Positions 1 to 64,000 of a DNA stretch of 64,000 nt are shown piece after piece. Numbering within the stretch: position 1 is the first letter of the stretch; each line of letters begins with the position of its first letter. The notes below the pieces were generated by a model that was not told the DNA's origin, searched no databases, and was given only the letters and a program-made list of their open reading frames with translations. The position numbers were made by a program, and so were the translations under genes. This DNA comes from a virus, in the IMG/VR virus record IMGVR_UViG_3300015371_000001, positions 62,001 to 126,000 of that record, one strand, 5' to 3'.

Positions 1-527
1 CCGGCGACTGTGCCGGATGGACCGACGACCGGACGCCGTATGAGTTCGGTGTCATCGAGCCGTTGTCTGGCGAGGGGCCGGATCGGTTCTGTACGTACTG
101 CGGCGACATCGCCGTGACGGTGGAGCGGATCACGGTCGCCAACGACCCGATGGGCCGTCTCTACCTTCGTTGCCAGACGCACACGGCGCTGCGAGAGGGC
201 CAGAACGTCAGGGTGACGTTCTGGAACTATCGAGTGACCCGAGAGGTTGTTGGCGGCGAGGACGTGTATGCGGTCCGGGAGTTCTACTACGAGAACGATG
301 AGATCAAGGCGTGGTCGGTGGACCCGAAGGGACCGCGCGGCGACACCTACGTTGAGCTTGTGACCGACTACACCATGTTCGCGGCGGCGTTCAACCACCC
401 GACGCTGGACATCACCGATGCCAAGAGGCCGTCGGACATCATCGAGATTCCGCTGGAGCAGTCTCGTGAAGCAGCCAGGGCTGAGTTCGTGCAGGCGCTC
501 CAGGACCACGGCACCTTTTGTGATTGA
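1..527 (+). CDS. Zinc-ribbon-like protein, 5' end outside window
   Basis: The frame is open from the left edge (codons in phase with base 3) to the TGA at 525-527, so the true start lies upstream of the window; an internal TTG at 63 is only a fallback. Cysteines sit in a CAGW context, a CTYC knuckle and an RCQTH context, which suggests a zinc-bound N-terminal half followed by an acidic, non-repetitive C-terminal half. No enzyme motif is visible. It precedes a glycosyltransferase and the tail module. Function unknown; that it is a real gene is well supported, the metal site is inferred. Confidence 0.7.
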   Translation, partial: GDCAGWTDDRTPYEFGVIEPLSGEGPDRFCTYCGDIAVTVERITVANDPMGRLYLRCQTHTALREGQNVRVTFWNYRVTREVVGGEDVYAVREFYYENDEIKAWSVDPKGPRGDTYVELVTDYTMFAAAFNHPTLDITDAKRPSDIIEIPLEQSREAARAEFVQALQDHGTFCD

Positions 528-539
528 GTTGCCTGTGTA

Positions 540-653
540 GTGAAACACCGTGAGGACCCTCCTCTGTCCTGGCACATGCTGGGGTTCTTCCTCCTCGGGG
601 TCCTCGTGGTCACACCGGCCATGTGCTGGGCTCTGGTCCATTTCTTCGGATAG
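540..653 (+). CDS. Small single-pass membrane protein (37 aa)
   Basis: A GTG start gives a 37-residue peptide with a charged N-terminus (KHRED) and one hydrophobic segment of about 22 residues (GFFLLGVLVVTPAMCWAL). The stop lies 9 bases before the next start, and the AGAGGAGGA that follows is the ribosome site of the glycosyltransferase. No strong Shine-Dalgarno precedes this ORF, so it could be chance, but it fills the only gap between two real genes and has the shape of phage mini membrane proteins. Function unknown. Confidence 0.42.
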   Translation: MKHREDPPLSWHMLGFFLLGVLVVTPAMCWALVHFFG

Positions 654-662
654 AGGAGGAGT

Positions 663-1895
663 ATGAAGATCATCGTGGAGGCCCCGCTGTCCACGTTCTC
701 GGGCTACGGGAACGATGGCATCGGGATGATCATGGCGCTGGTGCAGATGGGCCATGACGTGTACCTGGAGCCGAAGGTCGTGCAGCCGCCGCTCCCGACC
801 GAGGTCGCTGAGCTACTGACGAAACCTCTGGCTTCCCCGTTTGATCTCGCCATTCACCACGTAGATCCTGGCCAGCTTGGCTTCGAGCAGCCGGAAGCAC
901 CGGCCAAGGCCCAAGCCGCCGAGGTGAACGTCGGTTGGACGATGTGGGAGTACTCCACCTTGGACAACCTGCCGGGACGGAGCCTGGTACGGGACCGGTG
1001 GAAGTACTTCGACGCGATCTTGTGCTACGACGATGTCACTGCTGGAGCTTTGGACCCCAGAGTTGGTCGTTACGTGGACGTGACCAAAGACGAGCAGGGC
1101 TACCTGCACCAGACGACCACTAAGGAGGAGGTGAAGTTCCCCGTCCTCCAGGGCGGTTACTGGCCGAGTCGATGGCCGCACGTCGACCGTGATTGGTTCG
1201 GCGACCGGTTCGGCTTCTGCATGATTGGGATGCTCCACGAGCGCAAGGACCCGTTCACCGCGATCAACGCCTTTGCTGAGTTGAAGCGTGAGAAGGGTGC
1301 GGAGTTCGAGGGAGCCGAACTACATCTCAAGACGCAGTCGCCGGGGCTTCATCCTCAGATGGAGAAGATCTACCCCAAGGTCAGGGTTCACTATGTCAAC
1401 TGGACCACGGACAAGCTGCGAGCCTTCATGTCGTTCCAGCACTGCCTCCTCGCGCCGAGCCGGGGCGAGGGCAAGAACATGCCCGCGCTGGAGTTCATGT
1501 CGACGGGCGGGACCGCCATCGCCACAGCCTGGGGCGGGCACACGCAGTGGCTCAACCCGGAGTACTCGCTGGGGATCGACTACACCTTGGCTCCGGTGTC
1601 GGGTGGCAAGTACCCCAACTGTATGAACGCTCGCGCGTCCAAGGACCACCTCAAGGAGTTGATGTGGCGGGTCTACTCCGACCGGCAGTACGCCAAGAAG
1701 CTGGGCGACAACGCCGCCAGGGCGATTCCCAACTCTCACAGTTGGACGAACGTCATGGAGCGGTTCTTCCTGCGGCTCAAGGACGAGATCACGTTCAAGG
1801 ACAAGGGTCGTGCGCTGTACGAGAAGCATGTGGCGACCAAGTCGGAGGCACAGAGGGAGTCCGAATGGCAGCGCCAGACGCCAGTGAGCTACTGA
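663..1895 (+). CDS. Glycosyltransferase, GT4-like
   Basis: A 410-residue protein with the two-lobe layout of GT-B glycosyltransferases. The N-terminal lobe begins with a beta strand and a glycine-rich loop (STFSGYGNDG). The C-terminal lobe has GMLHERKDP, then the donor-site signature GEGKNMPALEFMSTGG around residues 270-285, the acidic/glycine pattern of GT4 enzymes. These enzymes move a sugar from a nucleotide-sugar to an acceptor. In actinophages such genes near the tail module are known or proposed to glycosylate virion proteins; here that is inferred from position, 1.5 kb before the major tail protein. Host-wall modification is the alternative. Start is ATG with AGGAGGA 3 bases upstream. 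Confidence 0.8.
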   Translation: MKIIVEAPLSTFSGYGNDGIGMIMALVQMGHDVYLEPKVVQPPLPTEVAELLTKPLASPFDLAIHHVDPGQLGFEQPEAPAKAQAAEVNVGWTMWEYSTLDNLPGRSLVRDRWKYFDAILCYDDVTAGALDPRVGRYVDVTKDEQGYLHQTTTKEEVKFPVLQGGYWPSRWPHVDRDWFGDRFGFCMIGMLHERKDPFTAINAFAELKREKGAEFEGAELHLKTQSPGLHPQMEKIYPKVRVHYVNWTTDKLRAFMSFQHCLLAPSRGEGKNMPALEFMSTGGTAIATAWGGHTQWLNPEYSLGIDYTLAPVSGGKYPNCMNARASKDHLKELMWRVYSDRQYAKKLGDNAARAIPNSHSWTNVMERFFLRLKDEITFKDKGRALYEKHVATKSEAQRESEWQRQTPVSY

Positions 1896-2179
1896 TGGAT
1901 CGTCAAGAGTGCGGTCCTTGGTGTCCGGTCTGCCACATTCTTCGGCCTGCTGATGGGATCGCCCGTTCGGAGTACTGGATCTCGCTGACCAGTCGGCTCA
2001 ATGAGTCGGCGATGTGCTGCCACACCATCTGTCGGTACTGCGTGGCGAAGGTCCGGAAGGACGGCGGCTATAAGCACTGGAAGATCGCATCGGTCAGTGA
2101 TCTCAAGTGGCCGATGGTTGCGGAGGCCGACGGCAAGAAGTTTGAGTACCAGGCGATAGCGATTGAGCCGGTGTCATGA
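1865..2179 (+). CDS. Small zinc-finger protein
   Basis: Contains CGPWCPVC and CCHTICRYC clusters about 35 residues apart, the spacing of a two-knuckle zinc site, then a basic stretch (KVRKDGGYKHWK). The chosen ATG at 1865 has AGGGAG 6 bases upstream and overlaps the glycosyltransferase by 31 bases; the alternative ATG at 1895 gives 94 residues and a 1-base TGATG overlap but a weaker ribosome site. Possibly nucleic-acid binding, by family habit only. Confidence 0.68.
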   Translation: MAAPDASELLMDRQECGPWCPVCHILRPADGIARSEYWISLTSRLNESAMCCHTICRYCVAKVRKDGGYKHWKIASVSDLKWPMVAEADGKKFEYQAIAIEPVS

Positions 2180-2466
2180 CCGGCTGGATCATCGCGCTCA
2201 TCATCGGCCTCGGGTTCTACTGGATCACGATTAGGGACGAGGATGAGTGGCCACCGACGGTCAAGGACGCTTGGCGGTTGATGGTTTGGTACTGCTGGCT
2301 GCTCTGGATTCCGACGCTCGTCCTGGAGTACGTGGGCCCGTGGCAGGGACCGATGCACCTGATTCACGGTGTGCTCACTATGCCGTACCTCTTGCTCATC
2401 GCGGTGTACTTGTACTACTGGATCGACTGGCGGCTCCAGCGTCGTCACCGAAAGGAAATCTCATGA
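2176..2466 (+). CDS. Integral membrane protein, about 3 TM segments
   Basis: 96 residues, very rich in Trp, Leu, Ile and Tyr. Hydrophobic stretches sit near residues 2-18, 35-52 and 65-82, and the C-terminus is basic (RRHRKEIS), which predicts it faces the cytoplasm. It starts in the ATGA that ends the previous gene and ends in the ATGA that starts the next, so it is translationally coupled to both. No family recognised. Confidence 0.72.
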   Translation: MTGWIIALIIGLGFYWITIRDEDEWPPTVKDAWRLMVWYCWLLWIPTLVLEYVGPWQGPMHLIHGVLTMPYLLLIAVYLYYWIDWRLQRRHRKEIS

Positions 2467-2945
2467 GCGATCTGTATGAGCCGAACCACTACGCGAAGAT
2501 CACCGAGGCGGTAGTCGACGCAACTCCACCGGAGCGAGTGCTGAACGCGCTGGGGCTCGATGACGGCAACACGGTGATCCGACGGGTCCGCACCAAGTAC
2601 CAGGACAACGGTACGGCGAAGCATTCGCTCATCGAGCAGTCGGTCTCTTGGTTCCCGACCGACTACGGGGAGAAGGCTCCGAAGCTGTTGACGACCGACC
2701 GCATCCGGGAGGGGACCTACCGCTACCTTGCCGACGCGCTCGACGTTCGGCTGTCGAAGGTGACTCACATCTTCGAGACGGACCTGGCGACTGAGTCGGA
2801 GGCTGACACGCTGGGGCTCTATCACGGAGTCTCCCGAGCGAATCTGCCGGTGACCCCCGAGATCGTCCGTGGCCGACACCTGTTCGAGACCGACCAGGGC
2901 CGTGTCATCGAGTTCGGTGAGTCGATCTCCTCGAACGAGCTATGA
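2463..2945 (+). CDS. Stand-alone UTRA-like ligand-binding domain
   Basis: 160 residues matching the pattern of the UTRA domain, the effector-binding half of GntR/HutC regulators: VIRRVRTKYQ strand, the SWFPTDYG loop, EGTYRYLADAL helix, then TLGLYHGV and the closing strands. In bacteria UTRA follows an N-terminal winged helix; here that DNA-binding part is absent and the protein starts directly before UTRA. It could bind a small molecule or act as a dominant-negative or partner of a host GntR regulator (inference). Starts in an ATGA overlap. Confidence 0.6.
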   Translation: MSDLYEPNHYAKITEAVVDATPPERVLNALGLDDGNTVIRRVRTKYQDNGTAKHSLIEQSVSWFPTDYGEKAPKLLTTDRIREGTYRYLADALDVRLSKVTHIFETDLATESEADTLGLYHGVSRANLPVTPEIVRGRHLFETDQGRVIEFGESISSNEL

Positions 2946-2952
2946 GGTAGCT

Positions 2953-2960
2953 CCGATAAT
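2953..2960 (+). promoter_or_regulatory. Candidate -10 box CCGATAAT before a GTG start
   Basis: GATAAT ends 6 bases before the GTG at 2967, the spacing expected if transcription starts on the first base of the start codon. The same 8-mer with the same 6-base gap to a GTG recurs at 42203-42210. No clear -35 element is visible. Confidence 0.4.
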
Positions 2961-2966
2961 TTCTGC

Positions 2967-3212
2967 GTGTCCGTAGATGCGCTTGAGGTGACGCCGGTCA
3001 GGTGTCCTAATGAGGATCTACGGAAGTTGATGTTTCAGGTCCGGTTCAACGGCGAGAAGCCGCGATACGTGGACGGCCTGGAGATCGAGTTGGCCTGTGA
3101 TGACTGCAAGCGGCTCTACCGACGGCAGGGGATGACCGTCAAGCGCGTACTCCATCGGTTCAACGTGCTCGGGGAGTGTACGGAGACCGTGATTGTCCGC
3201 GCCGGTCGTTGA
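2967..3212 (+). CDS. Com-like zinc-binding protein
   Basis: 81 residues. VRCPNEDLRKLMFQV followed by IELACDDCKRLYRR matches the layout of small Com-type zinc ribbons of phages (first Cys pair, K-L-hydrophobic strand, then I-E-hydrophobic-C-x2-C), but the first knuckle has lost its second Cys (CPNED). Known Com proteins bind RNA and control translation; that role here is inferred from similarity. A GTG start follows GATAAT by 6 bases, and no Shine-Dalgarno is evident, consistent with a leaderless message. Confidence 0.62.
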   Translation: MSVDALEVTPVRCPNEDLRKLMFQVRFNGEKPRYVDGLEIELACDDCKRLYRRQGMTVKRVLHRFNVLGECTETVIVRAGR

Positions 3213-3318
3213 CGACGACCCTGGCGACGAGGGGCTGTGGAGCCTCCTCGTAGAGGACGACATTTACGACGCAGATGTGGCCGCTTCCCTCGGGGAGGCT
3301 GAGACCCCGAACCGATGA
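3193..3318 (+). CDS. Possible small acidic protein (41 aa)
   Basis: A TTG with GGAG 7 bases upstream opens a 41-residue, strongly acidic frame (contains VVDDDPGDEGLWSLLVEDD). Its TGA overlaps (ATGA) a further 17-residue frame, 3315-3368, that stops directly before the major tail protein ATG. The chained overlaps and acidic bias look coding, but both are too short to be sure. Confidence 0.3.
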   Translation: MSAPVVDDDPGDEGLWSLLVEDDIYDADVAASLGEAETPNR

Positions 3319-3368
3319 TCCTTCCAGACGAGATCAAGTCTGACCTCTCGCCTGTGAAGGAGATGTAG

Positions 3369-3944
3369 ATGGCGACCACGACTTTTGAGGGTTTCAGCAT
3401 CAGCCATGCTGCGATCCTCAACGGCACGACCGGCGCTGAGGAGACCTGGGGCGACATCTACGGCGTGCGCCAGGGCAGCCTTGAGATCGACTCGGACTCG
3501 TACGACAACACGGGTGACGACGCGGTCCTTTCGACCTGGTTCTGGTTCAACTTCGCGAACGTCACGATCCAGGGCGGTTACGTCCCGTTCGTGACGATGG
3601 CGAACCTGGCTGGTTCCACGGTCACCTCCTCCGGTACGGCCCCCAACGACTACTACAGCCTCCCGCTGTGGAACGAGGGTTCGCTGAACACCTCGCGGCG
3701 TCCCATGCTGGTCCGGGTGCCGTCGAAGGACAGCGCGGGCGTTGTCCGAACCCTTGACTTCGTGCTCTACAACGTGAGCTTCCAGCCGTTCAGCTTCGAC
3801 GGACCGACCTACAAGGACGGTCTGCTTCTGAACTACACCGGACGAGCCCTGATGTCGAGCACCAACGAGCGCGGCCAGGCTCTCTCTGAGCGCGCTATCG
3901 GTCGACTGATCAACCGTCCTTCGGGCACCACCGGAATCTTCTAA
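3369..3944 (+). CDS. Major tail tube protein
   Basis: 191 residues, beta-rich, with Gly/Ser/Thr-rich loops and no Cys, directly upstream of the tail assembly chaperone pair and tape measure. That order (major tail, chaperones with frameshift, tape measure) is the standard siphovirus arrangement and is the main ground for the call. The C-terminal section (GRALMSSTNERGQALS) is compact and basic. The start is ATG after AAGGAGATGTAG. It would polymerise into the tail tube around the tape measure. A capsid decoration protein is less likely given position. Confidence 0.75.
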   Translation: MATTTFEGFSISHAAILNGTTGAEETWGDIYGVRQGSLEIDSDSYDNTGDDAVLSTWFWFNFANVTIQGGYVPFVTMANLAGSTVTSSGTAPNDYYSLPLWNEGSLNTSRRPMLVRVPSKDSAGVVRTLDFVLYNVSFQPFSFDGPTYKDGLLLNYTGRALMSSTNERGQALSERAIGRLINRPSGTTGIF

Positions 3945-3977
3945 TCCCTAGCCCCCTGAGGGCAGAAGGAGAGTCGC

Positions 3978-4682
3978 ATGACGACCAGAACCGAGGACTA
4001 CACCGGTCCGAGCAAGCCCGACGGCGAGCCGGTCGACCCGAAGGCTCCGGAGCACGATCCCGAGGACACTCCTCAGGACGATCCGGACACGGTTGCCCCC
4101 GTTTCACCGTCGGAGCCAGGGCCGACGCAGCCTGGCAAGGGCGATGAGGACAAGCAGCAGGTCGGCGTAGGCCGGGAGATGGACGCCATCGTCCCCATCT
4201 CGCCGATTGTGACGCTGTCCAACGGCACTGACGTGGAGGTTGTGCGGCTCAAGACGCGGGAGTTCTTCCGGCTCATGCGGATCATCACCCACGGCGCTCT
4301 GCCGTCGCTGATGTCCATGCAGGTCGACTTCGAGATCGAGGACGACCAGTTCATGCAGCGGCTCCTCTCGATCATCGTCATGGCTATCCCGGACTCGGAG
4401 AACGAGTCCATCGAGTTCATTCAGTCGGTCGTAGAGCCGACCGGGCTGATCGAGGGCAAGAAGCTGACCAAGACGCAGATCGAACACAACCTCCAGCGCC
4501 GGATCGATCTTCAGGAGATCCTGGCCAACCCTCCCATCGATGACACCTTGACGATCATCACCAAGGTGGTCGAGCAGGAGGCGGAGGACATTCAGGGCTT
4601 GGGAAAAAAGCTGCGGGCGATGTGGGACATGGCCCGAAAGACGGTCCAGACCCAAGACAAGAACGAGCAGAGCGAGAGCTAG
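3978..4682 (+). CDS. Tail assembly chaperone, short form (G-like)
   Basis: 234 residues. The first 60 are a Pro/Asp/Glu-rich disordered arm; from about residue 75 a helical domain follows (VVRLKTREFFRLMRI, then acidic helices). Tail assembly chaperones coat the tape measure before tube assembly. The last 25 codons lie past a GGGAAAA heptamer in the correct phase for a -1 shift. Ribosome site GAAGGAGAG precedes the ATG. Confidence 0.82.
   Translation: MTTRTEDYTGPSKPDGEPVDPKAPEHDPEDTPQDDPDTVAPVSPSEPGPTQPGKGDEDKQQVGVGREMDAIVPISPIVTLSNGTDVEVVRLKTREFFRLMRIITHGALPSLMSMQVDFEIEDDQFMQRLLSIIVMAIPDSENESIEFIQSVVEPTGLIEGKKLTKTQIEHNLQRRIDLQEILANPPIDDTLTIITKVVEQEAEDIQGLGKKLRAMWDMARKTVQTQDKNEQSES
4601..4607 (+). 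other. Programmed -1 ribosomal frameshift site GGGAAAA
   Basis: Read in the zero frame as G GGA AAA, a canonical X XXY YYZ slippery heptamer. Slipping one base back moves ribosomes into the frame that is open from 4607 to 5086, so a fused chaperone of about 369 residues is made at low frequency, as in lambda G/GT. Frames were checked codon by codon: 3978 and 4605 are in phase, and 4607 is in phase with the downstream frame. Confidence 0.85.
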
Positions 4683-5086
4683 CCGCGCTGGACCCTGGAC
4701 GGCTGGCTGGAGGACTCGCCAGAGCCTTCGACCTGATCGAGAAGGAGTACGGATGGTCCGACGATCAGGTGCTCGACCTGACGCTCCGGCGCATCCGGCA
4801 GATCCAGGCCGCGATCTTCCAGCGGCAGTACGTCGAGACGCGGCAACGTCGCTCAGAGATGTCCTGGCAGACGCGAATGTTGGCACAGATCATTGCTGCT
4901 GCTATGTCCGAGGCCGACAAGGAAGGCAACAACCCGCTCGGCGACATTGCAGCCGGACTGGACATGGACTTCCCAAGCACACCCGATGAGGTCAAGCAGA
5001 ACCGGAAGGAGGCTCCGCCGCCCGAGCCCAAGGCGGGGTCCTTCGAGAGGTTGATGGGCATGATGGGCCGGAACCTGGAGCAGTAG
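4607..5086 (+). CDS. Tail assembly chaperone, frameshift extension (T-like)
   Basis: Expressed by the -1 shift at 4601-4607. It adds about 159 residues: a charged linker, a helical core (DQVLDLTLRRIRQIQ, then ETRQRRSEMSWQTRM) and a Pro/Glu-rich tail ending in MMGRNLEQ. The extension of GT-type chaperones is known to contact the tail tube protein. There is an in-frame GTG at 4622, but no convincing ribosome site, so independent translation is unlikely. The stop abuts the tape measure start (TAGATG). Confidence 0.82.
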   Translation, partial: KAAGDVGHGPKDGPDPRQERAERELAALDPGRLAGGLARAFDLIEKEYGWSDDQVLDLTLRRIRQIQAAIFQRQYVETRQRRSEMSWQTRMLAQIIAAAMSEADKEGNNPLGDIAAGLDMDFPSTPDEVKQNRKEAPPPEPKAGSFERLMGMMGRNLEQ

Positions 5087-8000
5087 ATGGCTGTCGATGC
5101 ACCTGGTGGAGATCGCCTTTACAAGGTGATCTACCAGGCCATTGCCGACTACTCGAAGTTCTTCCGCGAGACCGACAAGGCCAAGGCTCGGCTCAAGGAG
5201 GTCGGCAAGGCCGAGACGCAGGAGTCGCAGACCGCCACCTCGGCTAACAAAGAGGCGGAGAAGTCCACCACCTCGCGCTCGGACGCAGTCAAAGAGCTTC
5301 TGAAGAACATTCAGGACCAGAACGCTGCGACCAAGAAGCTGAGTGATGCCGATAAGGACCGGTCCCGGTCGGCCCAGCTTGCCGCCCGCATGGAGGACAA
5401 GCTGGCGGGGTCCCGCGAGAAGGTGGCGCGGGCGAACCTCGGGCTGTTGAAGGCGACCCAACAGCTACAGGTGGCGCAGAAGAACTACAACGACTCGCTC
5501 AAGACGGATGACATCGACAAGCACCACGCTGCCATCCTCCGGCTGAAGGACGCCGAGCTTCAACTGACGACGGCGACCAGACAGGTGTCGTCGTCCACGC
5601 TCCAACTGAATGACGACATCAAGCGCGTACGAGGCGGCGGCTGGGGCTCCTTTTTCAAGGAGATGGTCGGTGGCTTCGGTTCGATCTCAGCGGCGGCGGA
5701 GGACTTCCACGTCGTTATGGAGATCTTCAAGGAGCCGGTGCTGATCCTCGGTATCCAGGCGATTTTGGCAGCAGTCAACTCCCTGGCAGCCGGTCTCTTG
5801 AGCCTCGCTGGAGCGGTAGGTCCTGCTGTAGGAGCCCTAGGCACTTTGCCTGGGGCTTTTGTCGGTCTGGCCACCGTGATCGGTACCTTCACAGCCGGTC
5901 TCTCCGGCGTTGGTGAAGCCCTCAAGGCCCTGGGTGCGGCGCACGACTCGGCGGCGGCAGACGCCAAGGCTGATGCTCAGGCCCAGCAGCAGGCGGCGGA
6001 CCAGGTCCGGGCGGCTCAGGAGTCGCTGGCAGCGGCGCGGAGGACGCTGTCGGAGACCTACATCTCGTCGGCTGAATCGATCAAGTCGGCTGAGGAGCAG
6101 GTCGCTGCGGCGCAGCAGTCGGAGAAGGACGCTCAGGAAGCCCTCACGCAGGCCCGGAAGGACGCGGCTCTTGCCCTTCAGGATCTACGTGACCAGGTCG
6201 AAGGGCTGCGGCTCTCAGAGGAGCGCGCAGCACTGAGCCTGCGAGAGGCCCGACGCCGGTACATGGAGGTGCTGAACGACCCCAACTCCACCCGGCTGGA
6301 CATCGCTGACGCGGCTCTTGCTGTACGTGAGGCGGAGTACTCGCTGGAGCAGGCTCGCAAGGATGCGAAGCGGTCGGCTCAGGAGCTTCGCGAGGAGGAG
6401 AAGAAGGGGGTCAATCAGAGCGACGAGGTCGTCTCTGCTAGACAAAACCTGAAGGACGCAACCACCAACCTGGCGGACGCTCAGCAGAATCTTGCCGATA
6501 CACAGAGGCAGAGCGCACAGGCGATCAAGGATGCTCAGCGTGGGGTCAAAGACGCGGCACACGCTCTAACTGAGGCGCTACAGGCCCAGCAGGACGCCAC
6601 GGCTGGGCTGTCGACCAGCCAAGAGGCCCTGAAGCAGGCGATGAAGGACTTGTCGCCTGAGGCCCGGAAGTTCGTACGCGAGCTATACCGGATGAAGCCG
6701 ATTCTGGTGGACATCCGACAGGCGGCTCAGAAGGGGCTGTTGCCTGGGCTGGGGGAGGCCCTTGAGCACCTGAAGCCCTTGATCCCGACTGTCAAGAACG
6801 CCCTTCATGACATGGGCGAGGTGCTGGGGGACCTGGCCGTCAAGGGCGCGAAGATGGTCTCGTCCGGCCCGTGGCGACGAGACTTCAACCTGATCCTCCA
6901 GGACAACCTGGACTTGGTCGAGAAGTCTGGTACGGCGTTCTTCCAGATCGCTGATGCCTTCCGCCGTGTGGCTGTTGAGGCTCGTCCTCTGACCCATTGG
7001 TTCGGCGAGCTTATCGAGCAGTTTGGTGACTACATCGCCAAGTCGGCCAAGGTGAATCAGAAGAACGGCGATATGGCGGCGTTCTTCGAGCGGACCGAGG
7101 AGGTCCTGACCACCCTCGGTCACATCCTCAAGAACCTGGGTGAGATCTTCCTGGACGTTCTCGGTGCCGGGTCCGAAATGGGCCAGGGGCTCCTGGAGTC
7201 CTTCGACAAGCTGACCAGGAAGTGGGCTGACTGGACTGGCTCGATTGAGGGCCAGCACGCCATCGAGCACTGGTACGAGGAGTCGAGGCCGCTCCTCATC
7301 GAGATCCTGAAGCTGGTTCGTGATCTGGCTGCTGGGCTGTTCGAGGTCGGCGCGCACTCGGACATGACCAAGTTTGTTCACTTGATCCGAACCGAGCTAC
7401 TGCCAGCCGTTCTGGAACTGGCTCACCATGTGACCGGCGACCTGGGCGAGGCCCTGGTCCACCTGGCCACCGAGTTCGTCCACTTGTTCGACGTACTGGC
7501 TTACAGCGAGAACCAACTGTTCAAGGCGCTCGATGTCTTTACTGACTTCCTTCGAGTCATCAACTTCCTGATCGACAAGGTCCCGTTGGCGAAGCAGGCC
7601 ATCGGCATCTTCTTCACCGCCGTGGCGACCCTAGCGGCGCTGAAGCTGGTCGGTCTGCTGACCGGCTTCAGCAACTTGATCCGATTCACCGGGCAGCTTG
7701 GTGTCCAGGCCGGGTCGACTGGAGCCCTGACGCGCTACACCGACGGCTTGATCCTGATGAAGGACAAGGCGGTCCAGTCGGGCAAGGAAGTCACCGCTGC
7801 GTACGACACCATTAACAAGAAGGCTGTGGCCCTTCGTGGTGGTGCCGCGCTCCTCGGTGGGGCTATCGCGGCGTTGGGCACGCAGTTCGCCGGAACCCAG
7901 AAGGGGTCTCTGGCCACAAGTGCCAACGTGGCGTCTCAGGCCGTCTCTGGAGCCTTGCTGGGCTTCTCGGCTACCGGAGGCCCGTGGGGTGCTGCGATTG

Positions 8001-11000
8001 GCGCAGGAGCCGGTTTGCTGGCTGGGCTGGCGAGCGCCTTCCTGGATTCCAGCGATGCCGCTGACGAGGCGTCGGCGTCGGTGGGTGACTACACCAGCAC
8101 CTTGAACCAGATGAATGGGGCGGTCACTCAGTCGACCCGAGATCTGGCGGCTCAGAAGTTGCAGGCGCGCGGCACTCTGGACGCCGCTGACGAGCTTGGT
8201 CTGTCAACGCAGAAGTTGACTGACTTGGTGTTGAGCGGAGGCAAGGCGTATGACGAGTACGTCGCCAAGCTGGACAACCAAATCAATGCGCTCGACCAGC
8301 AGCGTGATGCCTTGGAGAACGCTGCCATCTCGTCTGGCGAATATAACGAAAAGAGCCGGGAGCAGCAGGATGCGCTCTCGAAGCGGATCGATCTTCTGAA
8401 CGATGTTCGGGAGGGGCTGACTGGTGAGCGCAATGACCTGAAGGACAGTGCAGATGCGCTGGACCAGAAGCGAGAGGCGACTGAGGATGACACCAACGCG
8501 CTGAAGGAACAGCGCGACATGCTCAATTCCGCCAAGGACGCGATTCTTGATTACAACAGCGCGCTCCTTGACGGACGAGGCAACGAGCGCGCCTACCAGC
8601 AGGCGATTGACGATGCCCGTAAGTCGCTGAAGGAGAACGGCGCGACGCTGGACTCCAACACGCAGGCTGGTCGTGACAATGCCGATGCATTGGACAACCT
8701 GGCGCAGACAGCGAAGGAATACCTCAACACGCTTCGGACCAAGGACCCCGACAAGTTCCTGGCGCAGTTGAAGGAGTCCAAGAGGCAACTTTATGAGACC
8801 GCCGTCAACTTCGGCATGGGCGAGAAGGCAGCGCACAAGTACGTCAACGAACTGCTCCACATCAAGCCCAAGGTCAAGACGGACCTGTTGTTCAACGCCA
8901 AGGACGCGATCTCCAAGGTCAAGAACTTCTCGAAGTGGTACAACAACCTCGATAAGCACAAGAAGTTGTTGGTCGATGTCTACCTTCGGCGTCGTGACAT
9001 CGCTACTCGGGTCAAGATCGCTGCGAACCCTGAGGCGTTCCATGCTGAGGGTGGCTACATCTCGGGACCAGGGACCGGCACTTCGGACTCGATTCCGGCT
9101 CGCCTGTCCGACGGTGAGTACGTCGTCAACGCCAAGGCGACACAGGCCAACCTCGGGCTGTTGGAGCGGATCAACAGTGGCCGGGGTAAGCGGTACGCCA
9201 GAGGTGGCAGGGTTCAGCGTTTCGCCACAGGCGGGATGGCGCAAGGGTGGCTTCAGTTCTTCGGCCTGTCGGCCAACTTCGGTGGGCTGGAGGCTGTCGC
9301 GCGAGCGGCTGCCCGGTCACTGAGCGGCGCGTTCAACTCGGTGAAGATCAAGAGCTTCCTGGCCGAGCCCATGAAGAAGGAGATCGGCAAGGTCAACGAG
9401 ATTCTGAAGCGGTTTAAGCCTCAGAAATCGTTCGAGACTCCGATCAAGGATGCGATCCGTGGGGTTAAGGAAGCCTTCAAGGGCTTCAAGATCAAGGATT
9501 GGGTCAACCGTCCGCTCCTTGAAGTGGCCAAGGATCTTCGGACATTCCTGAAGAATACTCTCAGTTCGTTCAAAGACAACGTTCGAGACATTAAGCAGGC
9601 CCTCGGCGACTTCAAGCCGAACGACTGGATCGCCAAGTCTCTGGACAACATGGTCGATGCGACCGACCGTGCGATGGACAAGATGCTGGACGCCTTCCAG
9701 CGAGGGACCGACAAGAGTGAGGGTGAGTTCGACCGGTTCTCCACCCAACTCGACCGGACCTGGACGCAGATCGAACGCTCCTTCGACCAGAGTCAGACCC
9801 AGATTCTCAATGGCTTCCAGCGCTTCGCCACCGGGTTGGGCAATACCTGGACCAAGATCCAGCACGAGATCGGTACGCCGGTCGCCTTCGTGGTCAACCG
9901 GATCATCAACGCCGGTCTGATCGGCCACCTCAACAAGATCCTCAAGCAACTGAACCAGAAGCAGTTGAACCCGAGCGGAGAGCTTCACTTCGCCCGAGGC
10001 GGTCACGTACCTGGGACCGGTAACAAGGACACCGTCCGGGCACGGCTCATGCCGGGTGAGTTCGTGCTGCGAAAGAAGGTCGCTCAGAAGATTGGGCGGA
10101 AGCCTCTGGAGTCGTTGAACGAACACCCATCGGGCGCTGGCGAGTGGTTTGGTCATGGTGGTCGGCCACGCCGATACGCCAAGGGTGGTCTGGTCAACCC
10201 GCACGGTAGGACCTACATCGACGGCGAGGCGCTGACCCGTCTGAGCGCGGCGATGATCCACTTGGGCGCTCGTATTCGGCATCACCCGTTCCACGTCATG
10301 CAGGGATCGTGGTCGACCTCGGTCGCAGCTTCCGGATCGACTCACGCAGGTGCCGGTGCCGCCGACGTGTCACCGTACGGCCTGTACGACGCGCTGGCGA
10401 TGCGGAAGGTCGGTTGGGCGGCATGGCCACGGAGCCCGAGTCAGGGTCCGTGGGGCTATCACATGCACCAGATCTCCCGGCTCGACACTGGCCTCAGCGG
10501 CGCGGCGCGTAGCCAGTTGTCCGAGTACAACCGGGGCTATGACGGCCTGGGCGCACGCGACCCGATCAAGCACCCGCCGCTGCTCCCCAACCTCCAGGAG
10601 TTGCTGGGTGTCAGCCTCAAGAACCTGAACCTCGGGGCGTTCACCTTCATCGACTACGCGCAGCAGTTGACCGACGCCTTGGAGCCGCTGCGTGACTCGA
10701 TGGCGGAGCACACCGACGGCGCTCCGCTTGGCAACTTGATTGCCGGTGCCGGTGGCTACGTCATGGACAAGGCCATCGACTTCATTCAGAAGCTCCAGGG
10801 CAAGGTCCAGGGCACCGGCTTTGGGCCAGGCGGCGGTCAGATCGGACCAGGTGGCGTCAAGGCGTACGCCAAGAGCCTGTTTGGCCGATACCATTGGGCT
10901 CCCTCGCAGTTCCCGCCACTGAACAAGTTGTGGATCAGAGAGTCCAACTGGAACTACCGGGCGACCAACCCGTCCAGCGGTGCGTACGGTATCCCGCAGT

Positions 11001-12943
11001 CGCTCCCTGCTGAGAAGATGGCGTCGGCTGGAGACGACTGGCGGACCAACCCGGCGACTCAGATCCGGTGGGGTCTCGGGTATATCCACAACCGGTATGG
11101 CACACCGACGAGGGCGTGGGCGCACTCACAGGCGACTGGCTGGTATGCCAAGGGTGGTCGCGTACGCAACCGTGGCGTGGACGCGATGCTCACGCCAGGC
11201 GAGTTCGTGTTCAGCCGGAAGGCCACGAAGAAGATCGGTCGGCACCGGCTGGAGGATCTGAACGACGGTCGTATCCGCTTCCACGAGGGCGGCTACGTCA
11301 AGGGTCTGCACAAGGGCGCGAAGGGTAGCTCGGTCAAGGCGCTGGAGGCCCAGAGCTTCTGGCCCATCGACGGGCGTTGGGACGCTGGGCTTGACCAGTA
11401 TATGAAGCACCACACGCCTGGACCCTGGCCTCGGAAGTTCGGCCTGTCGGACCACATCAGGCATTTCTCCGGCACTAAGACGTTGAGCCGGTTGATCAAG
11501 TACCTCAAGGGCAAGAAGGTCAAGGTCACCGGCCAGCACTTCCACGGCGCTCGGTCGTTCGCTCAGGTGTCGAAGCACTCGAACCTGTCCAAGGAACTAC
11601 TCGCCCGGTTGTACCTGACCAACAAGAGCTACTTCGATCTCTTGGACGAGTCCAAGGCCGCTCGTTTCTTGCAGGGCGTACGCGGCTACGCCCATGCACA
11701 CGCTGGGTTGAAGCAGTTCAAGAACCTCAACAGCACCATCCCTGGCACTCACAAGTCGGTTCGTGAGGCGTCGCACCAGATCCGGGACTACCTCCGGTCG
11801 GCGCACACCACCAACGTGCCTCGCAGTGTCAAGGGCGGCGGCACCATCTGGGCAGCAGCGAAGGCTCTCGGTGTTCCGGCCACGTTCCTACACTTCGTCT
11901 GGGGAGCGGGCCAGAAGAAGCTCCGGCGTGAGTTGCCTGGCGACAAGCGCTCTGGTTTCGCGAAGTCCAACGCCGACTTCCTGAAGCAGGACAAGGCGTG
12001 GATCAAGGTCCTCCAGGGCAAGTTGGGTATCAAGCCAACGTCCGGCGTGTGGACCAAGACGATGGCGAAGCCGGTCAAGCACATGCTCGATCACGCCTTC
12101 AAGCGCAAGCACGGTCGATTTGACCCACGCCCGTGGGACCCGAAGTCGGCGACAGAGAACGCTCTGCAACAGCAGATCAAGGCGAACAAGAAGCAGGAGG
12201 AGTTCAACAACGCCATCAACATCATCGCCAGTTGGGGTCTGACTCACCTGCTGGAGCACCTGTTGGAGCTTGGTGTCGACGGCGGCTACAAGCTGGCCAT
12301 CGACGCCTCGAAGAACAAGAAGCTGGCTACCGAGCTAGACGGCCAGATTGCCCGTGGCGAGTTGCTGACGGCAGAGCAGATCGCCAACACCGCGCGCTTC
12401 ATCGCCGCCATCGTCAACCACCCGAACCCACAGCCGGGGTTGCGGGACATGGCCAACGCGCTTCAGCTTCCCGACTACGCGGTGTACCAGAACTACCTCG
12501 CTGGTCAAAAGACGATTGAGAAGAACGTTCCAGCCGGGAAGCTGGCCAAGCTCAAGAGCGACATCGCGCTGTTCGGTCAGGGTCTCTTTTACGCACGGCG
12601 TGGTGGTGTGGTGCCTCGGTACGCCAGGGGCGGCTCGGTACCGGGCAGCGGTTCAGGCGACACCGTCCCGGCGATGCTGGAGCCAGGCGAGTTCGTTCTG
12701 CGAAAGGACGCTGTCAAGCGCGTCGGCCTGGAGAACCTGTTCCGGATCAACGACCCACAGAAGTACGCGATGGGTGGCCTGGTCGGCAACGAAAAGCTCA
12801 AGACTTCTCGCACTCCCGGCTCCGGCAAGAACATCACCATCACGACCACGATCAACAACCCGGTCGGTGAGAACAGCGTTGCGAGCTTCAACCGGAACCT
12901 GCGCAACAAGGCAGCGATGGGCGTGTTTGGAGCGAAGAACTGA
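5087..12943 (+). CDS. Tape measure protein with cell-wall hydrolase domains
   Basis: 2618 residues, far the longest gene here. Residues 1-190 and 290-520 are long coiled coils rich in Ala/Gln/Lys/Glu; hydrophobic segments lie near 220-285 and 830-960, typical of tape measures that insert in the host membrane. Around 1730-1800 is an M15-like metallopeptidase pattern: H1753 and D1760 in STHAGAGAAD, then H1794 in YHMHQ. Around 1945-2015 is an SLT-type transglycosylase with E1952 in RESNW, then AYGIPQ. Four copies of a GG-x-PG-EFV(L) module lie near 1318, 1634, 2020 and 2510. Known role: sets tail length and helps DNA pass the cell wall. Starts directly after the chaperone stop. Confidence 0.93.
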   Translation: MAVDAPGGDRLYKVIYQAIADYSKFFRETDKAKARLKEVGKAETQESQTATSANKEAEKSTTSRSDAVKELLKNIQDQNAATKKLSDADKDRSRSAQLAARMEDKLAGSREKVARANLGLLKATQQLQVAQKNYNDSLKTDDIDKHHAAILRLKDAELQLTTATRQVSSSTLQLNDDIKRVRGGGWGSFFKEMVGGFGSISAAAEDFHVVMEIFKEPVLILGIQAILAAVNSLAAGLLSLAGAVGPAVGALGTLPGAFVGLATVIGTFTAGLSGVGEALKALGAAHDSAAADAKADAQAQQQAADQVRAAQESLAAARRTLSETYISSAESIKSAEEQVAAAQQSEKDAQEALTQARKDAALALQDLRDQVEGLRLSEERAALSLREARRRYMEVLNDPNSTRLDIADAALAVREAEYSLEQARKDAKRSAQELREEEKKGVNQSDEVVSARQNLKDATTNLADAQQNLADTQRQSAQAIKDAQRGVKDAAHALTEALQAQQDATAGLSTSQEALKQAMKDLSPEARKFVRELYRMKPILVDIRQAAQKGLLPGLGEALEHLKPLIPTVKNALHDMGEVLGDLAVKGAKMVSSGPWRRDFNLILQDNLDLVEKSGTAFFQIADAFRRVAVEARPLTHWFGELIEQFGDYIAKSAKVNQKNGDMAAFFERTEEVLTTLGHILKNLGEIFLDVLGAGSEMGQGLLESFDKLTRKWADWTGSIEGQHAIEHWYEESRPLLIEILKLVRDLAAGLFEVGAHSDMTKFVHLIRTELLPAVLELAHHVTGDLGEALVHLATEFVHLFDVLAYSENQLFKALDVFTDFLRVINFLIDKVPLAKQAIGIFFTAVATLAALKLVGLLTGFSNLIRFTGQLGVQAGSTGALTRYTDGLILMKDKAVQSGKEVTAAYDTINKKAVALRGGAALLGGAIAALGTQFAGTQKGSLATSANVASQAVSGALLGFSATGGPWGAAIGAGAGLLAGLASAFLDSSDAADEASASVGDYTSTLNQMNGAVTQSTRDLAAQKLQARGTLDAADELGLSTQKLTDLVLSGGKAYDEYVAKLDNQINALDQQRDALENAAISSGEYNEKSREQQDALSKRIDLLNDVREGLTGERNDLKDSADALDQKREATEDDTNALKEQRDMLNSAKDAILDYNSALLDGRGNERAYQQAIDDARKSLKENGATLDSNTQAGRDNADALDNLAQTAKEYLNTLRTKDPDKFLAQLKESKRQLYETAVNFGMGEKAAHKYVNELLHIKPKVKTDLLFNAKDAISKVKNFSKWYNNLDKHKKLLVDVYLRRRDIATRVKIAANPEAFHAEGGYISGPGTGTSDSIPARLSDGEYVVNAKATQANLGLLERINSGRGKRYARGGRVQRFATGGMAQGWLQFFGLSANFGGLEAVARAAARSLSGAFNSVKIKSFLAEPMKKEIGKVNEILKRFKPQKSFETPIKDAIRGVKEAFKGFKIKDWVNRPLLEVAKDLRTFLKNTLSSFKDNVRDIKQALGDFKPNDWIAKSLDNMVDATDRAMDKMLDAFQRGTDKSEGEFDRFSTQLDRTWTQIERSFDQSQTQILNGFQRFATGLGNTWTKIQHEIGTPVAFVVNRIINAGLIGHLNKILKQLNQKQLNPSGELHFARGGHVPGTGNKDTVRARLMPGEFVLRKKVAQKIGRKPLESLNEHPSGAGEWFGHGGRPRRYAKGGLVNPHGRTYIDGEALTRLSAAMIHLGARIRHHPFHVMQGSWSTSVAASGSTHAGAGAADVSPYGLYDALAMRKVGWAAWPRSPSQGPWGYHMHQISRLDTGLSGAARSQLSEYNRGYDGLGARDPIKHPPLLPNLQELLGVSLKNLNLGAFTFIDYAQQLTDALEPLRDSMAEHTDGAPLGNLIAGAGGYVMDKAIDFIQKLQGKVQGTGFGPGGGQIGPGGVKAYAKSLFGRYHWAPSQFPPLNKLWIRESNWNYRATNPSSGAYGIPQSLPAEKMASAGDDWRTNPATQIRWGLGYIHNRYGTPTRAWAHSQATGWYAKGGRVRNRGVDAMLTPGEFVFSRKATKKIGRHRLEDLNDGRIRFHEGGYVKGLHKGAKGSSVKALEAQSFWPIDGRWDAGLDQYMKHHTPGPWPRKFGLSDHIRHFSGTKTLSRLIKYLKGKKVKVTGQHFHGARSFAQVSKHSNLSKELLARLYLTNKSYFDLLDESKAARFLQGVRGYAHAHAGLKQFKNLNSTIPGTHKSVREASHQIRDYLRSAHTTNVPRSVKGGGTIWAAAKALGVPATFLHFVWGAGQKKLRRELPGDKRSGFAKSNADFLKQDKAWIKVLQGKLGIKPTSGVWTKTMAKPVKHMLDHAFKRKHGRFDPRPWDPKSATENALQQQIKANKKQEEFNNAINIIASWGLTHLLEHLLELGVDGGYKLAIDASKNKKLATELDGQIARGELLTAEQIANTARFIAAIVNHPNPQPGLRDMANALQLPDYAVYQNYLAGQKTIEKNVPAGKLAKLKSDIALFGQGLFYARRGGVVPRYARGGSVPGSGSGDTVPAMLEPGEFVLRKDAVKRVGLENLFRINDPQKYAMGGLVGNEKLKTSRTPGSGKNITITTTINNPVGENSVASFNRNLRNKAAMGVFGAKN

Positions 12944-13821
12944 TGGCGACGATCAACAACAGCGGCTACACGGTGGACGGTACAACGTTGGACACCTACG
13001 CCTTCAACGTGGTGAACCGAGCCGCGTCTTGGATCACTGCGGCCCGTCGAGGCGAGGGGCTGGCGATGGCCGGTATCGACGGGGAGCTAGCTCCGTATGA
13101 CCCGCCGTACGAGCCGGGGATGATCAATTTCACGATGTGGGTCGTCGGAGCCAATGAGAACGGCACGTTCCCAGCCGACCGACGGGTACAGATCCGGACC
13201 AACATCTCCAAGCTGATGGCGCTGTTCACCAAGACGTATGGCCTGCTCACCGTGCAGCGCATCGATGCCGGTGTAGCCACCAAGCAGTGTCAGGCACGGT
13301 TGGTCGAGGCCATCGACTTCGAGTCACAGGCAGGCGGACAGCGGGCGGAGTTCGCTGTGTCGCTGTCCATCCCGCGTACGTTCTGGGAGGACATCAACCT
13401 GGTGTCGCAGTCTCAGACGTTCTCTGGTGCGTCCCCCCAGACCCGGTCGTACTCCAGCTTCGCCGGAGGCGAGGCGCACATCACCGATGCGAAGTACTCA
13501 CTGACCTCCAGCACCGGCATCACCAACCCCCGGATCACCGACGCCAGGGGACTCAACTGGATTCAGTACAACGGCACTGTCTCTGCCAGTGAAATCCTCA
13601 TCATCGACTGCGGTCTCAGCACCGTGAAGAAGGGGCCGAGCGCCAACCCCAGCGCGGCCACCAACGTGATGCAGAACGTCACCAGAGCCGGGTCGGCGTA
13701 CCTGTTCGCAATGCACACCGATAACACCGGGGCTGCTTCCCCACAACTCACTGTCAGTGGAACCGGTAGCCCTACGAGCACCGTGCAGATCGACGGTCGC
13801 CGTAAGTACCTGGTCGCATAA
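12943..13821 (+). CDS. Distal tail protein (Dit-like)
   Basis: 292 residues, starting in the TGATG that ends the tape measure, the usual place of the distal tail protein. The first 170 residues are beta-rich with the pattern of Dit N-domains (strand RRVQIRTNISKLMALF, then a loop to RLVEAIDFESQAGGQ, then FAVSLSIPRTFWED); the remainder looks like a galectin-type beta sandwich (GTVSASEILIIDCG). It should form the ring joining tail tube to the tip. Assigned mostly by position and fold pattern. Confidence 0.72.
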   Translation: MATINNSGYTVDGTTLDTYAFNVVNRAASWITAARRGEGLAMAGIDGELAPYDPPYEPGMINFTMWVVGANENGTFPADRRVQIRTNISKLMALFTKTYGLLTVQRIDAGVATKQCQARLVEAIDFESQAGGQRAEFAVSLSIPRTFWEDINLVSQSQTFSGASPQTRSYSSFAGGEAHITDAKYSLTSSTGITNPRITDARGLNWIQYNGTVSASEILIIDCGLSTVKKGPSANPSAATNVMQNVTRAGSAYLFAMHTDNTGAASPQLTVSGTGSPTSTVQIDGRRKYLVA

Positions 13822-13833
13822 GGAAGGAAACTC

Positions 13834-14457
13834 ATGGCTCTGTGGTACCGCTCAGCACCGGGGAAGATGCTGAACAAGGAGATCGACTTCGACTCCGACA
13901 CGATCAAGGCGACGCTTCACACGTCGACCTACACTCCGAACCGGGCGACGCACGATTACGTCGATGACCTCACCAACGAGTTGGCCACCTCAGGCGGTTA
14001 CACCGCTGGAGGCGTGACGGCAGGCACCAAGACTGTGGTCACGACCGAGGCCAACTCGTGGGGCACGGTGCATACGACCTCCACCGTGTTCACCGTCGAC
14101 TACGTCGTACGCCCGAGCGTGGGCAACGGCTTCCTGTACCGCTGTGTGGTTGCCGGTACGTCGGCATCGTCGGCTCCGACCTGGCCTACAGTCATCGGCA
14201 CCACGGTGACTGACGGCACGGTGACGTGGGAGTGCGTGGGCCGAGCCATCTGCGTCATTGACTGCGCTGACTTCACCTGGAGTACGGCGACCTTCACCGG
14301 GGCGCGTTACTGCGTGATCTCCGACCGGCAGACCGGTGTCAACAGCACCTCTCCGCTCATCGGACTGATCGATTTCGGTACCGACAAGGCTGGTGGCGGC
14401 GGCAACTTCACAGTTCAGTTGGACGGTCAGGGACTACTTCAAACCTTCATCGCGTAG
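13834..14457 (+). CDS. Minor tail protein
   Basis: 207 residues, Thr/Gly/Val-rich, beta-structured. It shares the motif ELATSGGYTAGG with the 132-residue protein at 44869 (ELSTSGGYTSG), and both have a similar N-terminal set-up, so the two are probably diverged copies of one tail-tip or fibre-attachment domain. Residues around 100-150 (VVAGTSASSAPTWP, VTWECVGRA) form an extra insert seen often in phage tail proteins. A ribosome site AAGGAAGGAAA precedes the ATG. Confidence 0.6.
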   Translation: MALWYRSAPGKMLNKEIDFDSDTIKATLHTSTYTPNRATHDYVDDLTNELATSGGYTAGGVTAGTKTVVTTEANSWGTVHTTSTVFTVDYVVRPSVGNGFLYRCVVAGTSASSAPTWPTVIGTTVTDGTVTWECVGRAICVIDCADFTWSTATFTGARYCVISDRQTGVNSTSPLIGLIDFGTDKAGGGGNFTVQLDGQGLLQTFIA

Positions 14458-14467
14458 GAGGTTGGAG

Positions 14468-15718
14468 TTGTTCGAGGAGATCCGGATTCAGAAGCGTCAC
14501 ATCCTCAATCACGTTCCTGGCGCAGGCGACAACGAGGTTGGTCTGCCAAGCGTCGATGTGATTTGGGGCGAGACGCTTCGCCGTCAGTACGGCGTTGCGG
14601 CGCACGTCAACTTCCAGACGAGCGTCTATCAAAACGTGGGTGCTGGCGGTTGGATCGACATGCTCTCGGACATGAACGGCTACTACTTCCGTTCGCTGTA
14701 CTCACAGTCGCTCTCCAACAACCCGACAGCGATCAGCCGCGCTCGTACCAAGAACGTCAAGTGGCTGATGACGGTCGCAACCTCGGACTTCACCATGTCC
14801 GGCTCGGAGATCCGGCAGCGTATTCAGCACATTGCCGCCAACGCTGCCGATGTGTGCGTCGCTGTTGAGGGGATCAATGAGCCGAACAACACCAACGACG
14901 CTAATTGGGCAGACAAGACGGTGAGCGCACAGGCGGCGATCTTCGATGAGGTCACGTCCACTCCGGCGCTGTCACACGTCATCGTGATCGGTCCTTCGCT
15001 CCACGCCACGATCAACAGTGCGCAGCAGGACCACATCACGCTCGGCAACAAGGGCATTCAGAACTACTTCCACCAGGCTGGTCTGCACCGATACAGCGGG
15101 GCTCGCGCTCCTAACTACCTGATCGATGAGCGGCTGGGTTGGATCGCCACCTATTGGGACCACCCACCGGTCTGGGTGACCGAGACCGGGTACACCAATG
15201 CGGTCAATGAGTCGGTCGGTCAGACGCCGATCAACGAGGGAGGTTCGGACAAGTACGCGATCCGAAACGTCACGGAGTACTTGGCACGTCCAGCGGTTTC
15301 ACATGTCACTAGGTATGAGTTCCTGGACGATCCCAACCCGGCGAAGGACGACTCGGAATCCAACTTCGGCTTGGTTCGTACTGACGTTGTCGGCAACACC
15401 TCGGGCTGGACGTTCAAGCCGGAGTACAGCACGATGCAGGACTTCCTGGGGACTCTGAAGGACACTGCTGGGAGCTATGCGCCTCCTCCGATCCCGCTTC
15501 AGGTGACGGCTGGCGCGAATGAGATCGACTACATCGTCACCAAGACGACGACCGGCCACAACTTCTTGTGGGTGTGGCGTCCCGACACCACCGTGTGGAA
15601 CATCAGCACGCTGGCCAACATCTCTGTCCCGAGCATCCCGGTGACGTACACCACGCAGCTTGGCACCTTCCAGGTGAACGTCGCTGGAGCCGCCGTGAAG
15701 GTCGACTTGGGGTTCTGA
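14468..15718 (+). CDS. Tail-associated glycoside hydrolase, clan GH-A-like
   Basis: 416 residues from a TTG 6 bases after TAGGAGG. The fold pattern is a TIM barrel with the clan GH-A signatures: GINEPN with Glu138 as likely acid/base, and WVTETGY with Glu239 as likely nucleophile, about 100 residues apart as in families such as GH5 and GH39. A beta-sandwich domain follows from about residue 330. Lying between minor tail protein and hub/fibre, it is likely a virion-bound depolymerase that cuts a host surface glycan during adsorption; substrate unknown. Both catalytic Glu are intact. Family assignment within GH-A is not possible by eye. Confidence 0.72.
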   Translation: MFEEIRIQKRHILNHVPGAGDNEVGLPSVDVIWGETLRRQYGVAAHVNFQTSVYQNVGAGGWIDMLSDMNGYYFRSLYSQSLSNNPTAISRARTKNVKWLMTVATSDFTMSGSEIRQRIQHIAANAADVCVAVEGINEPNNTNDANWADKTVSAQAAIFDEVTSTPALSHVIVIGPSLHATINSAQQDHITLGNKGIQNYFHQAGLHRYSGARAPNYLIDERLGWIATYWDHPPVWVTETGYTNAVNESVGQTPINEGGSDKYAIRNVTEYLARPAVSHVTRYEFLDDPNPAKDDSESNFGLVRTDVVGNTSGWTFKPEYSTMQDFLGTLKDTAGSYAPPPIPLQVTAGANEIDYIVTKTTTGHNFLWVWRPDTTVWNISTLANISVPSIPVTYTTQLGTFQVNVAGAAVKVDLGF

Positions 15719-15719
15719 C

Positions 15720-18700
15720 ATGGCCATCTCACTAGTAGGAGTCACCAACGCGCCAGGCGCGACGGCGGCGGTCACGACGTTCGCCACCAACGTTCCCGCA
15801 GGCGTGGCGAATGGCGATCTCCTGCTGTGGACGCTGGTCACCAACAGCATCAACCCCGCGACAGCGCAGGCTGGGTGGAGCACCTGGTCGACGGGGACGA
15901 CGACAGGTCTGAGCCAGACGACGTTCTGGCGGTACGCCTCCTCTGAGCCAGCGAGCTACACAGCCACGGGGCTGGGTTCTGGTCGTTGGGGTGGCGCGAT
16001 GGTGGCCTACCGAGGCGTCGACCAGACGACGCCTCAGGACATCAGCTTCCCTGCTTCGAACCAGGGCACGACGGCGACGACGTATCCACAGGTTTCACCG
16101 ATCACCTCGGGAGCCTGGATCGTTCCGATTGGCTCGATTGTTGGTCCGTCAGCCGTGGTTGATGTCACCTGGGTGGCAGGGAACGTCGATGTACTCGACA
16201 CCGACGCTGGATCGAACACCGGCTCGACCAACGAGTTCGTCTGCCACGGGCACGAGTTGTGGACCTCCGGCTCCTTTACGCCGACCGGTCCTACGACTGG
16301 CACCACGTCGACCCGGACTTTGGGTACGACGACGGTCATCCGGCCTAGCGTTGGGGCGAGCAACGCCGTCGATCACCCGACTAGTGCAACGTTCGGTGGT
16401 CCGGCTGAGGTTGTGCTGATCGAGACGATTGACATTGTCACCACCGCAGGGGCGACAGTCTCGGTTGGTAACCCGAGCCGTGAGATCGTGCAGGTCGTCT
16501 CCGCTGGCGACACCGTCGTCATTGACCGGCCAACTGCCTTCACTGTTGGAGAGGGAGCGACTGAGACAGTTTCGGCTCCGGTCATCCCGACGGTGTCGGT
16601 GATTGATACGCCAAACGGCGTTCTCATTGGAGGTCGTAGCTCTGGTGAGGCTGTTGATCAGGGCGTCACGATCACCCCAGCGCCAGGTACCGGTACCGGG
16701 CTGAACGTTGAGGTACGCCGATACCTCGATGATACGAATTGGGTCCTGATCGAGTCCTCCACTACTGAGCGCAAGGGCTACATCAGCGTTGAGGCATCGC
16801 TGTTGTACGACGAGCCGGGATTCATGAACCTGGTGGTCGACTCACAGTGCGCGGCAGAGCAGGGCTTGGCAGACCAGGTCGTGATCGGTATTGGCTTGAT
16901 CTACCCGCAGTCGGCCAGTCAAGAGTTCGCTCGGTACACCATCGAGTCCAGCCAGAAGGAGGTTCTGTTCGATGGCCGGGTGGCCTGGACCTTCAGTGGA
17001 CGGAGTTTCTTCGCTCGGCTAGAGGATGCCAAGGTCTACCCGAGCGCCTGGCCGAGCCCGATTCCCGCAGGGCACGGCTTCGTGAACGCCACGGCTGGCA
17101 CCCAGATGCGTACGCTCGGGGCTCGTGCGCAGGAGCGTGGCACGATCATCGATCTGGACTTCGAGACCTTCACAGGCGTCAAGACTTCAGACAACCAGGC
17201 GTGGGACAAGATCACCTCGGTCGAGTTCGGCAGTGGTCAGTCGTACCTCGAAGCGCTCCAGGACATGATCACCAAGGGTCTGTGCGAGGCAGAGATGGTG
17301 GGCAAGTCCCTCCGGCTCTACAACGCCGACTCGACGCTCTCGGTGCATCACAGCGACATCTTCTTCCAGAGCGGAGACAACCTCGCGCAGATGGACCGGG
17401 AGACCGACTCTCGGGATCTCGGCAACGTCATCCTCATCGAGGGCGACCAGGGAGCGGCGCAGGAGTACGTCGATACCGGGGCCGTCAACAACTTGGGTCG
17501 TCGACGTGAGCGCTACGTCAGTCACGGCGGCATCACCGACACCGGCACGCTGAGGGTGCTGGCACAGGCAGAGGCCGACCAGTACAAGCAGGTCCTCGAA
17601 GAAGTCAACATCGAGATCGCTGAGTTCGCGGACTACCCCCAGCCGTTCAAGGACTACAAGCCTGGCCATTGGGTGTGGCTCCAGCGCGACACCGGGTACC
17701 AGGAAGTCCGCGTCCGGCAGTTGTCGGTGTCGGCTTCGGGCGACAAGGTCAGTGCCGCTGTCACGCTGAACGACAAGATCGCCGAGCAGTTGCTTGTGCT
17801 CCAGCGCAAGATCGACGCGATCACGGGAGAGACGCAGTACGGCGCGATCTCCAACCCCGACAAGGCAGACACCTCGACCCCGAGCCCGCCGCTTGGGGTG
17901 ACGCTGACTTCGTCGGCCTACACCTTGCCGTCCGGTACGACCAATGCGCAGATCACCGTGCAGTGGCTCGCGCCGGTCACCAACATCGATACGACGACGT
18001 TGGACGACCTGGGTGGCTTCGACATTCAGTACAAGCTGGGCACTGAAGCCTGGACCCCGATGGGCGAGGTTGACTCAGCTACGTTGTCGGCGTACGCCAG
18101 CGGCCTGCCGACGGGGAAGCAGGTGCAGGCTCGGGTCCGGGCCAAGGACACGAGCATTCACGTCTCGGACTGGACGTTCTCGAACACCACGACGACGGCA
18201 GGGGACGGAGATCCCCCTGACCAGCCATCGACTCCGGTGGTCTCCTCGGCTCCGTTGGCGCTGCGGGTCGATTGGGATGGGCTGTCGGCGACCGGTGGCT
18301 CGATGCCGAACGACGTGTATCAGGTGTGGGTCTGCGCTTCCAAGACATCTGGGTTCATTCCGAGCGCAGCCAACCGTCAGCAGATCATGGGCAAGGGTCA
18401 GCAGACGGTCTACCTGATTGACCTGGAGTACGGCGCGACGTACTACGTCCGGCTGGTCGCGATTGACTTCATGGGCAACACCTCGCCTCCCTCGAACGAG
18501 GGCAGCGCTGTCATGCCACAGATCCACACCGAGGATGTGGCCGACGGGCTGATCACTGAGTTGAAGCTGGCGCAGAATGCCGTCACGACCGACAAGATCT
18601 TCCCGGAGGCTGTGACCACCGAGAAGTTGGTGGTCGGTGCCTTCGCTCCGACGGCGATCCCCAACGCCGGGTTTGAGGATGCGAAGTCAGGCAACCCGAC

Positions 18701-20969
18701 CGAGCCTGCCGCTTGGTTCCGGAACGGTCAGGTAGGAGCCGGTGTCCCGATGGTGCGGGATACCTCCAGCCCGATCTCTGGTGGTGCCAGTGTCCGACTG
18801 GACCCGACGCCTACAGACGGCCAGACGATTGTCTCCTCGCCCATTGACGTGACACCTGACACTGCGTACCAGGTGTCCGTTCGGTTGAAGTCCAGCAACG
18901 ACCCGCCGACGACCACGCCACCATCGCCTCAGACGGTGGGCACGGTTGCTTCCGGTACGGCGGGTGTGACCCCAGGGCTCCCTTCAGGTACGTCGACCAA
19001 CGACATCCTCTTGCTCTACACGCAGTGCGCCGGAGGAGAGACGGTTGCGACACCGTCGGGTTACACGCTGGAGGCGTCCTCCTCGGTGGGCAGTGGTGCT
19101 ACCGGCACCAAGGCGCAGTTGTTCTGGAAGCGCGCAGGTGGCTCGGAGACGGCCCCAACGATTGCTGACCCAGGAGATCACGTCATCGCCATCATGCAGC
19201 GCGTGAGCGGCTGTGTGACGACAGGAAGCCCCTTCTCTGGCACTTCGGTGGCCAGCAATGAGGGCTCTGCCGATACCTCCGGCACCGTGACCGGCATGAC
19301 GACGTTGCACAACAACACGTTGGTCATGTCGTTCACTACTGGTCAGCGCACGGTGGCAGCCGACGGTACGACGGAGTATTCGGCGTACGCCAACTCGGAC
19401 CTCGCTTCCATCACGGAGTACATCGACCAAGTCCGGAACATCGGAATCGATGGCTCGATTGGTGTGGCTGGCGGTGTGGTCTCCGCTGCCGGAATGGTCG
19501 GCGACACGACGTACACGCAGGCTGGTGCGGCGCTCAAGGCGAGCATCATGTTCGCTCTGCAACCTGTTCCGATCATCGGTAGCGTCAACGTCAAGGTCGA
19601 AGTCCAGACGGCCCCGAACGAGACTGGTTTGGACACGGCACCGACGGTCCAGACGATCTACGCCTCGGGTGCAGGCACGACACCGATCACCGCAGAGATC
19701 GACGGTGGAGTATCGATCCCGAGTACGCATAAGTTCGCCAGGATCGCGCTCACTGGAAACCCGTTGGCCAGCCCGTACTCGGTCTGGTTTGACGATGTCG
19801 TCTTGGCCAAGATCGTCGGCACCGCGCAGATCGCTAACCTGGCTGTGATTGACGCCAAGATCCAGAACATGTCGGCCAGCAAGATCACGGTCGGCACGCT
19901 CCTGGCAGACATCACGTTGTCGGCCAGGATCAAGACAGCCGATGTAGGCCAGCGCTTCGAGGCCAACACCACGGGCGCGCAGGTCTACCGTTCCGATGGC
20001 ACCAAGGCGGCGGAGTTGTCGCCGTCGCAGTTGGCTACCTTCGCGATGGACGGCACGACAGCACTGTTCCAGGCGCTCTCGTCTACTGGCGCGATCATCC
20101 TTCGGTCGGGAACCAGCGGTCCTCGCATCGAGATCAACTCAACGGTGGACGCGGCGAGCTTCCGGCTCTACACCGGCTCAGCGGACCAGACGGCGACTCC
20201 GGCCAAGATCACCACGGACTTCAATGACGCTGCGAGTCCTCGTGAGGCCGAGCTAGACATCATCGGCCCGAACATCGGCCAGGACATCCCGCCGAAGATC
20301 GTGTTGCTCGGGAAGAAGGAGCTTGTCGGCGGTAACCCGAACAACAACACGGTTCAGGTCACTGGTGTCCGATCCTTCAAGGTGACGACGGCTAATCACG
20401 CGACTGATGCGATCTTGGTCAACGAGCAGACCGAGCGTGTGAACGTCGAGCCGCCGTGGGTCCTCCACACCCGCGACATTGCGTCGGACTCCTACATCGG
20501 TATGTCCGGTGATAGCTGGAATATGCGAGCTAGGAACCCACCGAGCGCGCCGGGTGCGTGGGGTCAGTGGTGGGGCACCAATGGCAACGTCGCGATGACG
20601 CTCGGCGGTGATGACTCGGTCCGTTCAACCAACGCCGCAGGTGGAACGTTCAAGCCGATGCAGGCCAGTGCGTACCAGACGCCTTCCGACATCAACATCA
20701 AGCGCAAGGTCAAGGACCTGCCTGCGGGGCAACTGGAGAAGCTGAAGAACCTCCGTACCATCAGCTTCGAATACAAGAACGACCCCGAGCAGGGCACCAA
20801 GCGTGGAGTCGTCGCGCAAGAGATCGCGGAGCACATCCCAGAGGCGCACTACGTCAACGACGAGGGCGCGCAAATGGTGGACATGATGGGTCTGACGACC
20901 ACCATCTTGGAAGCCATCAAGGAGTTGGCCGTCCGGATTGAGGTACTGGAGGAGAACAATGGAGCTTGA
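15720..20969 (+). CDS. Tail hub/fibre with C-terminal S74 auto-cleaving chaperone
   Basis: 1749 residues. Residues 1-210: beta domain. About 310-700: hub domain resembling ReqiPepy6 Gp37-like or Tal proteins of actinophages (EVRRYLDDTNWVLIES, GRSFFARLEDAKVYPSAWP, then KPGHWVWLQRD). About 720-960: fibronectin-III-like repeats. About 1000-1400: carbohydrate-binding-like sandwiches. The C-terminal 100 residues are an intramolecular chaperone of the S74 type with the Ser-Lys dyad S1656 and K1661 in SDINIK, then GVVAQEIAEHIPEA and a closing helix. Known S74 domains help fibre trimers fold and then cut themselves off. So this is probably the central fibre built on the hub. Starts one base after the hydrolase stop. 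Confidence 0.82.
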   Translation: MAISLVGVTNAPGATAAVTTFATNVPAGVANGDLLLWTLVTNSINPATAQAGWSTWSTGTTTGLSQTTFWRYASSEPASYTATGLGSGRWGGAMVAYRGVDQTTPQDISFPASNQGTTATTYPQVSPITSGAWIVPIGSIVGPSAVVDVTWVAGNVDVLDTDAGSNTGSTNEFVCHGHELWTSGSFTPTGPTTGTTSTRTLGTTTVIRPSVGASNAVDHPTSATFGGPAEVVLIETIDIVTTAGATVSVGNPSREIVQVVSAGDTVVIDRPTAFTVGEGATETVSAPVIPTVSVIDTPNGVLIGGRSSGEAVDQGVTITPAPGTGTGLNVEVRRYLDDTNWVLIESSTTERKGYISVEASLLYDEPGFMNLVVDSQCAAEQGLADQVVIGIGLIYPQSASQEFARYTIESSQKEVLFDGRVAWTFSGRSFFARLEDAKVYPSAWPSPIPAGHGFVNATAGTQMRTLGARAQERGTIIDLDFETFTGVKTSDNQAWDKITSVEFGSGQSYLEALQDMITKGLCEAEMVGKSLRLYNADSTLSVHHSDIFFQSGDNLAQMDRETDSRDLGNVILIEGDQGAAQEYVDTGAVNNLGRRRERYVSHGGITDTGTLRVLAQAEADQYKQVLEEVNIEIAEFADYPQPFKDYKPGHWVWLQRDTGYQEVRVRQLSVSASGDKVSAAVTLNDKIAEQLLVLQRKIDAITGETQYGAISNPDKADTSTPSPPLGVTLTSSAYTLPSGTTNAQITVQWLAPVTNIDTTTLDDLGGFDIQYKLGTEAWTPMGEVDSATLSAYASGLPTGKQVQARVRAKDTSIHVSDWTFSNTTTTAGDGDPPDQPSTPVVSSAPLALRVDWDGLSATGGSMPNDVYQVWVCASKTSGFIPSAANRQQIMGKGQQTVYLIDLEYGATYYVRLVAIDFMGNTSPPSNEGSAVMPQIHTEDVADGLITELKLAQNAVTTDKIFPEAVTTEKLVVGAFAPTAIPNAGFEDAKSGNPTEPAAWFRNGQVGAGVPMVRDTSSPISGGASVRLDPTPTDGQTIVSSPIDVTPDTAYQVSVRLKSSNDPPTTTPPSPQTVGTVASGTAGVTPGLPSGTSTNDILLLYTQCAGGETVATPSGYTLEASSSVGSGATGTKAQLFWKRAGGSETAPTIADPGDHVIAIMQRVSGCVTTGSPFSGTSVASNEGSADTSGTVTGMTTLHNNTLVMSFTTGQRTVAADGTTEYSAYANSDLASITEYIDQVRNIGIDGSIGVAGGVVSAAGMVGDTTYTQAGAALKASIMFALQPVPIIGSVNVKVEVQTAPNETGLDTAPTVQTIYASGAGTTPITAEIDGGVSIPSTHKFARIALTGNPLASPYSVWFDDVVLAKIVGTAQIANLAVIDAKIQNMSASKITVGTLLADITLSARIKTADVGQRFEANTTGAQVYRSDGTKAAELSPSQLATFAMDGTTALFQALSSTGAIILRSGTSGPRIEINSTVDAASFRLYTGSADQTATPAKITTDFNDAASPREAELDIIGPNIGQDIPPKIVLLGKKELVGGNPNNNTVQVTGVRSFKVTTANHATDAILVNEQTERVNVEPPWVLHTRDIASDSYIGMSGDSWNMRARNPPSAPGAWGQWWGTNGNVAMTLGGDDSVRSTNAAGGTFKPMQASAYQTPSDINIKRKVKDLPAGQLEKLKNLRTISFEYKNDPEQGTKRGVVAQEIAEHIPEAHYVNDEGAQMVDMMGLTTTILEAIKELAVRIEVLEENNGA

Positions 20970-21192
20970 GTCGAGTGAGGCGTTCCTGCTTGACCAGACG
21001 CAGGTGTTCATCGCGCAGATCGAGGAGTGTCAGGCGATGGTGCAGCACGCCGTGGCTCGGTCGGCTCACAACGCGGCGCTGGCCAGTCACTACCGGACTG
21101 AGTTGACCAAGACGAAAGAGGCGTTGCAGGAAGCTCAGACCCTCCTCGCCACGCTCCGTGGCACCCCGGATACCAGCGACACCGATAATTAA
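20959..21192 (+). CDS. Small coiled-coil protein
   Basis: 77 residues from an ATG with GGAGGAG upstream, overlapping the last 11 bases of the fibre gene. Mostly helical with heptad-like spacing (FLLDQTQVFIAQIEECQ, then TELTKTKEALQEAQ), one Cys, and a Thr/Asp-rich tail. Position suggests a fibre-associated or lysis-region protein. No family recognised. Confidence 0.7.
   Translation: MELESSEAFLLDQTQVFIAQIEECQAMVQHAVARSAHNAALASHYRTELTKTKEALQEAQTLLATLRGTPDTSDTDN
21182..21189 (+). promoter_or_regulatory. Candidate -10 box CCGATAAT at end of tail module
   Basis: Third copy of CCGATAAT at a gene junction, again followed after 6 bases by GTG, though that GTG opens only a 5-codon frame. It overlaps the end of the preceding gene and could start the transcript for the membrane/lysis genes. 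Confidence 0.3.
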
Positions 21193-21198
21193 GGCGTG

Positions 21199-21228
21199 TT
21201 CCCCCCGCTCTAGACCTTGGTGGGGGAA
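21199..21228 (+). terminator. Hairpin between tail and lysis modules
   Basis: TTCCCCC (21199-21205) and GGGGGAA (21222-21228) form a perfect 7-bp stem with a 16-base loop. There is no U-run after it, which is usual in high-GC actinobacterial terminators. It may instead act as a 5' leader structure for the gene at 21257. Confidence 0.4.
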
Positions 21229-21256
21229 GCCGAGGTGTCCCGTCTAGGAGGCTGGG

Positions 21257-21664
21257 GTGAGAAACAAGTGGCTGCGCTGGGCGATGGTTGCGGTGTTGCC
21301 GGTCTCCATGTCCGCCATTGGGCTGGTCTACATCTTCGGGGACCCCGAGAGGACGACAAACTCCGTGGCCTACGACGTGCATAAGGCGGTACTTCCGGTT
21401 CCGGTGTGGGGATTGTTCTTCCTGGCCATTGGGCTCTGGGAGTTGGCGGCTGCCGTCTTGAAGAACCAGTCACAGATGGTCCTAGCTAAGAGTGCCGGTG
21501 CTGGTTTTTGCTTCCTGTGGGCGTTGATGTTGGCCGGTAGCTTGCTGTTGAACCCGGACGAGGCTCCTCTGATTGCTCCTCTGTTGTTCTTGATCGTAGG
21601 TTTGTACCATCTTGTCGTTGCCGGTGTTCTCCTGCGTGACCCTGACGTGATGAGCGGGGAGTAG
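21257..21664 (+). CDS. Four-TM membrane protein (paralogue of the 42572 gene)
   Basis: 135 residues with four hydrophobic segments (about 8-28, 48-66, 77-97, 104-124). The loop FGDPERTTNS followed by DVHKAVLPVPVWGLFFLAIG and WELAAA is matched at the same places by FGDPSRYTSP, DVAKDIMPIRTWGVLFLLVG and IELSAL in the protein at 42572. The GTG start has AGGAGGCTGGGG upstream. It starts the membrane-gene run before the holin candidate, but a role in lysis is only positional. Confidence 0.72.
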   Translation: MRNKWLRWAMVAVLPVSMSAIGLVYIFGDPERTTNSVAYDVHKAVLPVPVWGLFFLAIGLWELAAAVLKNQSQMVLAKSAGAGFCFLWALMLAGSLLLNPDEAPLIAPLLFLIVGLYHLVVAGVLLRDPDVMSGE

Positions 21665-22021
21665 ATGAACCCCCAGATCTTCAGCTATGTCGGCCTGGTC
21701 CTGGGCATCCTCGGGTTTGTTGCTGCTGGCTTGGTTTACTTCCGTGGAGCTTGGGATAAGGCCACGATCTCCAGCTTGAAGGAGTCTCGGGATGCGCTGC
21801 TTGTCTTGGACAAGCAGAAGGGCGACCAGATCGAAAAGTTGTCGAACCGGGTCGATCATCTAGAGACGGAGAACCAGCTACTCACTGCGCTGACCACCAA
21901 GGCACCGGACGTGGAGCGCCTGACCGAGACGCTGGAAGGTTACACCGAGGCCGTTGAGTCACAGACCAAGATGATCCAGGTGGGGCTGGGCAAGGTGCTG
22001 GAGGCGATCAATGGCCAGTGA
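21665..22021 (+). CDS. TM-anchored coiled-coil protein
   Basis: 118 residues: one N-terminal membrane segment (VGLVLGILGFVAAGLVYF) then a heptad-rich coiled coil (ISSLKESRDALLVLDKQ, IEKLSNRVDHLETENQLL). It starts directly at the previous stop and overlaps the next gene by 11 bases, so it belongs to one unit. The shape recalls spanin or holin-partner proteins and cell-wall-facing anchors, but no lipobox or second lysis motif is present. Function not assigned. Confidence 0.68.
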   Translation: MNPQIFSYVGLVLGILGFVAAGLVYFRGAWDKATISSLKESRDALLVLDKQKGDQIEKLSNRVDHLETENQLLTALTTKAPDVERLTETLEGYTEAVESQTKMIQVGLGKVLEAINGQ

Positions 22022-22466
22022 GCGTGATCTGACCACCAAGGTCCTGGAGAAGGAGCAGGAAGTCCTGCACCTGGAGCGCCGGAAGGAACTGCTCCGACGC
22101 GCGTGGCGCATCATCGTGGTGGTGCTGGCTTGCGGACTGGTCGTTCTTTTGTCGTCCGTACTGCTGAAGATTAAGGACGCGGCTGAGTCGGCGGAGCACG
22201 CAGCCAAGTCAGCCGACGAGACGACCGCGATCATCAAGTCCTGTACGACGCCCAACGGGAAGTGCGCCAAGGAGGGACAGGAGGCGCAGCGTGATGCTAT
22301 CGGCAAGATCGGTGAGATCATCTACTTCTCGGCCATCTGTCAGACGCAGTTGGAGCACGAGTTCGAGCCGAACAATTACCCGGACAGTAAGTTGATCGAT
22401 TGTGTAGCTGCGAAGCTGTTCCCGGCGCAGGCACGGGATGGTTCTGTCTCAAACAGCGAAGGATAG
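22011..22466 (+). CDS. TM-anchored protein with Cys-containing outer domain
   Basis: 151 residues: a charged helical N-terminus (LEKEQEVLHLERRKELLRR), a single membrane segment near residues 33-52, then an outer part with an Ala-rich helix and four Cys, including CTTPNGKC. The even number of Cys fits disulphides outside the membrane. With the preceding gene it may form a two-component envelope complex; that is inferred from overlap and matching N-terminal charge patterns only. Confidence 0.68.
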   Translation: MASERDLTTKVLEKEQEVLHLERRKELLRRAWRIIVVVLACGLVVLLSSVLLKIKDAAESAEHAAKSADETTAIIKSCTTPNGKCAKEGQEAQRDAIGKIGEIIYFSAICQTQLEHEFEPNNYPDSKLIDCVAAKLFPAQARDGSVSNSEG

Positions 22467-22496
22467 TTGGCAGTACTGAGGAGTAGGTTCTACCCT
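22467..22496 (+). promoter_or_regulatory. Promoter TTGGCA-N18-TACCCT, leaderless type
   Basis: The -35 TTGGCA (22467-22472) and -10 TACCCT (22491-22496) are 18 bases apart. The -10 ends 6 bases before the ATG at 22503, so transcription should begin at or within a base of the start codon. Confidence 0.55.
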
Positions 22497-22502
22497 GGCA
22501 GC

Positions 22503-22802
22503 ATGAAGCGTGTGCTCATCGGAGCGGCGCTCGCAGCTACCGCTCCCCTCATCATGACATCTCCGGCCCAAGCGGACACGGAGAACTGCGCCTCTATGGC
22601 GGAGTACGACCAACTCCACTCTCTGATGTCTCCGGGATCGGTTTCGGCGTTGTTTGACATCGACGGCTGGTACATCGGCGAGAACGACAACGTGTTCAAG
22701 CGCGGCTACAAGCCGTGCTGGAACCCCGATGACAAGAAGATCGTTGTGGCCTACGACATCGATACGGCGCTGTCTGTTTGGTGGGACGTTCGCGACCGGT
22801 AG
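22503..22802 (+). CDS. Secreted BLIP/SmpA-like protein, copy 1
   Basis: 99 residues with a clear signal peptide (KRVLIGAALAATAPLI, cleavage after AQA), leaving about 75 residues. The mature part has the pattern E-Y-x3-HSLMSP-x-SVSALFD, then FKRGYKPCW, close to the helix-then-sheet layout of small SmpA/BLIP-fold secreted proteins of actinobacteria, with two Cys likely bridged. It is about two thirds identical, with no gaps, to the next gene. The ATG lacks a good ribosome site and sits 6 bases after a -10 box. Made by the phage yet exported: perhaps acts on the envelope or on competing phage (inference). Confidence 0.7.
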   Translation: MKRVLIGAALAATAPLIMTSPAQADTENCASMAEYDQLHSLMSPGSVSALFDIDGWYIGENDNVFKRGYKPCWNPDDKKIVVAYDIDTALSVWWDVRDR

Positions 22803-22816
22803 TGGTACGGTCCTTC

Positions 22817-22822
22817 TAGGAT
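22817..22822 (+). promoter_or_regulatory. -10 box TAGGAT, leaderless type
   Basis: TAGGAT ends exactly 6 bases before the ATG at 22829, the same layout as the upstream paralogue. No clear -35 element. Confidence 0.42.
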
Positions 22823-22828
22823 TGGCCC

Positions 22829-23128
22829 ATGAAGCGCGTCCTCGTGGGGGCGGCGCTTACGGTGATTGCTCCCGTACTTGTCTGTCCGTCAGCCCAGGCG
22901 GACACGCCGAACTGTGCGTCGCGCCTGGAGTACACCGTCTTGCATCTGCTGATGTCTCCCACCTCCGTGGCGAACCTGTTCGATGTCTCCGGCTGGCGGA
23001 TCGGGGAGACCGACAACGTGTTCAAACGGGGGTATAAGCCATGCTGGGCTCCCAAGCGCAAGAAGATCGTGGTCGTCTACGACATCGACACCGGGCTCTC
23101 CATTCGGTGGCACATTCGCGACCGGTGA
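22829..23128 (+). CDS. Secreted BLIP/SmpA-like protein, copy 2
   Basis: 99 residues, a tandem duplicate of the preceding gene: same length, same signal peptide layout (AQA cleavage), same FKRGYKPCW segment and the same RDR C-terminus. Differences cluster in the signal peptide and in two surface stretches. An extra Cys in the signal peptide (VCPSAQA) does not form a lipobox. Keeping two intact copies with separate promoters suggests dosage or two binding partners. Confidence 0.7.
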   Translation: MKRVLVGAALTVIAPVLVCPSAQADTPNCASRLEYTVLHLLMSPTSVANLFDVSGWRIGETDNVFKRGYKPCWAPKRKKIVVVYDIDTGLSIRWHIRDR

Positions 23129-23129
23129 T

Positions 23130-23137
23130 CCGATAAG
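23130..23137 (+). promoter_or_regulatory. Candidate -10 box CCGATAAG before holin gene
   Basis: Lies in the TGATCCGATAA context that is also seen at 44510-44519. It is 44 bases before the holin ATG, leaving a short leader with a normal ribosome site. Confidence 0.33.
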
Positions 23138-23181
23138 CCTTGTTGAGGCTGGGCAACCTGCTCGGCACCGGGAGGTATCGG

Positions 23182-23559
23182 ATGGATAGTCAACTCGGAG
23201 GAGAGCCGGTCACCCTGACGACGGCGCTCCAGGCGTTGCTCGCCGCCCTGGTGGCGTGGAACACCTTCGACCTGTCCCAGGAGCAGGCCGGTCTCATCAT
23301 GGCCGTCGCTGCGGCTGTGATCGCGGTCTATCGTGCCTGGGTCACTCGGGACACGATCCTGTCGGTCGGCCTTGGAGCAGTGAGCGCCATCATCGCGCTC
23401 GCGGCTGGGTACGGATACGTCCTCACCGACAATCAGATGGCGGCGGTGACCGGACTGGCAGCCGTGATCATCGGACTCGTCCAGCAGAATCGGACTGATC
23501 CGCTGGCATCTCCAACGTTCGCCAACGGTGCTGCGGCAGGCCCCAGATACGGCACGTAA
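23182..23559 (+). CDS. Holin candidate
   Basis: 125 residues from an ATG preceded by GGGAGG at 6 bases. Three to four hydrophobic helices (ALQALLAALVAW, GLIMAVAAAVIAVYRAW, SVGLGAVSAIIALAAGYGY, MAAVTGLAAVIIGLVQ) and a short Pro/Gly tail. This is the size and layout of actinophage holins, which form pores that let endolysin reach the wall. The gene is the last before a strong terminator; the endolysin-like gene is distant (60661), so the call is moderate. An upstream TTG start at 23140 is less likely. Confidence 0.6.
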   Translation: MDSQLGGEPVTLTTALQALLAALVAWNTFDLSQEQAGLIMAVAAAVIAVYRAWVTRDTILSVGLGAVSAIIALAAGYGYVLTDNQMAAVTGLAAVIIGLVQQNRTDPLASPTFANGAAAGPRYGT

Positions 23560-23578
23560 GCACTGCGTTGTATGGCGT

Positions 23579-23613
23579 CAGCCCCGTGTCCCTCTCGGAA
23601 GGACACGGGGCTG
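23579..23613 (+). terminator. Strong hairpin terminator
   Basis: CAGCCCCGTGTCC (23579-23591) pairs perfectly over 13 bp with GGACACGGGGCTG (23601-23613), with a 9-base loop. It sits 19 bases after the holin stop and 5 bases before a promoter, marking the end of the late tail/lysis operon. Confidence 0.85.
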
Positions 23614-23617
23614 ATGG

Positions 23618-23646
23618 TTGCCTATCGGACAACAACGATGTAATTC
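23618..23646 (+). promoter_or_regulatory. Promoter TTGCCT-N17-TAATTC, leaderless type
   Basis: The -35 (23618-23623) and -10 (23641-23646) are 17 bases apart. The -10 ends 7 bases before the ATG at 23654. It follows the 13-bp terminator directly, so it starts a new transcription unit. Confidence 0.6.
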
Positions 23647-23653
23647 TTAGGGC

Positions 23654-24046
23654 ATGACGAAGCAGCTAATGGTTGAGGTTGAGCCTTTTGCTGCTGTTCG
23701 AAACCAGGCGCTCATGGCCTTCGGAGAGGACCCGGCCTACGCCGTCTCGATGGCGAAGCAGGCCAACACGATCCTCAACAAGCGGGCGGTGTGGCAGCTT
23801 CGCCTGGAGCTACGGGAAGCAGAAGCCAAGGCTCGGACGCTGTGTAATGCGTCCGGGTCTTTCGTATGTCGGGCTACGACTCCATGCGGGACCGGGGACT
23901 GCAAGTTCGCTGTCGGCGACTTGACGCTCCTGGAGGTGGACGACCCCACGGGGGACACCAGACGGCCACAGCGGAGTCAAGCCGGTCCGTACTCACTGGA
24001 GTCTGCCTTGCCGTCGCTCAAAGCGCTCCGGTCCTCGGCGGCGTAG
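23654..24046 (+). CDS. Cys-containing helical protein of unknown function
   Basis: 130 residues. The first half is helical and basic/acidic (AKQANTILNKRAVWQL, then LELREAEAKARTL). Four Cys occur as C-x8-C-x5-C-x4-C (TPCGTGDC), a possible metal site. A polar tail follows. It is the first gene of the unit that runs into the SNF2 helicase and lacks a ribosome site, fitting a leaderless message. Not recognised. Confidence 0.65.
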   Translation: MTKQLMVEVEPFAAVRNQALMAFGEDPAYAVSMAKQANTILNKRAVWQLRLELREAEAKARTLCNASGSFVCRATTPCGTGDCKFAVGDLTLLEVDDPTGDTRRPQRSQAGPYSLESALPSLKALRSSAA

Positions 24047-24071
24047 AACAGCAACACTTTTGGAACGGCCC

Positions 24072-24078
24072 TAGGTAT
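24072..24078 (+). promoter_or_regulatory. Shared helicase start block (TAGGTAT)
   Basis: TAGGTAT lies 8 bases before the GTG at 24087. The surrounding 21-base block matches the one before the DnaB gene (43022-43042) at 19 positions. See the matching entry at 43023. Confidence 0.45.
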
Positions 24079-24086
24079 CAGTGAGT

Positions 24087-25736
24087 GTGGCACTCGACGT
24101 AGCCGCCCTCCAGAAGCTCATGGCCGATGACAAGGCCCGTACTGAGGCTGCCCAGAGGGTCAAGCAGGCTCATGACTTCGATCTGCCAGCACTTCAATCC
24201 TGGAACTACGAGCCGTGCCGTCGGCACAGGGGTGAACGGACGCCTGTCCCCCTGTGCCGTCAGTGTGGGATCGTGTTCCGGCGACACCAACGTGTCGGCA
24301 TCCCTTGGCTCTACCTGACCAAGATGGCGCTGCTGGCTGACTTCGTCGGCTCGGGTAAGACGGTTCACGCCGGGGGACTGTTCGCCTTGATGCAGGAGAC
24401 CGGCGAGTTCGAGCACCGACGGGGTGTGGTTGTGGTGGGTCGACCGGCAGCCATTCTTCAGTGGCAGTCGGAGTTGAACCGGATGGTGCCTCGGCTCGAC
24501 GTGGCGGCGGCTGTCGGCTCTCGGCAGCGCCGGATCGAAACGTACCTGCATCCGTGGGACGTAATGTTGATCGGTCCGCAGATGTTGATTAACGACTACG
24601 ACACTCTGACGAGGTTTCCGATCAGCACCTTGGTGCTGGACGACCTGGACCCGCTGCGGAACCGTGAGACCAAGACGGCCTACACGATCCGGCAGTTGAA
24701 CCGGGAGGTCATGCTGGACCGGCTCGTGGTGATGTCGGCGACGCCGCTCCAGAAGAAGCTCCACGAGCTTTACCACATCCTGGAGATCGTCGGCGGTGAC
24801 TCGGTGCTGGGAACGCCGAAGCAGTTCGATCTTCGGTACGTCCGGCGCGAGAAGGTGACGGTCTACAACGAGGAGTCAGGCCGCACCTCGCAGCAAGAGC
24901 AGTTCCAGGGCTACAAGCGGTTGCCGGAGTTCAAGCGCCGGATCGCTCCCTTCACGCTGCGGCGTACGCCGGACGATCTCGATGACGTGTCGATCCCGAG
25001 GATCAATCCGGTTGATCACTGGCTGACGCTTCACGAGGGACAGGCCGAGCGGTACGCCGAGCTTCAGAGCGGCATCGTCTCCTACATTCGATCTGACGAG
25101 TTCGGACGCGCTTCAGAGATCAAGCGACAGGCTGGAGCGATGAAGCGGCTCCATGCTGCGGCTGCCATCTGTGATGGGCTCGGGACGCTGGGTCTGCCCG
25201 ACGGGCCGGGGGCTTCGGTCAAACTCGACTGGTTGATTGATGAGTTGACCGGCGACCTGGCCGACGAGAAGGCAGTCACCTTCGCGCTCTACAAGCCGAC
25301 GATCCAGGTGATTCAAGCTCGACTTGAGGTTGAGGGTATCGGGTACGAGACGATCTGGGGTCAGGACCGCAATCCCGAGCACCGCAAGGCAGCGATTGAG
25401 CGGTTCTGGGATGACCCGAGTTGTCGGATCATGCTCGGGACCACGGCCATCGAGCAGTCTGTCAACCTTCAGTGCGCTCGTCACTTGGTCAATGTCGGCC
25501 AGATCATGAACCCGGCCAGGATGCTTCAGCTTGCTGGTCGGATCGCACGGGACGGCTCGGCGTACCAGCACGTCTGGGTCCACAACCTTCGCTGTGTCGG
25601 CACTCATGAGGAGCGCTGGCTGCGCAAGCTGGAGCGCGAGCAGGCGTTGGCCAACTACATTTGGGATGAGTCGAACGATCTGTTCAAGGCCATCTCTCCG
25701 CTAGAGCTACTACAAATGATTGGTGATGTGGGATGA
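24087..25736 (+). CDS. SNF2-type DEAD-like helicase/ATPase
   Basis: 549 residues. Near residues 45-65 a C-x2-H...C-x2-C zinc site (CRRHRGE, LCRQCG). Motif I is DFVGSGKT near residue 90; motif II is LVLDDLD, with the usual DE replaced by DD; motif III is MSATPLQKK; the C-terminal lobe has GTTAIEQSVNLQ and NPARMLQLAGRIARDG, the motif V/VI pair with the arginine finger. SNF2 enzymes move along double-stranded DNA to strip or remodel bound proteins; in phages they may clear host proteins or help replication. A GTG start at 24081 would add two residues; 24087 is chosen by alignment with the DnaB start region. Confidence 0.85.
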   Translation: MALDVAALQKLMADDKARTEAAQRVKQAHDFDLPALQSWNYEPCRRHRGERTPVPLCRQCGIVFRRHQRVGIPWLYLTKMALLADFVGSGKTVHAGGLFALMQETGEFEHRRGVVVVGRPAAILQWQSELNRMVPRLDVAAAVGSRQRRIETYLHPWDVMLIGPQMLINDYDTLTRFPISTLVLDDLDPLRNRETKTAYTIRQLNREVMLDRLVVMSATPLQKKLHELYHILEIVGGDSVLGTPKQFDLRYVRREKVTVYNEESGRTSQQEQFQGYKRLPEFKRRIAPFTLRRTPDDLDDVSIPRINPVDHWLTLHEGQAERYAELQSGIVSYIRSDEFGRASEIKRQAGAMKRLHAAAAICDGLGTLGLPDGPGASVKLDWLIDELTGDLADEKAVTFALYKPTIQVIQARLEVEGIGYETIWGQDRNPEHRKAAIERFWDDPSCRIMLGTTAIEQSVNLQCARHLVNVGQIMNPARMLQLAGRIARDGSAYQHVWVHNLRCVGTHEERWLRKLEREQALANYIWDESNDLFKAISPLELLQMIGDVG

Positions 25737-25978
25737 CAGATCGACTCATGACAGGGACGGCCTACCTCCAGGTCCGGAAGGATTGGGGCTCGACGTGCCG
25801 AGTCGTTCGAGCGACGCAGAACAGTCCCAGCGTGCTCGCCGATGGGTGCATCGTCGTCAAGGTCCGTATTTCTGTTCCGGCTAAAGCGTGGGAGCCACTG
25901 ACCATCGAGTTGCCGGTCGAGGTCCCTGCGGAGAAGGTTGTTCGCCCGACGCTAGAGGTGGAGGACGCCGATGGCTGA
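25733..25978 (+). CDS. Small conserved-looking phage protein
   Basis: 81 residues, starting in the ATGA of the helicase stop. Mostly beta strands (GTAYLQVRKDWGSTCRVV, CIVVKVRISVPAKAW) with a two-Cys pair, and an acidic end that overlaps the HIT gene by 8 bases. No motif; coupling to helicase and HIT genes suggests a role in nucleic-acid metabolism. Confidence 0.65.
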   Translation: MTDRLMTGTAYLQVRKDWGSTCRVVRATQNSPSVLADGCIVVKVRISVPAKAWEPLTIELPVEVPAEKVVRPTLEVEDADG

Positions 25979-26333
25979 CTGTGTGTTCTGTGAGTTGGCC
26001 GACGAGGCTCGTGAGCGCGGCGAGACAACCTGGTCGAGCGATCAGCCGTGGTTCATCATCGAGGAGAGTGAGAACTACCCGGAGTTCTCGCCGGTCGTGC
26101 CTGGCCATTTCATGACGGTGCCGACGTATCACTACGACACTGCGATCTCCGAGCCGTACATCGCCGGGTATGCGGTCACTCGTGCTGTGGCGGAGGCCGA
26201 GAGTCGGTCGATTGATGACTTCAACGTGATCATCAACAACGGGGCGGCGGCTGGGCAGACGGTGTTCCACCTGCATGTGCATGTCGTTCCACGCTCGGCG
26301 GACGACGGAGTGGCGATGCCCTGGAGTCCGTAA
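25971..26333 (+). CDS. HIT family nucleotide hydrolase
   Basis: 120 residues with the histidine triad HLHVHVVPR (H100, H102, H104) and the N-terminal CVFCELADEA zinc/nucleotide-binding start seen in HIT proteins. VPGHFMTVPTYH and FNVIINNGAAAGQTVFH complete the fold. HIT enzymes split or transfer nucleoside-phosphate bonds. All three His are present, so it is likely active; substrate unknown. In a phage it may recycle nucleotides or remove AMP adducts or dinucleotide alarmones. Confidence 0.88.
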   Translation: MADCVFCELADEARERGETTWSSDQPWFIIEESENYPEFSPVVPGHFMTVPTYHYDTAISEPYIAGYAVTRAVAEAESRSIDDFNVIINNGAAAGQTVFHLHVHVVPRSADDGVAMPWSP

Positions 26334-27290
26334 GTGACTGAGATGACGGTCGAGCAGCAGAGGCTCGTTACTGACCACATCTACATCGCCGACACGATGG
26401 CGGTGAAGGTGTGGCGGACCGCTCCATACGCGCTGGAGCTAGACGAGTTGAAGTCTCTGGCCTACATGGGGCTGGTCATGGCGGCGGTGCGGTGGGAGCC
26501 GTACTGCGAGGAGCGAGGCTTCGATCCAACGCACCTCCAGTACTTCGTGGCGTTCGCTCAGCGTCGGTCCAAGGGTGCTGTCATGGACGCCTTGCGGACT
26601 CAGGATTGGGCCAATCGGTCGTTGCGCTCGCGTTACAAGATGCTTCAGGAGGCAGGACTAGAGCGGGGAGCCACCGAGACGGAGATGGCTTCGAAGTCAG
26701 GGCTATCGATGGCGGAGGTGCGCAGCACCAAGCTCGGGATGGCTCGCAGGCCGGTCAGTCTCGACACGAGTGAGGTGGACGTAGGGGGAGCACCGGGGAC
26801 GGTCGAGTCCTCGGTGCTGGCGACCGAGTTGCTGAAGTCGACGGTGGCAGCGGTCGAGCAGTTGGACGAAGTCAGTCAGACGGTGATTGCGCTCCGCTAC
26901 TACTCCGGCATGGAGATCAAAGAGGTGGCGGCTCAGATGGGGCTCACCGAGTCGAGGGCGTCGCACATTCACACCGACGCCGTCCTCAAAGTGCATGAGG
27001 TTCTGAAGCAGACGGCGATGGGAGAGCGGAACGTGGAGATCATCTACAACGTGCAGTCGGTCAAGAACGTGGACCCCGGCAAGTGGAAGTGGTTCCGTAA
27101 GACGACGCCGACCAAGATGTTGCCAGCCAGGGGGCCGTGCAAGATCATCACCGTGGGGAACGTGCCGGTCTCCCTGCCAGCGGGTTGGGAGGGGTTTGTT
27201 GCAGTGGACAGTGAAGGATTCCCTTACCCGGTGGACGGGCTGGTCCATGCGGACACGTACGAGGAGACGGAGGCACCCGATGAGCCGTGA
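26334..27290 (+). CDS. Sigma-factor-like protein with C-terminal extension
   Basis: 318 residues. Residues about 35-95 match sigma region 2 (LKSLAYMGLVMAAVRW, FVAFAQRRSKGAVMDALR, QDWANRSLRSRYKML); 100-135 match region 3; 175-228 match region 4, with a helix-turn-helix (EIKEVAAQMGLTESRAS) after LDEVSQTVIALRYYSG. This is the FliA/SigB-type layout. It would steer host RNA polymerase to phage promoters. Beyond region 4 lies an unusual extension of about 90 residues (from MGERNVEII to the acidic end) that is not part of sigma factors. The GTG follows the HIT stop directly, with GGAG 7 bases upstream. Confidence 0.78.
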   Translation: MTEMTVEQQRLVTDHIYIADTMAVKVWRTAPYALELDELKSLAYMGLVMAAVRWEPYCEERGFDPTHLQYFVAFAQRRSKGAVMDALRTQDWANRSLRSRYKMLQEAGLERGATETEMASKSGLSMAEVRSTKLGMARRPVSLDTSEVDVGGAPGTVESSVLATELLKSTVAAVEQLDEVSQTVIALRYYSGMEIKEVAAQMGLTESRASHIHTDAVLKVHEVLKQTAMGERNVEIIYNVQSVKNVDPGKWKWFRKTTPTKMLPARGPCKIITVGNVPVSLPAGWEGFVAVDSEGFPYPVDGLVHADTYEETEAPDEP

Positions 27291-27426
27291 GGAGCAACTG
27301 GCGCTGGCCGAGCATCTGGCCGATACTTACCCTGACCGACCTGTCTACGCGAGGCGTGTGGAGACGCTGCGCTGGCTGATGGAGCACTTCCCCTACGAGG
27401 GGTCGAAGATCTTGGTATGGGACTAG
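27280..27426 (+). CDS. Small protein, 48 aa
   Basis: Starts inside the sigma gene's end (11-base overlap). Helical, with EEQLALAEHLADTYPD then RRVETLRWLMEHFP. It ends with a stop just before a 77-base gap. No family recognised; good ribosome site (GGAGACGGAGG) upstream. Confidence 0.62.
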   Translation: MSREEQLALAEHLADTYPDRPVYARRVETLRWLMEHFPYEGSKILVWD

Positions 27427-27503
27427 ACAGAAAAGCCGATATAGAGGTAGCATGTCTCCTAGCGGCCCAAGTGGGCTGACTACAACTAGGAGAACAAAAC
27501 AGG

Positions 27504-28043
27504 ATGAAGAACCCAATTAGCATCACTAGTAACACCACACGGATTTCGGTCACGTTCCGCTGGGAGCCTGGGACCGGCCCGCACTTCGCTCGGCCTGGCT
27601 ACGAAGCTCCCGAGGTGTCGTTTCACGAGATCACGGCAGTTTCGAACTGCCCTGTGCGCCACCAGGAAATCACCATCGACGGTCGTGGCCACTACATCGA
27701 CTCTGACGGCAACCTTCAGGCGGACCTTGGTCCGCGCAGCATGGGGACGACTGGCATCGAGCACCCCAACATCCCCGAGGTGCTTCGGCACATGCTGTTC
27801 GAGGCGCTGCTTGAGGAGGCCGGGAAGGTCCTGGAAGGTAGCCGTGCGAACCACGGCGACTGCCCTGGCGGCTTGGGTTGTATCTGCAACCAGCCTGATG
27901 AGCCTGTTGCGCCCGACGACCTGGAGCAGGTCGTGGACGAGGCGATCCGCACGCGGAAGCCTGCGATCCCGGTCCACGACTGTGACGACTGGCACGACGG
28001 CGAGTGCTCTCGTTGTGGTCCGACGGGCAGGTGGAGTCGATGA
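27504..28043 (+). CDS. Hypothetical protein with Cys/His-rich end
   Basis: 179 residues. An N-terminal beta region (ISVTFRWEPGTGPHF) with no Cys, a helical middle (HMLFEALLEEAGKVLE), then CPGGLGCIC and a terminal HDCDDWHDGECSRCG, two likely zinc clusters. The upstream gap 27427-27503 contains CCGATAT and a GCCC/GGGC hairpin, so a promoter may lie there. It begins a run of small zinc-ribbon genes. Ribosome site TAGGAG is 11 bases before the ATG. Confidence 0.68.
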   Translation: MKNPISITSNTTRISVTFRWEPGTGPHFARPGYEAPEVSFHEITAVSNCPVRHQEITIDGRGHYIDSDGNLQADLGPRSMGTTGIEHPNIPEVLRHMLFEALLEEAGKVLEGSRANHGDCPGGLGCICNQPDEPVAPDDLEQVVDEAIRTRKPAIPVHDCDDWHDGECSRCGPTGRWSR

Positions 28044-28438
28044 ACCTCAACGACTACTACTGTCACGACTGCCGTGACTGGCAGGCTGCCAGGCGCACCT
28101 CCGGTAAGGGCCGGGAGTGCCTGACCTGTGGCCACCAGATCCAGTGCGATGACTGCGGAGCAGGCTGGCACGACGATCATGTCTGCTACACCCCGCCGAT
28201 CACTCCGGATGGCCTGGAGAACGAGATCAAGGACTTGGTCTACAACGGCTTCACCCGTGAGGAGGCGGCGGCGCAGGTCGCCGACGCCAACGGTGGAGGC
28301 GACGGCTTCAGGGAACGGCTTCTGTCGCTCCTGCCGGAGGGTCCCCTTCCGGGCGAGGGTCCGATGGACAAGGGCCTGGAGATCGACGCCGGGATCTACT
28401 CGGCTGCGGTCGCCGCTGTGAGGAGGCGACGCCGATGA
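28040..28438 (+). CDS. Zinc-ribbon protein with three Cys pairs
   Basis: 132 residues. CHDC, CLTCG and CDDCG followed by DDHVC in the first 50 residues suggest two zinc sites; residues 60-85 look like a UBA-like helical pair (IKDLVYNGFTREEAAAQVAD); the end is basic (RRRRR). Starts in an ATGA overlap. Nucleic-acid or protein binding is likely from the layout, not shown. Confidence 0.7.
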   Translation: MNLNDYYCHDCRDWQAARRTSGKGRECLTCGHQIQCDDCGAGWHDDHVCYTPPITPDGLENEIKDLVYNGFTREEAAAQVADANGGGDGFRERLLSLLPEGPLPGEGPMDKGLEIDAGIYSAAVAAVRRRRR

Positions 28439-28725
28439 ACGCACCTGACGGTCTTTACACCGATACGGTCGTGGACCTGTTCCTTCTCTGGAGTAAGGAA
28501 GGTGACGGCCCGAAGTTCAAGCGGCAGGGCTCGGACGTGGAGTACGAGTACAAGTCGATGAAGCTGACTGGCCGACTTCCCCTTGTCCGCGAGGCCGTGA
28601 TCATTACGGCCAATCCGCGAGGCTACCCGCTCAGCGCAAGCCACCAGTTGCTTTGGTCGGATTTGCCGGAGGACGTGTTCGAAGGACTTTGGGATCTCCT
28701 GACGAAGGAGGTGGCCAAGAAATGA
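28435..28725 (+). CDS. Hypothetical protein, 96 aa
   Basis: Coupled by ATGA to genes on both sides. Mixed alpha/beta with YTDTVVDLFLLWSKE, a basic KFKRQG turn, VREAVIITANPRG and a C-terminal amphipathic helix ending in KEVAKK. No Cys, no membrane segment, no known motif. Confidence 0.65.
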   Translation: MNAPDGLYTDTVVDLFLLWSKEGDGPKFKRQGSDVEYEYKSMKLTGRLPLVREAVIITANPRGYPLSASHQLLWSDLPEDVFEGLWDLLTKEVAKK

Positions 28726-28874
28726 GACCAATCATGATGTGCCCTGGTGCTCCTGCCGGAGGGCATCTGTCAGGGGGTTACTGGCACCCCGGAGCTATCG
28801 AGACGTGCTCCAAAGGCCGGTGCGAGGACTACAACAAACAGGATGTGAAGCAGCATGATCAACGAGCAGCATGA
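28722..28874 (+). CDS. Small Cys-containing protein, 50 aa
   Basis: Starts in an ATGA overlap and ends 20 bases inside the next gene. Three Cys (MCPG, ETCSKGRC) and three His near a polar, Gln/Asp-rich tail; might bind a metal. Function unknown. Confidence 0.58.
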   Translation: MRPIMMCPGAPAGGHLSGGYWHPGAIETCSKGRCEDYNKQDVKQHDQRAA

Positions 28875-29007
28875 CGCGCTGGCTGAAGCGCTCTACAACG
28901 CCTGGAATCGGCGTACGGCGTTCCAGTGGAAGCTGGAGCACTGGCGCGAGGTCGTCGGCGACGACGAGGTTCAGGCGCTCCTGTCGGAGGGAGGTGAGCG
29001 TGCATGA
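28855..29007 (+). CDS. Small helical protein, 50 aa
   Basis: An ATG with AGGA upstream opens a 50-residue frame (contains HDALAEALYNAWNRRTAF and WREVVGDDEVQALL). It closes in an ATGA overlap with the next start, the same pattern as its neighbours, which strongly supports it as real. Fully helical; unknown. Confidence 0.62.
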   Translation: MINEQHDALAEALYNAWNRRTAFQWKLEHWREVVGDDEVQALLSEGGERA

Positions 29008-29354
29008 AGTGGCTGAAAATGCTTCTGGCTAGTGCGCTGGTCGTACTCACCTTCGGGTGTGCCCACGCTGACAGCGAGCCGTCTAAGCCCAGCGTCGACT
29101 ATGACTCCTGGCGGACCCAGATGAGGTCGCAGGCGATGACGCAGGGACAGGACTTGGATCTGACGGTGTACCGCGACGTGTTCCAGAACGATGTCTGCAA
29201 GATGGACGATGGTTCGTTCGATTACTTCGTTGCCGGGTCGGTCGATGACGGCACTGTCGAGTACGCCCGTATCAGCATCAAGTACTTCTGTTCTGACCGG
29301 ACAGCGGACCTGGAAGATGCGCTCGACATAGTCGGCTACACGCCGCCCTCATAG
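29004..29354 (+). CDS. Exported protein, possible lipoprotein
   Basis: 116 residues. The N-terminus KWLKMLLASALVVLTFGC is a signal peptide; TFGC is a near but imperfect lipobox, and cleavage after AHA is the alternative. The mature part has two Cys (NDVC, YFC) probably bridged, and beta strands (FDYFVAGSVDDG, YARISIKYF). Last gene of its unit; the candidate RNA at 29358 begins 3 bases after the stop. Confidence 0.66.
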   Translation: MKWLKMLLASALVVLTFGCAHADSEPSKPSVDYDSWRTQMRSQAMTQGQDLDLTVYRDVFQNDVCKMDDGSFDYFVAGSVDDGTVEYARISIKYFCSDRTADLEDALDIVGYTPPS

Positions 29355-29357
29355 ACC

Positions 29358-29468
29358 GAGTGCCGGGGCGTCAACGGAGTTTCCTATGGGACCTTTCCTT
29401 CGAAGGGCGGTCATGATGGAGGTTTTTCATCCCTGTTCCCTCCTAGCCGTACCTGCGCCCCGGCACTC
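29358..29468 (+). ncRNA. Candidate structured RNA (three-way junction)
   Basis: GAGTGCCGGGGCG (29358-29370) and CGCCCCGGCACTC (29456-29468) pair perfectly over 13 bp and enclose 85 bases. Inside are two hairpins: 29390-29412 (GACC/GGTC outside CCT/AGG, loop TCGA) and 29418-29443 (GGAGG/CCTCC). No ORF over 20 codons fits inside, no U-run follows, and a promoter starts 22 bases later. So this is either a processed 3' RNA of the upstream operon, a separate small RNA, or a DNA site. No known Rfam class is recognised. Confidence 0.4.
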
Positions 29469-29490
29469 TCCCGATTCGATGCACATGGTG

Positions 29491-29520
29491 TTGTAGATCG
29501 TCTACATCGCCTAGTACGCT
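29491..29520 (+). promoter_or_regulatory. Promoter TTGTAG-N18-TACGCT with TGTAGA palindrome
   Basis: The -35 is 29491-29496 and the -10 is 29515-29520. A palindrome TGTAGA-TCG-TCTACA (29492-29506) covers the -35 and the adjoining spacer, as expected of a repressor operator. Transcription would start near 29527, 10 bases before the ATG with GGAGGCAG. Confidence 0.55.
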
Positions 29521-29536
29521 GGCTGTTGGAGGCAGC

Positions 29537-29872
29537 ATGAATCTTGTTCTTGACATCCTCGATTGGGTCCTTGCCGTCGTCATCCTGGTCATCTTCGTGT
29601 TCTTCACCGCGTCGGCGCTGTACCCGTGGTGGAACAAGACGAAGCAGGTTCGACTGCTCGGCTGGCCGACTCTGGTGGCATGGCTCGCCTCGTGGGCGAT
29701 TCTGTTCTACTTCGTGGACGTGATCGTGGACGGCTTCAAGGAGTTCGTCGGCTTCATGCTCGGGGTCGTTCTGATCCTCGGGATTGAGCGCATGTACCGG
29801 CGTGCCGATACAGCACATTTGAACTATTTGTTGAAGAACGCACCTAAGCGGGAGCCTGACGACGATGAGTGA
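29537..29872 (+). CDS. Membrane protein, 3 TM segments
   Basis: 111 residues; hydrophobic stretches at about 3-28, 42-62 and 66-84, then a basic/acidic cytoplasmic tail (ERMYRRADTAH... EPDDDE). First gene after the operator-bearing promoter, and head of a cluster in which four of six genes encode membrane proteins. TTGGAGGCAGC ribosome site. No family recognised. Confidence 0.72.
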   Translation: MNLVLDILDWVLAVVILVIFVFFTASALYPWWNKTKQVRLLGWPTLVAWLASWAILFYFVDVIVDGFKEFVGFMLGVVLILGIERMYRRADTAHLNYLLKNAPKREPDDDE

Positions 29873-30182
29873 GTCCTACGTCGAGATCGACCGGATGCGT
29901 CTGGTCGCCGAGCGCCTGCGTACCAAGTGGCGCATGGTGTCTCAGAAGGGGTTGCCGAAGTACCAAGTCAGGAATCGAGCCGCCGACTTCGCGCTGGCTG
30001 ACTGGCTGGACTTCGTGGCCAACACGCACGAGGAGGACCCGACCGACTACTGCCGAGGCGGTGGTCATGCCGATTTTGTGTTGGGCGACCCCGGTCCGGT
30101 TCACCCTTGCACCTCGTGGTGGTGCCAGAACATGGACCAAGCGTTGAAGTTCACCAACGCCTTTTTGATGGAGACGACATGA
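29865..30182 (+). CDS. Soluble hypothetical protein, 105 aa
   Basis: Overlaps the previous gene by 8 bases. Helical N-terminus (DRMRLVAERLRTKWRMV), then ADFALADWLDFVANTHEE, and three Cys near the C-terminal half (DYCRGGGH, PCTSWWC). May cap the membrane proteins around it; unknown. Confidence 0.65.
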   Translation: MSESYVEIDRMRLVAERLRTKWRMVSQKGLPKYQVRNRAADFALADWLDFVANTHEEDPTDYCRGGGHADFVLGDPGPVHPCTSWWCQNMDQALKFTNAFLMETT

Positions 30183-30319
30183 TTGAGATTGGAATGCACC
30201 TGGCCTGGACCATCTGCATCTCCGTTATCGCGATGGCCTTCGCGATCAGCGAGTTGGGCCACAAGAACTGCGTGCCCAAGGACCATAAGTGTCTCGCTGA
30301 GGACGACAACGATGGCTAG
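30179..30319 (+). CDS. Small single-pass membrane protein, 46 aa
   Basis: Begins in an ATGA overlap. One hydrophobic segment (GMHLAWTICISVIAMAFAI), then a short polar tail with two Cys (NCVPKDHKC) and a very acidic end. Overlaps the next gene by 8 bases. Confidence 0.6.
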   Translation: MIEIGMHLAWTICISVIAMAFAISELGHKNCVPKDHKCLAEDDNDG

Positions 30320-30749
30320 GTTGTCCACCGGGATCTGCTTGGTCGCTGGCACTTGTACTGGCACTGTGTTCGGTCAGTCGTGGTGGCTCTTGACGATCCC
30401 GTACGTCTTGTACTCCGTGTTCGTGATCGTGTGGGCGGAGAGCTTCGTGGAGTTCTATCGGTGGGACGGCGAGGCGTTGCTGCTTTCGTCTGGCTTCGTG
30501 GCGCTCGGCACCTTGTTCCTGGCGTTCGCCATGACGACCGGTCCTGGCTGGCTGTTCGCGATGGTCGTGCTGATGTATGGGTTGACGATGATCAATCAGA
30601 TGTATACTCCACACATCATGCGAGTAGGTTGGCAGAGGCAGCGGCGAGGGCTCGACACCGAGCTTGCTGACAAGCTGCCCTACACTACCGACCTGGGCGC
30701 GATGCGCGACCGGTTCCGGCTCGGTCTGAAGGAGCACGCAGGCCGATGA
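30312..30749 (+). CDS. Membrane protein, 3-4 TM segments
   Basis: 145 residues from an ATG inside the end of the previous gene. Hydrophobic stretches near 4-18, 22-42, 52-70 and 74-92, then a basic soluble tail of about 50 residues (RVGWQRQRRGLD). The Trp/Tyr-rich first half recalls the gene at 2176 in composition only. Unknown. Confidence 0.66.
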   Translation: MARLSTGICLVAGTCTGTVFGQSWWLLTIPYVLYSVFVIVWAESFVEFYRWDGEALLLSSGFVALGTLFLAFAMTTGPGWLFAMVVLMYGLTMINQMYTPHIMRVGWQRQRRGLDTELADKLPYTTDLGAMRDRFRLGLKEHAGR

Positions 30750-30994
30750 AGGCATACGTACTGGTTCAGATCGAGGCCGACGACGCCGAGCACACCCGTA
30801 TCCGAGTGGGCTCGATTCGGAAGGCGATCCACGGGATGGCGGAGTCCTTCGGGTACGAGAAGCAGGTCGCCGACATGCCGTTCTACGAGGACGAGGAGCG
30901 TACCTACGTCGGCACGCTCTCGTCGTATCCCGCGCTCGACAAGGAGTTCGAGCGGCACCGGAAGGTATGGCGAGGCGTGAAGGGGCAGCGATGA
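30746..30994 (+). CDS. Hypothetical protein, 82 aa
   Basis: ATGA-coupled on both sides. Looks like a ferredoxin-like alpha/beta fold: strand KAYVLVQIEA, helix SIRKAIHGMAESFG, strand RTYVGTL. No catalytic motif. Cytoplasmic. Confidence 0.62.
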   Translation: MKAYVLVQIEADDAEHTRIRVGSIRKAIHGMAESFGYEKQVADMPFYEDEERTYVGTLSSYPALDKEFERHRKVWRGVKGQR

Positions 30995-31461
30995 AGGATC
31001 GGCTTCAGTCGGCGGTTGACTCCGCCCGCGACCTCGGTGGTTTCTTTCTCTACAACTGGCCCATGTGGATCTTCACGGCAGTGTGGTGCGGCGGTCAGTT
31101 GGTGTTCTTGATGACGACCGTGGTCAACAACATCTTCTTCGACTCGGAGACGTACGCCAAGTACGAGTCCATCGTCTCCTTGACGTGGTTCGTGGTTGGT
31201 GGTGTCTGGCTCTTGATGCGCTCGCTCCTCTGGCCAGATCGGACCAGGCTGCGACAGGAACAGTGGAGGCGTCGGTGGCCGCTCTACATTTGTGGACGGA
31301 CGCAGACCGAGGGCGATGTCACCCACACCTGCGATCTGAAGAAGCACCACCCAGGCTTTCGGCACTCATGCCAGTGCCTCAGGGCTGGACATGCTTCAGG
31401 CCATGCTGGGATCTTCATGTGGGTCTACACCCAGCATGGCGTTCCCGTCGACCTGCTGTGA
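30991..31461 (+). CDS. Two-TM protein with Cys/His-rich tail
   Basis: 156 residues. Membrane segments at about 20-45 and 63-82, a basic turn (RTRLRQEQWRRRW), then a soluble end holding five Cys and seven His (CGRTQTEGDVTHTC, HSCQCLRAGHASGHAG). The tail resembles a zinc- or haem-type metal site. Last gene of this cluster; followed by a 118-base regulatory gap. Confidence 0.66.
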   Translation: MKDRLQSAVDSARDLGGFFLYNWPMWIFTAVWCGGQLVFLMTTVVNNIFFDSETYAKYESIVSLTWFVVGGVWLLMRSLLWPDRTRLRQEQWRRRWPLYICGRTQTEGDVTHTCDLKKHHPGFRHSCQCLRAGHASGHAGIFMWVYTQHGVPVDLL

Positions 31462-31485
31462 AAAACGGCTCGAAGTGAGTATCTA

Positions 31486-31559
31486 GACGATAGTCGTCCG
31501 GCTCCGGTGCGATAGGGACAGCTAAGGGTTTTGAAGTACCAGAGCATTGTGGAAGTACC
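31486..31559 (+). promoter_or_regulatory. Regulatory gap with palindrome and direct repeats
   Basis: GACGA-TAG-TCGTC palindrome at 31486-31498, and a direct repeat GAAGTACC at 31533-31540 and 31552-31559 (19-base period, about two helical turns). This looks like operator or activator sites for the unit starting at 31580; no clear -35/-10 pair could be fixed. Confidence 0.4.
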
Positions 31560-31579
31560 TGCTACAAGGAGGCAGAGTA

Positions 31580-31870
31580 GTGAGTGAGGCAGTCGGCGCG
31601 GGAGCGCTGAGCGAGGACGAGGCGCAGCGCGCCCTCCAGAACGCCATCAACACCGAGATCTCGTCGGGGTGGCGTGTGGAATCCCAGATCCCCGGTCAGG
31701 CGACCCTGGCGAAGGGCCGTCACATCAATCACATCGGGCACGGTGTGGCCACCGTGTTGACCTGCGGGTTGTGGGCCCCGGTGTGGGCCATCTCCTGGGC
31801 GGTCAACAGGCGTCAGGTGCAAAGCCTGTCGGTCGACCAGTACGGCAACGTCCAGCGGCAGAAGCTCTGA
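31580..31870 (+). CDS. Membrane-associated protein of actinobacterial DUF type
   Basis: 96 residues from a GTG with AGGAGG 7 bases upstream. The N-terminal helix (EDEAQRALQNAINTEIS) and strand lead to a segment HINHIGHGVATVLTCGLWAP-VWAISWAV; the VNH-type His cluster followed by T-CGLW-P-W and a membrane helix is a pattern common in short actinobacterial proteins of unknown function. Its end (SVDQYGNVQRQ) is polar. First gene of the paralogue-array unit. Confidence 0.65.
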   Translation: MSEAVGAGALSEDEAQRALQNAINTEISSGWRVESQIPGQATLAKGRHINHIGHGVATVLTCGLWAPVWAISWAVNRRQVQSLSVDQYGNVQRQKL

Positions 31871-31877
31871 GGTCATC

Positions 31878-32114
31878 GTGGAGACCGTGTTCTGGAGCGC
31901 CGTGTTCGCCGTAGCGGTGTGCGCGCCGAGCGCGTTGCTGTGTTGGGCGATGAGCCGGAGGATCAAGGCGGACTACCGCGAGGCACGGGCCAAGGCGAAG
32001 GCCGAGCACCAGGCGCGGATGGCCGCGATCCTGGCAGAGTTCGACCGAGAGCTTGAGCGACAAGGACTTCTGAGCGAGGTCAAGAACACCGAACAAGAGA
32101 GGCAGCAACCGTGA
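31878..32114 (+). CDS. Membrane-anchored helical protein, 78 aa
   Basis: GTG start with GAGG upstream. A single N-terminal membrane segment (FWSAVFAVAVCAPSALLCWA) then a long charged helix (RIKADYREARAKAKAEHQ, AAILAEFDRELERQG). Shape suits a membrane-tethered coiled coil. Overlaps the next start by 4 bases (GTGA). Confidence 0.64.
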   Translation: METVFWSAVFAVAVCAPSALLCWAMSRRIKADYREARAKAKAEHQARMAAILAEFDRELERQGLLSEVKNTEQERQQP

Positions 32115-32653
32115 GCGTAGAGAAGCGAGCAGCGCGCGTCCTGGCCGAGGCCGAGGAGCTATTGGACCAGGGCTGGATTCAGGGCACCGAGTGGGACGCC
32201 AATGGGAACCACTGCATGAGGGGCGCGATCAACGAGGTGATCGACAACCAGGTCACCCTCCGGGTCCGTCCGGGACTGCGGAAGAAGGTGCTTCACGCAG
32301 CGGTGGGAGCCACCAACACCGTGGTCACCAAGCAGTCGAGTTATCTCGGCGACGACACCCTGGTCTCCAAGCTGTGCTACGGGATGGAGTCGTACAACGA
32401 CACTTCCGGACGCACCAAGGAGCAGTGCCAGGGCGCGTTCAGGGCGGCGCGGCGCGGGTTGCTGGACGGACGGTTCGTGTTCGACCGGCACGCGCTACGC
32501 GCGATCACCGTGCAGGAGCCGAAGAAGGCCAAGGCACCTGCGCTGCCACCGGCTCCTCCGGAGCCCAGCTACAAGGGTGTGCCCAGCTTCGCGCCGTCGG
32601 CCAAGAAGCCGGTGAGCGAGAAGAAGGCACGCCGGGAGAAGGTCCACGCATGA
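32111..32653 (+). CDS. DUF6197-like array member 1
   Basis: 180 residues. Shares the array pattern: helix AEELLDQGWIQGTEW, then G-x-HCMRGAINEVI, and a later YND motif (ESYNDTSGRT) with a closing helix (CQGAFRAARRGLL). Its tail of about 45 residues is basic and Pro/Lys-rich, unlike the others. The family is common in actinobacteria and their phages and has no settled function. GTG start. Confidence 0.62.
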   Translation: MSVEKRAARVLAEAEELLDQGWIQGTEWDANGNHCMRGAINEVIDNQVTLRVRPGLRKKVLHAAVGATNTVVTKQSSYLGDDTLVSKLCYGMESYNDTSGRTKEQCQGAFRAARRGLLDGRFVFDRHALRAITVQEPKKAKAPALPPAPPEPSYKGVPSFAPSAKKPVSEKKARREKVHA

Positions 32654-33105
32654 GCCCCGAGCCGGAGCAGGTCGCCGAGGTCCTGGAGGACGCCGCCGAC
32701 CTGATCGAGTCCGGGTGGTGCCAGGGGACCTGGACGCGCAAGGCGGTGACCTGGAACGGGCAGGATGCCGGGGAGGAGGTCTGCGCGTCGGAGGCGATCT
32801 CGCGGATGGTCTGGAACAACACCAGCACCAAAGCCGAGCAGGTCGAGTTGTCGACTGCTGCGCACCGAGCGGTGCTCGAACACCTGGGCCCTGAGGAGTT
32901 GAAGCACCTGACCGAGCGGCTGGAGGTCGACCGGCAGCATGGTGATGGCTTCTTGACACCACACATCGTGCTTTCGCGGACTCGCGACCCTGTCATCGCC
33001 TGGAACGACCGTCCGTCCATCGACGGCGGGCCGAATAAGCAGGAGGTCCTGGACACCTTCCGAGGTGCGGCCAAGGACGTACTGAAGCCTGAGGAGGCAG
33101 CATGA
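32650..33105 (+). CDS. DUF6197-like array member 2
   Basis: 151 residues, ATGA-coupled to member 1. AADLIESGWCQGTW, then EEVCASEAISRMVW and AWNDRPSIDGGPN with helix EVLDTFRGAAKDVL. A 50-residue insert between the Cys motif and WND holds helical, charged sequence. All three marks of the family are present. Confidence 0.68.
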   Translation: MSPEPEQVAEVLEDAADLIESGWCQGTWTRKAVTWNGQDAGEEVCASEAISRMVWNNTSTKAEQVELSTAAHRAVLEHLGPEELKHLTERLEVDRQHGDGFLTPHIVLSRTRDPVIAWNDRPSIDGGPNKQEVLDTFRGAAKDVLKPEEAA

Positions 33106-33647
33106 GTGAGGCGCGACTGAGCGCAATCGACCAGGTCATCGTGGACGCGATCCGGGGCGGGGCCGAGATCATCGAGCGGGACGGCTGGACCAAGGGCGAC
33201 CTGCACGCACCGACCGGTGAGCACTGCGCGTTGGGCGCGCTCGACGCCTGGCTGACCGAGCACACCCGTCACGGGACGGCGCTTGAGTACCTGAGGCTTC
33301 GTGAGCAGGTGCAGCAGGTGGTGAACCTGCATGTGCAGGACACGACGCGGTACTCCAACGTGGCGAGGTTCAACGACGCCACCCGGACCACCTACGCCGG
33401 TCAGGTGACTCGCAAGCTGCGGGAGGCGGCTGCCTGGTACGAGCGGACCCGGCTCGCTCAGGTCATGGGTTCGCTGACTGAGGTCGAGGCTGCGCTGAAG
33501 GCGGAGGCCAAGGCTGAGAAGAAGGCAGCAAAGGCCGAGCGCCGTGAGCAGCGCAAGATCAAGCGCAAGGCGCGGCGTTGGGGCCGGTCGCCGGTCACCT
33601 GGCCAGCCGAGGAGCAGGTCACCGACAAGGCCGAGGAGCGGGTGTGA
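33102..33647 (+). CDS. DUF6197-like array member 3 with basic tail
   Basis: 181 residues. GAEIIERDGWTKGDLH, EHCALGALDAWL, then RFND (Trp replaced by Phe) and helix VTRKLREAAAWY. The last 60 residues are a Lys/Arg/Ala/Glu helix (LKAEAKAEKKAAKAE) that could bind nucleic acid. GAGGAGGCAGC precedes the ATG. Confidence 0.66.
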   Translation: MSEARLSAIDQVIVDAIRGGAEIIERDGWTKGDLHAPTGEHCALGALDAWLTEHTRHGTALEYLRLREQVQQVVNLHVQDTTRYSNVARFNDATRTTYAGQVTRKLREAAAWYERTRLAQVMGSLTEVEAALKAEAKAEKKAAKAERREQRKIKRKARRWGRSPVTWPAEEQVTDKAEERV

Positions 33648-34108
33648 GCACGACGATGGCGATTTCGGCGCTGGACATCCTGCCGGTCTATGACTCGGAG
33701 ACTTCGGAGGTCATCGGCGGGTTCGACCGGACGGTTCAGCGGGACGACTCCGAGCGGACCGCCGAGATCTGTGAGAACGCGGCCAAGCTCATCGAGGAGC
33801 GAGGTTGGACCCAGGACACCGCCGTCGGCGCGAACGGCGGTGTCTGTCTGGTCGAGGCGCTGACCCGCGCCGCGCTGGACAAGGTGATCTTCACCAGTGG
33901 CGGGGCCGACGAGTCGGTTCGGGCGGCGTTCCAGAGGGCGCTGGACCACATGGAGTGGACGCTGTTCGGCTCCAAGACGCTGGACGAGGGCTACAACATG
34001 GCGCGCTGGAACGACCGGATAGGGCGTCGGGAGCAAGAGGTCCTGGACGCGCTCCACACCGGAGCCAAGCTCGCACTCAACCCGGAGGCAGACCGTGGCG
34101 ATGCATGA
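33644..34108 (+). CDS. DUF6197-like array member 4
   Basis: 154 residues from the GTG that overlaps the previous stop. NAAKLIEERGWTQDT, GGVCLVEALTRAAL, RWNDRIGRREQ and VLDALHTGAKLAL. The N-terminal 30 residues (SALDILPVYDSETSEV) are an added arm. Best preserved member of the array together with member 2. Confidence 0.7.
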   Translation: MSTTMAISALDILPVYDSETSEVIGGFDRTVQRDDSERTAEICENAAKLIEERGWTQDTAVGANGGVCLVEALTRAALDKVIFTSGGADESVRAAFQRALDHMEWTLFGSKTLDEGYNMARWNDRIGRREQEVLDALHTGAKLALNPEADRGDA

Positions 34109-34580
34109 TCATTCGGTCCTTTGTCCTCTGTGCAGTCCGACGATTGATCTGACCGAGCAGGAGGAGGCCAACCACATCGCGTCCGGGGTGAACCCGTCCA
34201 CCGGTACTCCGGCTGACCCTGGCATCAACACGCCGGAGCGTCGTCACGAGGACGAGCAGTTGGCTGACATCCTGGACCGGGCTGCCGATCTATTGGAGAC
34301 GCACGGTCGTTGCACCGAGCAGTTGGTCGACAAGGCGACCGGCGAGTTGTGTCTGGTCGGTGCGCTGATGAAGGCGAGCGACGAGCACGAGGTGGTCGGC
34401 AAGCGTCGTCGCCGGGTCTACCGGCACATGCTCGACACCACCTGGCTGGAGATGGATTTGCCTCGACTGTGGTTGTCGTCGTGGAACGACTCTAAATGGA
34501 CCACCGACCAACAAATCCTCGACGCCCTGCGTCTGGGAGCCAAGAACGCAAGAATGCCAAAACCGATGGAGGCAGAATGA
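34095..34580 (+). CDS. DUF6197-like array member 5
   Basis: 161 residues. A GTG start is chosen because GGAGGCAG lies 6 bases upstream; the ATG at 34101 is too far. An N-terminal CPLC motif is new to this member. Then DRAADLLETHGRCTEQ, ELCLVGALMKAS, SWNDSKWTTD and LDALRLGAKNA. The GW-QG motif has decayed to GRCTE. Confidence 0.66.
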   Translation: MAMHDHSVLCPLCSPTIDLTEQEEANHIASGVNPSTGTPADPGINTPERRHEDEQLADILDRAADLLETHGRCTEQLVDKATGELCLVGALMKASDEHEVVGKRRRRVYRHMLDTTWLEMDLPRLWLSSWNDSKWTTDQQILDALRLGAKNARMPKPMEAE

Positions 34581-35128
34581 ATACCACAATCGGGACGTTG
34601 ACCGAGTCCCCCACCGTGCAGTTGTCGATCACCAAGAAGCTGATCGATGAGGCCGTCGTGGGAGACTCCTCCCACTGCATGGTCGCCAACGCGGTCAAGC
34701 AGGCCATCCCCCACGCGCGGCACGTCAGCGCCGACATTCAGTCGATTCGCTTCAGCGATCCGAGCAAGGGTGTCCGCTACATCTACCTGACGCCGCGCAA
34801 GGCGCAGGAGGCGATCCTGTCCTTCGACCGGGGCAACAAGCCCAAGCCGTTCCGGACTACGATTCGGAATGCCCATGTGACCGAGATGGGCAAGAAGAAG
34901 TCGCCGAAGAAGATGGTCAGGCGGACGAAGGACGGCCCGCGCAGCACGCCGATGGTCGTCGGTGGCAAGCCTGCGCCGATGGGAGCGCTGTCCGGTACGG
35001 CACGGACCAAGGCCACCAAGAAGGCGGCGGCGCGCAAGGTCGGCAAGCTCAACCAGCGTCGGGCAGGCGAGGCCACGGGCCGGATCGGTCGTCGCCGTGA
35101 GTTCGGCCTTCGGGCGATGGTCAAGTAG
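34577..35128 (+). CDS. Conserved phage protein with basic C-terminal half
   Basis: 183 residues. The first 85 form a compact domain with DSSHCMVANAVKQAIP, VSADIQSIRFSDP and GVRYIYLTPRKAQEAIL, a pattern I associate with a recurrent actinophage family of unknown role. The rest is Lys/Arg-rich (MGKKKSPKKMVRRTKDG, KKAAARKVGKLNQRR), likely nucleic-acid binding. Not a DUF6197-like copy although it sits inside that array. Start ATG after GGAGGCAG. Confidence 0.66.
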   Translation: MNTTIGTLTESPTVQLSITKKLIDEAVVGDSSHCMVANAVKQAIPHARHVSADIQSIRFSDPSKGVRYIYLTPRKAQEAILSFDRGNKPKPFRTTIRNAHVTEMGKKKSPKKMVRRTKDGPRSTPMVVGGKPAPMGALSGTARTKATKKAAARKVGKLNQRRAGEATGRIGRRREFGLRAMVK

Positions 35129-35146
35129 CGCTTGGAGGTGAACCGA

Positions 35147-35206
35147 GTGCTGAGATTGGACGAGTGGGTCTACCCTGCGTGGTGGGACCCCAAGGAGGCA
35201 GCATGA
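35147..35206 (+). CDS. Possible leader peptide, 19 aa, Trp-rich
   Basis: A GTG with TTGGAGG upstream (8 bases) opens VLRLDEWVYPAWWDPKEAA and stops in the ATGA that starts the next gene. Three Trp in 19 residues is striking. Translational coupling or attenuation of the downstream gene is possible; chance is not excluded. Confidence 0.35.
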   Translation: MLRLDEWVYPAWWDPKEAA

Positions 35207-35724
35207 ATCCCTTCGGCCAAGAGCCGGAAGATGCCGAGCTAGGCAAGAACACTACGGTCATGGATCGGTCCGGTGGGCATTCGGGTGTGGTGGCCAAATA
35301 CTACGTGGCTCCGCCGCAAGTCGGCTCGGACGAGTACGACGTGCTGGACGCTGCGTGGCTAGACCACTTTCCCGGTCGGTCGAAGAAGCCGATCATCTCC
35401 GACTTGGTTGCCGACGTGATGGAGGCGTGCGCGGACTACATGACCGAGGTCGGTCACACCAAGTACACGCTCATCGACAACGACGGCTCGGTGTGTTTGA
35501 CCGGCGCGGTTGACGGTGTCACGAACGGTTGGCCGTCGTGGCAGCGGACGCTGTTCATGGATCACATGGAGGCCGTGGTTCGGCCTCCACAGAGGCCGAT
35601 GGCGCTGATCATGTGGAACGACTATCCCGAGACGACGCAGGAGCAGGTGGTCGAGGGCTTCCGGAAGGCTGCCAAGGTCGCTCGTGGAGCACCATTGGAG
35701 GATGCCTCCGATGGATCTCAATGA
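35203..35724 (+). CDS. DUF6197-like array member 6
   Basis: 173 residues after AAGGAGGCAGC. An N-terminal 70-residue extension (KYYVAPPQVGSDEYDVLD) precedes EACADYMTEVGHTKYTL, GSVCLTGAVDGVT, MWNDYPETTQEQ and VVEGFRKAAKVA. The W of GW is replaced by H. Most diverged member, separated from the others by one unrelated gene. Confidence 0.64.
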   Translation: MNPFGQEPEDAELGKNTTVMDRSGGHSGVVAKYYVAPPQVGSDEYDVLDAAWLDHFPGRSKKPIISDLVADVMEACADYMTEVGHTKYTLIDNDGSVCLTGAVDGVTNGWPSWQRTLFMDHMEAVVRPPQRPMALIMWNDYPETTQEQVVEGFRKAAKVARGAPLEDASDGSQ

Positions 35725-36082
35725 CCCGAAGCGAAAGCGGTACTACCCTCCCCGGCGTCCGACCGAAGTCTTTATGGCCAAGCTCGCGGCTGCGATCCAG
35801 GACTACCGGGAGTGGACCGGGCTGTCCCAGCGCGAGCTAGGCGAGCGGATCGGTCTAGAGCACTCCTCGGTGTCCAAGCTGGAGAAGGGCCAACGGATGC
35901 CGTCGATGTGGATTCTGGAGAACCTGGCCAGGGCCGGGGTCATCACCATCTTCATCTCGAAAAGCGGCACACAGATCAAGGCAGTCAAGAGTGAGCAGAA
36001 CAAGAGCCCGGATCATCAACCCGCGCCAGGCGGACCTGGCGCAAGCTCGGGAGTTCGTCCGCTCCCTGGTGGCTCTGCGTAA
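35711..36082 (+). CDS. Cro/C1-type helix-turn-helix regulator A
   Basis: 123 residues. HTH at about 36-75: LSQRELGERIGLEHSSVSKL then EKGQRMPSMWILENLARAG, a full XRE pattern. The ATG at 35711 is 9 bases after GGAGG; the ATG at 35702 abuts it. Its last 30 residues (Pro/Gly/Ser-rich) overlap the next regulator's start by 92 bases in another frame and look like read-through of that sequence rather than a folded part. Confidence 0.76.
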   Translation: MDLNDPKRKRYYPPRRPTEVFMAKLAAAIQDYREWTGLSQRELGERIGLEHSSVSKLEKGQRMPSMWILENLARAGVITIFISKSGTQIKAVKSEQNKSPDHQPAPGGPGASSGVRPLPGGSA

Positions 36083-36260
36083 GATCCAGGGACTTACGCA
36101 GGCGCAGGTCGCCAAGCGGATGGGCGTGCCGCAGTCACAGATCTCGGTCCTGGAGAACGAGCACCACGTACTTCGGCTCGACACCCTTCAGCGTTACGCC
36201 AGAGCCATCGGGGCCACGCTTCACTTCACCTACACCGTGGACGAGGCCAAGGTCGAGTAG
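35991..36260 (+). CDS. Cro/C1-type helix-turn-helix regulator B
   Basis: 89 residues from a GTG. HTH LTQAQVAKRMGVPQSQISVL, then ENEHHVLRLDTLQRYARAIG and the strand TLHFTY, the layout of antitoxin-like and phage XRE proteins. Being paired with regulator A, the two may form a switch or heterodimer. The 92-base overlap with A is unusual here, where 4 bases is normal. Confidence 0.76.
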   Translation: MSRTRARIINPRQADLAQAREFVRSLVALRKIQGLTQAQVAKRMGVPQSQISVLENEHHVLRLDTLQRYARAIGATLHFTYTVDEAKVE

Positions 36261-36289
36261 GCTGGAGCCCTATCTATTTGGAGGCAGCA

Positions 36290-36781
36290 ATGTGTGAATA
36301 CTGTGGTGACCCGACGGTGGCGGCTGATCTTCCGACGCCAGACATCCCCAAGCTCCGCAAGCTCTATGAGTGGGCGTGCGAGCAGGATGCGTTGCGGAAG
36401 AAGTCGTTTCGTGCAGGCGACTACGACTTGACCGAATGGGCTCAGGGGCAGTGGGCGCAGAAGATCGTGGGTGTAGAAGGCGTCTGCGGTACGGCGTACT
36501 GCATAGCCGGGAAGGCGGCGGCGGAGGCTGGCGCGACCTGGACCGAGCAGCAGTTGAGCGGTGAGCACGGTGGGTCGACCTGCACGCTGCCGAATGGCAG
36601 GGTCATGACCGTACGCATTTTTGCGCAGCAGGACTTGGGTCTGTCGCATAGCGAGGCCAGCCGGTTGTTCCACGGCACGAACGACATCGGCACGATCCAC
36701 CATGTCCTGAGGGACATCTGGGAGCGGGCTGGGGAGAAGTTCGACCTGACGCTTCCAGAGCATTTGACTGATTCGGACTGA
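36290..36781 (+). CDS. Conserved phage protein with CGTxxCIAG motif
   Basis: 163 residues. CEYCG at the start, a helical stretch, WAQGQWAQKIVGVEG then CGTAYCIAGKAAAEAG, and the C-terminal half QQDLGLSHSEASRLFHG. CGT-x2-CIAG followed by a LGL-S-EA-LF helix is a recurrent pattern in actinophage accessory proteins of unknown function. TTTGGAGGCAGCA precedes the ATG; a TATCTATT element just before may be a -10. Confidence 0.66.
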   Translation: MCEYCGDPTVAADLPTPDIPKLRKLYEWACEQDALRKKSFRAGDYDLTEWAQGQWAQKIVGVEGVCGTAYCIAGKAAAEAGATWTEQQLSGEHGGSTCTLPNGRVMTVRIFAQQDLGLSHSEASRLFHGTNDIGTIHHVLRDIWERAGEKFDLTLPEHLTDSD

Positions 36782-36784
36782 ACG

Positions 36785-37189
36785 ATGGGACGCTTTGCCG
36801 ATACGTTGCGCAAGGAGATGGAGCCTGAAAATCCTCTGCGCAGCGGCGATACCCAGGTGGCGTTGATCCACTTCCTGGCGCGTCTGGAGGCGTTGGAGGC
36901 CGAGGAGCAGCAGGCCATCGAGCAGGCCACCGACAAGGCGCTGGAGCGGATGGGTCACCCACCGTACCGAGGGCCGTTGATCAGAGACGTACGTGCCGTT
37001 CTGAAGCGTCGTAGGGATCGCCGGGGGGAGATGGTCACCGAGCCTGAGATCGAGGCTCCAGCGCCCGTAGACGACGATCCTGAGGGTGGCTGGTTCTTCT
37101 CCGTGCAGGGGATGATCAGGTTCGAGGACGGAGAGGGGATCTTCGATGAACAGGAAGCCCCCGAATTGGAAAAAGATGCCACCGGATGA
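36785..37189 (+). CDS. Hypothetical acidic/helical protein
   Basis: 134 residues. Helices (FADTLRKEMEPENPL, VALIHFLARLEALEAEEQQA, KALERMG), a basic patch (LKRRRDRRG) and an acidic tail. Overlaps the next gene by 44 bases in another frame. Unknown. Confidence 0.6.
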   Translation: MGRFADTLRKEMEPENPLRSGDTQVALIHFLARLEALEAEEQQAIEQATDKALERMGHPPYRGPLIRDVRAVLKRRRDRRGEMVTEPEIEAPAPVDDDPEGGWFFSVQGMIRFEDGEGIFDEQEAPELEKDATG

Positions 37190-37523
37190 GCAGTCGCAGT
37201 ACCTAGCCGATCTGTACTACGTCTCGGCTCAGATGAGGAGCGACCAACCTCACCCGTGGGCAGGACCGTTCTCAGCGACTCGGTTCGTGCAGGTGGAGTC
37301 CATCTTCGGGATCGCCGCCGCGTTGTTCGGCTTCTGGATCTGGAGTCAGCCCAGCGGTCAACTCCTTGCTGGCGTCTCGTGGGTGGTCGCTGTCGTTTGT
37401 CTGTGGGAGCCCGCGTGGCTGATCGCGTCGTACTTTGCGGCGATTGGCTACGCCAGGAAACACCCAGAGCGATATGAGGTTCGGGGGTCGAAGTTCCGAC
37501 TACGACTGGAGGCGATGAAGTGA
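37146..37523 (+). CDS. Two-TM membrane protein
   Basis: 125 residues. A polar N-terminus, membrane segments near 49-66 (VESIFGIAAALFGFWIW) and 74-98 (VSWVVAVVCLWEPAWLIA), and a basic end (RGSKFRLRLEAMK). Its start lies well inside the previous gene; the frame and hydrophobic pattern still support it. Confidence 0.62.
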   Translation: MNRKPPNWKKMPPDEQSQYLADLYYVSAQMRSDQPHPWAGPFSATRFVQVESIFGIAAALFGFWIWSQPSGQLLAGVSWVVAVVCLWEPAWLIASYFAAIGYARKHPERYEVRGSKFRLRLEAMK

Positions 37524-37723
37524 CAGACGAGAACGATCTGCTAGATGCTGACGCTGCGTGGGAGCGTGCCAGTGCTCTGCTCCGGCAAGCCGACCGGAGC
37601 TTGCGGGGCGGAACCCCCGGCATCGCCGACACGCAGGCCAACCTGGCGATGGCCTACACCTTGTACGCCACCGGCAGGCAGGAAGGCAGCATCATCTTCG
37701 AACCTGCTGAAGAAAACAGGTAG
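37520..37723 (+). CDS. Small helical repeat-like protein, 67 aa
   Basis: GTGA-coupled. AAWERASALLRQADRSL and IADTQANLAMAYTLYATG form two helices reminiscent of one TPR-like hairpin, often seen as a short actinophage protein. Unknown partner. Confidence 0.6.
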   Translation: MTDENDLLDADAAWERASALLRQADRSLRGGTPGIADTQANLAMAYTLYATGRQEGSIIFEPAEENR

Positions 37724-37772
37724 AACCGAGTACCAGGGTTCGAGAGGGTATCTATTCACAGGAGGCGCACCA

Positions 37773-38033
37773 GTGAGCGTTGACACCCAGACGGCCCCGG
37801 AAGGCAAGGCAACCTTGTCGATTCCGGACCCCACCGGGGACACCCGCATTCTGTGGGACCCCACCAACCGTGACGAGGTCGACCTGGCCCGAGCCGCTTT
37901 CGAGCAGGCGAAGGCAAAGGGAATGGCAGCGTTCGCAGTCAACCCGGCTGACGGCTCTCAGGGCGGTCAGATCCGTGAGTTCGACCCGGAGGCGAAGGCC
38001 ATCGTCATGGTGCGGCAGTTGCAGGGAGGCTAG
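37773..38033 (+). CDS. Conserved small phage protein
   Basis: 86 residues from GTG with AGGAGG 7 bases upstream. The pattern GDTRILWDP-TN-DEVDLARAAF, then KGMAAFAV and EFDPEAKAIVMVRQLQGG is one I recognise from many actinophages, where it often precedes a gene like the next one. Function unknown. TATCTATT at 37750 may be its -10. Confidence 0.68.
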   Translation: MSVDTQTAPEGKATLSIPDPTGDTRILWDPTNRDEVDLARAAFEQAKAKGMAAFAVNPADGSQGGQIREFDPEAKAIVMVRQLQGG

Positions 38034-38038
38034 TCCCC

Positions 38039-39016
38039 TTGCCGGACCGCGATGAGGACCGAGGCCCGGATGTGTCCCTGAAAGCTGGGACCATCCGGGC
38101 TTCGGATTTATCAGACTTTGCAATCAGCCTGAAGCACGTACAACGAGGGATCGAGAACATGGCCATCACCATCCGGGACTTGGACGGCGCGTTCCGTACG
38201 GCGGCGGGGCAGATCACGACCAACACCACGACGGGGACCTACACGGGTCGGATCGTCAACAACACCAACGCGACGGTCACCTTCAACGATATGTATACCA
38301 ACACTTGGACCACTGGCTACAACGGCTACGACCGGATCACGTACGACGACTTCGGGTGGGACCAACGGTTGGAGGACTATCGACGTTGGTATACGACGCC
38401 CCCACGGGATACGCGGACGCCGGAGGAGATTCAGGAGGCTGCGGCGCGACTTCAGCGTGAGCTAGACGAGCGGCAGTACCGGCGTGAGGAGCAGAGCCGT
38501 CGTCGGCTGGAGCGAGCCCAGCGTGAGGAGGAGAACCGGCAGGCGGCGCACAACCGTGGCCTGGAGGTCCTGGAGTGGATCTTGACGCCCGAGGAGCGCG
38601 AGCAGTGGGCCAAGGACAGTCAGGTCGTGGTCAAGGGCTCTGAGGGCAACCTGTACCGGGTGAACACCTCTGGGGTCCACGGCAATCTCACCGAGGTCGA
38701 TGAGCACGGCTGCGAGTTGGCCCACATCTGCGTCGCGCCTCAGATGTACGTGGGTCGGAACGACCACGAGGACGACTATGGACGAGTAATGCCGTCGTCA
38801 GATGGCTGGGTGGGTCAGATCCTCATGATCAAGAACAGCGAGCGGGAGATTCAGGCCAGGGGTAACTACTCGCGTCGTAATCCGTGCCGTCGAGACCGGA
38901 ACCGGACCGCGCGGATCAACCGTGAGCCGATGCCTGGAGACCGGATGGAGCTTGCTCACGTCATCCGTGAACAGCGTGAGCGGATGGAGCACAACTGGAA
39001 CGTGAACGCCGCGTGA
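38039..39016 (+). CDS. Phage protein with HGCE/C domain, long paralogue
   Basis: 325 residues from a TTG, GGGAGG 9 bases upstream. An N-terminal Thr/Asn-rich beta part (TTGTYTGRIVNNTNATV), a long charged helix (about 125-180), then a domain NLYRVNTSG, LTEVDEHGCELAHICVAPQMY, WVGQILMIKNSE. The same domain closes the next gene. It is widespread in phages and unassigned. ATG at 38159 would be the alternative start. Confidence 0.66.
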   Translation: MPDRDEDRGPDVSLKAGTIRASDLSDFAISLKHVQRGIENMAITIRDLDGAFRTAAGQITTNTTTGTYTGRIVNNTNATVTFNDMYTNTWTTGYNGYDRITYDDFGWDQRLEDYRRWYTTPPRDTRTPEEIQEAAARLQRELDERQYRREEQSRRRLERAQREEENRQAAHNRGLEVLEWILTPEEREQWAKDSQVVVKGSEGNLYRVNTSGVHGNLTEVDEHGCELAHICVAPQMYVGRNDHEDDYGRVMPSSDGWVGQILMIKNSEREIQARGNYSRRNPCRRDRNRTARINREPMPGDRMELAHVIREQRERMEHNWNVNAA

Positions 39017-39591
39017 GTGAGGATCTGTGGCGCAAGCTGCTCGTACAGGAGGGCATCGTGCAGGCTCCGATGGAAGCCGATGTGTTGTGGAAGATGTGGG
39101 TCGACCGGTACTTGAAGCCGTGGCAGCCGTCGGCTCGCGAACGTGAACGGCACGCCGCTCAGGCTGAGCGAACCCGGCAACGACTCCGGCAGGACTTGGC
39201 TGAGCAGCGTGGTCACGAGCGCAATGAGCGTGCGGCGTGGGAGGAGTTGGACTCGCATCTCACCAAGGATGAGGTCGCTCAGCGAAAGAAGGACGGTTAC
39301 GTCGACTTCATGGGCTCGAACGGTCGGCGGTACCGGGTCTATATGAGTGACGAGTTCGGGATCACCGACAACGTCTGGGAGATCGACCAGCATGGGTGCG
39401 AGATCCGGAACTACTGTGGAGCGCCGGAGATGTACGCCAACGACATGAGGTTCGCGCGTACGAAAGCCATTCCTGAGCCGTTGGGATACTTGGGACAGGT
39501 TTTGACGTTGAGGTTCAATGCCGAGGCATTTTTGGCAGCGGCGTACGCAGGCGAAGTATGGCAATGTGAGAGGCAGCAAGGCAGTGGCTAA
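39013..39591 (+). CDS. Phage protein with HGCE/C domain, short paralogue
   Basis: 192 residues, GTGA-coupled to the long paralogue. A charged helix (ERERHAAQAERTRQRLRQ) then KKDGYVDFMGSNGRRYRV, VWEIDQHGCEIRNYCGAPEMY and GYLGQVLTLRFN. It lacks the beta-rich N-terminus of its neighbour, so the pair looks like a tandem duplication with domain gain or loss. Confidence 0.66.
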   Translation: MSEDLWRKLLVQEGIVQAPMEADVLWKMWVDRYLKPWQPSARERERHAAQAERTRQRLRQDLAEQRGHERNERAAWEELDSHLTKDEVAQRKKDGYVDFMGSNGRRYRVYMSDEFGITDNVWEIDQHGCEIRNYCGAPEMYANDMRFARTKAIPEPLGYLGQVLTLRFNAEAFLAAAYAGEVWQCERQQGSG

Positions 39592-39727
39592 CAGGTACCG
39601 GACCAGGCAGCGTCCGGCAAGACAGCGGGGTCATCTGGCGGACAAGCTCCACCACCCTGTTTCGATCCTCGTGATGGGCGTGGCGGTGTTCACCATCTTG
39701 GTGTGGCTTCCACGCTGCGCGGGATGA
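39584..39727 (+). CDS. Small membrane protein, 47 aa
   Basis: GTG start, AGAGGCAGC upstream. A basic N-terminus (RYRTRQRPARQRGH) and one membrane segment (VSILVMGVAVFTILVWL). The positive-inside rule puts the N-terminus in the cytoplasm. Overlaps both neighbours by 4-8 bases. Confidence 0.58.
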   Translation: MANRYRTRQRPARQRGHLADKLHHPVSILVMGVAVFTILVWLPRCAG

Positions 39728-40230
39728 CGAAGAAGGCTCCGCCGAATCCCGAGACGGTTCGTCTCATCGAGGCGACTCGTGAGGCTCACGAGGTTCTGGC
39801 TGATCTGAAGGCGGAGCGGAAGGCTATCGAGGACCTGGTTGAGAACGCTTCGGCGAAGCTCGCCGAGGAGCTTCAGGCGATGCATGACGGTTTCGTCGCG
39901 GCGCTGGTCGAGCAGGGCTTGGAGAACTACAGGTCCACGATTGAGCAGGCTCAAGAGGATGGCGTAAGGACGATCCTCGAAGGGTTTGATGAGATGGTCA
40001 GCAAGTTGTTGATCGCGACCAAGAAGGATCAGCGCCGAGGACTGCCGTCGATTCCTGATCTGGTAGAGCAGATGGCGTCCGGCAACCTGGATTTCGACTC
40101 TGAGGCGATGAAGCGCAAGGTCCAGGAGATTGAGGCGGAGATGGCCGCTGAACAGCGGTTGCGTGACCGGGAGGAGCGACGTGCCCGAGCTAAGGCAGAA
40201 GCTAAGTCCCGAAGAAAAGGTCGCCGGTAG
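39724..40230 (+). CDS. Coiled-coil protein, 168 aa
   Basis: ATGA-coupled. Almost entirely helical with heptads (IEATREAHEVLADLKAERK, LAEELQAMHDGFVAALVE) and a very basic C-terminus (EERRARAKAEAKSRRKGRR). Likely an oligomer that binds nucleic acid or acidic partners. No family recognised. Confidence 0.66.
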   Translation: MTKKAPPNPETVRLIEATREAHEVLADLKAERKAIEDLVENASAKLAEELQAMHDGFVAALVEQGLENYRSTIEQAQEDGVRTILEGFDEMVSKLLIATKKDQRRGLPSIPDLVEQMASGNLDFDSEAMKRKVQEIEAEMAAEQRLRDREERRARAKAEAKSRRKGRR

Positions 40231-40525
40231 GAAGTTCCGGGACGAGCAGCAGGCGTACCTCGACAGGCTGAATGAGACAGACCCGCCGACGTACGACGAA
40301 GGTGTGGACACGCTCCAGCGATACATCCGCCACGAGTGTGCCAAGCAGGGAGGCCGGAAGGCGTTGTCGATGCAGGAGGTCTACATCTTCAGCGATGACA
40401 AGAAGTTCGGCTTCATATTCAAGGAAGGCAAGTGCCGGTGCGGAGAGACAGCACGAACGGCAACAGGTCGGTTCGTGATCGCATCGGAGAGACCACCACT
40501 GGAAGGAAGGGTGGCACGTAGATGA
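40181..40525 (+). CDS. Hypothetical protein, 114 aa
   Basis: The GTG start has GGGAGGAG about 6 bases upstream and lies 50 bases inside the previous gene. Helical first half (KFRDEQQAYLDRLNE, RYIRHECAKQGGRKAL) then strands VYIFSDDKKFGFIFKEG and a CRCG knuckle. Unknown. Confidence 0.6.
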   Translation: MPELRQKLSPEEKVAGRKFRDEQQAYLDRLNETDPPTYDEGVDTLQRYIRHECAKQGGRKALSMQEVYIFSDDKKFGFIFKEGKCRCGETARTATGRFVIASERPPLEGRVARR

Positions 40526-40851
40526 CTGATCCGTGGGACATGCCAGAGATGAAGGAGTGGGCCGACCACATCCGGAAGGAGTTGGTCCCTAAGCTTGTCG
40601 GCTCGGCAGCGACGGTGTCGATTGTGCCGAAGGGTGAGACCGACGTGAAGTACGCGGTCGAGCTAGGCATGTCGATCATGTTGGAGAAGCCGCTAGTGCT
40701 GATGGTCTCTCCTGGCGCGCATGTGCCGGACAAGCTGGCGCAGATCGCCGACGCCATCATCGAGATCGACTTCGATGACGCTGACAGTCAGCACCAGGCA
40801 GGCGAACGGCTCCAAGAGTTCCTGATCTCGGTGGCGAACGATGGATCTTGA
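40522..40851 (+). CDS. Possible nucleoside 2-deoxyribosyltransferase-like fold
   Basis: 109 residues. ETDVKYAVELGMSIMLEKPLV then LMVSPGAHVPDKLAQIADAI resembles the segment of nucleoside-2-deoxyribosyltransferase/TIR-like Rossmann folds where an ELG helix precedes a KP strand and a proline-glycine loop. The first part of that fold is short here, so it may be a reduced or distant member. ATGA-coupled. Confidence 0.45.
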   Translation: MTDPWDMPEMKEWADHIRKELVPKLVGSAATVSIVPKGETDVKYAVELGMSIMLEKPLVLMVSPGAHVPDKLAQIADAIIEIDFDDADSQHQAGERLQEFLISVANDGS

Positions 40852-41002
40852 CGATCCGTACATCGACCTCGGGTGGTGGGCGATGTCGGGTCGAAACCTC
40901 ATGGAGGCGCTTCAGCGGGCTCATAATGGCGAGGACCCTGACCTGATCTACGCCGAGCTATACGCCAACTCGCGGACGGAGATCCCTCCAGTCGCGGAGT
41001 AG
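40841..41002 (+). CDS. Small acidic protein, 53 aa
   Basis: ATG overlaps the previous gene by 11 bases. Acidic start (DLDDPYIDLGWWAM), then a helix (GRNLMEALQRAHNG) and DLIYAELYAN. The reading frame ends 24 bases before the next gene. Unknown. Confidence 0.58.
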   Translation: MDLDDPYIDLGWWAMSGRNLMEALQRAHNGEDPDLIYAELYANSRTEIPPVAE

Positions 41003-41026
41003 GCTCGCAGTAGGAGGCAGTCCCCG

Positions 41027-41251
41027 ATGAGCATGTTCCCTGGCAGGTTCACCCTGCGGTGTTGGCACTGTGGTCTGTGGCGCACCTTCCGGAACGGTAA
41101 GACCAACGAGGAGATCGATCAGGCGCTCCGTGACAAGGAGTGGGTCGTACGCCGGAACGAATCTGGTGACCTGACCGGATTGGCTTGTCCGGAGTGTTCC
41201 AGCCGCTACTTCCTGACAGGGGAGGTGGCTCATGAAACCGACCAAGCGTGA
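41027..41251 (+). CDS. Zinc-ribbon protein, 74 aa
   Basis: CWHCG and CPECSSRYF, 42 residues apart, form a four-Cys zinc ribbon around a helix (NEEIDQALRDKEWVV). TAGGAGGCAGTCCCCG precedes the ATG. Ends inside the start of the next gene (20-base overlap). Confidence 0.68.
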   Translation: MSMFPGRFTLRCWHCGLWRTFRNGKTNEEIDQALRDKEWVVRRNESGDLTGLACPECSSRYFLTGEVAHETDQA

Positions 41252-41897
41252 GGTCATCGGCTTGAGTGCGGTGGTGCTCGGCTTCATCGGCTTGATCATG
41301 GCTTGGATCTTCACCGATCACGGCAGTGCTGACGAGCAGACCAAAGATCCTCCCATCGTGGAGATCGCCGTGGGGCAACCGGCGTACCCAGGGGTCTCTG
41401 GGTTTGGTACCCGTACAGGTGGTGGTCGAGGAGGACCGGTCTGTCAGGTGACGGACGCCGATTCCTTCACGGAGTGCGTCGCGCAGGACGGTCCGCGCAT
41501 CGTCGTTTTTGAGAAGGGCGGCACCTACGTCTTGGATCAGCCGGTGGAGATCACCGAGCCGTACTTGACCATCGCCGGTCAGACGGCACCTGGAGGGATC
41601 AAGCTGACTCAGCCGCTCAAGGTCATGACGCATGACGTGGTGATCCGGTGGGTTGACTGCAACGTGTACCTGAGCCGATATGCAATGCTCCCCCGAGCCA
41701 ATGTGGTCCTGGACCGGATCGGACCGAGCGCCGTGCCGGTGATCCCAAAGCCGCTCATCGACAGCGATGATGACGGGATGCCTGACGACTTCGAGATCTG
41801 GCATCACAACGATCTCAACGCCGACGATGCGGCGTATGACGTGGACAAGAACGGCTATGCCGATATTGAGGACTGGTTCAACCAGTTGTTGTCGTGA
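41232..41897 (+). CDS. Membrane-anchored pectate-lyase-like protein, core deleted
   Basis: 221 residues. An N-terminal membrane segment (VIGLSAVVLGFIGLIMAWI), then the exact opening of pectate-lyase-type beta helices: AYPGVSGFGTRTGGGRGG, RIVVFEKGGTYVLDQP, TIAGQTAPGGIKL. Full-length enzymes continue for about 200 residues with the catalytic Arg and Ca sites; here the chain jumps after about residue 155 to DSDDDGMPDDFEIWHHNDLN and DVDKNGYADIEDWFNQLL, the calcium-binding C-terminal end of the same enzymes. So the catalytic middle is missing in one open frame. It may bind glycan without cutting it. ATG start in the previous gene's end. Confidence 0.68.
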   Translation: MKPTKREVIGLSAVVLGFIGLIMAWIFTDHGSADEQTKDPPIVEIAVGQPAYPGVSGFGTRTGGGRGGPVCQVTDADSFTECVAQDGPRIVVFEKGGTYVLDQPVEITEPYLTIAGQTAPGGIKLTQPLKVMTHDVVIRWVDCNVYLSRYAMLPRANVVLDRIGPSAVPVIPKPLIDSDDDGMPDDFEIWHHNDLNADDAAYDVDKNGYADIEDWFNQLLS

Positions 41898-42202
41898 ACC
41901 AACCGCGAGGCGTAGGCGACATCTTCGGGGAGGACATCCCTCCGCTGAGGGGTACGCCCGCGTGTGACGGTGTGGACCCCAAGCTGTTCGACTCGGTCCA
42001 TGAGGAGGACCACATCACGGTCGCCGTGGAGTACTGCGCTGGGTGTCCGGCGAAGCGGTCGTGTCTGGAGCGCCGGGAGTGGTTGGCGAATCTCCACCCG
42101 TATGCCAAGCCGGAGGGGACCTGGGGCGGCAGGCTCTACAACACCAAGGGCCGTCAGAAGCGAGTCAAGCCGAACAAGTACATCCGATACCGAGCGGCGT
42201 GA
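41894..42202 (+). CDS. WhiB-like iron-sulphur regulator
   Basis: 102 residues from a GTG overlapping the previous stop. Four Cys in the WhiB layout: TPACDG, then YCAGCPAKRSCLE, followed by the GTWGGRL turn and a basic tail (RQKRVKPNKY). WhiB proteins carry a 4Fe-4S cluster and bind the principal sigma factor. Phage copies such as that of TM4 are known to interfere with host WhiB2 and cell division; whether this one does is inference. The domain is complete. Confidence 0.88.
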   Translation: MNQPRGVGDIFGEDIPPLRGTPACDGVDPKLFDSVHEEDHITVAVEYCAGCPAKRSCLERREWLANLHPYAKPEGTWGGRLYNTKGRQKRVKPNKYIRYRAA

Positions 42203-42423
42203 CCGATAATCTTGTCGTGGAGATCGACCCGGCTCACGAGAGTACGTGGGGAGCAACCCCGGAGTACAAAGCGGCGTGGGAAGCCAAGCATGGTGAGAGC
42301 GCCCTACGTCCGGCTGAGAGCGCTCCCAAGGCCGAGTGGGTCGATTGGGCTGTCGCGCATACTGACCTTGACCGGAAGCAGGCCGAGGGTCTGACGACGA
42401 AGGCACTGAAGGAACTGGAATGA
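42199..42423 (+). CDS. Hypothetical protein, 74 aa
   Basis: GTG at 42199 overlaps the WhiB stop; a second GTG at 42217 follows CCGATAAT by 6 bases and would be a leaderless start giving 68 residues. Sequence: STWGATPEYKAAWEAKHG, then WVDWAVAHTDLDRKQAEGLT with TKALKELE, the pattern of short phage proteins that carry a SAP- or LEM-like helical end. Unknown. Confidence 0.6.
   Translation: MTDNLVVEIDPAHESTWGATPEYKAAWEAKHGESALRPAESAPKAEWVDWAVAHTDLDRKQAEGLTTKALKELE
42203..42210 (+). promoter_or_regulatory. Candidate -10 box CCGATAAT
   Basis: GATAAT ends 6 bases before the GTG at 42217, as at 2953-2960. It would give a leaderless transcript starting inside the gene's annotated 5' end. Confidence 0.38.
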
Positions 42424-42569
42424 GAGGTAGCCCGCTCGTCTGGACGATTGTCGGCATTCTGCTGATCATCCTGTTGGTGATCATTCTGATCAGGGCGTTT
42501 GACGACAACGGCGATGGCGGCAAGGGAGATGACGGCGTTCTCACACCTCGCCTCGTCCTTGTGAGGTAG
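42420..42569 (+). CDS. Small single-pass membrane protein, 49 aa
   Basis: ATGA-coupled. Residues 6-25 are a strong membrane segment (VWTIVGILLIILLVIILI), then a Gly/Asp-rich soluble part (FDDNGDGGKGDDGV). Upstream of the membrane protein at 42572. Confidence 0.64.
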   Translation: MRGSPLVWTIVGILLIILLVIILIRAFDDNGDGGKGDDGVLTPRLVLVR

Positions 42570-42571
42570 CC

Positions 42572-43009
42572 GTGGCTGATCTCGGGCAGCCGATTTCGAA
42601 CCAGAGTCTCTTGGTGGCAGCAAAGATTGTGCTGCCAGGTTTCCCTGCCGTGTCCATCTGGATCGGCCTGGCGTTCCTGTTCGGTGATCCGTCTCGTTAC
42701 ACCTCGCCTTCGCTCGATGTGGCCAAGGACATCATGCCGATTCGGACCTGGGGCGTGTTGTTCTTGTTGGTCGGCGCGATTGAGTTGTCTGCGCTGATCT
42801 TCGGAGGCAATCGGTTTTGGTTCTCTGCTGCGCTCGCCATCGGAGCGGCCATGTTCGCCGTCTGGACCGTGGTGTTGACGGTGGCCATCTTCACGGTGCC
42901 GGACGCCTCGCTGACCGGTCCGGTCTACCCTGCATTCATCGCGCTCGTCCACCTGTCATTCATCCGCTACTTGAGCTACGACTGGTACCAGATCGAGCGC
43001 AGCCGTTAG
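42572..43009 (+). CDS. Four-TM membrane protein (paralogue of the 21257 gene)
   Basis: 145 residues from GTG. Same topology and signature loop as the 21257 protein: FGDPSRYTSP, DVAKDIMPIRTWGVLFLLVG and IELSAL. The rest has diverged. One copy sits at the start of the lysis-side membrane cluster, the other just before the DnaB helicase, so the module may have been copied or exchanged as a unit with a flanking gene. Confidence 0.7.
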   Translation: MADLGQPISNQSLLVAAKIVLPGFPAVSIWIGLAFLFGDPSRYTSPSLDVAKDIMPIRTWGVLFLLVGAIELSALIFGGNRFWFSAALAIGAAMFAVWTVVLTVAIFTVPDASLTGPVYPAFIALVHLSFIRYLSYDWYQIERSR

Positions 43010-43022
43010 ATCCTCGAACAGC

Positions 43023-43029
43023 TAGGTAT
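43023..43029 (+). promoter_or_regulatory. Shared helicase start block (TAGGTAT)
   Basis: TAGGTAT, then 8 bases to GTG. The block CTAGGTATTAGAGAGTGTGG here and CTAGGTATCAGTGAGTGTGG before the SNF2 gene differ at two of 20 positions. Conservation of both the box and its distance to the GTG suggests a common promoter and start signal for the two helicases. Confidence 0.5.
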
Positions 43030-43037
43030 TAGAGAGT

Positions 43038-44510
43038 GTGGCTACGGCAATCGAGCATGGGCAGAAGGTCCTGGCCTCGATTGTCCCGAATGGTCGCGAT
43101 GAGCTTGACCTAGCGCTGCGGTACCTGCTGCCCGAGCACTTCCAGGACCCGACCCAGCGCAATCTGTTCCTGATGCTGGAGCGGTACGCCGACATCACGG
43201 GCGCGGTCATGACCCGTGACGCCTTCGATGATTTGATCTCGAAGGCTACGGCGGACGCAGGCAAGGCCGCGCTCTATCTGGAGACCTACGACCTGCTGGT
43301 TGCGATGCCGTCCTCTCCGGCTGAGTTCCGCTGGAGCATGAACGAGCTACGGGACCTGGCTGCTCAGCGAGAGACTGGCCGGGTCATCACCGAGGCTATG
43401 GGCATCCTCCAGACCGGGCTCGATGGGGAGCACGGGAAGCGTCTCAAAGGCCATGAGGATGCCCGTACGCATGTGCTGGCGGAGTTCGCCGAGATCGACC
43501 GCTCCCTGGCCATGCAAGAGGCCCCAGAGGGCGCTATCCGGCATCAGCAGGAGGAGATCCTTCAGGACTATGCCGACCGGAAGCGAGCCACCTCAGAGGG
43601 CCGGAACGTCGGCGTCGACTTCGGCTTGCGTGCGCTTGACTACAAGATCGGTGGGCTCCAGCCTGGCGACTTCGCCCTGATCGCCGGGTACTCCAGCGAC
43701 GGCAAGACATCTCTGGTGGTCCAGCTTGCTTGGGCAGCGGCGGTCCAGCAGGGCAAGAACGTGGTCATCGCCACCACGGAGACCACGCAGCCTCAGGTCC
43801 GGCGCAAGCTGGTCGCTCGGCACTCCACCCTGGAGCAATTCGGTCTGACCGACGGCCTCAACTCCAGGGCGCTGCGGGACGGCACGTTGGACGCCGATGA
43901 GGAGCGGGTCCTTCCGGAGGTGGTCACCGACCTCACCCGGAATCCGGCGTACGGGGAGGTCTACATCAAGCAGATCCCGAGGGGGCAGACCCTCGCGCAG
44001 TTGGAGTCGGCGCTGTATCGGATTCACCGGAGCTTCCCCATCGACGTGTGCGTGATGGACTACTTGGCTCTGCTGAAGGCCGAGCGCCGGAGGGAATCCA
44101 TCCGGGACGAGCTTGGCACGCTGATGAAGGAGTCCAAGCAGATCGCTACTACGTTCGATGATGGCCGTGGTCTCATCTTCGTGAGCCCCTGGCAGGTCAA
44201 CCGGACGGCGTACGACAACGCGCTGCGGCTGGGCTACTACACCACGCTGGCGCTGTCAGAGACGGCAGAGGCGACCAACTCCCCCGACATCATCGTCAGC
44301 GTACTCAACCAGATTGCCGATAGCGATGCACGGTTCGCCGAATTGAAGCTCCAGCTACTCAAGAACCGGGACGGCGAGACGGCGTCGAGTTTGATGATGG
44401 CCGTCGACTACGCCACCTGTAACTTTTCCGAGAAGGTGTCGAACACCGGCATTGAGGGCGTCCTGGACGGCACGGAGGACCAAGAGTTCGGCGGTCTCCT
44501 CGGCATGTGA
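43038..44510 (+). CDS. DnaB-type replicative helicase
   Basis: 490 residues. N-terminal DnaB domain (HGQKVLASIVPNGRDELDLA) then the RecA-like core: motif 1 AGYSSDGKTSLV with K223, DVCVMDYLALLKAE as Walker B, and FVSPWQVNRT and SPDIIVSVLNQI as later motifs. It would unwind DNA 5'-3' at the phage fork as a hexamer. The start is GTG, 8 bases after TAGGTAT. The expected primase partner may be the zinc-finger protein at 61472. Confidence 0.88.
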   Translation: MATAIEHGQKVLASIVPNGRDELDLALRYLLPEHFQDPTQRNLFLMLERYADITGAVMTRDAFDDLISKATADAGKAALYLETYDLLVAMPSSPAEFRWSMNELRDLAAQRETGRVITEAMGILQTGLDGEHGKRLKGHEDARTHVLAEFAEIDRSLAMQEAPEGAIRHQQEEILQDYADRKRATSEGRNVGVDFGLRALDYKIGGLQPGDFALIAGYSSDGKTSLVVQLAWAAAVQQGKNVVIATTETTQPQVRRKLVARHSTLEQFGLTDGLNSRALRDGTLDADEERVLPEVVTDLTRNPAYGEVYIKQIPRGQTLAQLESALYRIHRSFPIDVCVMDYLALLKAERRRESIRDELGTLMKESKQIATTFDDGRGLIFVSPWQVNRTAYDNALRLGYYTTLALSETAEATNSPDIIVSVLNQIADSDARFAELKLQLLKNRDGETASSLMMAVDYATCNFSEKVSNTGIEGVLDGTEDQEFGGLLGM

Positions 44511-44511
44511 T

Positions 44512-44519
44512 CCGATAAC
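44512..44519 (+). promoter_or_regulatory. Candidate -10 box CCGATAAC
   Basis: In the TGATCCGATAA context shared with 23127-23136, directly after the DnaB stop and 32 bases before the first gene of the second tail cassette. Confidence 0.33.
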
Positions 44520-44550
44520 TCCCACGAGTGACCAGACTCCGGGAGTTTGC

Positions 44551-44865
44551 ATGGCTGACGAGCGGTTGAAGCGCCCTTGTGACGTGTGTCTTGAGGTGGA
44601 CGACCACCCTCGCCATGTCCACGGGTTGGCTCCGGATGATCCCAACGCTGTAGCGCCGAACGACACCGACTTTGAGTTGGTCGTGGGTCAGCCAGGCGTG
44701 TCTGCGGCGTCCCTCCAGCAGTTCTTGGACCCACTGACCCAGATTCGTCACCTTGACTGCTGCGCGGACAAGGGATGCCCGACCGGTACCTGTGGTCCTC
44801 AGCTTGAGGCAGCAGATCACGCTCACGGCGACGAGCTTCTTGCTGCGATTCAGAAGGAGGGCTAG
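44551..44865 (+). CDS. Cys-rich protein heading the second tail cassette
   Basis: 104 residues from ATG with GGGAG 6 bases upstream. CDVCLEVDDHPRHVH, then LDCCADKGCPTGTC: six to seven Cys and several His give two likely zinc sites. This layout is common in actinophage genes beside tail or fibre genes. No direct structural role is known. Confidence 0.65.
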   Translation: MADERLKRPCDVCLEVDDHPRHVHGLAPDDPNAVAPNDTDFELVVGQPGVSAASLQQFLDPLTQIRHLDCCADKGCPTGTCGPQLEAADHAHGDELLAAIQKEG

Positions 44866-44868
44866 GGA

Positions 44869-45267
44869 ATGGCTGGTTTGGTTCAGGCGCACGCGAACGC
44901 GATTCTTGATGCGTCGCTGGACGGAGGCTCGGTCACGCTGTCGACCTCCGCGATCAAGTGCCGTCTGATGACGGCCAATGGCTCTGCTACGTCGGCAGGA
45001 ACGGAGCTTTCGACCAGCGGTGGTTACACCTCGGGTACTGGCGCTCCGACGGTCACGTTCGCAGCAGCGTCGTCGGGCTCGAAGGCGTCGAACGCCGCAG
45101 TTACGGTGACCAACATGCCAGCGGCCACCATCGTCGGCGTTGAGCTTTGGGACTCGGCTGGTACTCCGCTGCGGAAGTGGTGGGGAGCACTGAGCGCCAA
45201 CAAGACGACCAACTCCGGCGACACCTTCTCCATCGCCTCGGGCAGCCTGACCGCGTCCCTGACCTAG
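44869..45267 (+). CDS. Tail/fibre-associated protein, paralogue of 13834
   Basis: 132 residues. AIKCRLMTANG and GTELSTSGGYTSGTGAPTVTF, with WDSAGTPLRKWWGALSANK and SFS-type ends: a compact beta protein resembling the outer part of the minor tail protein at 13834. It likely attaches or caps fibres. AGGAGGGCTAGGG upstream of the ATG. Confidence 0.6.
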   Translation: MAGLVQAHANAILDASLDGGSVTLSTSAIKCRLMTANGSATSAGTELSTSGGYTSGTGAPTVTFAAASSGSKASNAAVTVTNMPAATIVGVELWDSAGTPLRKWWGALSANKTTNSGDTFSIASGSLTASLT

Positions 45268-45276
45268 GGAGGGACC

Positions 45277-45729
45277 TTGGCTGAGTACTGGTTGAGCGTC
45301 GATGCCATCGCGCTCTCCGCGTCTACGGCGAAGTCAGTGTTGGAGATTGCGGCTGGCTCGAACGACCCTGTCTCCATCGTGGAGTGGTGGGTCGAGTTCG
45401 ATGGCACGTCCAGCACGGCGGTGCCGGTCAAGGTCGAGGTCGGTCGATTCAGCGCTGGAGTGACGACGGCGACCACCGGCACGGCGGAGAAGCGAGACAC
45501 TGGAACATCCGGTGGCGGCACGGCGGCGACGGTGAAGCACACCACAACGACCGAGGGTGCCGGTACGGCGGACGACATTCAGTTCCACCGGGTTCCGCCC
45601 ACTTCAGGTCTGTGGTACATCGCTCCGATGGGTCGCGAGGTCATCATCGCGGGTTCGGGATTCTGGCGGATGCGGTTGAATGCTGCGGCCACCGTGAACG
45701 CCACGGTGGGAGTGGTTTGGCAGGAGTGA
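45277..45729 (+). CDS. Tail-fibre cassette beta protein, 150 aa
   Basis: TTG start with GGGAGGG upstream. Gly/Thr/Ala-rich, beta-structured (VEWWVEFDGTSSTAVPVKVE, GTADDIQFHRVPPT, GREVIIAGSGFWRMRL). Matches a phage structural protein pattern seen next to minor tail proteins. No Cys, no catalytic motif. Confidence 0.6.
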   Translation: MAEYWLSVDAIALSASTAKSVLEIAAGSNDPVSIVEWWVEFDGTSSTAVPVKVEVGRFSAGVTTATTGTAEKRDTGTSGGGTAATVKHTTTTEGAGTADDIQFHRVPPTSGLWYIAPMGREVIIAGSGFWRMRLNAAATVNATVGVVWQE

Positions 45730-45735
45730 TCCTGC

Positions 45736-46479
45736 GTGGCGAACCCGACCTTCAGCAACCTCACCTCTGGTACCGACAACGTTGACCGCGCGACGTACAC
45801 CACGGCATCGGTTTCGCCGACGGCCAACCGGCTGATCTTCGTCTCGATCAGCGCCTTTGACACGTCTACGACGACGCCAGGCACACCGGCTGTCACCGGC
45901 AACGGCATCACTTACGACTTGGTCGAAGATTGTCTCGTGGACGTGGCTGGATCAGACCGAGCCGGTGCATGGATTTTCCGGGGGATGAGTGCGAGCCCTT
46001 CGAGCGGGACCATCTCCATTGCGTTCTCCGGTATCCCATCCGACGGCGTGCTCAACTGTTGTGTGTGGTCAGTGGATCAGTCGAGCAGTGACGTGGATAC
46101 TTCCGGCTCGAACGGCTCTGGCGCGATTGGCAACACAGCGTTTCAGGATGACGACGGCACCGGAACGTCGGCCACCGCGAGCATCACGATTGGAGCAAGT
46201 AACAGCGGGTTCGCGGCATGTGGTATCCAGGTTTCGACGCCTGGTACGACGGCACGGTCGTCTCCAGCTTGGACTGAGCTAGCTGACGTGGCGCTGAGTT
46301 CTACTGGATTGCAGACGCAGTACTACGCAGGTGGAGCGGACACGGCTGTCTCTGCTACACATGCGAGCGCTCGGTCTGGGATCATCGGAGTTGAGGTTAA
46401 GCAGGCAGTTGCGGCAGGCAACCCTCGGTCGATTTACCGACCGAATCGTGCTGCGGTAGAGCGAGCGAGTAGGTGGTGA
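45736..46479 (+). CDS. Tail-fibre cassette beta-sandwich protein, 247 aa
   Basis: GTG start. A series of strands with Ser/Thr/Gly loops (ITYDLVEDCLVDVAGSDRAG, SGTISIAFSGIPSDGVLN, TSATASITIGASNSGFAA), ending in a basic tail. Its overall layout is like the first 200 residues of the hub/fibre at 15720 (GRWGGAMVAYRGV, ISFPASNQGT), so it is probably a related virion surface domain encoded separately. Confidence 0.58.
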   Translation: MANPTFSNLTSGTDNVDRATYTTASVSPTANRLIFVSISAFDTSTTTPGTPAVTGNGITYDLVEDCLVDVAGSDRAGAWIFRGMSASPSSGTISIAFSGIPSDGVLNCCVWSVDQSSSDVDTSGSNGSGAIGNTAFQDDDGTGTSATASITIGASNSGFAACGIQVSTPGTTARSSPAWTELADVALSSTGLQTQYYAGGADTAVSATHASARSGIIGVEVKQAVAAGNPRSIYRPNRAAVERASRW

Positions 46480-46482
46480 CAC

Positions 46483-49400
46483 ATGGCTCGTCTAGGACGT
46501 AGTCGACCGATCACCCCTCGTCTGATCGTTCCGAACAAGGCGCGACCGAACGGTTTTTGGTTCAGGGAGCGCTTCGAGGGTGGAGCGCCGTACGCCAACG
46601 AGACGATGATCTGGGGCGGCACTGCCAGCCACCCGTACACCACCACGGGCGGCACCGGAAGCACGTTCGATCTCAACCACACGGCTGATTTCGCGCTTGG
46701 TGACCGGTCCATCAAGATCACCACCAACGGCACCAATGCCAACACCTTCGTGCGGAAGCTCAACGGCACGGCGATGGACTTCACCAACCGGGTGCCGCGT
46801 ATCTGGATCAAGGTGGACACCAACGCCAACTTCCTGGACGGACAGTTGTGGTTGGGCTCCGGTGGTGCGTTGGCCAATGCCTACAAGTTCAAGTTCAGTC
46901 CGGATGACGCGGTTGTCCCGCAGTACTTCGGCGGTGAGTGGCAATCCATCACGTTTCCGTGGTCGTACGCGACAACGACAGGTACGCCGACGCGGAGCGC
47001 TTTGACAGACCTTAACTTCCAGATTTTCGACGGTAGCGCCGGAGTGTTGAACGTCTGGTGGGGTGGCATCTCCTCGATCCCCGATACCACGGTGCCGTAC
47101 CCCAACGGCGTGGTGAGTTTCACCTTCGATGACGGCTTCGCATCTACCACCAATGAGGCCGCGAGCTACATGGACCCCAAGCACATGCGGGGCACCTGTT
47201 TCATCATCGATGACGTGCTGGGGACCGGCGTCTACATGACGACTAGCCAGGTGCAGGCGCTTGAGAGTACCTACGGGTGGGAGATCGGTCTGCACTCACA
47301 TACGGCGGCGGATCACAATGCCGGTGGCGGTCTCACATCATTGACCGAAGCTCAGCTACGCGCCAACATGGCGGCGAACCGAGCGAACCTGCTCTCGCTG
47401 GGGATCAAAGATCCGGTGTCGATGGCGTGGCCACAGGGGCTCACGAATGTGGCGACCGGCAACGTCATGAAGGACATCGTCTCCGGCGTCGCACGGACGA
47501 CGAAAGGTGCGCACACCAACACCTTCCCGCCGTACGACCGTGTCAGAGCGTATTCGCGTGCTGTCGATGCCTCTGATTCGTCGTCCACGATCAACACGAT
47601 TATCGACAACGCAGTGACCAACAAGGATTGGTTGATTCTGCTGTTCCATGACATCGTGTCGTCGGGAGCGACAGGGAACCAATGCAACCGGTCGACTTTC
47701 CGCGCCATTGTGGACCACGCGGAGACGGCTGGGATCGCGGTATTGCCGGTCAAAGAGGTCTACGACGGTCGGCCTCCTGGCCGGGACACCATCACGATCA
47801 GTAACACTGATTTCAACACGGTCACACAGAGCGATACGGCGCATGGCTCGTTGACGATGGACCCGGAGAACCGGGTGCATGGTCGGTTCGGAGCCAACGT
47901 CAAGGCAGATGCCACCGGCTCTCAGATCACGATGGAGCGGACCTTCCCGACCGGGAGCATTTACGTTCGCTTCTATCTCACGATTGGTGATGACACCACG
48001 ACGGCCACCATCGTGAGATGTCGAGCTTCGCCGACGACCAACGTGTGTGGACTTCGCCGCCGTAGTGACGGGGTGGGTAACACCTCTATCGAGCTACGTA
48101 ACGGTACGACGAACACCGGTACGAAAACGACCGCTCTTGGGGTTGATACTCCAGCCCGGATTGAGTGGTTCGTTGATGCAGTGAACAACACGCAGACGCT
48201 CAGGCTCTACAAGGGTGCGAACGTCGAAGGTACGACGTTCGATGAGGAGATCACTGACGCGACGGCGACGAATGATCCGAACATCCTCCAGTTCGGTACG
48301 CCGAACACCGTTGAGACCACTGCTGACGATTCGTGGGATGACATCGCGCTCGACACAGCAGGGTGGATTGGTCCTCTTGCGTACGAGCTAACACCTCCGG
48401 TTGAGGGCGTTGCTCCTCTGACGGCGACTTCGAACCTGGTGACAGCAGCTTCGGTCACTGAGGTGGCGACGGCTACGTTGGCTGCGACCTCCAACTTGGT
48501 GACAGCCGGAACGGTGACGACTCCGTACCCGGCTGTGCTGGGAGCTAACGGTCAGTTTGATGAGGCTGAGACTCAAGCCTTCATGGGTGTCCTTCAGGAC
48601 TCCAATGGCAACCTCTACCGAGTCCTTGAATCCACGTTGGCGGATAACAACCAGCCCAGGATGATGAAGTCCACCGATGAGGGCTTGACCTGGACCGAGC
48701 AGGATGCTGCGAACCGGCCAGGTACGAGTGCTGGCGTGATCTGTGACCTGGAGTCCGGCCATGTGACGTGGGACCACGTCGACAAGACGATCACCTTTAC
48801 CTGGCAGCGGTCCGGCAATGTGGCGTACTCGAAGTTCAAGACTTCGGATGCCGCGAGCAACCCGGACACCTGGACCTCCAACGTCCGAGAGCTTCACACC
48901 ACGGTGACGGCAGCGGCTCCGCAGTACACGTCGCATACTTCACCGCAGGACCAGGCGTACGAGTGGTTGTTCTGGGGATCGAACACTCCCAAGCCGCAGT
49001 TCCGGAGCCGGACCAACTCCTCTACGTTGGGCTCGGTCACCGATGTCGATTCGACCGGGGTCAACCCGTCGGCGGTGCTTTTGCCGAACGAGCACGACAC
49101 CATGATCATCTACGAGAAGTCGAACCAGGTTCACTACAAGAAGCTGACCTCGTCCGGCACGCTCGACTCAAGTTCCACCCGTGTCGATGCCTCCGGGTTG
49201 CAGACTGGTAGCTCAGGTGCGGTTGTGGCGTACGCCGCTCCGGTGGCGTACCTCGGACCGAACGGCACCGATGTGGTGGTCTCGGTGCTGTTCATCGACG
49301 TGAACGGCGACTTGCGGTCGGTGGACATCGTCAATGGGACCCCCGGCTCTGAGTCGGTGGTGACGACGAACAACCCGGCAGCCGATGTGGGCACGACCAC

Positions 49401-51234
49401 GTCTCTGCAAGGTGTGATCGCACTCGCCGTTCACGGCACCACGCTCCATGCGGTGTGGGCAGACGGCACGAGTTACGACGTACTCCACGCCAGCAAGCCG
49501 TACGGCCAGTCGTGGAGCGGCACTGACACGCTCTACAACACAGCGGGCGGCGAGGACGTTGATTGGGTGTCGGCTGCGGTCGTGACGCACAGCGGTCAGA
49601 CGTACTTGGGCTACACCTACTACGTCGGGCCGTTCACCGAGGATGCTGGTACCACGTACTACAACCGGCTTTCGCTGGTCTCGAACATTGCCGGTTCCGC
49701 CACGCTGGCGGCGACTTCGAACCTGACGACGACTGCGTTGGTCACCGAGGTGGCCGCTGCCACGTTGGCCGCGACCAGCAACTTGGTGCCGACAGCGTTG
49801 GTCACCGAGCTTGCAGCGGCGACGCTGGCGTCCACATCGAACCTGGTCTCTGTCCCAAGCATCACGACAGTTGCGGTTGCTTCACTTCCGGCGACTTCGA
49901 ACCTGGTGACCGTACCGAGTGTGACGGTGTTCGTCATCGCCAACTTGGACTCGACGGCGGACCTGGTGACGACAGCGTTGGTCACCGAAATCGCGTCGGC
50001 GACGCTGGCGGCTACGTCGAACCTTTCGACAACGGCGGTCCTGACGGTCCCGGCCACGGCCACGTTGGCGGCGACCTCCAACTTGGTGACAACGGCGTTG
50101 GTCACCGAGGTGGCCACCGCCACGTTGGCAGCCACCTCGGACCTGGTCACGAGTGCCGCTGGAGCAGTATCCGGCACGGCGGATCTGGCAGCTACGTCGG
50201 ATTTGACTACGACTGGAACGGTGTCGCGCGAAGGCGCAGCGACGCTGGCAGCTACGTCTGATCTCACGACAGCGGCGGTCCTAACGGTCCCGGCCACGGC
50301 CACGCTGGCTGCGACTTCGGACCTTGTGACTGCTAGCATTGTCACAGCGGTGGCCTCGGTAACCATTCCAGCTACTTCGAACCTCTCGGTGACAGCGGTT
50401 CCTACGGTTCTGGCGTCGGCGACGTTGGCGGCGACCTCTGATTTGGTGACGGCAGCGACGCTCACCAGACTCGGTACGGCCACGCTGGCAGCCGTCTCAG
50501 ACCTGTTTGCAGAGGTGCAGGGTGAGGTCGGTGGCACAGCCACCTTGGCGGCTACCTCAGATCTCTCAGTGGTTGCAGAGCCGTTGGACATTCAGGCGAC
50601 GGTTGATCTCGATTCGGCTTCGGATCTGTCCACGGGCGGCGAGGTCATCAAGCTTGCCGATCTATTCATCTCGGCGCTATCGGACCTCACCATCACATCT
50701 GAGGTCGAAGTTTTTGCCGACATGGATCTGGCAGCTTCATCGGATCTGGTGACCGAAGCTGAGGTTGGAGGTCTGGCTGACGCTACAGCCGCACTGACGG
50801 CGACTTCGAACCTGGTGATTGGTGGAGTCGTCACCAAGCTCGGTGTCGTGTTCATGCAGGGCCAGCACCATCTGTCGGCGGTGCCACAGGTCGCCACGGT
50901 CCAAGCGGTGGCGTTTATCCCGGCAGTGTCCGACATGACCACGGTGGCATTCCGTGGTCAGTTCGCCACGGCGGCGATGCAGCAGACCTCGGACCTGACG
51001 ACGCACGCCTTCGAGCCGAAGTTTGGCATCGCCTCGATGGTGGCCATCTCGTACTTGCTCATCGGCGAACCCACTCTCGCTGTGGTGCGGATGCATCAGT
51101 ACTCCTGGCTCCACGCCACGGCGGAGGAGCCATTCGGCAACGTTCATCCGAGCGCTGTTCTAACCGCTAGAAGATGGAGGGCGGGTCTTGCTGTGTCGCA
51201 TGGACGAACCCGCTGGCGGGCCACACTCGACTAG
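46483..51234 (+). CDS. Giant tail fibre: CE4 deacetylase, Asp-box domain and 20-residue repeats
   Basis: 1583 residues. 1-200: beta sandwich (carbohydrate-binding-like). About 205-430: polysaccharide deacetylase (CE4/NodB) with motif 1 VSFTFDDGF, motif 2 LHSHTAADHN, motif 3 AWPQG and LFHDI; all metal and base positions are present. About 430-630: second beta sandwich. About 700-1060: a beta-propeller-like part with an Asp box (STDEGLTW). About 1070-1550: roughly 23 copies of a 20-residue repeat with core ATLAATSNLVT, plus two before the Asp-box part. It would remove acetyl groups from a host glycan while a long repeat shaft extends from the virion. ATG three bases after the previous stop. Confidence 0.75.
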   Translation: MARLGRSRPITPRLIVPNKARPNGFWFRERFEGGAPYANETMIWGGTASHPYTTTGGTGSTFDLNHTADFALGDRSIKITTNGTNANTFVRKLNGTAMDFTNRVPRIWIKVDTNANFLDGQLWLGSGGALANAYKFKFSPDDAVVPQYFGGEWQSITFPWSYATTTGTPTRSALTDLNFQIFDGSAGVLNVWWGGISSIPDTTVPYPNGVVSFTFDDGFASTTNEAASYMDPKHMRGTCFIIDDVLGTGVYMTTSQVQALESTYGWEIGLHSHTAADHNAGGGLTSLTEAQLRANMAANRANLLSLGIKDPVSMAWPQGLTNVATGNVMKDIVSGVARTTKGAHTNTFPPYDRVRAYSRAVDASDSSSTINTIIDNAVTNKDWLILLFHDIVSSGATGNQCNRSTFRAIVDHAETAGIAVLPVKEVYDGRPPGRDTITISNTDFNTVTQSDTAHGSLTMDPENRVHGRFGANVKADATGSQITMERTFPTGSIYVRFYLTIGDDTTTATIVRCRASPTTNVCGLRRRSDGVGNTSIELRNGTTNTGTKTTALGVDTPARIEWFVDAVNNTQTLRLYKGANVEGTTFDEEITDATATNDPNILQFGTPNTVETTADDSWDDIALDTAGWIGPLAYELTPPVEGVAPLTATSNLVTAASVTEVATATLAATSNLVTAGTVTTPYPAVLGANGQFDEAETQAFMGVLQDSNGNLYRVLESTLADNNQPRMMKSTDEGLTWTEQDAANRPGTSAGVICDLESGHVTWDHVDKTITFTWQRSGNVAYSKFKTSDAASNPDTWTSNVRELHTTVTAAAPQYTSHTSPQDQAYEWLFWGSNTPKPQFRSRTNSSTLGSVTDVDSTGVNPSAVLLPNEHDTMIIYEKSNQVHYKKLTSSGTLDSSSTRVDASGLQTGSSGAVVAYAAPVAYLGPNGTDVVVSVLFIDVNGDLRSVDIVNGTPGSESVVTTNNPAADVGTTTSLQGVIALAVHGTTLHAVWADGTSYDVLHASKPYGQSWSGTDTLYNTAGGEDVDWVSAAVVTHSGQTYLGYTYYVGPFTEDAGTTYYNRLSLVSNIAGSATLAATSNLTTTALVTEVAAATLAATSNLVPTALVTELAAATLASTSNLVSVPSITTVAVASLPATSNLVTVPSVTVFVIANLDSTADLVTTALVTEIASATLAATSNLSTTAVLTVPATATLAATSNLVTTALVTEVATATLAATSDLVTSAAGAVSGTADLAATSDLTTTGTVSREGAATLAATSDLTTAAVLTVPATATLAATSDLVTASIVTAVASVTIPATSNLSVTAVPTVLASATLAATSDLVTAATLTRLGTATLAAVSDLFAEVQGEVGGTATLAATSDLSVVAEPLDIQATVDLDSASDLSTGGEVIKLADLFISALSDLTITSEVEVFADMDLAASSDLVTEAEVGGLADATAALTATSNLVIGGVVTKLGVVFMQGQHHLSAVPQVATVQAVAFIPAVSDMTTVAFRGQFATAAMQQTSDLTTHAFEPKFGIASMVAISYLLIGEPTLAVVRMHQYSWLHATAEEPFGNVHPSAVLTARRWRAGLAVSHGRTRWRATLD
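49690..51130 (+). repeat. 60-bp coding repeat array in fibre
   Basis: About 23 tandem in-frame copies of a 60-base unit encoding the 20-residue core ATLAATSNLVT with variable remainder. Central copies (49690-50560) are close to each other; those at the 3' end have drifted. Two isolated copies lie at 48418-48525. Confidence 0.8.
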
Positions 51235-51243
51235 GAGGACGAC

Positions 51244-51558
51244 GTGCCGATCTCAGACACGTACCCAAGAGAGACACGGGAGTTTGTCGGGGTGCTTGTG
51301 TTCATGGACGAAACAGCCTTCGTCCCCACGAAGTTGCAAGTGGTCCGGAGGTTCGATAGGCCCGCCGACGCGGACTGGCTAGACCCTCAGCAGATCGCTG
51401 GTCCCGACGAGTCGACGGACTATGGCTTCTACCTGGACGACCCGTGGCTGCCTGACTCAGATCCGGACCGGGTCGGTACCTGGTCGGTTTGGGCCAAGGC
51501 TGATGTGCCTGCTGAGGGCTCCGTCGTGATGCTCGCTGGCAGGTTCACGTTGACCTAG
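51244..51558 (+). CDS. Fibre-cassette protein, 104 aa
   Basis: GTG start, AGGAGG 5 bases upstream, 9 bases after the fibre stop. Beta-structured, acidic (DDPWLPDSDPDRVG), ending in VVMLAGRFTLT. A compact single domain that may cap or assemble the repeat shaft; chaperone role inferred from position. Confidence 0.6.
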   Translation: MPISDTYPRETREFVGVLVFMDETAFVPTKLQVVRRFDRPADADWLDPQQIAGPDESTDYGFYLDDPWLPDSDPDRVGTWSVWAKADVPAEGSVVMLAGRFTLT

Positions 51559-51602
51559 GGCAACTATGTGGTAAACCTGATGATGTGCCTCAGGAAGCCA
51601 AG

Positions 51603-51722
51603 ATGGAAGTCCTTCAACCACCGAGCAAGTGGGGGAGCGGTTGTCCTCGTGTGATGGTCGTGCCGGTCGTACTCGCCGTGGCTCTGCTACTGATTCGGAG
51701 GCGTCGTGGCACTGCACGGTGA
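51603..51722 (+). CDS. Small single-pass membrane protein, 39 aa
   Basis: ATG with CAGGAAG upstream. A short polar start, one membrane segment (VMVVPVVLAVALLLI) and a basic end (RRRRGTAR). Its stop overlaps the start of the next gene. Real-looking topology; size leaves some doubt. Confidence 0.48.
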   Translation: MEVLQPPSKWGSGCPRVMVVPVVLAVALLLIRRRRGTAR

Positions 51723-51951
51723 GGTCAAGATCAACGGCACCGACATCTACGAGTGGTCGGCGGTCCGACAGAGCCGCCGTGCGTATGGGCTCAACGAGTA
51801 CGAGTGGACCGTCTGGCGAGCAGGCACCGATGAACGCTGGACGGGGCGACTCAAGCATGAGTACGACGACGGGGCGTTGGTGCTGACGGCCAAGGTCATG
51901 CGAGCCGCGCAAAGAAAAATGACCAAGGTGTTGACCACCGACACCGGATAG
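51706..51951 (+). CDS. Hypothetical protein, 81 aa
   Basis: GTG with GGAGG 4 bases upstream. Beta-rich, charged (GEVKINGTDIYEWSAVRQ, YEWTVWRAGTDERWTGRL) with a basic helix near the end (MRAAQRKMTKV). The promoter at 51931 lies over its 3' end. Not recognised. Confidence 0.6.
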   Translation: MALHGEVKINGTDIYEWSAVRQSRRAYGLNEYEWTVWRAGTDERWTGRLKHEYDDGALVLTAKVMRAAQRKMTKVLTTDTG

Positions 51952-51959
51952 GTTACCTT
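51931..51959 (+). promoter_or_regulatory. Promoter TTGACC-N17-TACCTT
   Basis: The -35 (51931-51936) and -10 (51954-51959) are near consensus and 17 bases apart. A leader of about 35 bases with GGAGGCAG leads to the ATG at 52001. It begins the accessory unit 52-58 kb, just after the fibre cassette. Confidence 0.65.
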
Positions 51960-52000
51960 CATCTCATAGACCTATTTGGCGAGCTTGGAGGCAGCCACCT

Positions 52001-52210
52001 ATGAGCATCATGGACACATTCCCTCAGTCGGCAGACGGACCGGATGAGGACGCCGTCCACAAGGCACGAGAACTGATCGCGAAGCACCTGTCAGCGGCGG
52101 TGATGGAGGCCATGCGTCTCCCGTACCCCGACAAGCCGGAGCAGGTGGCTGAGGAGATCACGACGGTCGTGCAGACGTTGGTCGTTTCGTGGAAGGGAGT
52201 GATCGTCTGA
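52001..52210 (+). CDS. Small helical protein, 69 aa
   Basis: First gene after the 51931 promoter; ribosome site TTGGAGGCAG. Two helices (EDAVHKARELIAKHLSAAVM, QVAEEITTVVQTLVVSW). Shares a 1-base TGATG junction with the next gene. Unknown. Confidence 0.64.
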   Translation: MSIMDTFPQSADGPDEDAVHKARELIAKHLSAAVMEAMRLPYPDKPEQVAEEITTVVQTLVVSWKGVIV

Positions 52211-52629
52211 TGAAGCTCAGCGAGCGCATTGAGCGCGACAAGATCACTGTCGATCTGGAGTACGGCGATCCGCCATCAACGCCCCTGCCGTGGCAGGACC
52301 ACAACGGTCGGCTGATCCCGACCATCGACTACGAGGTCACTTTGTTCCACGGTGACGAGTCGATGACCTTCGACTTCCACACCGGCATCGGCTGGGACCG
52401 CGAGCCGTCGGTCAGGGACATCCTGGACGCTCTGCTCTCCGACGCAGCGGGCATCGAGAACGCCGGGTGCTTCAGTGATTGGGCGTCGGAGTACGGCTAC
52501 GGGATCGATGACGACCCCGCTTCGGTCCGCGTGATCTACGACAAGTGCGAGGAGAGTGCCGAGAACCTACGGCGCGTCCTCGGTGACAAGTACGACGACT
52601 ACCTCTGGGAGACCGAGCACGACCGGTGA
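52210..52629 (+). CDS. Widespread phage protein of unknown function
   Basis: 139 residues. The pattern PTIDYEVTLFHGDESMTFDF-HTGIGW, then ILDALLSDAAGIENAGCFSD-WASEYGYGIDDDPASVR and LRRVLGDKYDDYLW is one I recognise from many phages of various hosts; it has no settled function. Starts in a TGATG overlap. Confidence 0.72.
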   Translation: MKLSERIERDKITVDLEYGDPPSTPLPWQDHNGRLIPTIDYEVTLFHGDESMTFDFHTGIGWDREPSVRDILDALLSDAAGIENAGCFSDWASEYGYGIDDDPASVRVIYDKCEESAENLRRVLGDKYDDYLWETEHDR

Positions 52630-52666
52630 GCAGTACGGAACTGCAAGAACTGAGTAGAAGGTAACC

Positions 52667-53041
52667 ATGCGTATGCGTCAAGAGACATTGCAGACCACGA
52701 TGGACAAGAGCGAACTACTCGCCATCATCGAGGCCAATCGGGACAACCACAACGAGGAGTTCGACCGCGCTGTCGAGGTGTACCGAGGTCGTGCCGTCGA
52801 TGAGTTGCAGCGGACGATCAAGCGGTTGGGCGACGGCGAGACGCTGGATCTCCACTTCACTTTGCCGAAGCCGGTCAACTACTCCAACGAGTACAACACC
52901 GTCATCGGGATGCTAAAGCATCACCAGGGCTCCAGCATCACGTTGGACTACGACGAGTACCAGCGGTTCGTGGAGAACAAGTGGGAGTGGTCAGCGCACT
53001 TCGCCGCCAACTCTCAGGTGTACCTCGCCGAATACGAGTGA
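52667..53041 (+). CDS. Conserved phage protein, 124 aa
   Basis: Helical N-terminus (MDKSELLAIIEANRDNHNEE, AVDELQRTIKRLG), then TLDLHFTLPKPVNYSNEYNT and WEWSAHFAANSQVYLAEYE. This is a recurrent small protein in actinophages and other phages, often near the previous gene. Unknown role. Confidence 0.7.
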   Translation: MRMRQETLQTTMDKSELLAIIEANRDNHNEEFDRAVEVYRGRAVDELQRTIKRLGDGETLDLHFTLPKPVNYSNEYNTVIGMLKHHQGSSITLDYDEYQRFVENKWEWSAHFAANSQVYLAEYE

Positions 53042-53046
53042 GGCTG

Positions 53047-53304
53047 ATGGACTATCGAGCAGTCACCGTTTCCCCGTTCACCTTGGAGTGGAGCGGGGAA
53101 CGTGAGGTGTTCGAGGTCCGGTGCGCGCACTGTCCCGACTGGAAGCCGTCACTGATCTTTCATGACTACGCGGCGGAGCGCTTACGGGTTCAGCACATCG
53201 TGGACTGCCCGAACGCGGAGCCGGACGAGAAGGCTCAGGTCCGTGACTTCCTGCATCAAGAGCGCGTACTGCGCGAGGAGATCCTGGCCGAGAGGATGGA
53301 ATGA
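53047..53304 (+). CDS. Small zinc-finger protein, 85 aa
   Basis: CAHCPDW and VDCPNAEPD with a His between (QHIVDC) suggest a C-x2-C...H...C site. The C-terminus is a charged helix (EKAQVRDFLHQERVLREE). Overlaps the next start by 4 bases. Confidence 0.64.
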   Translation: MDYRAVTVSPFTLEWSGEREVFEVRCAHCPDWKPSLIFHDYAAERLRVQHIVDCPNAEPDEKAQVRDFLHQERVLREEILAERME

Positions 53305-53549
53305 GCGAGGGCTACAAGTGCCCGGTCTGCGGCATGGTCTCCCATCACCCGATGGATCGAAAGTACGGGTGGTGCGCGTCCTGTAACGATTTCACTGGCG
53401 ACACCGATGGACAGTGGGAGGACTGTGTTCTCCCTTGCCGGTGTACCCACATCCGGCACCGGTCTCCGAATGGTGAGCTAGAGCATCGCGTCGACCGTTG
53501 GCAGGGCTTCCAGCCGCTCCGCGATGTTGACGATCAACAACGTCCTTGA
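53301..53549 (+). CDS. Zinc-ribbon protein, 82 aa
   Basis: CPVCGMVSHHP then CASCNDFTG, and a further CVLPCRCTH: two adjacent metal sites are possible. ATGA-coupled. The 3' end holds the next promoter, so the following gene can be transcribed separately. Confidence 0.66.
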   Translation: MSEGYKCPVCGMVSHHPMDRKYGWCASCNDFTGDTDGQWEDCVLPCRCTHIRHRSPNGELEHRVDRWQGFQPLRDVDDQQRP

Positions 53550-53555
53550 TACGAT
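53527..53555 (+). promoter_or_regulatory. Promoter TTGACG-N17-TACGAT, leaderless type
   Basis: Near-consensus -35 (53527-53532) and -10 (53550-53555), 17 bases apart, lying inside the end of the previous gene. The -10 ends 8 bases before the ATG at 53564, so the message has almost no leader. Confidence 0.68.
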
Positions 53556-53563
53556 TGACTCAC

Positions 53564-53830
53564 ATGGTCAATTTGGAAAGGAACCACAGAGCCGTGGTTT
53601 ACCAGGAGGCAGTCACCACGTTGGAGCGGCTTGCTCGCTCCGGAGATCACGTCATGGTGCGCATCGAGGCGGAGGGCGTCGGGTCACTCGACCTGTTCGA
53701 TTCTCCGGTCGATGCCCATGACGGGCTGATCGGACTCAAGTCCGCTCACGATGCGCTCGACGCGCATGGCGGACACCTCACGCACGTCAGTGTCCGGAGG
53801 GACGAGACGGGCTTGGGGATCACTCACTAG
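53564..53830 (+). CDS. Hypothetical protein, 88 aa
   Basis: ATG 8 bases after the -10 box, with no ribosome site. Helix YQEAVTTLERLARSGDHVMV, strand IEAEGVGSLDLF, helix GLKSAHDALDAHGGHLTHVS. Alpha/beta, cytoplasmic. Not recognised. Confidence 0.64.
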   Translation: MVNLERNHRAVVYQEAVTTLERLARSGDHVMVRIEAEGVGSLDLFDSPVDAHDGLIGLKSAHDALDAHGGHLTHVSVRRDETGLGITH

Positions 53831-53847
53831 AACAGGATGCGAGCTAC

Positions 53848-54123
53848 ATGAAGAACTACGAGGGCGTCGCCGATGACTGGAACTCGATCCGGCTCGGCAC
53901 GCTCAGAGCATGGGCGCAGACAGAGGAGACCGTCCGCGTCCGTTACGCCAGCCCCAAGATTTTTGAGGAGGAGCGCACCGGTCCGATGACCGCACAGGAC
54001 GCTCTGACCTTTGCGTGGGGCGTCGTCAATGACGGTGGCGTACTGACCGGCATCGAGCGGGTCCGTACTGCGGACCTGGAAGCGCTGGAGGCAGTGTTGC
54101 GGGAGCAGGTGGCTGATGGCTGA
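53848..54123 (+). CDS. Hypothetical protein, 91 aa
   Basis: SIRLGTLRAWAQTEETVRV and RYASPKIFEEERTGPM lead to a C-terminal helix (DLEALEAVLREQVADG). Overlaps the next gene by 8 bases. No motif. Confidence 0.62.
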   Translation: MKNYEGVADDWNSIRLGTLRAWAQTEETVRVRYASPKIFEEERTGPMTAQDALTFAWGVVNDGGVLTGIERVRTADLEALEAVLREQVADG

Positions 54124-54727
54124 CACTACTCTGCAAGTTCCTACGCACTCAGAGATTGAGAAGGTCCTGGGTGACTTCGACCGGTGGTCTCATAATTGTC
54201 ACTCGGCGTCGCTCCACCTCGTGCAGTCCGGCATCTTCGGACCCGAGGCAAGAGTCGCCCGAGGTTCCGCAATCGGCGTCATCGGCCAGCATTCTTGGCT
54301 GGTCGTTGGAGATCCGTACGACGAGGACGCGCCCATCGTGGACGTGACTCTCTGGAGCTACGACGACAACCAGCCGAAGATCTGGCGCGGCACCCTGCGG
54401 GATGGTGTTCACCGTCCCCAAGGCTCCGGGTCGATCTGGTTGATCGGTGGCCCACCACCGGACCCGGAGGGCGAGATCATCGAGCTACAGCCACCTGAGG
54501 ACGGTTGGTCCTTCGGTGCGATTTCCTGGCTCGACATGATTGGTCCTCTGGACCTGCGTGGCTGGCATCACTTGTTCAACGGTCCCGTGGAGGGTTGGCC
54601 CGCACGGGAGATCATCACTCAGGCCGCGTCTGACAAGCGGCTCAAGGCGCTCATCCCCATTGACATCTTGGGGATGGTCACCGATCTTGACCCTTCGGGG
54701 TTGTACCTAGGAGGCAGCACAGAATGA
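54116..54727 (+). CDS. Phage cysteine-protease/transglutaminase-like protein
   Basis: 203 residues. NCHSASLHLVQSGIFG provides a Cys at the start of a helix, RVARGSAIGVIGQHSWLVVG the His, and IVDVTLW an Asp; the Cys-His-Asp order and spacing match papain-like/transglutaminase folds. I recognise the pattern from a family widespread in actinophages. Activity is not proved and substrates are unknown. The C-terminal part (YDDNQPKIWRGTL onward) is an extra domain. Start at 54116, 8-base overlap. Confidence 0.62.
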   Translation: MADTTLQVPTHSEIEKVLGDFDRWSHNCHSASLHLVQSGIFGPEARVARGSAIGVIGQHSWLVVGDPYDEDAPIVDVTLWSYDDNQPKIWRGTLRDGVHRPQGSGSIWLIGGPPPDPEGEIIELQPPEDGWSFGAISWLDMIGPLDLRGWHHLFNGPVEGWPAREIITQAASDKRLKALIPIDILGMVTDLDPSGLYLGGSTE

Positions 54728-55305
54728 GCTACAGCAACAGCAAGCTGCTGAACGACCTTCGGTCGCAGCTATACCGCCATGAAGGTGGCACCATTCCGGC
54801 GACGTTGATCAACGACTTCGAGCGCGAAGCTCGGCTTGAGGGTCGTCGGCAGATGACTCGCGAGAACGGCTTCACTCACGGACAACGGTTCTCTCTGCCA
54901 GAGATCGCCGAGGTGATTCGGGACGCGGCGAAGCGGAGGTACCACGGCTCCGACAACCGACGCGAGGGCATGTTCGCTGCGATCAACACCTTGCACGACG
55001 AGTTGGAGCTACCGCGCGCATCCTCTCGCATCCGTGGGCACGATGACCGCTGGAACACCACGTCGCTCGCGCTCGACCTGCGGGATGTCCCTCGGGTCGG
55101 CGACCTTCGGGACCGGGCATACGCGGAGATCGAGCGTCAGTTCGTCGGTCAGGACTACACGATCCTGAGCTTGGAGCAGGACGGCAGCGCTTATCAGGGC
55201 TACAGCGGGAACAAGTACTGGAGCGCTCGCTTCACGGCCAAGGTCCGGCACTCTCGCTACGACAGTTCCGGTCGCGCTACCAACCTTGTTGATCAGGCGA
55301 CATGA
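54724..55305 (+). CDS. Hypothetical protein, 193 aa
   Basis: After TAGGAGGCAGC. Helical, charged N-half (LINDFEREARLEGRRQM, EIAEVIRDAAKRRYHGSDN) and a beta C-half (QDYTILSLEQDGSAYQGYSG, YWSARFTAKVRHS). No known family. Confidence 0.65.
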   Translation: MSYSNSKLLNDLRSQLYRHEGGTIPATLINDFEREARLEGRRQMTRENGFTHGQRFSLPEIAEVIRDAAKRRYHGSDNRREGMFAAINTLHDELELPRASSRIRGHDDRWNTTSLALDLRDVPRVGDLRDRAYAEIERQFVGQDYTILSLEQDGSAYQGYSGNKYWSARFTAKVRHSRYDSSGRATNLVDQAT

Positions 55306-55709
55306 GTGTTCAGATCAGCGTTCAGTTCGATCCGTCGACTGACGACATCAGCGATGTGATGGGTCAGGTCCGGGCTGCGTATGAGGCATATGGCTCCGCG
55401 CACGTCTCTGGTGACCTGGCTCGTCGCCAAGAGGCGATCTACGCCAGGCGCGATCAGGACAACACCAAGGAGGACATCGAGGACCGTATCCGAACGTGGA
55501 CTGCCTCGTTGATCCATGAGACCAGTCTGGCTGCGGTCGCTCAGCAAGCCGGTCTGACTCGTCTCACGGTGGAGAAGTTCATTAACCGAGAGACGGTGCC
55601 GCACATCAACACCCTGGGCAAGCTCGACAACCTCATCTATGCCTGGGAGAACGGTGCTCTGACCCTCAAGGGGAAGGACATCTTCAGGAAGGGCTCGGTC
55701 CGACCGTGA
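55302..55709 (+). CDS. Helix-turn-helix protein, 135 aa
   Basis: ATGA-coupled. Residues about 77-112 hold an HTH: SLAAVAQQAGLTRLTVEKF, then NRETVPHINTLGKLDN, like XRE or resolvase-type folds. The first half is helical and charged (QEAIYARRDQDNTKED). Likely a DNA-binding regulator. Confidence 0.66.
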   Translation: MSVQISVQFDPSTDDISDVMGQVRAAYEAYGSAHVSGDLARRQEAIYARRDQDNTKEDIEDRIRTWTASLIHETSLAAVAQQAGLTRLTVEKFINRETVPHINTLGKLDNLIYAWENGALTLKGKDIFRKGSVRP

Positions 55710-55906
55710 CCCTGCACAACAACGATCTGGTCATCAACAACGAGGAGTGCCCCAAGTGTCACTCCGAGGAGGAGAAGCCGTGCGTCAAGTTGACGCGACG
55801 TGGAGTCCGCACCGTGATTCCACTGCGGCGATCCCACCCAGAGCGGGTGCTGAAGGCGATTGACGACGGCTACCTGCCGATGGGTGCAACAGTCGAGGAG
55901 GACTAG
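55706..55906 (+). CDS. Small zinc-knuckle protein, 66 aa
   Basis: GTG start. ECPKCHSEEEKPCVKLTRRG provides three Cys and a His in one loop, then GVRTVIPLRRSHPERV. This is the pattern of short actinophage zinc-knuckle proteins with a basic core. Unknown role. Confidence 0.64.
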   Translation: MTLHNNDLVINNEECPKCHSEEEKPCVKLTRRGVRTVIPLRRSHPERVLKAIDDGYLPMGATVEED

Positions 55907-55909
55907 GAG

Positions 55910-56383
55910 ATGAGCGCTCCGATTGAGGAGCCCGTGCTTCCCGTGTGGGAGGCCACCAAGCGAATCGAGGGCTGGAACCCGCACGAGATCTGGACGGCTT
56001 CGGTTGGTCCAGCACCAACGGCGGAGGATGTCCAGCGCGAGGACGAGAACCGCACGCACGAGATCCTGCTGTCGTCATCGCCGAATGTGCCGACGGCTCC
56101 GATGCCGACGATCATCTACGAGGGGCCGGTGATCAAGGACGAGGAGGTCGACACCAAGGTCATTGAGGGCCAGGTGATTGATGTCATCGAGACGCACGAC
56201 ACGGTCGTTCCGCCCAATCCACCGATGACTGACGAGGAGCTAGACCAGGCGGTGATCGACGCGGTCGAGCTAGGCAGCTTCAAGAGCGCCAACGCGCTTC
56301 ACAGTCATCTGCGGAAGTCCAACGCCATCTCCTACGACCGAGTCAACAAGGCGTGGAAGGCAGCGCATGACGGATCGGCGTAG
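55910..56383 (+). CDS. Hypothetical protein with C-terminal helical domain
   Basis: 157 residues. A long acidic, Pro-rich first part (SPNVPTAPMPTIIYEGPVIK), then a helical end (TDEELDQAVIDAVELGSFKS, ALHSHLRKSNAISYDRVNKA). The C-terminal 45 residues look like a small winged helix. Overlaps the next gene by 17 bases. Confidence 0.62.
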   Translation: MSAPIEEPVLPVWEATKRIEGWNPHEIWTASVGPAPTAEDVQREDENRTHEILLSSSPNVPTAPMPTIIYEGPVIKDEEVDTKVIEGQVIDVIETHDTVVPPNPPMTDEELDQAVIDAVELGSFKSANALHSHLRKSNAISYDRVNKAWKAAHDGSA

Positions 56384-56852
56384 GCGGCGAGCACTGACGG
56401 GGCCTGGAGGCCGGACCATCTGGTACGGCTTCCACCTCAACCGTGTTCGGCCTGAGCCGTTGTTGGTCAGCCTGATGAAGTACGACCCGCGAGAAGATCG
56501 CATCCCGGTCGTACGCAGTGATCAGCAGGCCAACCTTTTGTCGTCGGAGACCCGACGAGGGACACACAAGCCGGTGATCGATCTCGATGTGCCGGTCAAG
56601 ATGATGTCGTCCACTGACAGGGACAAGCACCATCTCTACATCGACGTGGAGATGTCGTGGCTGAGATACGCCACGCTTCTCACGGCGCTCCGGTTCGCCG
56701 GGGTGATTGAGACCGGCTTCTGGGTTTGGTCTCTGCGCCGAGGGGCGAGCTTCGTTCGTCCTGTCGGCGTGATCAAGACACCTGAGGAGTACGCCCGTGC
56801 TCGGAACATCACGCACGGCTGGATTCGCAGGAGGAAGGAGGGGTCAGGTTGA
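56367..56852 (+). CDS. Hypothetical protein, 161 aa
   Basis: A basic N-terminus (RRRRRALTGPGG), then HLNRVRPEPLLVSLMKYD, VIDLDVPVKMMSSTDRDKHH and LYIDVEMSWLRYATLLTALR. Alpha/beta with a DVP/TDRDKHH surface that recalls primase-polymerase-like folds only weakly. TTGA junction with the next gene. Confidence 0.6.
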   Translation: MTDRRRRRALTGPGGRTIWYGFHLNRVRPEPLLVSLMKYDPREDRIPVVRSDQQANLLSSETRRGTHKPVIDLDVPVKMMSSTDRDKHHLYIDVEMSWLRYATLLTALRFAGVIETGFWVWSLRRGASFVRPVGVIKTPEEYARARNITHGWIRRRKEGSG

Positions 56853-57106
56853 GAGCTATCCCGCTCGTCCTGCTGGCCATGTTGTTCATCGCTGCGGCAA
56901 TCTTCGTGGTCGCTCGGGTCATCCCGAGCAAGCGTCGCGAGGAGACCCGACAGTTGCGGGCGCAAGCTCACGCTCATGTCGCCACGTTGATGGCGATTGA
57001 GACGCACGCCAAGCAGGCTATCGACGCTGACCCGAGCGATGTGCTGGCTCAGCAGATCCAGTACGAACTACAAGGGCTCAAGAGAGAGCTTGGAGGCAGT
57101 GAATGA
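56849..57106 (+). CDS. Membrane-anchored helical protein, 85 aa
   Basis: A TTG start in the TTGA overlap. One N-terminal membrane segment (AIPLVLLAMLFIAAAIFVVA), then a long helix (EETRQLRAQAHAHVATLM, AIDADPSDVLAQQIQYELQG). It immediately precedes the SPFH gene and may form its partner. Confidence 0.64.
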   Translation: MRAIPLVLLAMLFIAAAIFVVARVIPSKRREETRQLRAQAHAHVATLMAIETHAKQAIDADPSDVLAQQIQYELQGLKRELGGSE

Positions 57107-58104
57107 GTTACGGCTACAACGAGCCTTGGTCCAAGAGGGCCAAGATCGGAGTCTGGGCAGTGGTGGGCTTTTGCCTGCTACTAGTGTTCGGACTCGTGAG
57201 TTGCGGCGCGATGTCGCACTACGAGACAGGTCCGGGAGAGACCGCTGTCCACGAGAGTGGCGGCATCATGTTTCCGGTCGACGCAAAGATCGTGGGGTGT
57301 ATCCCTCCGTCGAGCAACGGTTATGAAGGGCTCGGCGAGAAGTACATCAACTATCCGATCACACAGCGTACGTTCGAGTTCAGTGCGGACCAGGACGCGG
57401 ACTCCGGTCCGATTCAGGTGGTCGCGCCGAACAGCATCGACCCCAAGACGCATCAGAGCACCGGCACGGTGACGATGTCGGTCAGCGGAGTCGCGACGTT
57501 CACGCTCAACTCCATCTGTGACATCTTGAAGGAGTTCCAGCAGGACATCGGTCAGAAGCTCAACGCCGACACCGACGACGGCTGGACACGGTTGCTGAAC
57601 ACCTACTTCAAGCCCAGCATGGAGAAGGCACTGGACACCGCGACCAAGCAGTTCGAGTTCAACGGGCTGTACGCGAATCCGGACGTGAAGGAGCAGTGGG
57701 AGAACAAGGTCGGCGAGTTGTTCGCGCAGTACCTTCAGGCGTCAGCCGGAGGACCGTATTTCTGCGGACCTGACTTCCCTGGTCCCGGCGCGACCGAGGA
57801 CCAGTGCGGTGACGTGGCGCTGTTGATTCAGTCGCCGGACATCAGTGATGACCTGGAAGCGTCTATCGAGCAGCAGCAGATCGCGACCCAGGAGAACCTG
57901 GCAGCCAAGCGTCAGAAGGCGACGACGTTGACCCAGGCGCAAGCGCTCGCTCAGGCCGTCAAGCAGTGTCACTGCACCCCGCAGGAGTACGCGGCTCTGC
58001 TGGACGCTCAGGCGCGCGCTCAGGCCGTCCAGAACGGTGATGTGACGATGATCCTGCCTGGCGGGACCCCGTTGGCCATGTCGCCACCTGCGGCGCAGCG
58101 GTAA
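57103..58104 (+). CDS. SPFH/Band-7 domain membrane protein
   Basis: 333 residues. A membrane segment near residues 14-36 (IGVWAVVGFCLLLVFGLVSC), then a prohibitin/Band-7-like domain (ITQRTFEFSADQD, SVSGVATFTLNSICDILKEF, WTRLLNTYFKPSMEKALD, DVALLIQSPDISDD) and the long Ala/Gln coiled coil (ATQENLAAKRQKATTL, AQALAQAVKQCHC) typical of the family. Known SPFH proteins form large membrane rings. Phage copies occur in some actinophages; function there unknown. Start after TTGGAGGCAG. Confidence 0.75.
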   Translation: MSYGYNEPWSKRAKIGVWAVVGFCLLLVFGLVSCGAMSHYETGPGETAVHESGGIMFPVDAKIVGCIPPSSNGYEGLGEKYINYPITQRTFEFSADQDADSGPIQVVAPNSIDPKTHQSTGTVTMSVSGVATFTLNSICDILKEFQQDIGQKLNADTDDGWTRLLNTYFKPSMEKALDTATKQFEFNGLYANPDVKEQWENKVGELFAQYLQASAGGPYFCGPDFPGPGATEDQCGDVALLIQSPDISDDLEASIEQQQIATQENLAAKRQKATTLTQAQALAQAVKQCHCTPQEYAALLDAQARAQAVQNGDVTMILPGGTPLAMSPPAAQR

Positions 58105-58123
58105 GAGAATCGAGTTGTCGGTC

Positions 58124-58161
58124 ATCTACACCTTGGCCTGATAGGCTTCAAGGTGTAGATT
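58124..58161 (+). promoter_or_regulatory. Operator-embedded promoter TTGGCC-N17-TAGATT
   Basis: A 12-bp perfect inverted repeat, ATCTACACCTTG (58124-58135) and CAAGGTGTAGAT (58149-58160), with a nested GCCT/AGGC, lies exactly over a promoter: -35 TTGGCC (58133-58138) and -10 TAGATT (58156-58161), 17 bases apart. The half-site TGTAGA is shared with the operator at 29492. The ParB-like gene follows with GGAGGCAG. A hairpin in RNA is the alternative role. Confidence 0.6.
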
Positions 58162-58183
58162 GATCGGCAAGGAGGCAGTACAC

Positions 58184-59245
58184 ATGGCAACTACCAAGAG
58201 CAAGACCGGCACTGACTACCTGCGGAAGCAGAGCGGTGCCACATCACAACCCAAGCAAGTTCTTCCCGACGACCCGTACAACTCCATTCAGACGGAGAAG
58301 TGGCTTCAGACCTTCGAGGGTCTGGAGTACGAGCCGCTGACGAAGATCAAGCGCACCGACATCGACATCCGTGCGAGCCGGGACAACCAGGCTCGTCCGG
58401 AGGCCGTCATTCAGGAAGTCGCCGAGCGATACGCGCTGGCGATGAAGAACGGTGCAGTGTTCCCGCCCGTTGTCGCGAAGCGCGAGAAGGGCAAGCTGGT
58501 CCTGATCGACGGCAACCACCGTGAGGCGGCGTCGAAGATCGCGCAAGGCACCGATGCCACGCTGATGGCGTTCATCGTCGCCGACGACACCGACTCCAGC
58601 ATCCTCTACGCGATGATGGTGGAGGCGAACGCGCTCCACGGCGAGGCAGCCGACGACGACTGGCGGCTCCAGCAGGCGGTTCGCTTGCAGTCGATGGGGT
58701 ACGACCCTATCCAGGCGTGCGCGCTGGCCGGAGTCAAGGAAGGTTCACTTCGGCGCTACAAGAGCCAGGTTACGGCGGAGCGGCGCGCTGAGCGTTTGCA
58801 CGTCCCTGGGTTCAAGGGCATCAAGTCGTCCATGACCAAGGTCGAGCTTGGCCGAATCAAGCTCGACACCGTGTTCGCGGCAGCGACGCAGTGCGTCCGG
58901 GAAACCGCGATGACGCACATGGAGGCGCAGCGGTTCGTCCGCGACATCAACCGGCTCAGCAATGAGGACGCGATGATCGCGCTCATCGCTGAGACGGCCA
59001 AGACGCGCAAGGCTCGTTTGCGCGAGGAGAAGGCCAAGGGCAGCGGCAAGTCGCCTCTGTCTAGTCCTCGTACGCAGTTCGCCACCAAGATCGGTGGGCT
59101 CCTCGCCATTGATGCGACTGAGCTTCGTGCGGCGGCGCTGACTGACATCGACCGTGTCACCATTTACCGTCGGGCGGAAGCAGGTCTCGAAAAGCTCATG
59201 GCCATCATGGCGCTGTTCGAGGAGGACGGAGTCGAAGGTGGCTGA
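58184..59245 (+). CDS. ParB-like nuclease/CTPase-domain protein
   Basis: 353 residues. ParB N-domain: IDIRASRDNQARPEA, FPPVVAKREKGKLVLIDGNH-REAASKIAQ, then a helical DNA-binding part (DWRLQQAVRLQSMGYDP, ALAGVKEGSLRRYKSQVTA) and a Lys/Arg-rich C-terminus. The signature GNHR matches the ParB/Srx box. Such phage proteins act in partition, regulation or nicking; no ParA gene is visible here, so regulation is preferred. It could control its own promoter through the 58124 palindrome. Start at 58184 after GGAGGCAG; 58160 ATG lacks one. Confidence 0.76.
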   Translation: MATTKSKTGTDYLRKQSGATSQPKQVLPDDPYNSIQTEKWLQTFEGLEYEPLTKIKRTDIDIRASRDNQARPEAVIQEVAERYALAMKNGAVFPPVVAKREKGKLVLIDGNHREAASKIAQGTDATLMAFIVADDTDSSILYAMMVEANALHGEAADDDWRLQQAVRLQSMGYDPIQACALAGVKEGSLRRYKSQVTAERRAERLHVPGFKGIKSSMTKVELGRIKLDTVFAAATQCVRETAMTHMEAQRFVRDINRLSNEDAMIALIAETAKTRKARLREEKAKGSGKSPLSSPRTQFATKIGGLLAIDATELRAAALTDIDRVTIYRRAEAGLEKLMAIMALFEEDGVEGG

Positions 59246-59747
59246 TCCTGGAGGACGTGAAGCTCGTCTGAGCAAGATGAGCGAAACGACCCGGTGGCTT
59301 TGGAGCCAGATGAGCTTCGAGTGGCAGCCGTTGGCTCCGCTCAAGGACCGGGCTCTGGATCTGTGCAACCCAGGAACAGCGTTCAAGCGCTACGAGCGGA
59401 ACGACGAGTCGTACCGGCGTAAGGCCGGAGCGAACGTGGCTGCTCCTCGACAACTCACCCGAGATCAGAAGGTGGAGTCGGGGAAGAAGATCATCGTCAA
59501 CGGCTCGTTGGCGACGCTGGTCGGACGCAACTCGCAGTATGGCGAGAAGCGCGAGATCGACGGGGTCACGATGATCCGGAAGAAGGCGGCGCGGATCGCG
59601 CCCGGAGACAACTGCCCGCACTGTGGCACTCCGGGTGAGCGAGCCGGTGTCGATGACGACGCCGTCATGGTGGCGGAGGTTGCTGAGGAGGCAGCCTTCG
59701 TCCCAAAAGATCTGCTCCCGAGAGGGAGCCTGAGCCAAGCAGCGTAG
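59238..59747 (+). CDS. Hypothetical protein with one CPHCG knuckle
   Basis: 169 residues from GTG (8-base overlap with ParB). Helical, basic (TRWLWSQMSFEWQP, AGANVAAPRQLTRDQKVES) then strands VNGSLATLVGRNSQYGEK and IRKKAARIAPGDNCPHCGTP, a single zinc half-site. Alternative ATG at 59279. Unknown. Confidence 0.58.
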   Translation: MADPGGREARLSKMSETTRWLWSQMSFEWQPLAPLKDRALDLCNPGTAFKRYERNDESYRRKAGANVAAPRQLTRDQKVESGKKIIVNGSLATLVGRNSQYGEKREIDGVTMIRKKAARIAPGDNCPHCGTPGERAGVDDDAVMVAEVAEEAAFVPKDLLPRGSLSQAA

Positions 59748-59791
59748 CTCCTCCCCTGAACGACTCGACGCGGCACGGCGTACGCGCCAAG

Positions 59792-59938
59792 ATGTTGCGC
59801 GAGGTGGTCCGGGAGATCGAGCGGCAGCACCGAGACATTCGGATTCAGCAGCGTGGTCCGGTGGCGACATTCGCCGATCAACCACTTCGAGACCTGGAGG
59901 ACACCTTCCGGGACTGGATTCGAGAGGAGGGTGGCTGA
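59792..59938 (+). CDS. Small helical protein, 48 aa
   Basis: ATG opens a basic/acidic helical peptide (LREVVREIERQHRDIRI, QPLRDLEDTFRDWIREEGG). The frame stays open 29 codons upstream with no start codon. It ends just before a strong terminator. No ribosome site, so moderate doubt. Confidence 0.48.
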   Translation: MLREVVREIERQHRDIRIQQRGPVATFADQPLRDLEDTFRDWIREEGG

Positions 59939-59970
59939 TGCGCGGCTCTCATTGGGACTGAACCAAGACA

Positions 59971-60003
59971 GGAATCCCCGGCCTCACGCAGGCCGGGGAT
60001 TCC
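59971..60003 (+). terminator. Strong hairpin terminator
   Basis: GGAATCCCCGGCCT (59971-59984) and AGGCCGGGGATTCC (59990-60003) pair perfectly over 14 bp with the 5-base loop CACGC. A promoter starts 7 bases later. Confidence 0.88.
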
Positions 60004-60009
60004 GCGTTG

Positions 60010-60038
60010 TTGAAGGTCGGCAACTGCTAATCTATGCT
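60010..60038 (+). promoter_or_regulatory. Promoter TTGAAG-N17-TATGCT
   Basis: The -35 (60010-60015) and -10 (60033-60038) are 17 bases apart. GGTCGGCAACT (60015-60025) recurs at 62443-62453 before another promoter. A leader of about 40 bases leads to the ATG at 60087. Confidence 0.65.
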
Positions 60039-60086
60039 GTCTAGTAACACATGGTCTCTTTGGAGACTGAACTGGAGGCAGCACCC

Positions 60087-60566
60087 ATGCCAGCAACCAC
60101 CAAGGCAATCAACACCAACCGGTACCGGATTCGTCGTGGCGACAGCGAGACGCTGAAGGCGATCCTCGCTGAGGCCGAGCACCGGCACCGTGATCTCAAG
60201 CGGCACGCTCCTGACGCCTACGCCCACCGTGTGTGGGAGGACGTGATCAAGGAGGCCGACGAGAAGAAGATCGCGGACCAGATCCCCGGCACCGTCGGCT
60301 ACACGTTCAAGGTCAAGTACGGGCGTCAGGGCAAGCCTGGTCGTCCCCCGGCTCACCGTGAGGTCCGGCTGGGCTCGAAGCAGGTCGAGTTGGTCGACAA
60401 CATGGATCTCCCTGAGCACGCCACCCTGGACAGGGTCGGCAAGAAGCTCGTGTTCCGTGCTCGTACTCCGGTCGTTCGCGCCGTCCGTTCGGCGGCTCGT
60501 TCTGCGCCGGACAGCAAGTCCCGAGAGTCGCTGGACCGGCTCCTGAAGTCCGTGCTCGAAACCTGA
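60087..60566 (+). CDS. Basic protein, 159 aa
   Basis: TGGAGGCAG 8 bases before the ATG (an ATG at 60051 has no ribosome site). Contains NRYRIRRGDSETLKAIL, then a helical middle, FKVKYGRQGKPGRPPAHREV and a basic C-terminal half (VRAVRSAARSAPDSKSRESL). Basic throughout, likely nucleic-acid binding. The unit is bounded by terminators on both sides, so it is transcribed alone. Confidence 0.66.
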   Translation: MPATTKAINTNRYRIRRGDSETLKAILAEAEHRHRDLKRHAPDAYAHRVWEDVIKEADEKKIADQIPGTVGYTFKVKYGRQGKPGRPPAHREVRLGSKQVELVDNMDLPEHATLDRVGKKLVFRARTPVVRAVRSAARSAPDSKSRESLDRLLKSVLET

Positions 60567-60588
60567 GTCCGGCCTTCGTCCCCCTGGT

Positions 60589-60618
60589 CGGCCCGTCATC
60601 TACTGTGATGGCGGGCCG
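60589..60618 (+). terminator. Hairpin terminator
   Basis: CGGCCCGTCATC (60589-60600) and GATGGCGGGCCG (60607-60618) pair over 12 bp with one T-G pair and a 6-base loop. Lies 23 bases after the previous stop. Confidence 0.75.
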
Positions 60619-60660
60619 ATCTTCATGTTCGGCGGTATTAAACCAAGCAGGAGGTCGTGC

Positions 60661-61485
60661 ATGAGGTACCTAGAGGTTGATCCGGAGTCATTCATTCATC
60701 CGGAGCAGGAGGAGCCAGCCCACGGGCGTGGAGCCTGGAACCGGAACGGGATGGAGTGGACCTGGCGCTACGAGTACAACCGGGGCGAGACGGTGTTGGG
60801 GTCCGAGTGCGAGAAGTCCCTGGACCATTGGGCCGTCGGTGCCGGAGTACGAGCTATCCAGTACCGGCTGTCGTCGCTGGGGATCGATCACTTCCCGGTG
60901 GAGGCTCGGGGCGTGTTCAACCGGCGTACGCAAGAGGCCGTCAGAACGTTCCAGGGGCTCCACAAGGACCCGAAGGACGGTAAGCCCCTGGAGGCGGACG
61001 GAACGGTCGGCACAAGCGACGCCAGGGCGTTGTGGACGCCGGTCATCGACAACGCCGAGGACTCCAACCGCATCCCCAACCACTACTGCCGAGGTCAGAT
61101 CGCCCATGAGTCACAGCTAGACCCAGGCGCTCTGGGATCGCTGGCGTACGACGAGGACGACCCAGACAATCCACGTCCTCCGGAGGACCGGTACAACGGC
61201 TTCGACCGAGGGCTCGCGCAGATCAACAGCGAGGCGCTTCACACCATCGAGTGGGTCTGGTGCTTTAGGCCGTGGTTCGCGATCAACTTCGCGGCGGAGA
61301 AGCTGCGCGACTCGCGTAACGCGCTGGGCGTCAAGTATCCGGACCAGGACCCGGCTGTGTTGTGGGATGCCGCGATCTGCTCCCACAACTCTCCGGTGCG
61401 TGGTGATCTCTGGGCGAAGCACGGTGAGGCTCCGACGGCGCAGGCAGCGGCGTACGTCCAGGGCGTGAAGGATGCCATCTACTAG
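60661..61485 (+). CDS. Endolysin-like: peptidoglycan-binding plus transglycosylase
   Basis: 274 residues from ATG with AGGAGG 6 bases upstream (60625 ATG is less likely). Residues about 60-120 are a peptidoglycan-binding domain: GVRAIQYRLSSLGIDHFPVE, GVFNRRTQEAVRTFQGLHKD. Residues 140-260 are a lysozyme/SLT-like fold: GQIAHESQLDPGALGSLAYD with Glu150 as likely catalytic acid, then FDRGLAQINSEALHTIEWV and DAAICSHNSP. No signal peptide. Likely cuts host peptidoglycan at lysis, with the holin far upstream; a virion-associated role is the alternative. Confidence 0.72.
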   Translation: MRYLEVDPESFIHPEQEEPAHGRGAWNRNGMEWTWRYEYNRGETVLGSECEKSLDHWAVGAGVRAIQYRLSSLGIDHFPVEARGVFNRRTQEAVRTFQGLHKDPKDGKPLEADGTVGTSDARALWTPVIDNAEDSNRIPNHYCRGQIAHESQLDPGALGSLAYDEDDPDNPRPPEDRYNGFDRGLAQINSEALHTIEWVWCFRPWFAINFAAEKLRDSRNALGVKYPDQDPAVLWDAAICSHNSPVRGDLWAKHGEAPTAQAAAYVQGVKDAIY

Positions 61486-62098
61486 GCTCCGGAAGCCGAG
61501 TCCGGTCACCCTCGCCAACGAGAAGGTGCCCATCGTCGCGCTCTGCCGGTACCTGGGGATGGACCTGCCGGACTACACCTCCGGCAACATCAAGACGTAC
61601 TGCCCGTTCGGCGACGTGGAGCACTCCGATCAGGGGATGGAGGCTGCGTTCCGCGTCTACCCCGAGCCGAACAACGCCTACTGCTTCGCCTGTGGTCTGT
61701 TCTTCTCGCCGGTCAGCCTTGCGGCCAAGGCGTGGGACATGACGCGGCGAGAAGCTGCGGTCAATCTCTTGGATTGGATCGGGTTTAAACCGCTATCTCT
61801 GGCAGAGGAGTGGGAGAATGTCGTCAACCCGGTGCCGGTCATCGACAAGGAGTCGTTGGGGCTCGCACTCAGGGTGTATGTCGAGAGGATCAGCCCAGGG
61901 TGGGCTGCGCAAGAGGTGGAGGACGGCTATCCCCAGCGTCAACTGACCAGGTGTTTGGCGCTGCTCGATAGAGTCACGACAGAGGCGGAGGCGCAAGTAT
62001 GGCTGGCTCGCTGTCGTGAGGTCATGTCTGACGCGATAGGAGTAGCGACGGATGCCACGCAAGATCAAGCCGGTGCCAGGGTGGATCACCCTAGCTGA
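61472..62098 (+). CDS. Primase-type zinc-finger protein, no TOPRIM
   Basis: 208 residues, 14-base overlap with the lysin gene. YCPFGDVEHSDQG then RVYPEPNNAYCFACGLFF matches the CHC2-type zinc domain of DnaG primases (C-x2-H/C ... C-x2-C). No TOPRIM domain follows; the rest is helical (AAKAWDMTRREAAVNLLDW, LGLALRVYVERISPGW). So it is either a split primase part that works with the DnaB helicase or a regulator derived from one. Confidence 0.7.
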   Translation: MPSTRLRKPSPVTLANEKVPIVALCRYLGMDLPDYTSGNIKTYCPFGDVEHSDQGMEAAFRVYPEPNNAYCFACGLFFSPVSLAAKAWDMTRREAAVNLLDWIGFKPLSLAEEWENVVNPVPVIDKESLGLALRVYVERISPGWAAQEVEDGYPQRQLTRCLALLDRVTTEAEAQVWLARCREVMSDAIGVATDATQDQAGARVDHPS

Positions 62099-62291
62099 GG
62101 CGGCAGAGGAGCTAGGACTATCCAAACAAGCCGTCCACAAGTGGGTCAAAGACGACAAGTTCAAGACTCTGGCCACCCTAGGGAAGAAGCGAATCTACTG
62201 CGTACGACCAAAAGAGGTCGCGGAAATAAAGGCGGCGCGCGAGGCCGTTGCTCAGCTAAGACAGACTTCCCAGCCTGCGGGGAGCGACTGA
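62052..62291 (+). CDS. Excisionase/MerR-like helix-turn-helix protein
   Basis: 79 residues, 47-base overlap with the previous gene. ITLAEAAEELGLSKQAVHKW, VKDDKFKTLATLGKKRIYCV and EVAEIKAAREAVAQLR match the HTH-17/excisionase layout, with a basic wing. DNA-binding regulator; no integrase is present, so excision is not indicated. Confidence 0.72.
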   Translation: MPRKIKPVPGWITLAEAAEELGLSKQAVHKWVKDDKFKTLATLGKKRIYCVRPKEVAEIKAAREAVAQLRQTSQPAGSD

Positions 62292-62402
62292 TCCGGTCAC
62301 GGGTTACAGCCGAAAGAGCAGGAAGCGCTACACCGCTGTCAGGTGGGAGGGTGGGCGGTCCACCCGTACGCAACCACGTCAGCACAGGTCAAGGCCCGAG
62401 TT

Positions 62403-62428
62403 GCCCCAGGCGAGTAGGAGCCTGGGGC
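62403..62428 (+). terminator. Hairpin terminator
   Basis: GCCCCAGGC (62403-62411) and GCCTGGGGC (62420-62428), 9 bp perfect, 8-base loop. Together with GGGTGG/CCACCC at 62349-62365 it closes the unit; the rest of the gap 62292-62402 shows no gene. Confidence 0.7.
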
Positions 62429-62442
62429 TTCACGATGTAGAC

Positions 62443-62469
62443 GGTCGGCAACTAGGCGACAGGTACACT
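62443..62469 (+). promoter_or_regulatory. Promoter region: GGTCGGCAACT and TACACT
   Basis: GGTCGGCAACT (62443-62453) repeats the element at 60015-60025; a -10-like TACACT lies at 62464-62469. A TGTAGA half-site (62436-62441) abuts it. The gene at 62494 follows with AAGGAGGCAG. Confidence 0.5.
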
Positions 62470-62493
62470 AGAGCGGTATGAAGGAGGCAGCAT

Positions 62494-62766
62494 ATGGCTG
62501 AGACAGTCCAGGGGTTTAAGTTCCCTAGTCGGTATCCGTGGGACCAGTGGGCCAACGGTGAGCAGTGGAAGTTGAAGCAGGGCGAGGACTTCCATGTGGG
62601 TACCAAGTCGTTCCGAGGAGCGGCCTGGCAGCACGCTCGGAGTAACAACCTTGGTCTCAGCACGTCCGTTGTTCGCGAGGACGGGGCGACCTACATGGTG
62701 GTTCAGTTCTCCAAGTCTGAGTCGGACCGGATTAGTCCGGGGTGGTCATCGACCCCCGAAGGTTGA
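62494..62766 (+). CDS. Conserved small phage protein, 90 aa
   Basis: After AAGGAGGCAGC. Pattern WDQWANGEQWKLKQGEDF, SFRGAAWQHARSNNLGLS, then TSVVREDGATYMVVQFS is one I recognise from many actinophages, often repeated. Its alternating strand layout resembles Lsr2-like or AP2-like DNA-binding domains, but this is weak. Function unknown. Confidence 0.7.
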   Translation: MAETVQGFKFPSRYPWDQWANGEQWKLKQGEDFHVGTKSFRGAAWQHARSNNLGLSTSVVREDGATYMVVQFSKSESDRISPGWSSTPEG

Positions 62767-62789
62767 CATCTGTCTACCTGAGCTATTAT
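62763..62789 (+). promoter_or_regulatory. Promoter TTGACA-N15-TATTAT
   Basis: A perfect -35 (62763-62768) over the previous gene's stop and a near-perfect -10 (62784-62789), though the spacer is only 15 bases. Leader of about 13 bases with AGGAGGCAG. Confidence 0.6.
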
Positions 62790-62809
62790 GGGCTCAGGAG
62801 GCAGTAATC

Positions 62810-63382
62810 ATGACTAATCACACACAAAACCGAGGGCGCGTTGCGCTCCTCAAGCTCCTCAGGATTCCGCTGTGGGTGGCGGTCGCCGCTTTGATGACTC
62901 CGACCTTGTCGAGCGCCGATGAGTCGTTGTCGGCACGGCAGGTGACTTCGGTCCCGCAGGCGACGCCTGATTTCAAGTCCAGCAATACGGTCGTGTTCGA
63001 TTTGGCTCCGTCGGTCGACGGTGCCTGGAAGGTCGGCGCGGCGGTTCACTCGATGGAGAACAAGGCACCGGCTCTGCCGAACCTGATCATCGGGAACTGT
63101 GGGGCTCACCCGAGCGCCGGATGCGTCAAGGTGAATCAGATCAATAAGGCCAAGCCGTGGTGGTACCGCTGGGACACCCAGGAGGCCATCGACTACGGCA
63201 AGATCACCCTCAACGCGCGACACGGGAAGTCCAAGCGCGCCTCGTGTGACGCCACGGCTCAGGTCATCGCTATCGTGGCCCACCACAGGCGAGGCAAGGG
63301 CTGTACTCGGGTCAACGCTCCGGCGTCAGCCAAGGAGTTGGGTGGGGCGGCAGCCTTGGCGATTCAGAACGCCTACAACTAG
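62810..63382 (+). CDS. Exported protein, distantly metalloprotease-like
   Basis: 190 residues. A signal peptide (LLKLLRIPLWVAVAALM, cleavage near LSSA/DES), then a region with NCGAHPSAGCVKVNQIN, KITLNARHGKSKRASCDATA and VIAIVAHHRRGKGC. The order of strand, ITLN, Cys and AHH resembles matrixin-type metalloproteases, but the HExxH zinc motif is not present, so it is either a lost enzyme or another fold. Four Cys probably form disulphides. Transcribed from its own strong promoter. Confidence 0.6.
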   Translation: MTNHTQNRGRVALLKLLRIPLWVAVAALMTPTLSSADESLSARQVTSVPQATPDFKSSNTVVFDLAPSVDGAWKVGAAVHSMENKAPALPNLIIGNCGAHPSAGCVKVNQINKAKPWWYRWDTQEAIDYGKITLNARHGKSKRASCDATAQVIAIVAHHRRGKGCTRVNAPASAKELGGAAALAIQNAYN

Positions 63383-63403
63383 GGGAAGTCTCCGCAAAAG
63401 CCG

Positions 63404-63625
63404 ATGATCTACCTAGGGGTAGCTGTGGCTATTCCGGCTCTCCTCGCCCTTTGGTATCACCTACTACTCGTTTTGGAGAGAAGGGACCGGACGTGGTTCA
63501 GAAAACAGCCACGGCACCGACAACGACGGCGCTCGCGCCGACGGCTGATCAGACCGGCGTTCTCTGGCCTGGTGGTCGGCCTGATGCTGGCGTGGGTGGC
63601 GGCTGGAATCTGGGCTTCAGGATGA
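63404..63625 (+). CDS. Two-TM membrane protein, 73 aa
   Basis: Membrane segments at about 5-24 (VAVAIPALLALWYHLLLV) and 54-70 (FSGLVVGLMLAWVAAGIW) around a very basic loop (RKQPRHRQRRRSRRRL). The loop lies in the cytoplasm by the positive-inside rule. ATGA-coupled to the next gene. Confidence 0.6.
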   Translation: MIYLGVAVAIPALLALWYHLLLVLERRDRTWFRKQPRHRQRRRSRRRLIRPAFSGLVVGLMLAWVAAGIWASG

Positions 63626-63765
63626 CGGACCAGGCTCACTCGGAGGGTAGTCACCAGCCGAGGGAGTCGTCGGTCCGTTGTCTGCGTTGTCTGGTGCGGA
63701 ACACCTACAACGTGCATGGGATCTGTGACCGTTGTGGACCGGAGACTTGCGACTTCTGCCGGTAG
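63622..63765 (+). CDS. Zinc-ribbon protein, 47 aa
   Basis: CLRCLVRNTYNVHGICDRCG then CDFC at the end: three C-x2-C pairs with two His. Small zinc ribbon, unknown partner. Confidence 0.62.
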   Translation: MTDQAHSEGSHQPRESSVRCLRCLVRNTYNVHGICDRCGPETCDFCR

Positions 63766-63808
63766 ATATTCTTGGCCTCATCGTCTAAGATTGCGGTGGA
63801 GGCAGCAG

Positions 63809-64000
63809 ATGATCACACACGCACCGCGCAACCCGGATGTCACTCAGTGCGGTCAGGAATTGACCAAGGTGGCGACCGCGTACAACCCAACGTGCTTCAG
63901 GTGTAAGCACAAGGAGCAGCGGCGTCTGAGGGAGTGGCGAGAGGCCAACGACCCCACGGAGGGCCGTGACGAACGACCCACACCTTCGACGCACTGGCCC
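63809..64000 (+). CDS. Zinc-binding protein, 3' end outside window
   Basis: ATG after TGGAGGCAG; open to the right edge with no stop. TQCGQELTKVATAYNPTCFR-CKHKEQRRL carries three Cys and a His in zinc-ribbon spacing. Partial. Confidence 0.66.
   Translation, partial: MITHAPRNPDVTQCGQELTKVATAYNPTCFRCKHKEQRRLREWREANDPTEGRDERPTPSTHWP

Follow-up and report, generated by a model that had tools for sequence, protein, structure and literature searches.

A phage gene of 221 codons resembling a pectate lyase without its middle

What is a pectate lyase that carries the two ends of its family in one frame and lacks the part between them? The question is raised by a gene at positions 41232 to 41897 (plus strand) of the window, the whole stretch of 64,000 nucleotides analysed here from an environmental phage. 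The gene starts with ATG and runs for 221 codons with no internal stop, as read from the list of open reading frames and the translation. A putative ribosome-binding site, GGGAGG (41220 to 41225, plus strand), lies 6 nt upstream of the ATG. Codon use in the frame was phage-like, with a value of 0.198 compared with −0.04 and −0.24 in the shifted frames, and the GC3 was 0.76. Scans for promoters and terminators gave no signal above the chance level. The TGA stop codon overlaps the GTG start of a WhiB-like regulator gene (41894 to 42202, plus strand; PF02467, E=5.7e-7), in agreement with the position directly before such a gene given in a preliminary description of the locus.

We examined which parts of the enzyme family are retained. 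Near the N-terminus, residues 8-26 (VIGLSAVVLGFIGLIMAWI; 41253 to 41309, plus strand) form a predicted membrane segment with a mean hydropathy of 2.49 and a predicted helix at residues 9-27. No strong cleavage site was predicted for this segment, which is consistent with the anchor proposed earlier, and cleavage might occur at GSA/DEQ (residues 31-36). Residues 46-141 (41367 to 41654, plus strand), with the motifs GGRGG and TIAGQTAPG, correspond to the start of PelZ (NCBIfam NF041900, E=4.5e-17, profile positions 22-125 of 422) and matched the solved lyase 9BUJ (E=2.4e-6); the hhalign probability for this part was 99.7%. Residues 173-221 (41748 to 41894, plus strand) align with the DxDxDGxxD C-terminal tail of the same enzymes, a TSP3 or pseudo-EF-hand calcium motif (PMC11229556), at 45% to residues 392-440 of the lyase relative L002. 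The ligand positions D177, D179, D181, G182, D185, E188, and E213 are all retained. Between the two parts lies a remodelled junction, residues 142-172 (41655 to 41747, plus strand), in which residues 146-165 keep the remnant of one further coil and, by alignment to relatives, about 254 family residues are missing around residues 165-172.

A profile built from 11 full-length lyases matched the gene in two pieces, at profile positions 30-134 (E=5.5e-33) and 398-446 (E=1.7e-11) of 448, and both pieces share a single open frame, as previously noticed for the pectate-lyase opening and the calcium-binding end. The N-terminal and C-terminal ends of one family standing in one frame argue for a deletion of the core. 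No further match to this profile was present elsewhere in the 141-kb phage record, and a split gene with its core encoded at another site in the phage was rejected on this ground. In 76 relatives, the DH-motif Asp and the first calcium-tail Asp (equivalents of D161 and D177) are 224-329 residues apart, with a median of 269.5, compared with 16 here, and the size of the loss is therefore estimated at about 254 residues. The absence described at first was thus correct, but its size of about 200 residues was too small. Motif spacing was likewise at least 288 (median 326) in the 88 relatives with both motifs, against 65 in the 221-aa gene.

The lost part comprises the SWSxDE segment, most of the groove-forming coils, and the catalytic Arg in HHNxxAxxxRxP. 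The last corresponds to Arg220, the proton-abstracting residue of PfPL1 (PMC11229556), which aligns with an Arg invariant in 76 of 76 relatives; a catalytic Arg was sought in the retained part and was not there. In the DH motif, D161 is kept and the His is replaced by R162. Judged from these sequence features, loss of the core and of catalysis is very probable and the protein would hardly be an enzyme, so that the word "inert" in the preliminary description appears well chosen.

We then compared the gene with its relatives. The profile of relatives matched solved PL1 enzymes, namely 9BUJ (E=1.7e-77), VexL, the pectate trisaccharide-lyase of T. maritima, Jun a 1, and PelC. The structure 9BUJ is that of PfPL1 and is described as the first to be solved for subfamily 2 of PL1, to which the same paper also assigns PelZ and three enzymes of B. 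thetaiotaomicron (PMC11229556). The PL1_2 enzymes (PelZ; BT_4115, BT_4116, and BT_4119) were the top match in both sequence and fold, sharing the N-terminal motifs, the first coils, and the pseudo-EF-hand tail; the phage gene differs from them in lacking the 254 or so residues that carry most of the groove and the region around Arg220, and in having a membrane segment with no clear cleavage site. VexL (PL1_13, PDB 6FI2) shares the PL1 beta-helix, but it is a full-length enzyme that retains the catalytic Arg. Pectate lyases of the same family are also encoded on IMG/VR environmental virus contigs (L011-L066), where they are either of full length or truncated by the end of the contig, and often lie within larger proteins; none of these contigs was among the relatives of the phage traced through DnaB. 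In the viral-contig scans, single-sequence patterns for the lyase gene or DnaB were unproductive, whereas alignment-based scans were productive.

Neither a short relative nor a complete known family of 221-aa length was found among the matches listed from the phage, plasmid, viral-contig, and genome collections, which may lack close relatives of this phage; all relatives among these matches were near full length, kept the core, or were cut by a contig end. Several candidates for short relatives were rejected: L134 and L136 look like adjoining full-length lyase genes that the search had fused, in L035 and L110 the C-terminal tail follows several hundred residues downstream, and L084 (325 aa) has the core and lacks the tail. 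No close homologue suitable for measuring selection was found, and the open-licence literature gave no report of a truncated, anchored pectate lyase in a phage. The best genome match, L067, comes from a metagenome-assembled genome labelled Williamsia; we rejected it as a hint to the host, since its composition looks like that of another phylum, and its contig may be mis-binned or its genome misnamed.

An AlphaFold2 model of the 221-aa protein, built with an alignment of full-length relatives, had a pLDDT of 84.8 and a pTM of 0.75, with block pLDDT values of 86-97 across residues 51-140. By our own reading of the strand lists, it contains about four coils plus the tail, and these four are what is left of the groove-forming beta-helix of about 300 residues in PL1_2; a modelled full-length relative has about ten coils (pLDDT 93.2). 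Structural comparison with the PDB placed the model with PL1, with PfPL1 (9BUJ) as the top match (E=2.3e-5) and further PL1 lyases at E values of at least 0.05. No short viral protein stood out in a search of a viral structure library. The exposed end of the beta-helix may destabilise the protein.

The genomic setting was compared with that of related phages. The DnaB-like helicase gene (43038 to 44510, plus strand; profile and sequence matches) served as a conserved anchor: its product is 48% identical to gp51 of Microbacterium phage Magritte, and 18 IMG/VR relatives were found with it. The order helicase, DNA-binding gene, DnaB is conserved across the related phages. The distance from the DNA-binding gene to DnaB is 15.7 kb here, compared with 0.9-1.1 kb in G007, G017, and Magritte. 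The lyase-like gene lies 1.1 kb upstream of DnaB in the resulting accessory interval (27291 to 43037, plus strand, by locus comparison), and its neighbours are small genes that either match zinc ribbons weakly or encode membrane segments. No pectate-lyase match was present in the 19 related records (18 from IMG/VR and Magritte), many of which are partial. The related phage G015 carries an exported right-handed beta-helix accessory gene directly after DnaB (L163:10770-11783; Beta_helix, E=1.8e-5, marginally below the cut-off). It differs in having no detectable sequence relation to the lyase-like gene, a length of about 310-337 aa, and a signal peptide instead of an anchor. Exported beta-helix cargo would thus seem to have reached the neighbourhood of DnaB at least twice.

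Conservation was assessed over columns at least 90% conserved in the relatives, taken here as near-invariant. The gene keeps 22 of 29 such columns in the N-terminal part and 10 of 11 in the C-terminal part (32 of 40 together), but only 1 of 5 beside the junction, a figure that counts residues only and becomes 1 of 17 when deleted columns are included. The junction differs from the retained parts with p=0.014 (Fisher, small numbers), and the family residues R142, R144, H162, and S164 are D, N, R, and G in this gene. The N-terminal part is itself divergent: it keeps 76% of its near-invariant columns, whereas family members keep 97% on average and only 1 of 76 is equally low, and it lacks the LND.GPG turn and R80. 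This divergence fits a relaxed constraint after loss of enzymatic activity.

These changes, together with the scrambled junction segment, the single occurrence, and the absence from related phages, are also what a decaying relic would display, that is, a laterally acquired lyase gene that lost its core by random in-frame deletion and drifts without function, not yet having gained a stop. We give this explanation a little over one chance in three. Against it, the frame and the ribosome-binding site are undamaged, as are the membrane segment, the codon use, and the positions of the calcium ligands, and phages tend to shed dead DNA. When neutral drift changing 23-28% of the residues was simulated, 8-12% of trials were stop-free; the simulation is rough, beginning from the present-day gene and depending on the age of the deletion, and the stop-free frame gives weak support to retention.

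The explanation that we favour starts with a secreted pectate-type lyase of PL1_2, taken up by the phage or by a donor. Its central and distal coils, together with most of the C-terminal region, would then have been lost through an internal deletion that kept the frame, although this order of events is our reconstruction. What was left would be a stub consisting of the membrane segment, about four of about ten coils, and the calcium-motif tail, most likely co-produced with the small genes beside it, which are zinc-ribbon-like and WhiB-like. The N-terminal signal-anchor would insert the stub with its remainder outside the membrane, where it may sit at the host envelope, stabilised by calcium, and any role would be in binding and not in cutting. 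In favour of such a stub we count the two family ends in one frame, the contrast in length and motif spacing with the relatives, the pattern of near-invariant columns, the phage-like codon use, GC3, ribosome-binding site, stop/start overlap with the WhiB-like gene, expanded interval, beta-helix gene of G015, and AlphaFold2 model. Counted against it are the N-terminal divergence, the absence from the 19 related records, the lack of a close homologue, the possibly unstable helix end, and the frame, which a chance deletion preserves in one case of three. Taken as a whole, with acquisition, core deletion, loss of catalysis, membrane tethering, and a retained role, this account has about an even chance of being right, and the choice between retained function and decay is close to even. 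That the lyase was made into a minimal tethered envelope protein, a new small host-takeover or exclusion protein built of a beta-helix cap plus a calcium tail, is a tentative extension, somewhat unlikely in our judgement.

It had been suggested that the protein binds glycans at the cell surface, as a tethered decoy masking receptors and excluding other phages. The predicted membrane segment would suit a small exported accessory protein of this kind, and phage exclusion proteins are often small membrane proteins. This suggestion did not hold up well, because most of the groove was lost together with the catalytic part: the substrate groove runs along coils that are mostly deleted, according to the alignment, the models, and the PfPL1 structure (PMC11229556). 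In addition, the pseudo-EF-hand calcium of PfPL1 is possibly structural (PMC11229556), and no exclusion-like homologue or genetic linkage was seen. We regard the decoy as improbable. The collapse of a full-length gene during metagenome assembly is conceivable for a record that is an assembled virus contig, but it is very unlikely, since near-invariant residues beside the junction are changed, which a software join of an intact enzyme gene would not explain.

The pectate-lyase-like gene without its middle is real and unusual, and it is a single case. A functional stub would show how phages can reuse a carbohydrate-active enzyme as a small envelope protein. Whether or not it is functional, labelling genes of this kind as viral auxiliary metabolic genes for pectate lyases overstates their role, since the profile that fits best is that of an enzyme and the active site is gone.

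The surroundings have further features. The statement that the gene does not lie with tail genes was only partly right, as a carbohydrate-active, structural-looking module (44869 to 51234, plus strand; profile matches) with fibre- or head-like genes begins 3 kb downstream. It includes the gene for a 1583-aa protein (46483 to 51234) with a polysaccharide deacetylase domain at residues 207-331 and repeats of about 20 residues (ATLAATSNLVT); a DNA tandem repeat with a 60-base unit (49961 to 50147) lies within this gene. Upstream, four adjoining DUF6197 (PF19698) genes at 32191 to 35724 form a tandem paralogue array within the accessory interval. In a related phage, the DnaB gene (L163, 8276-10840) contains an apparent intein of about 360-370 residues at Walker A (GYSSDGK/AVAVS...PTHN/TSL).
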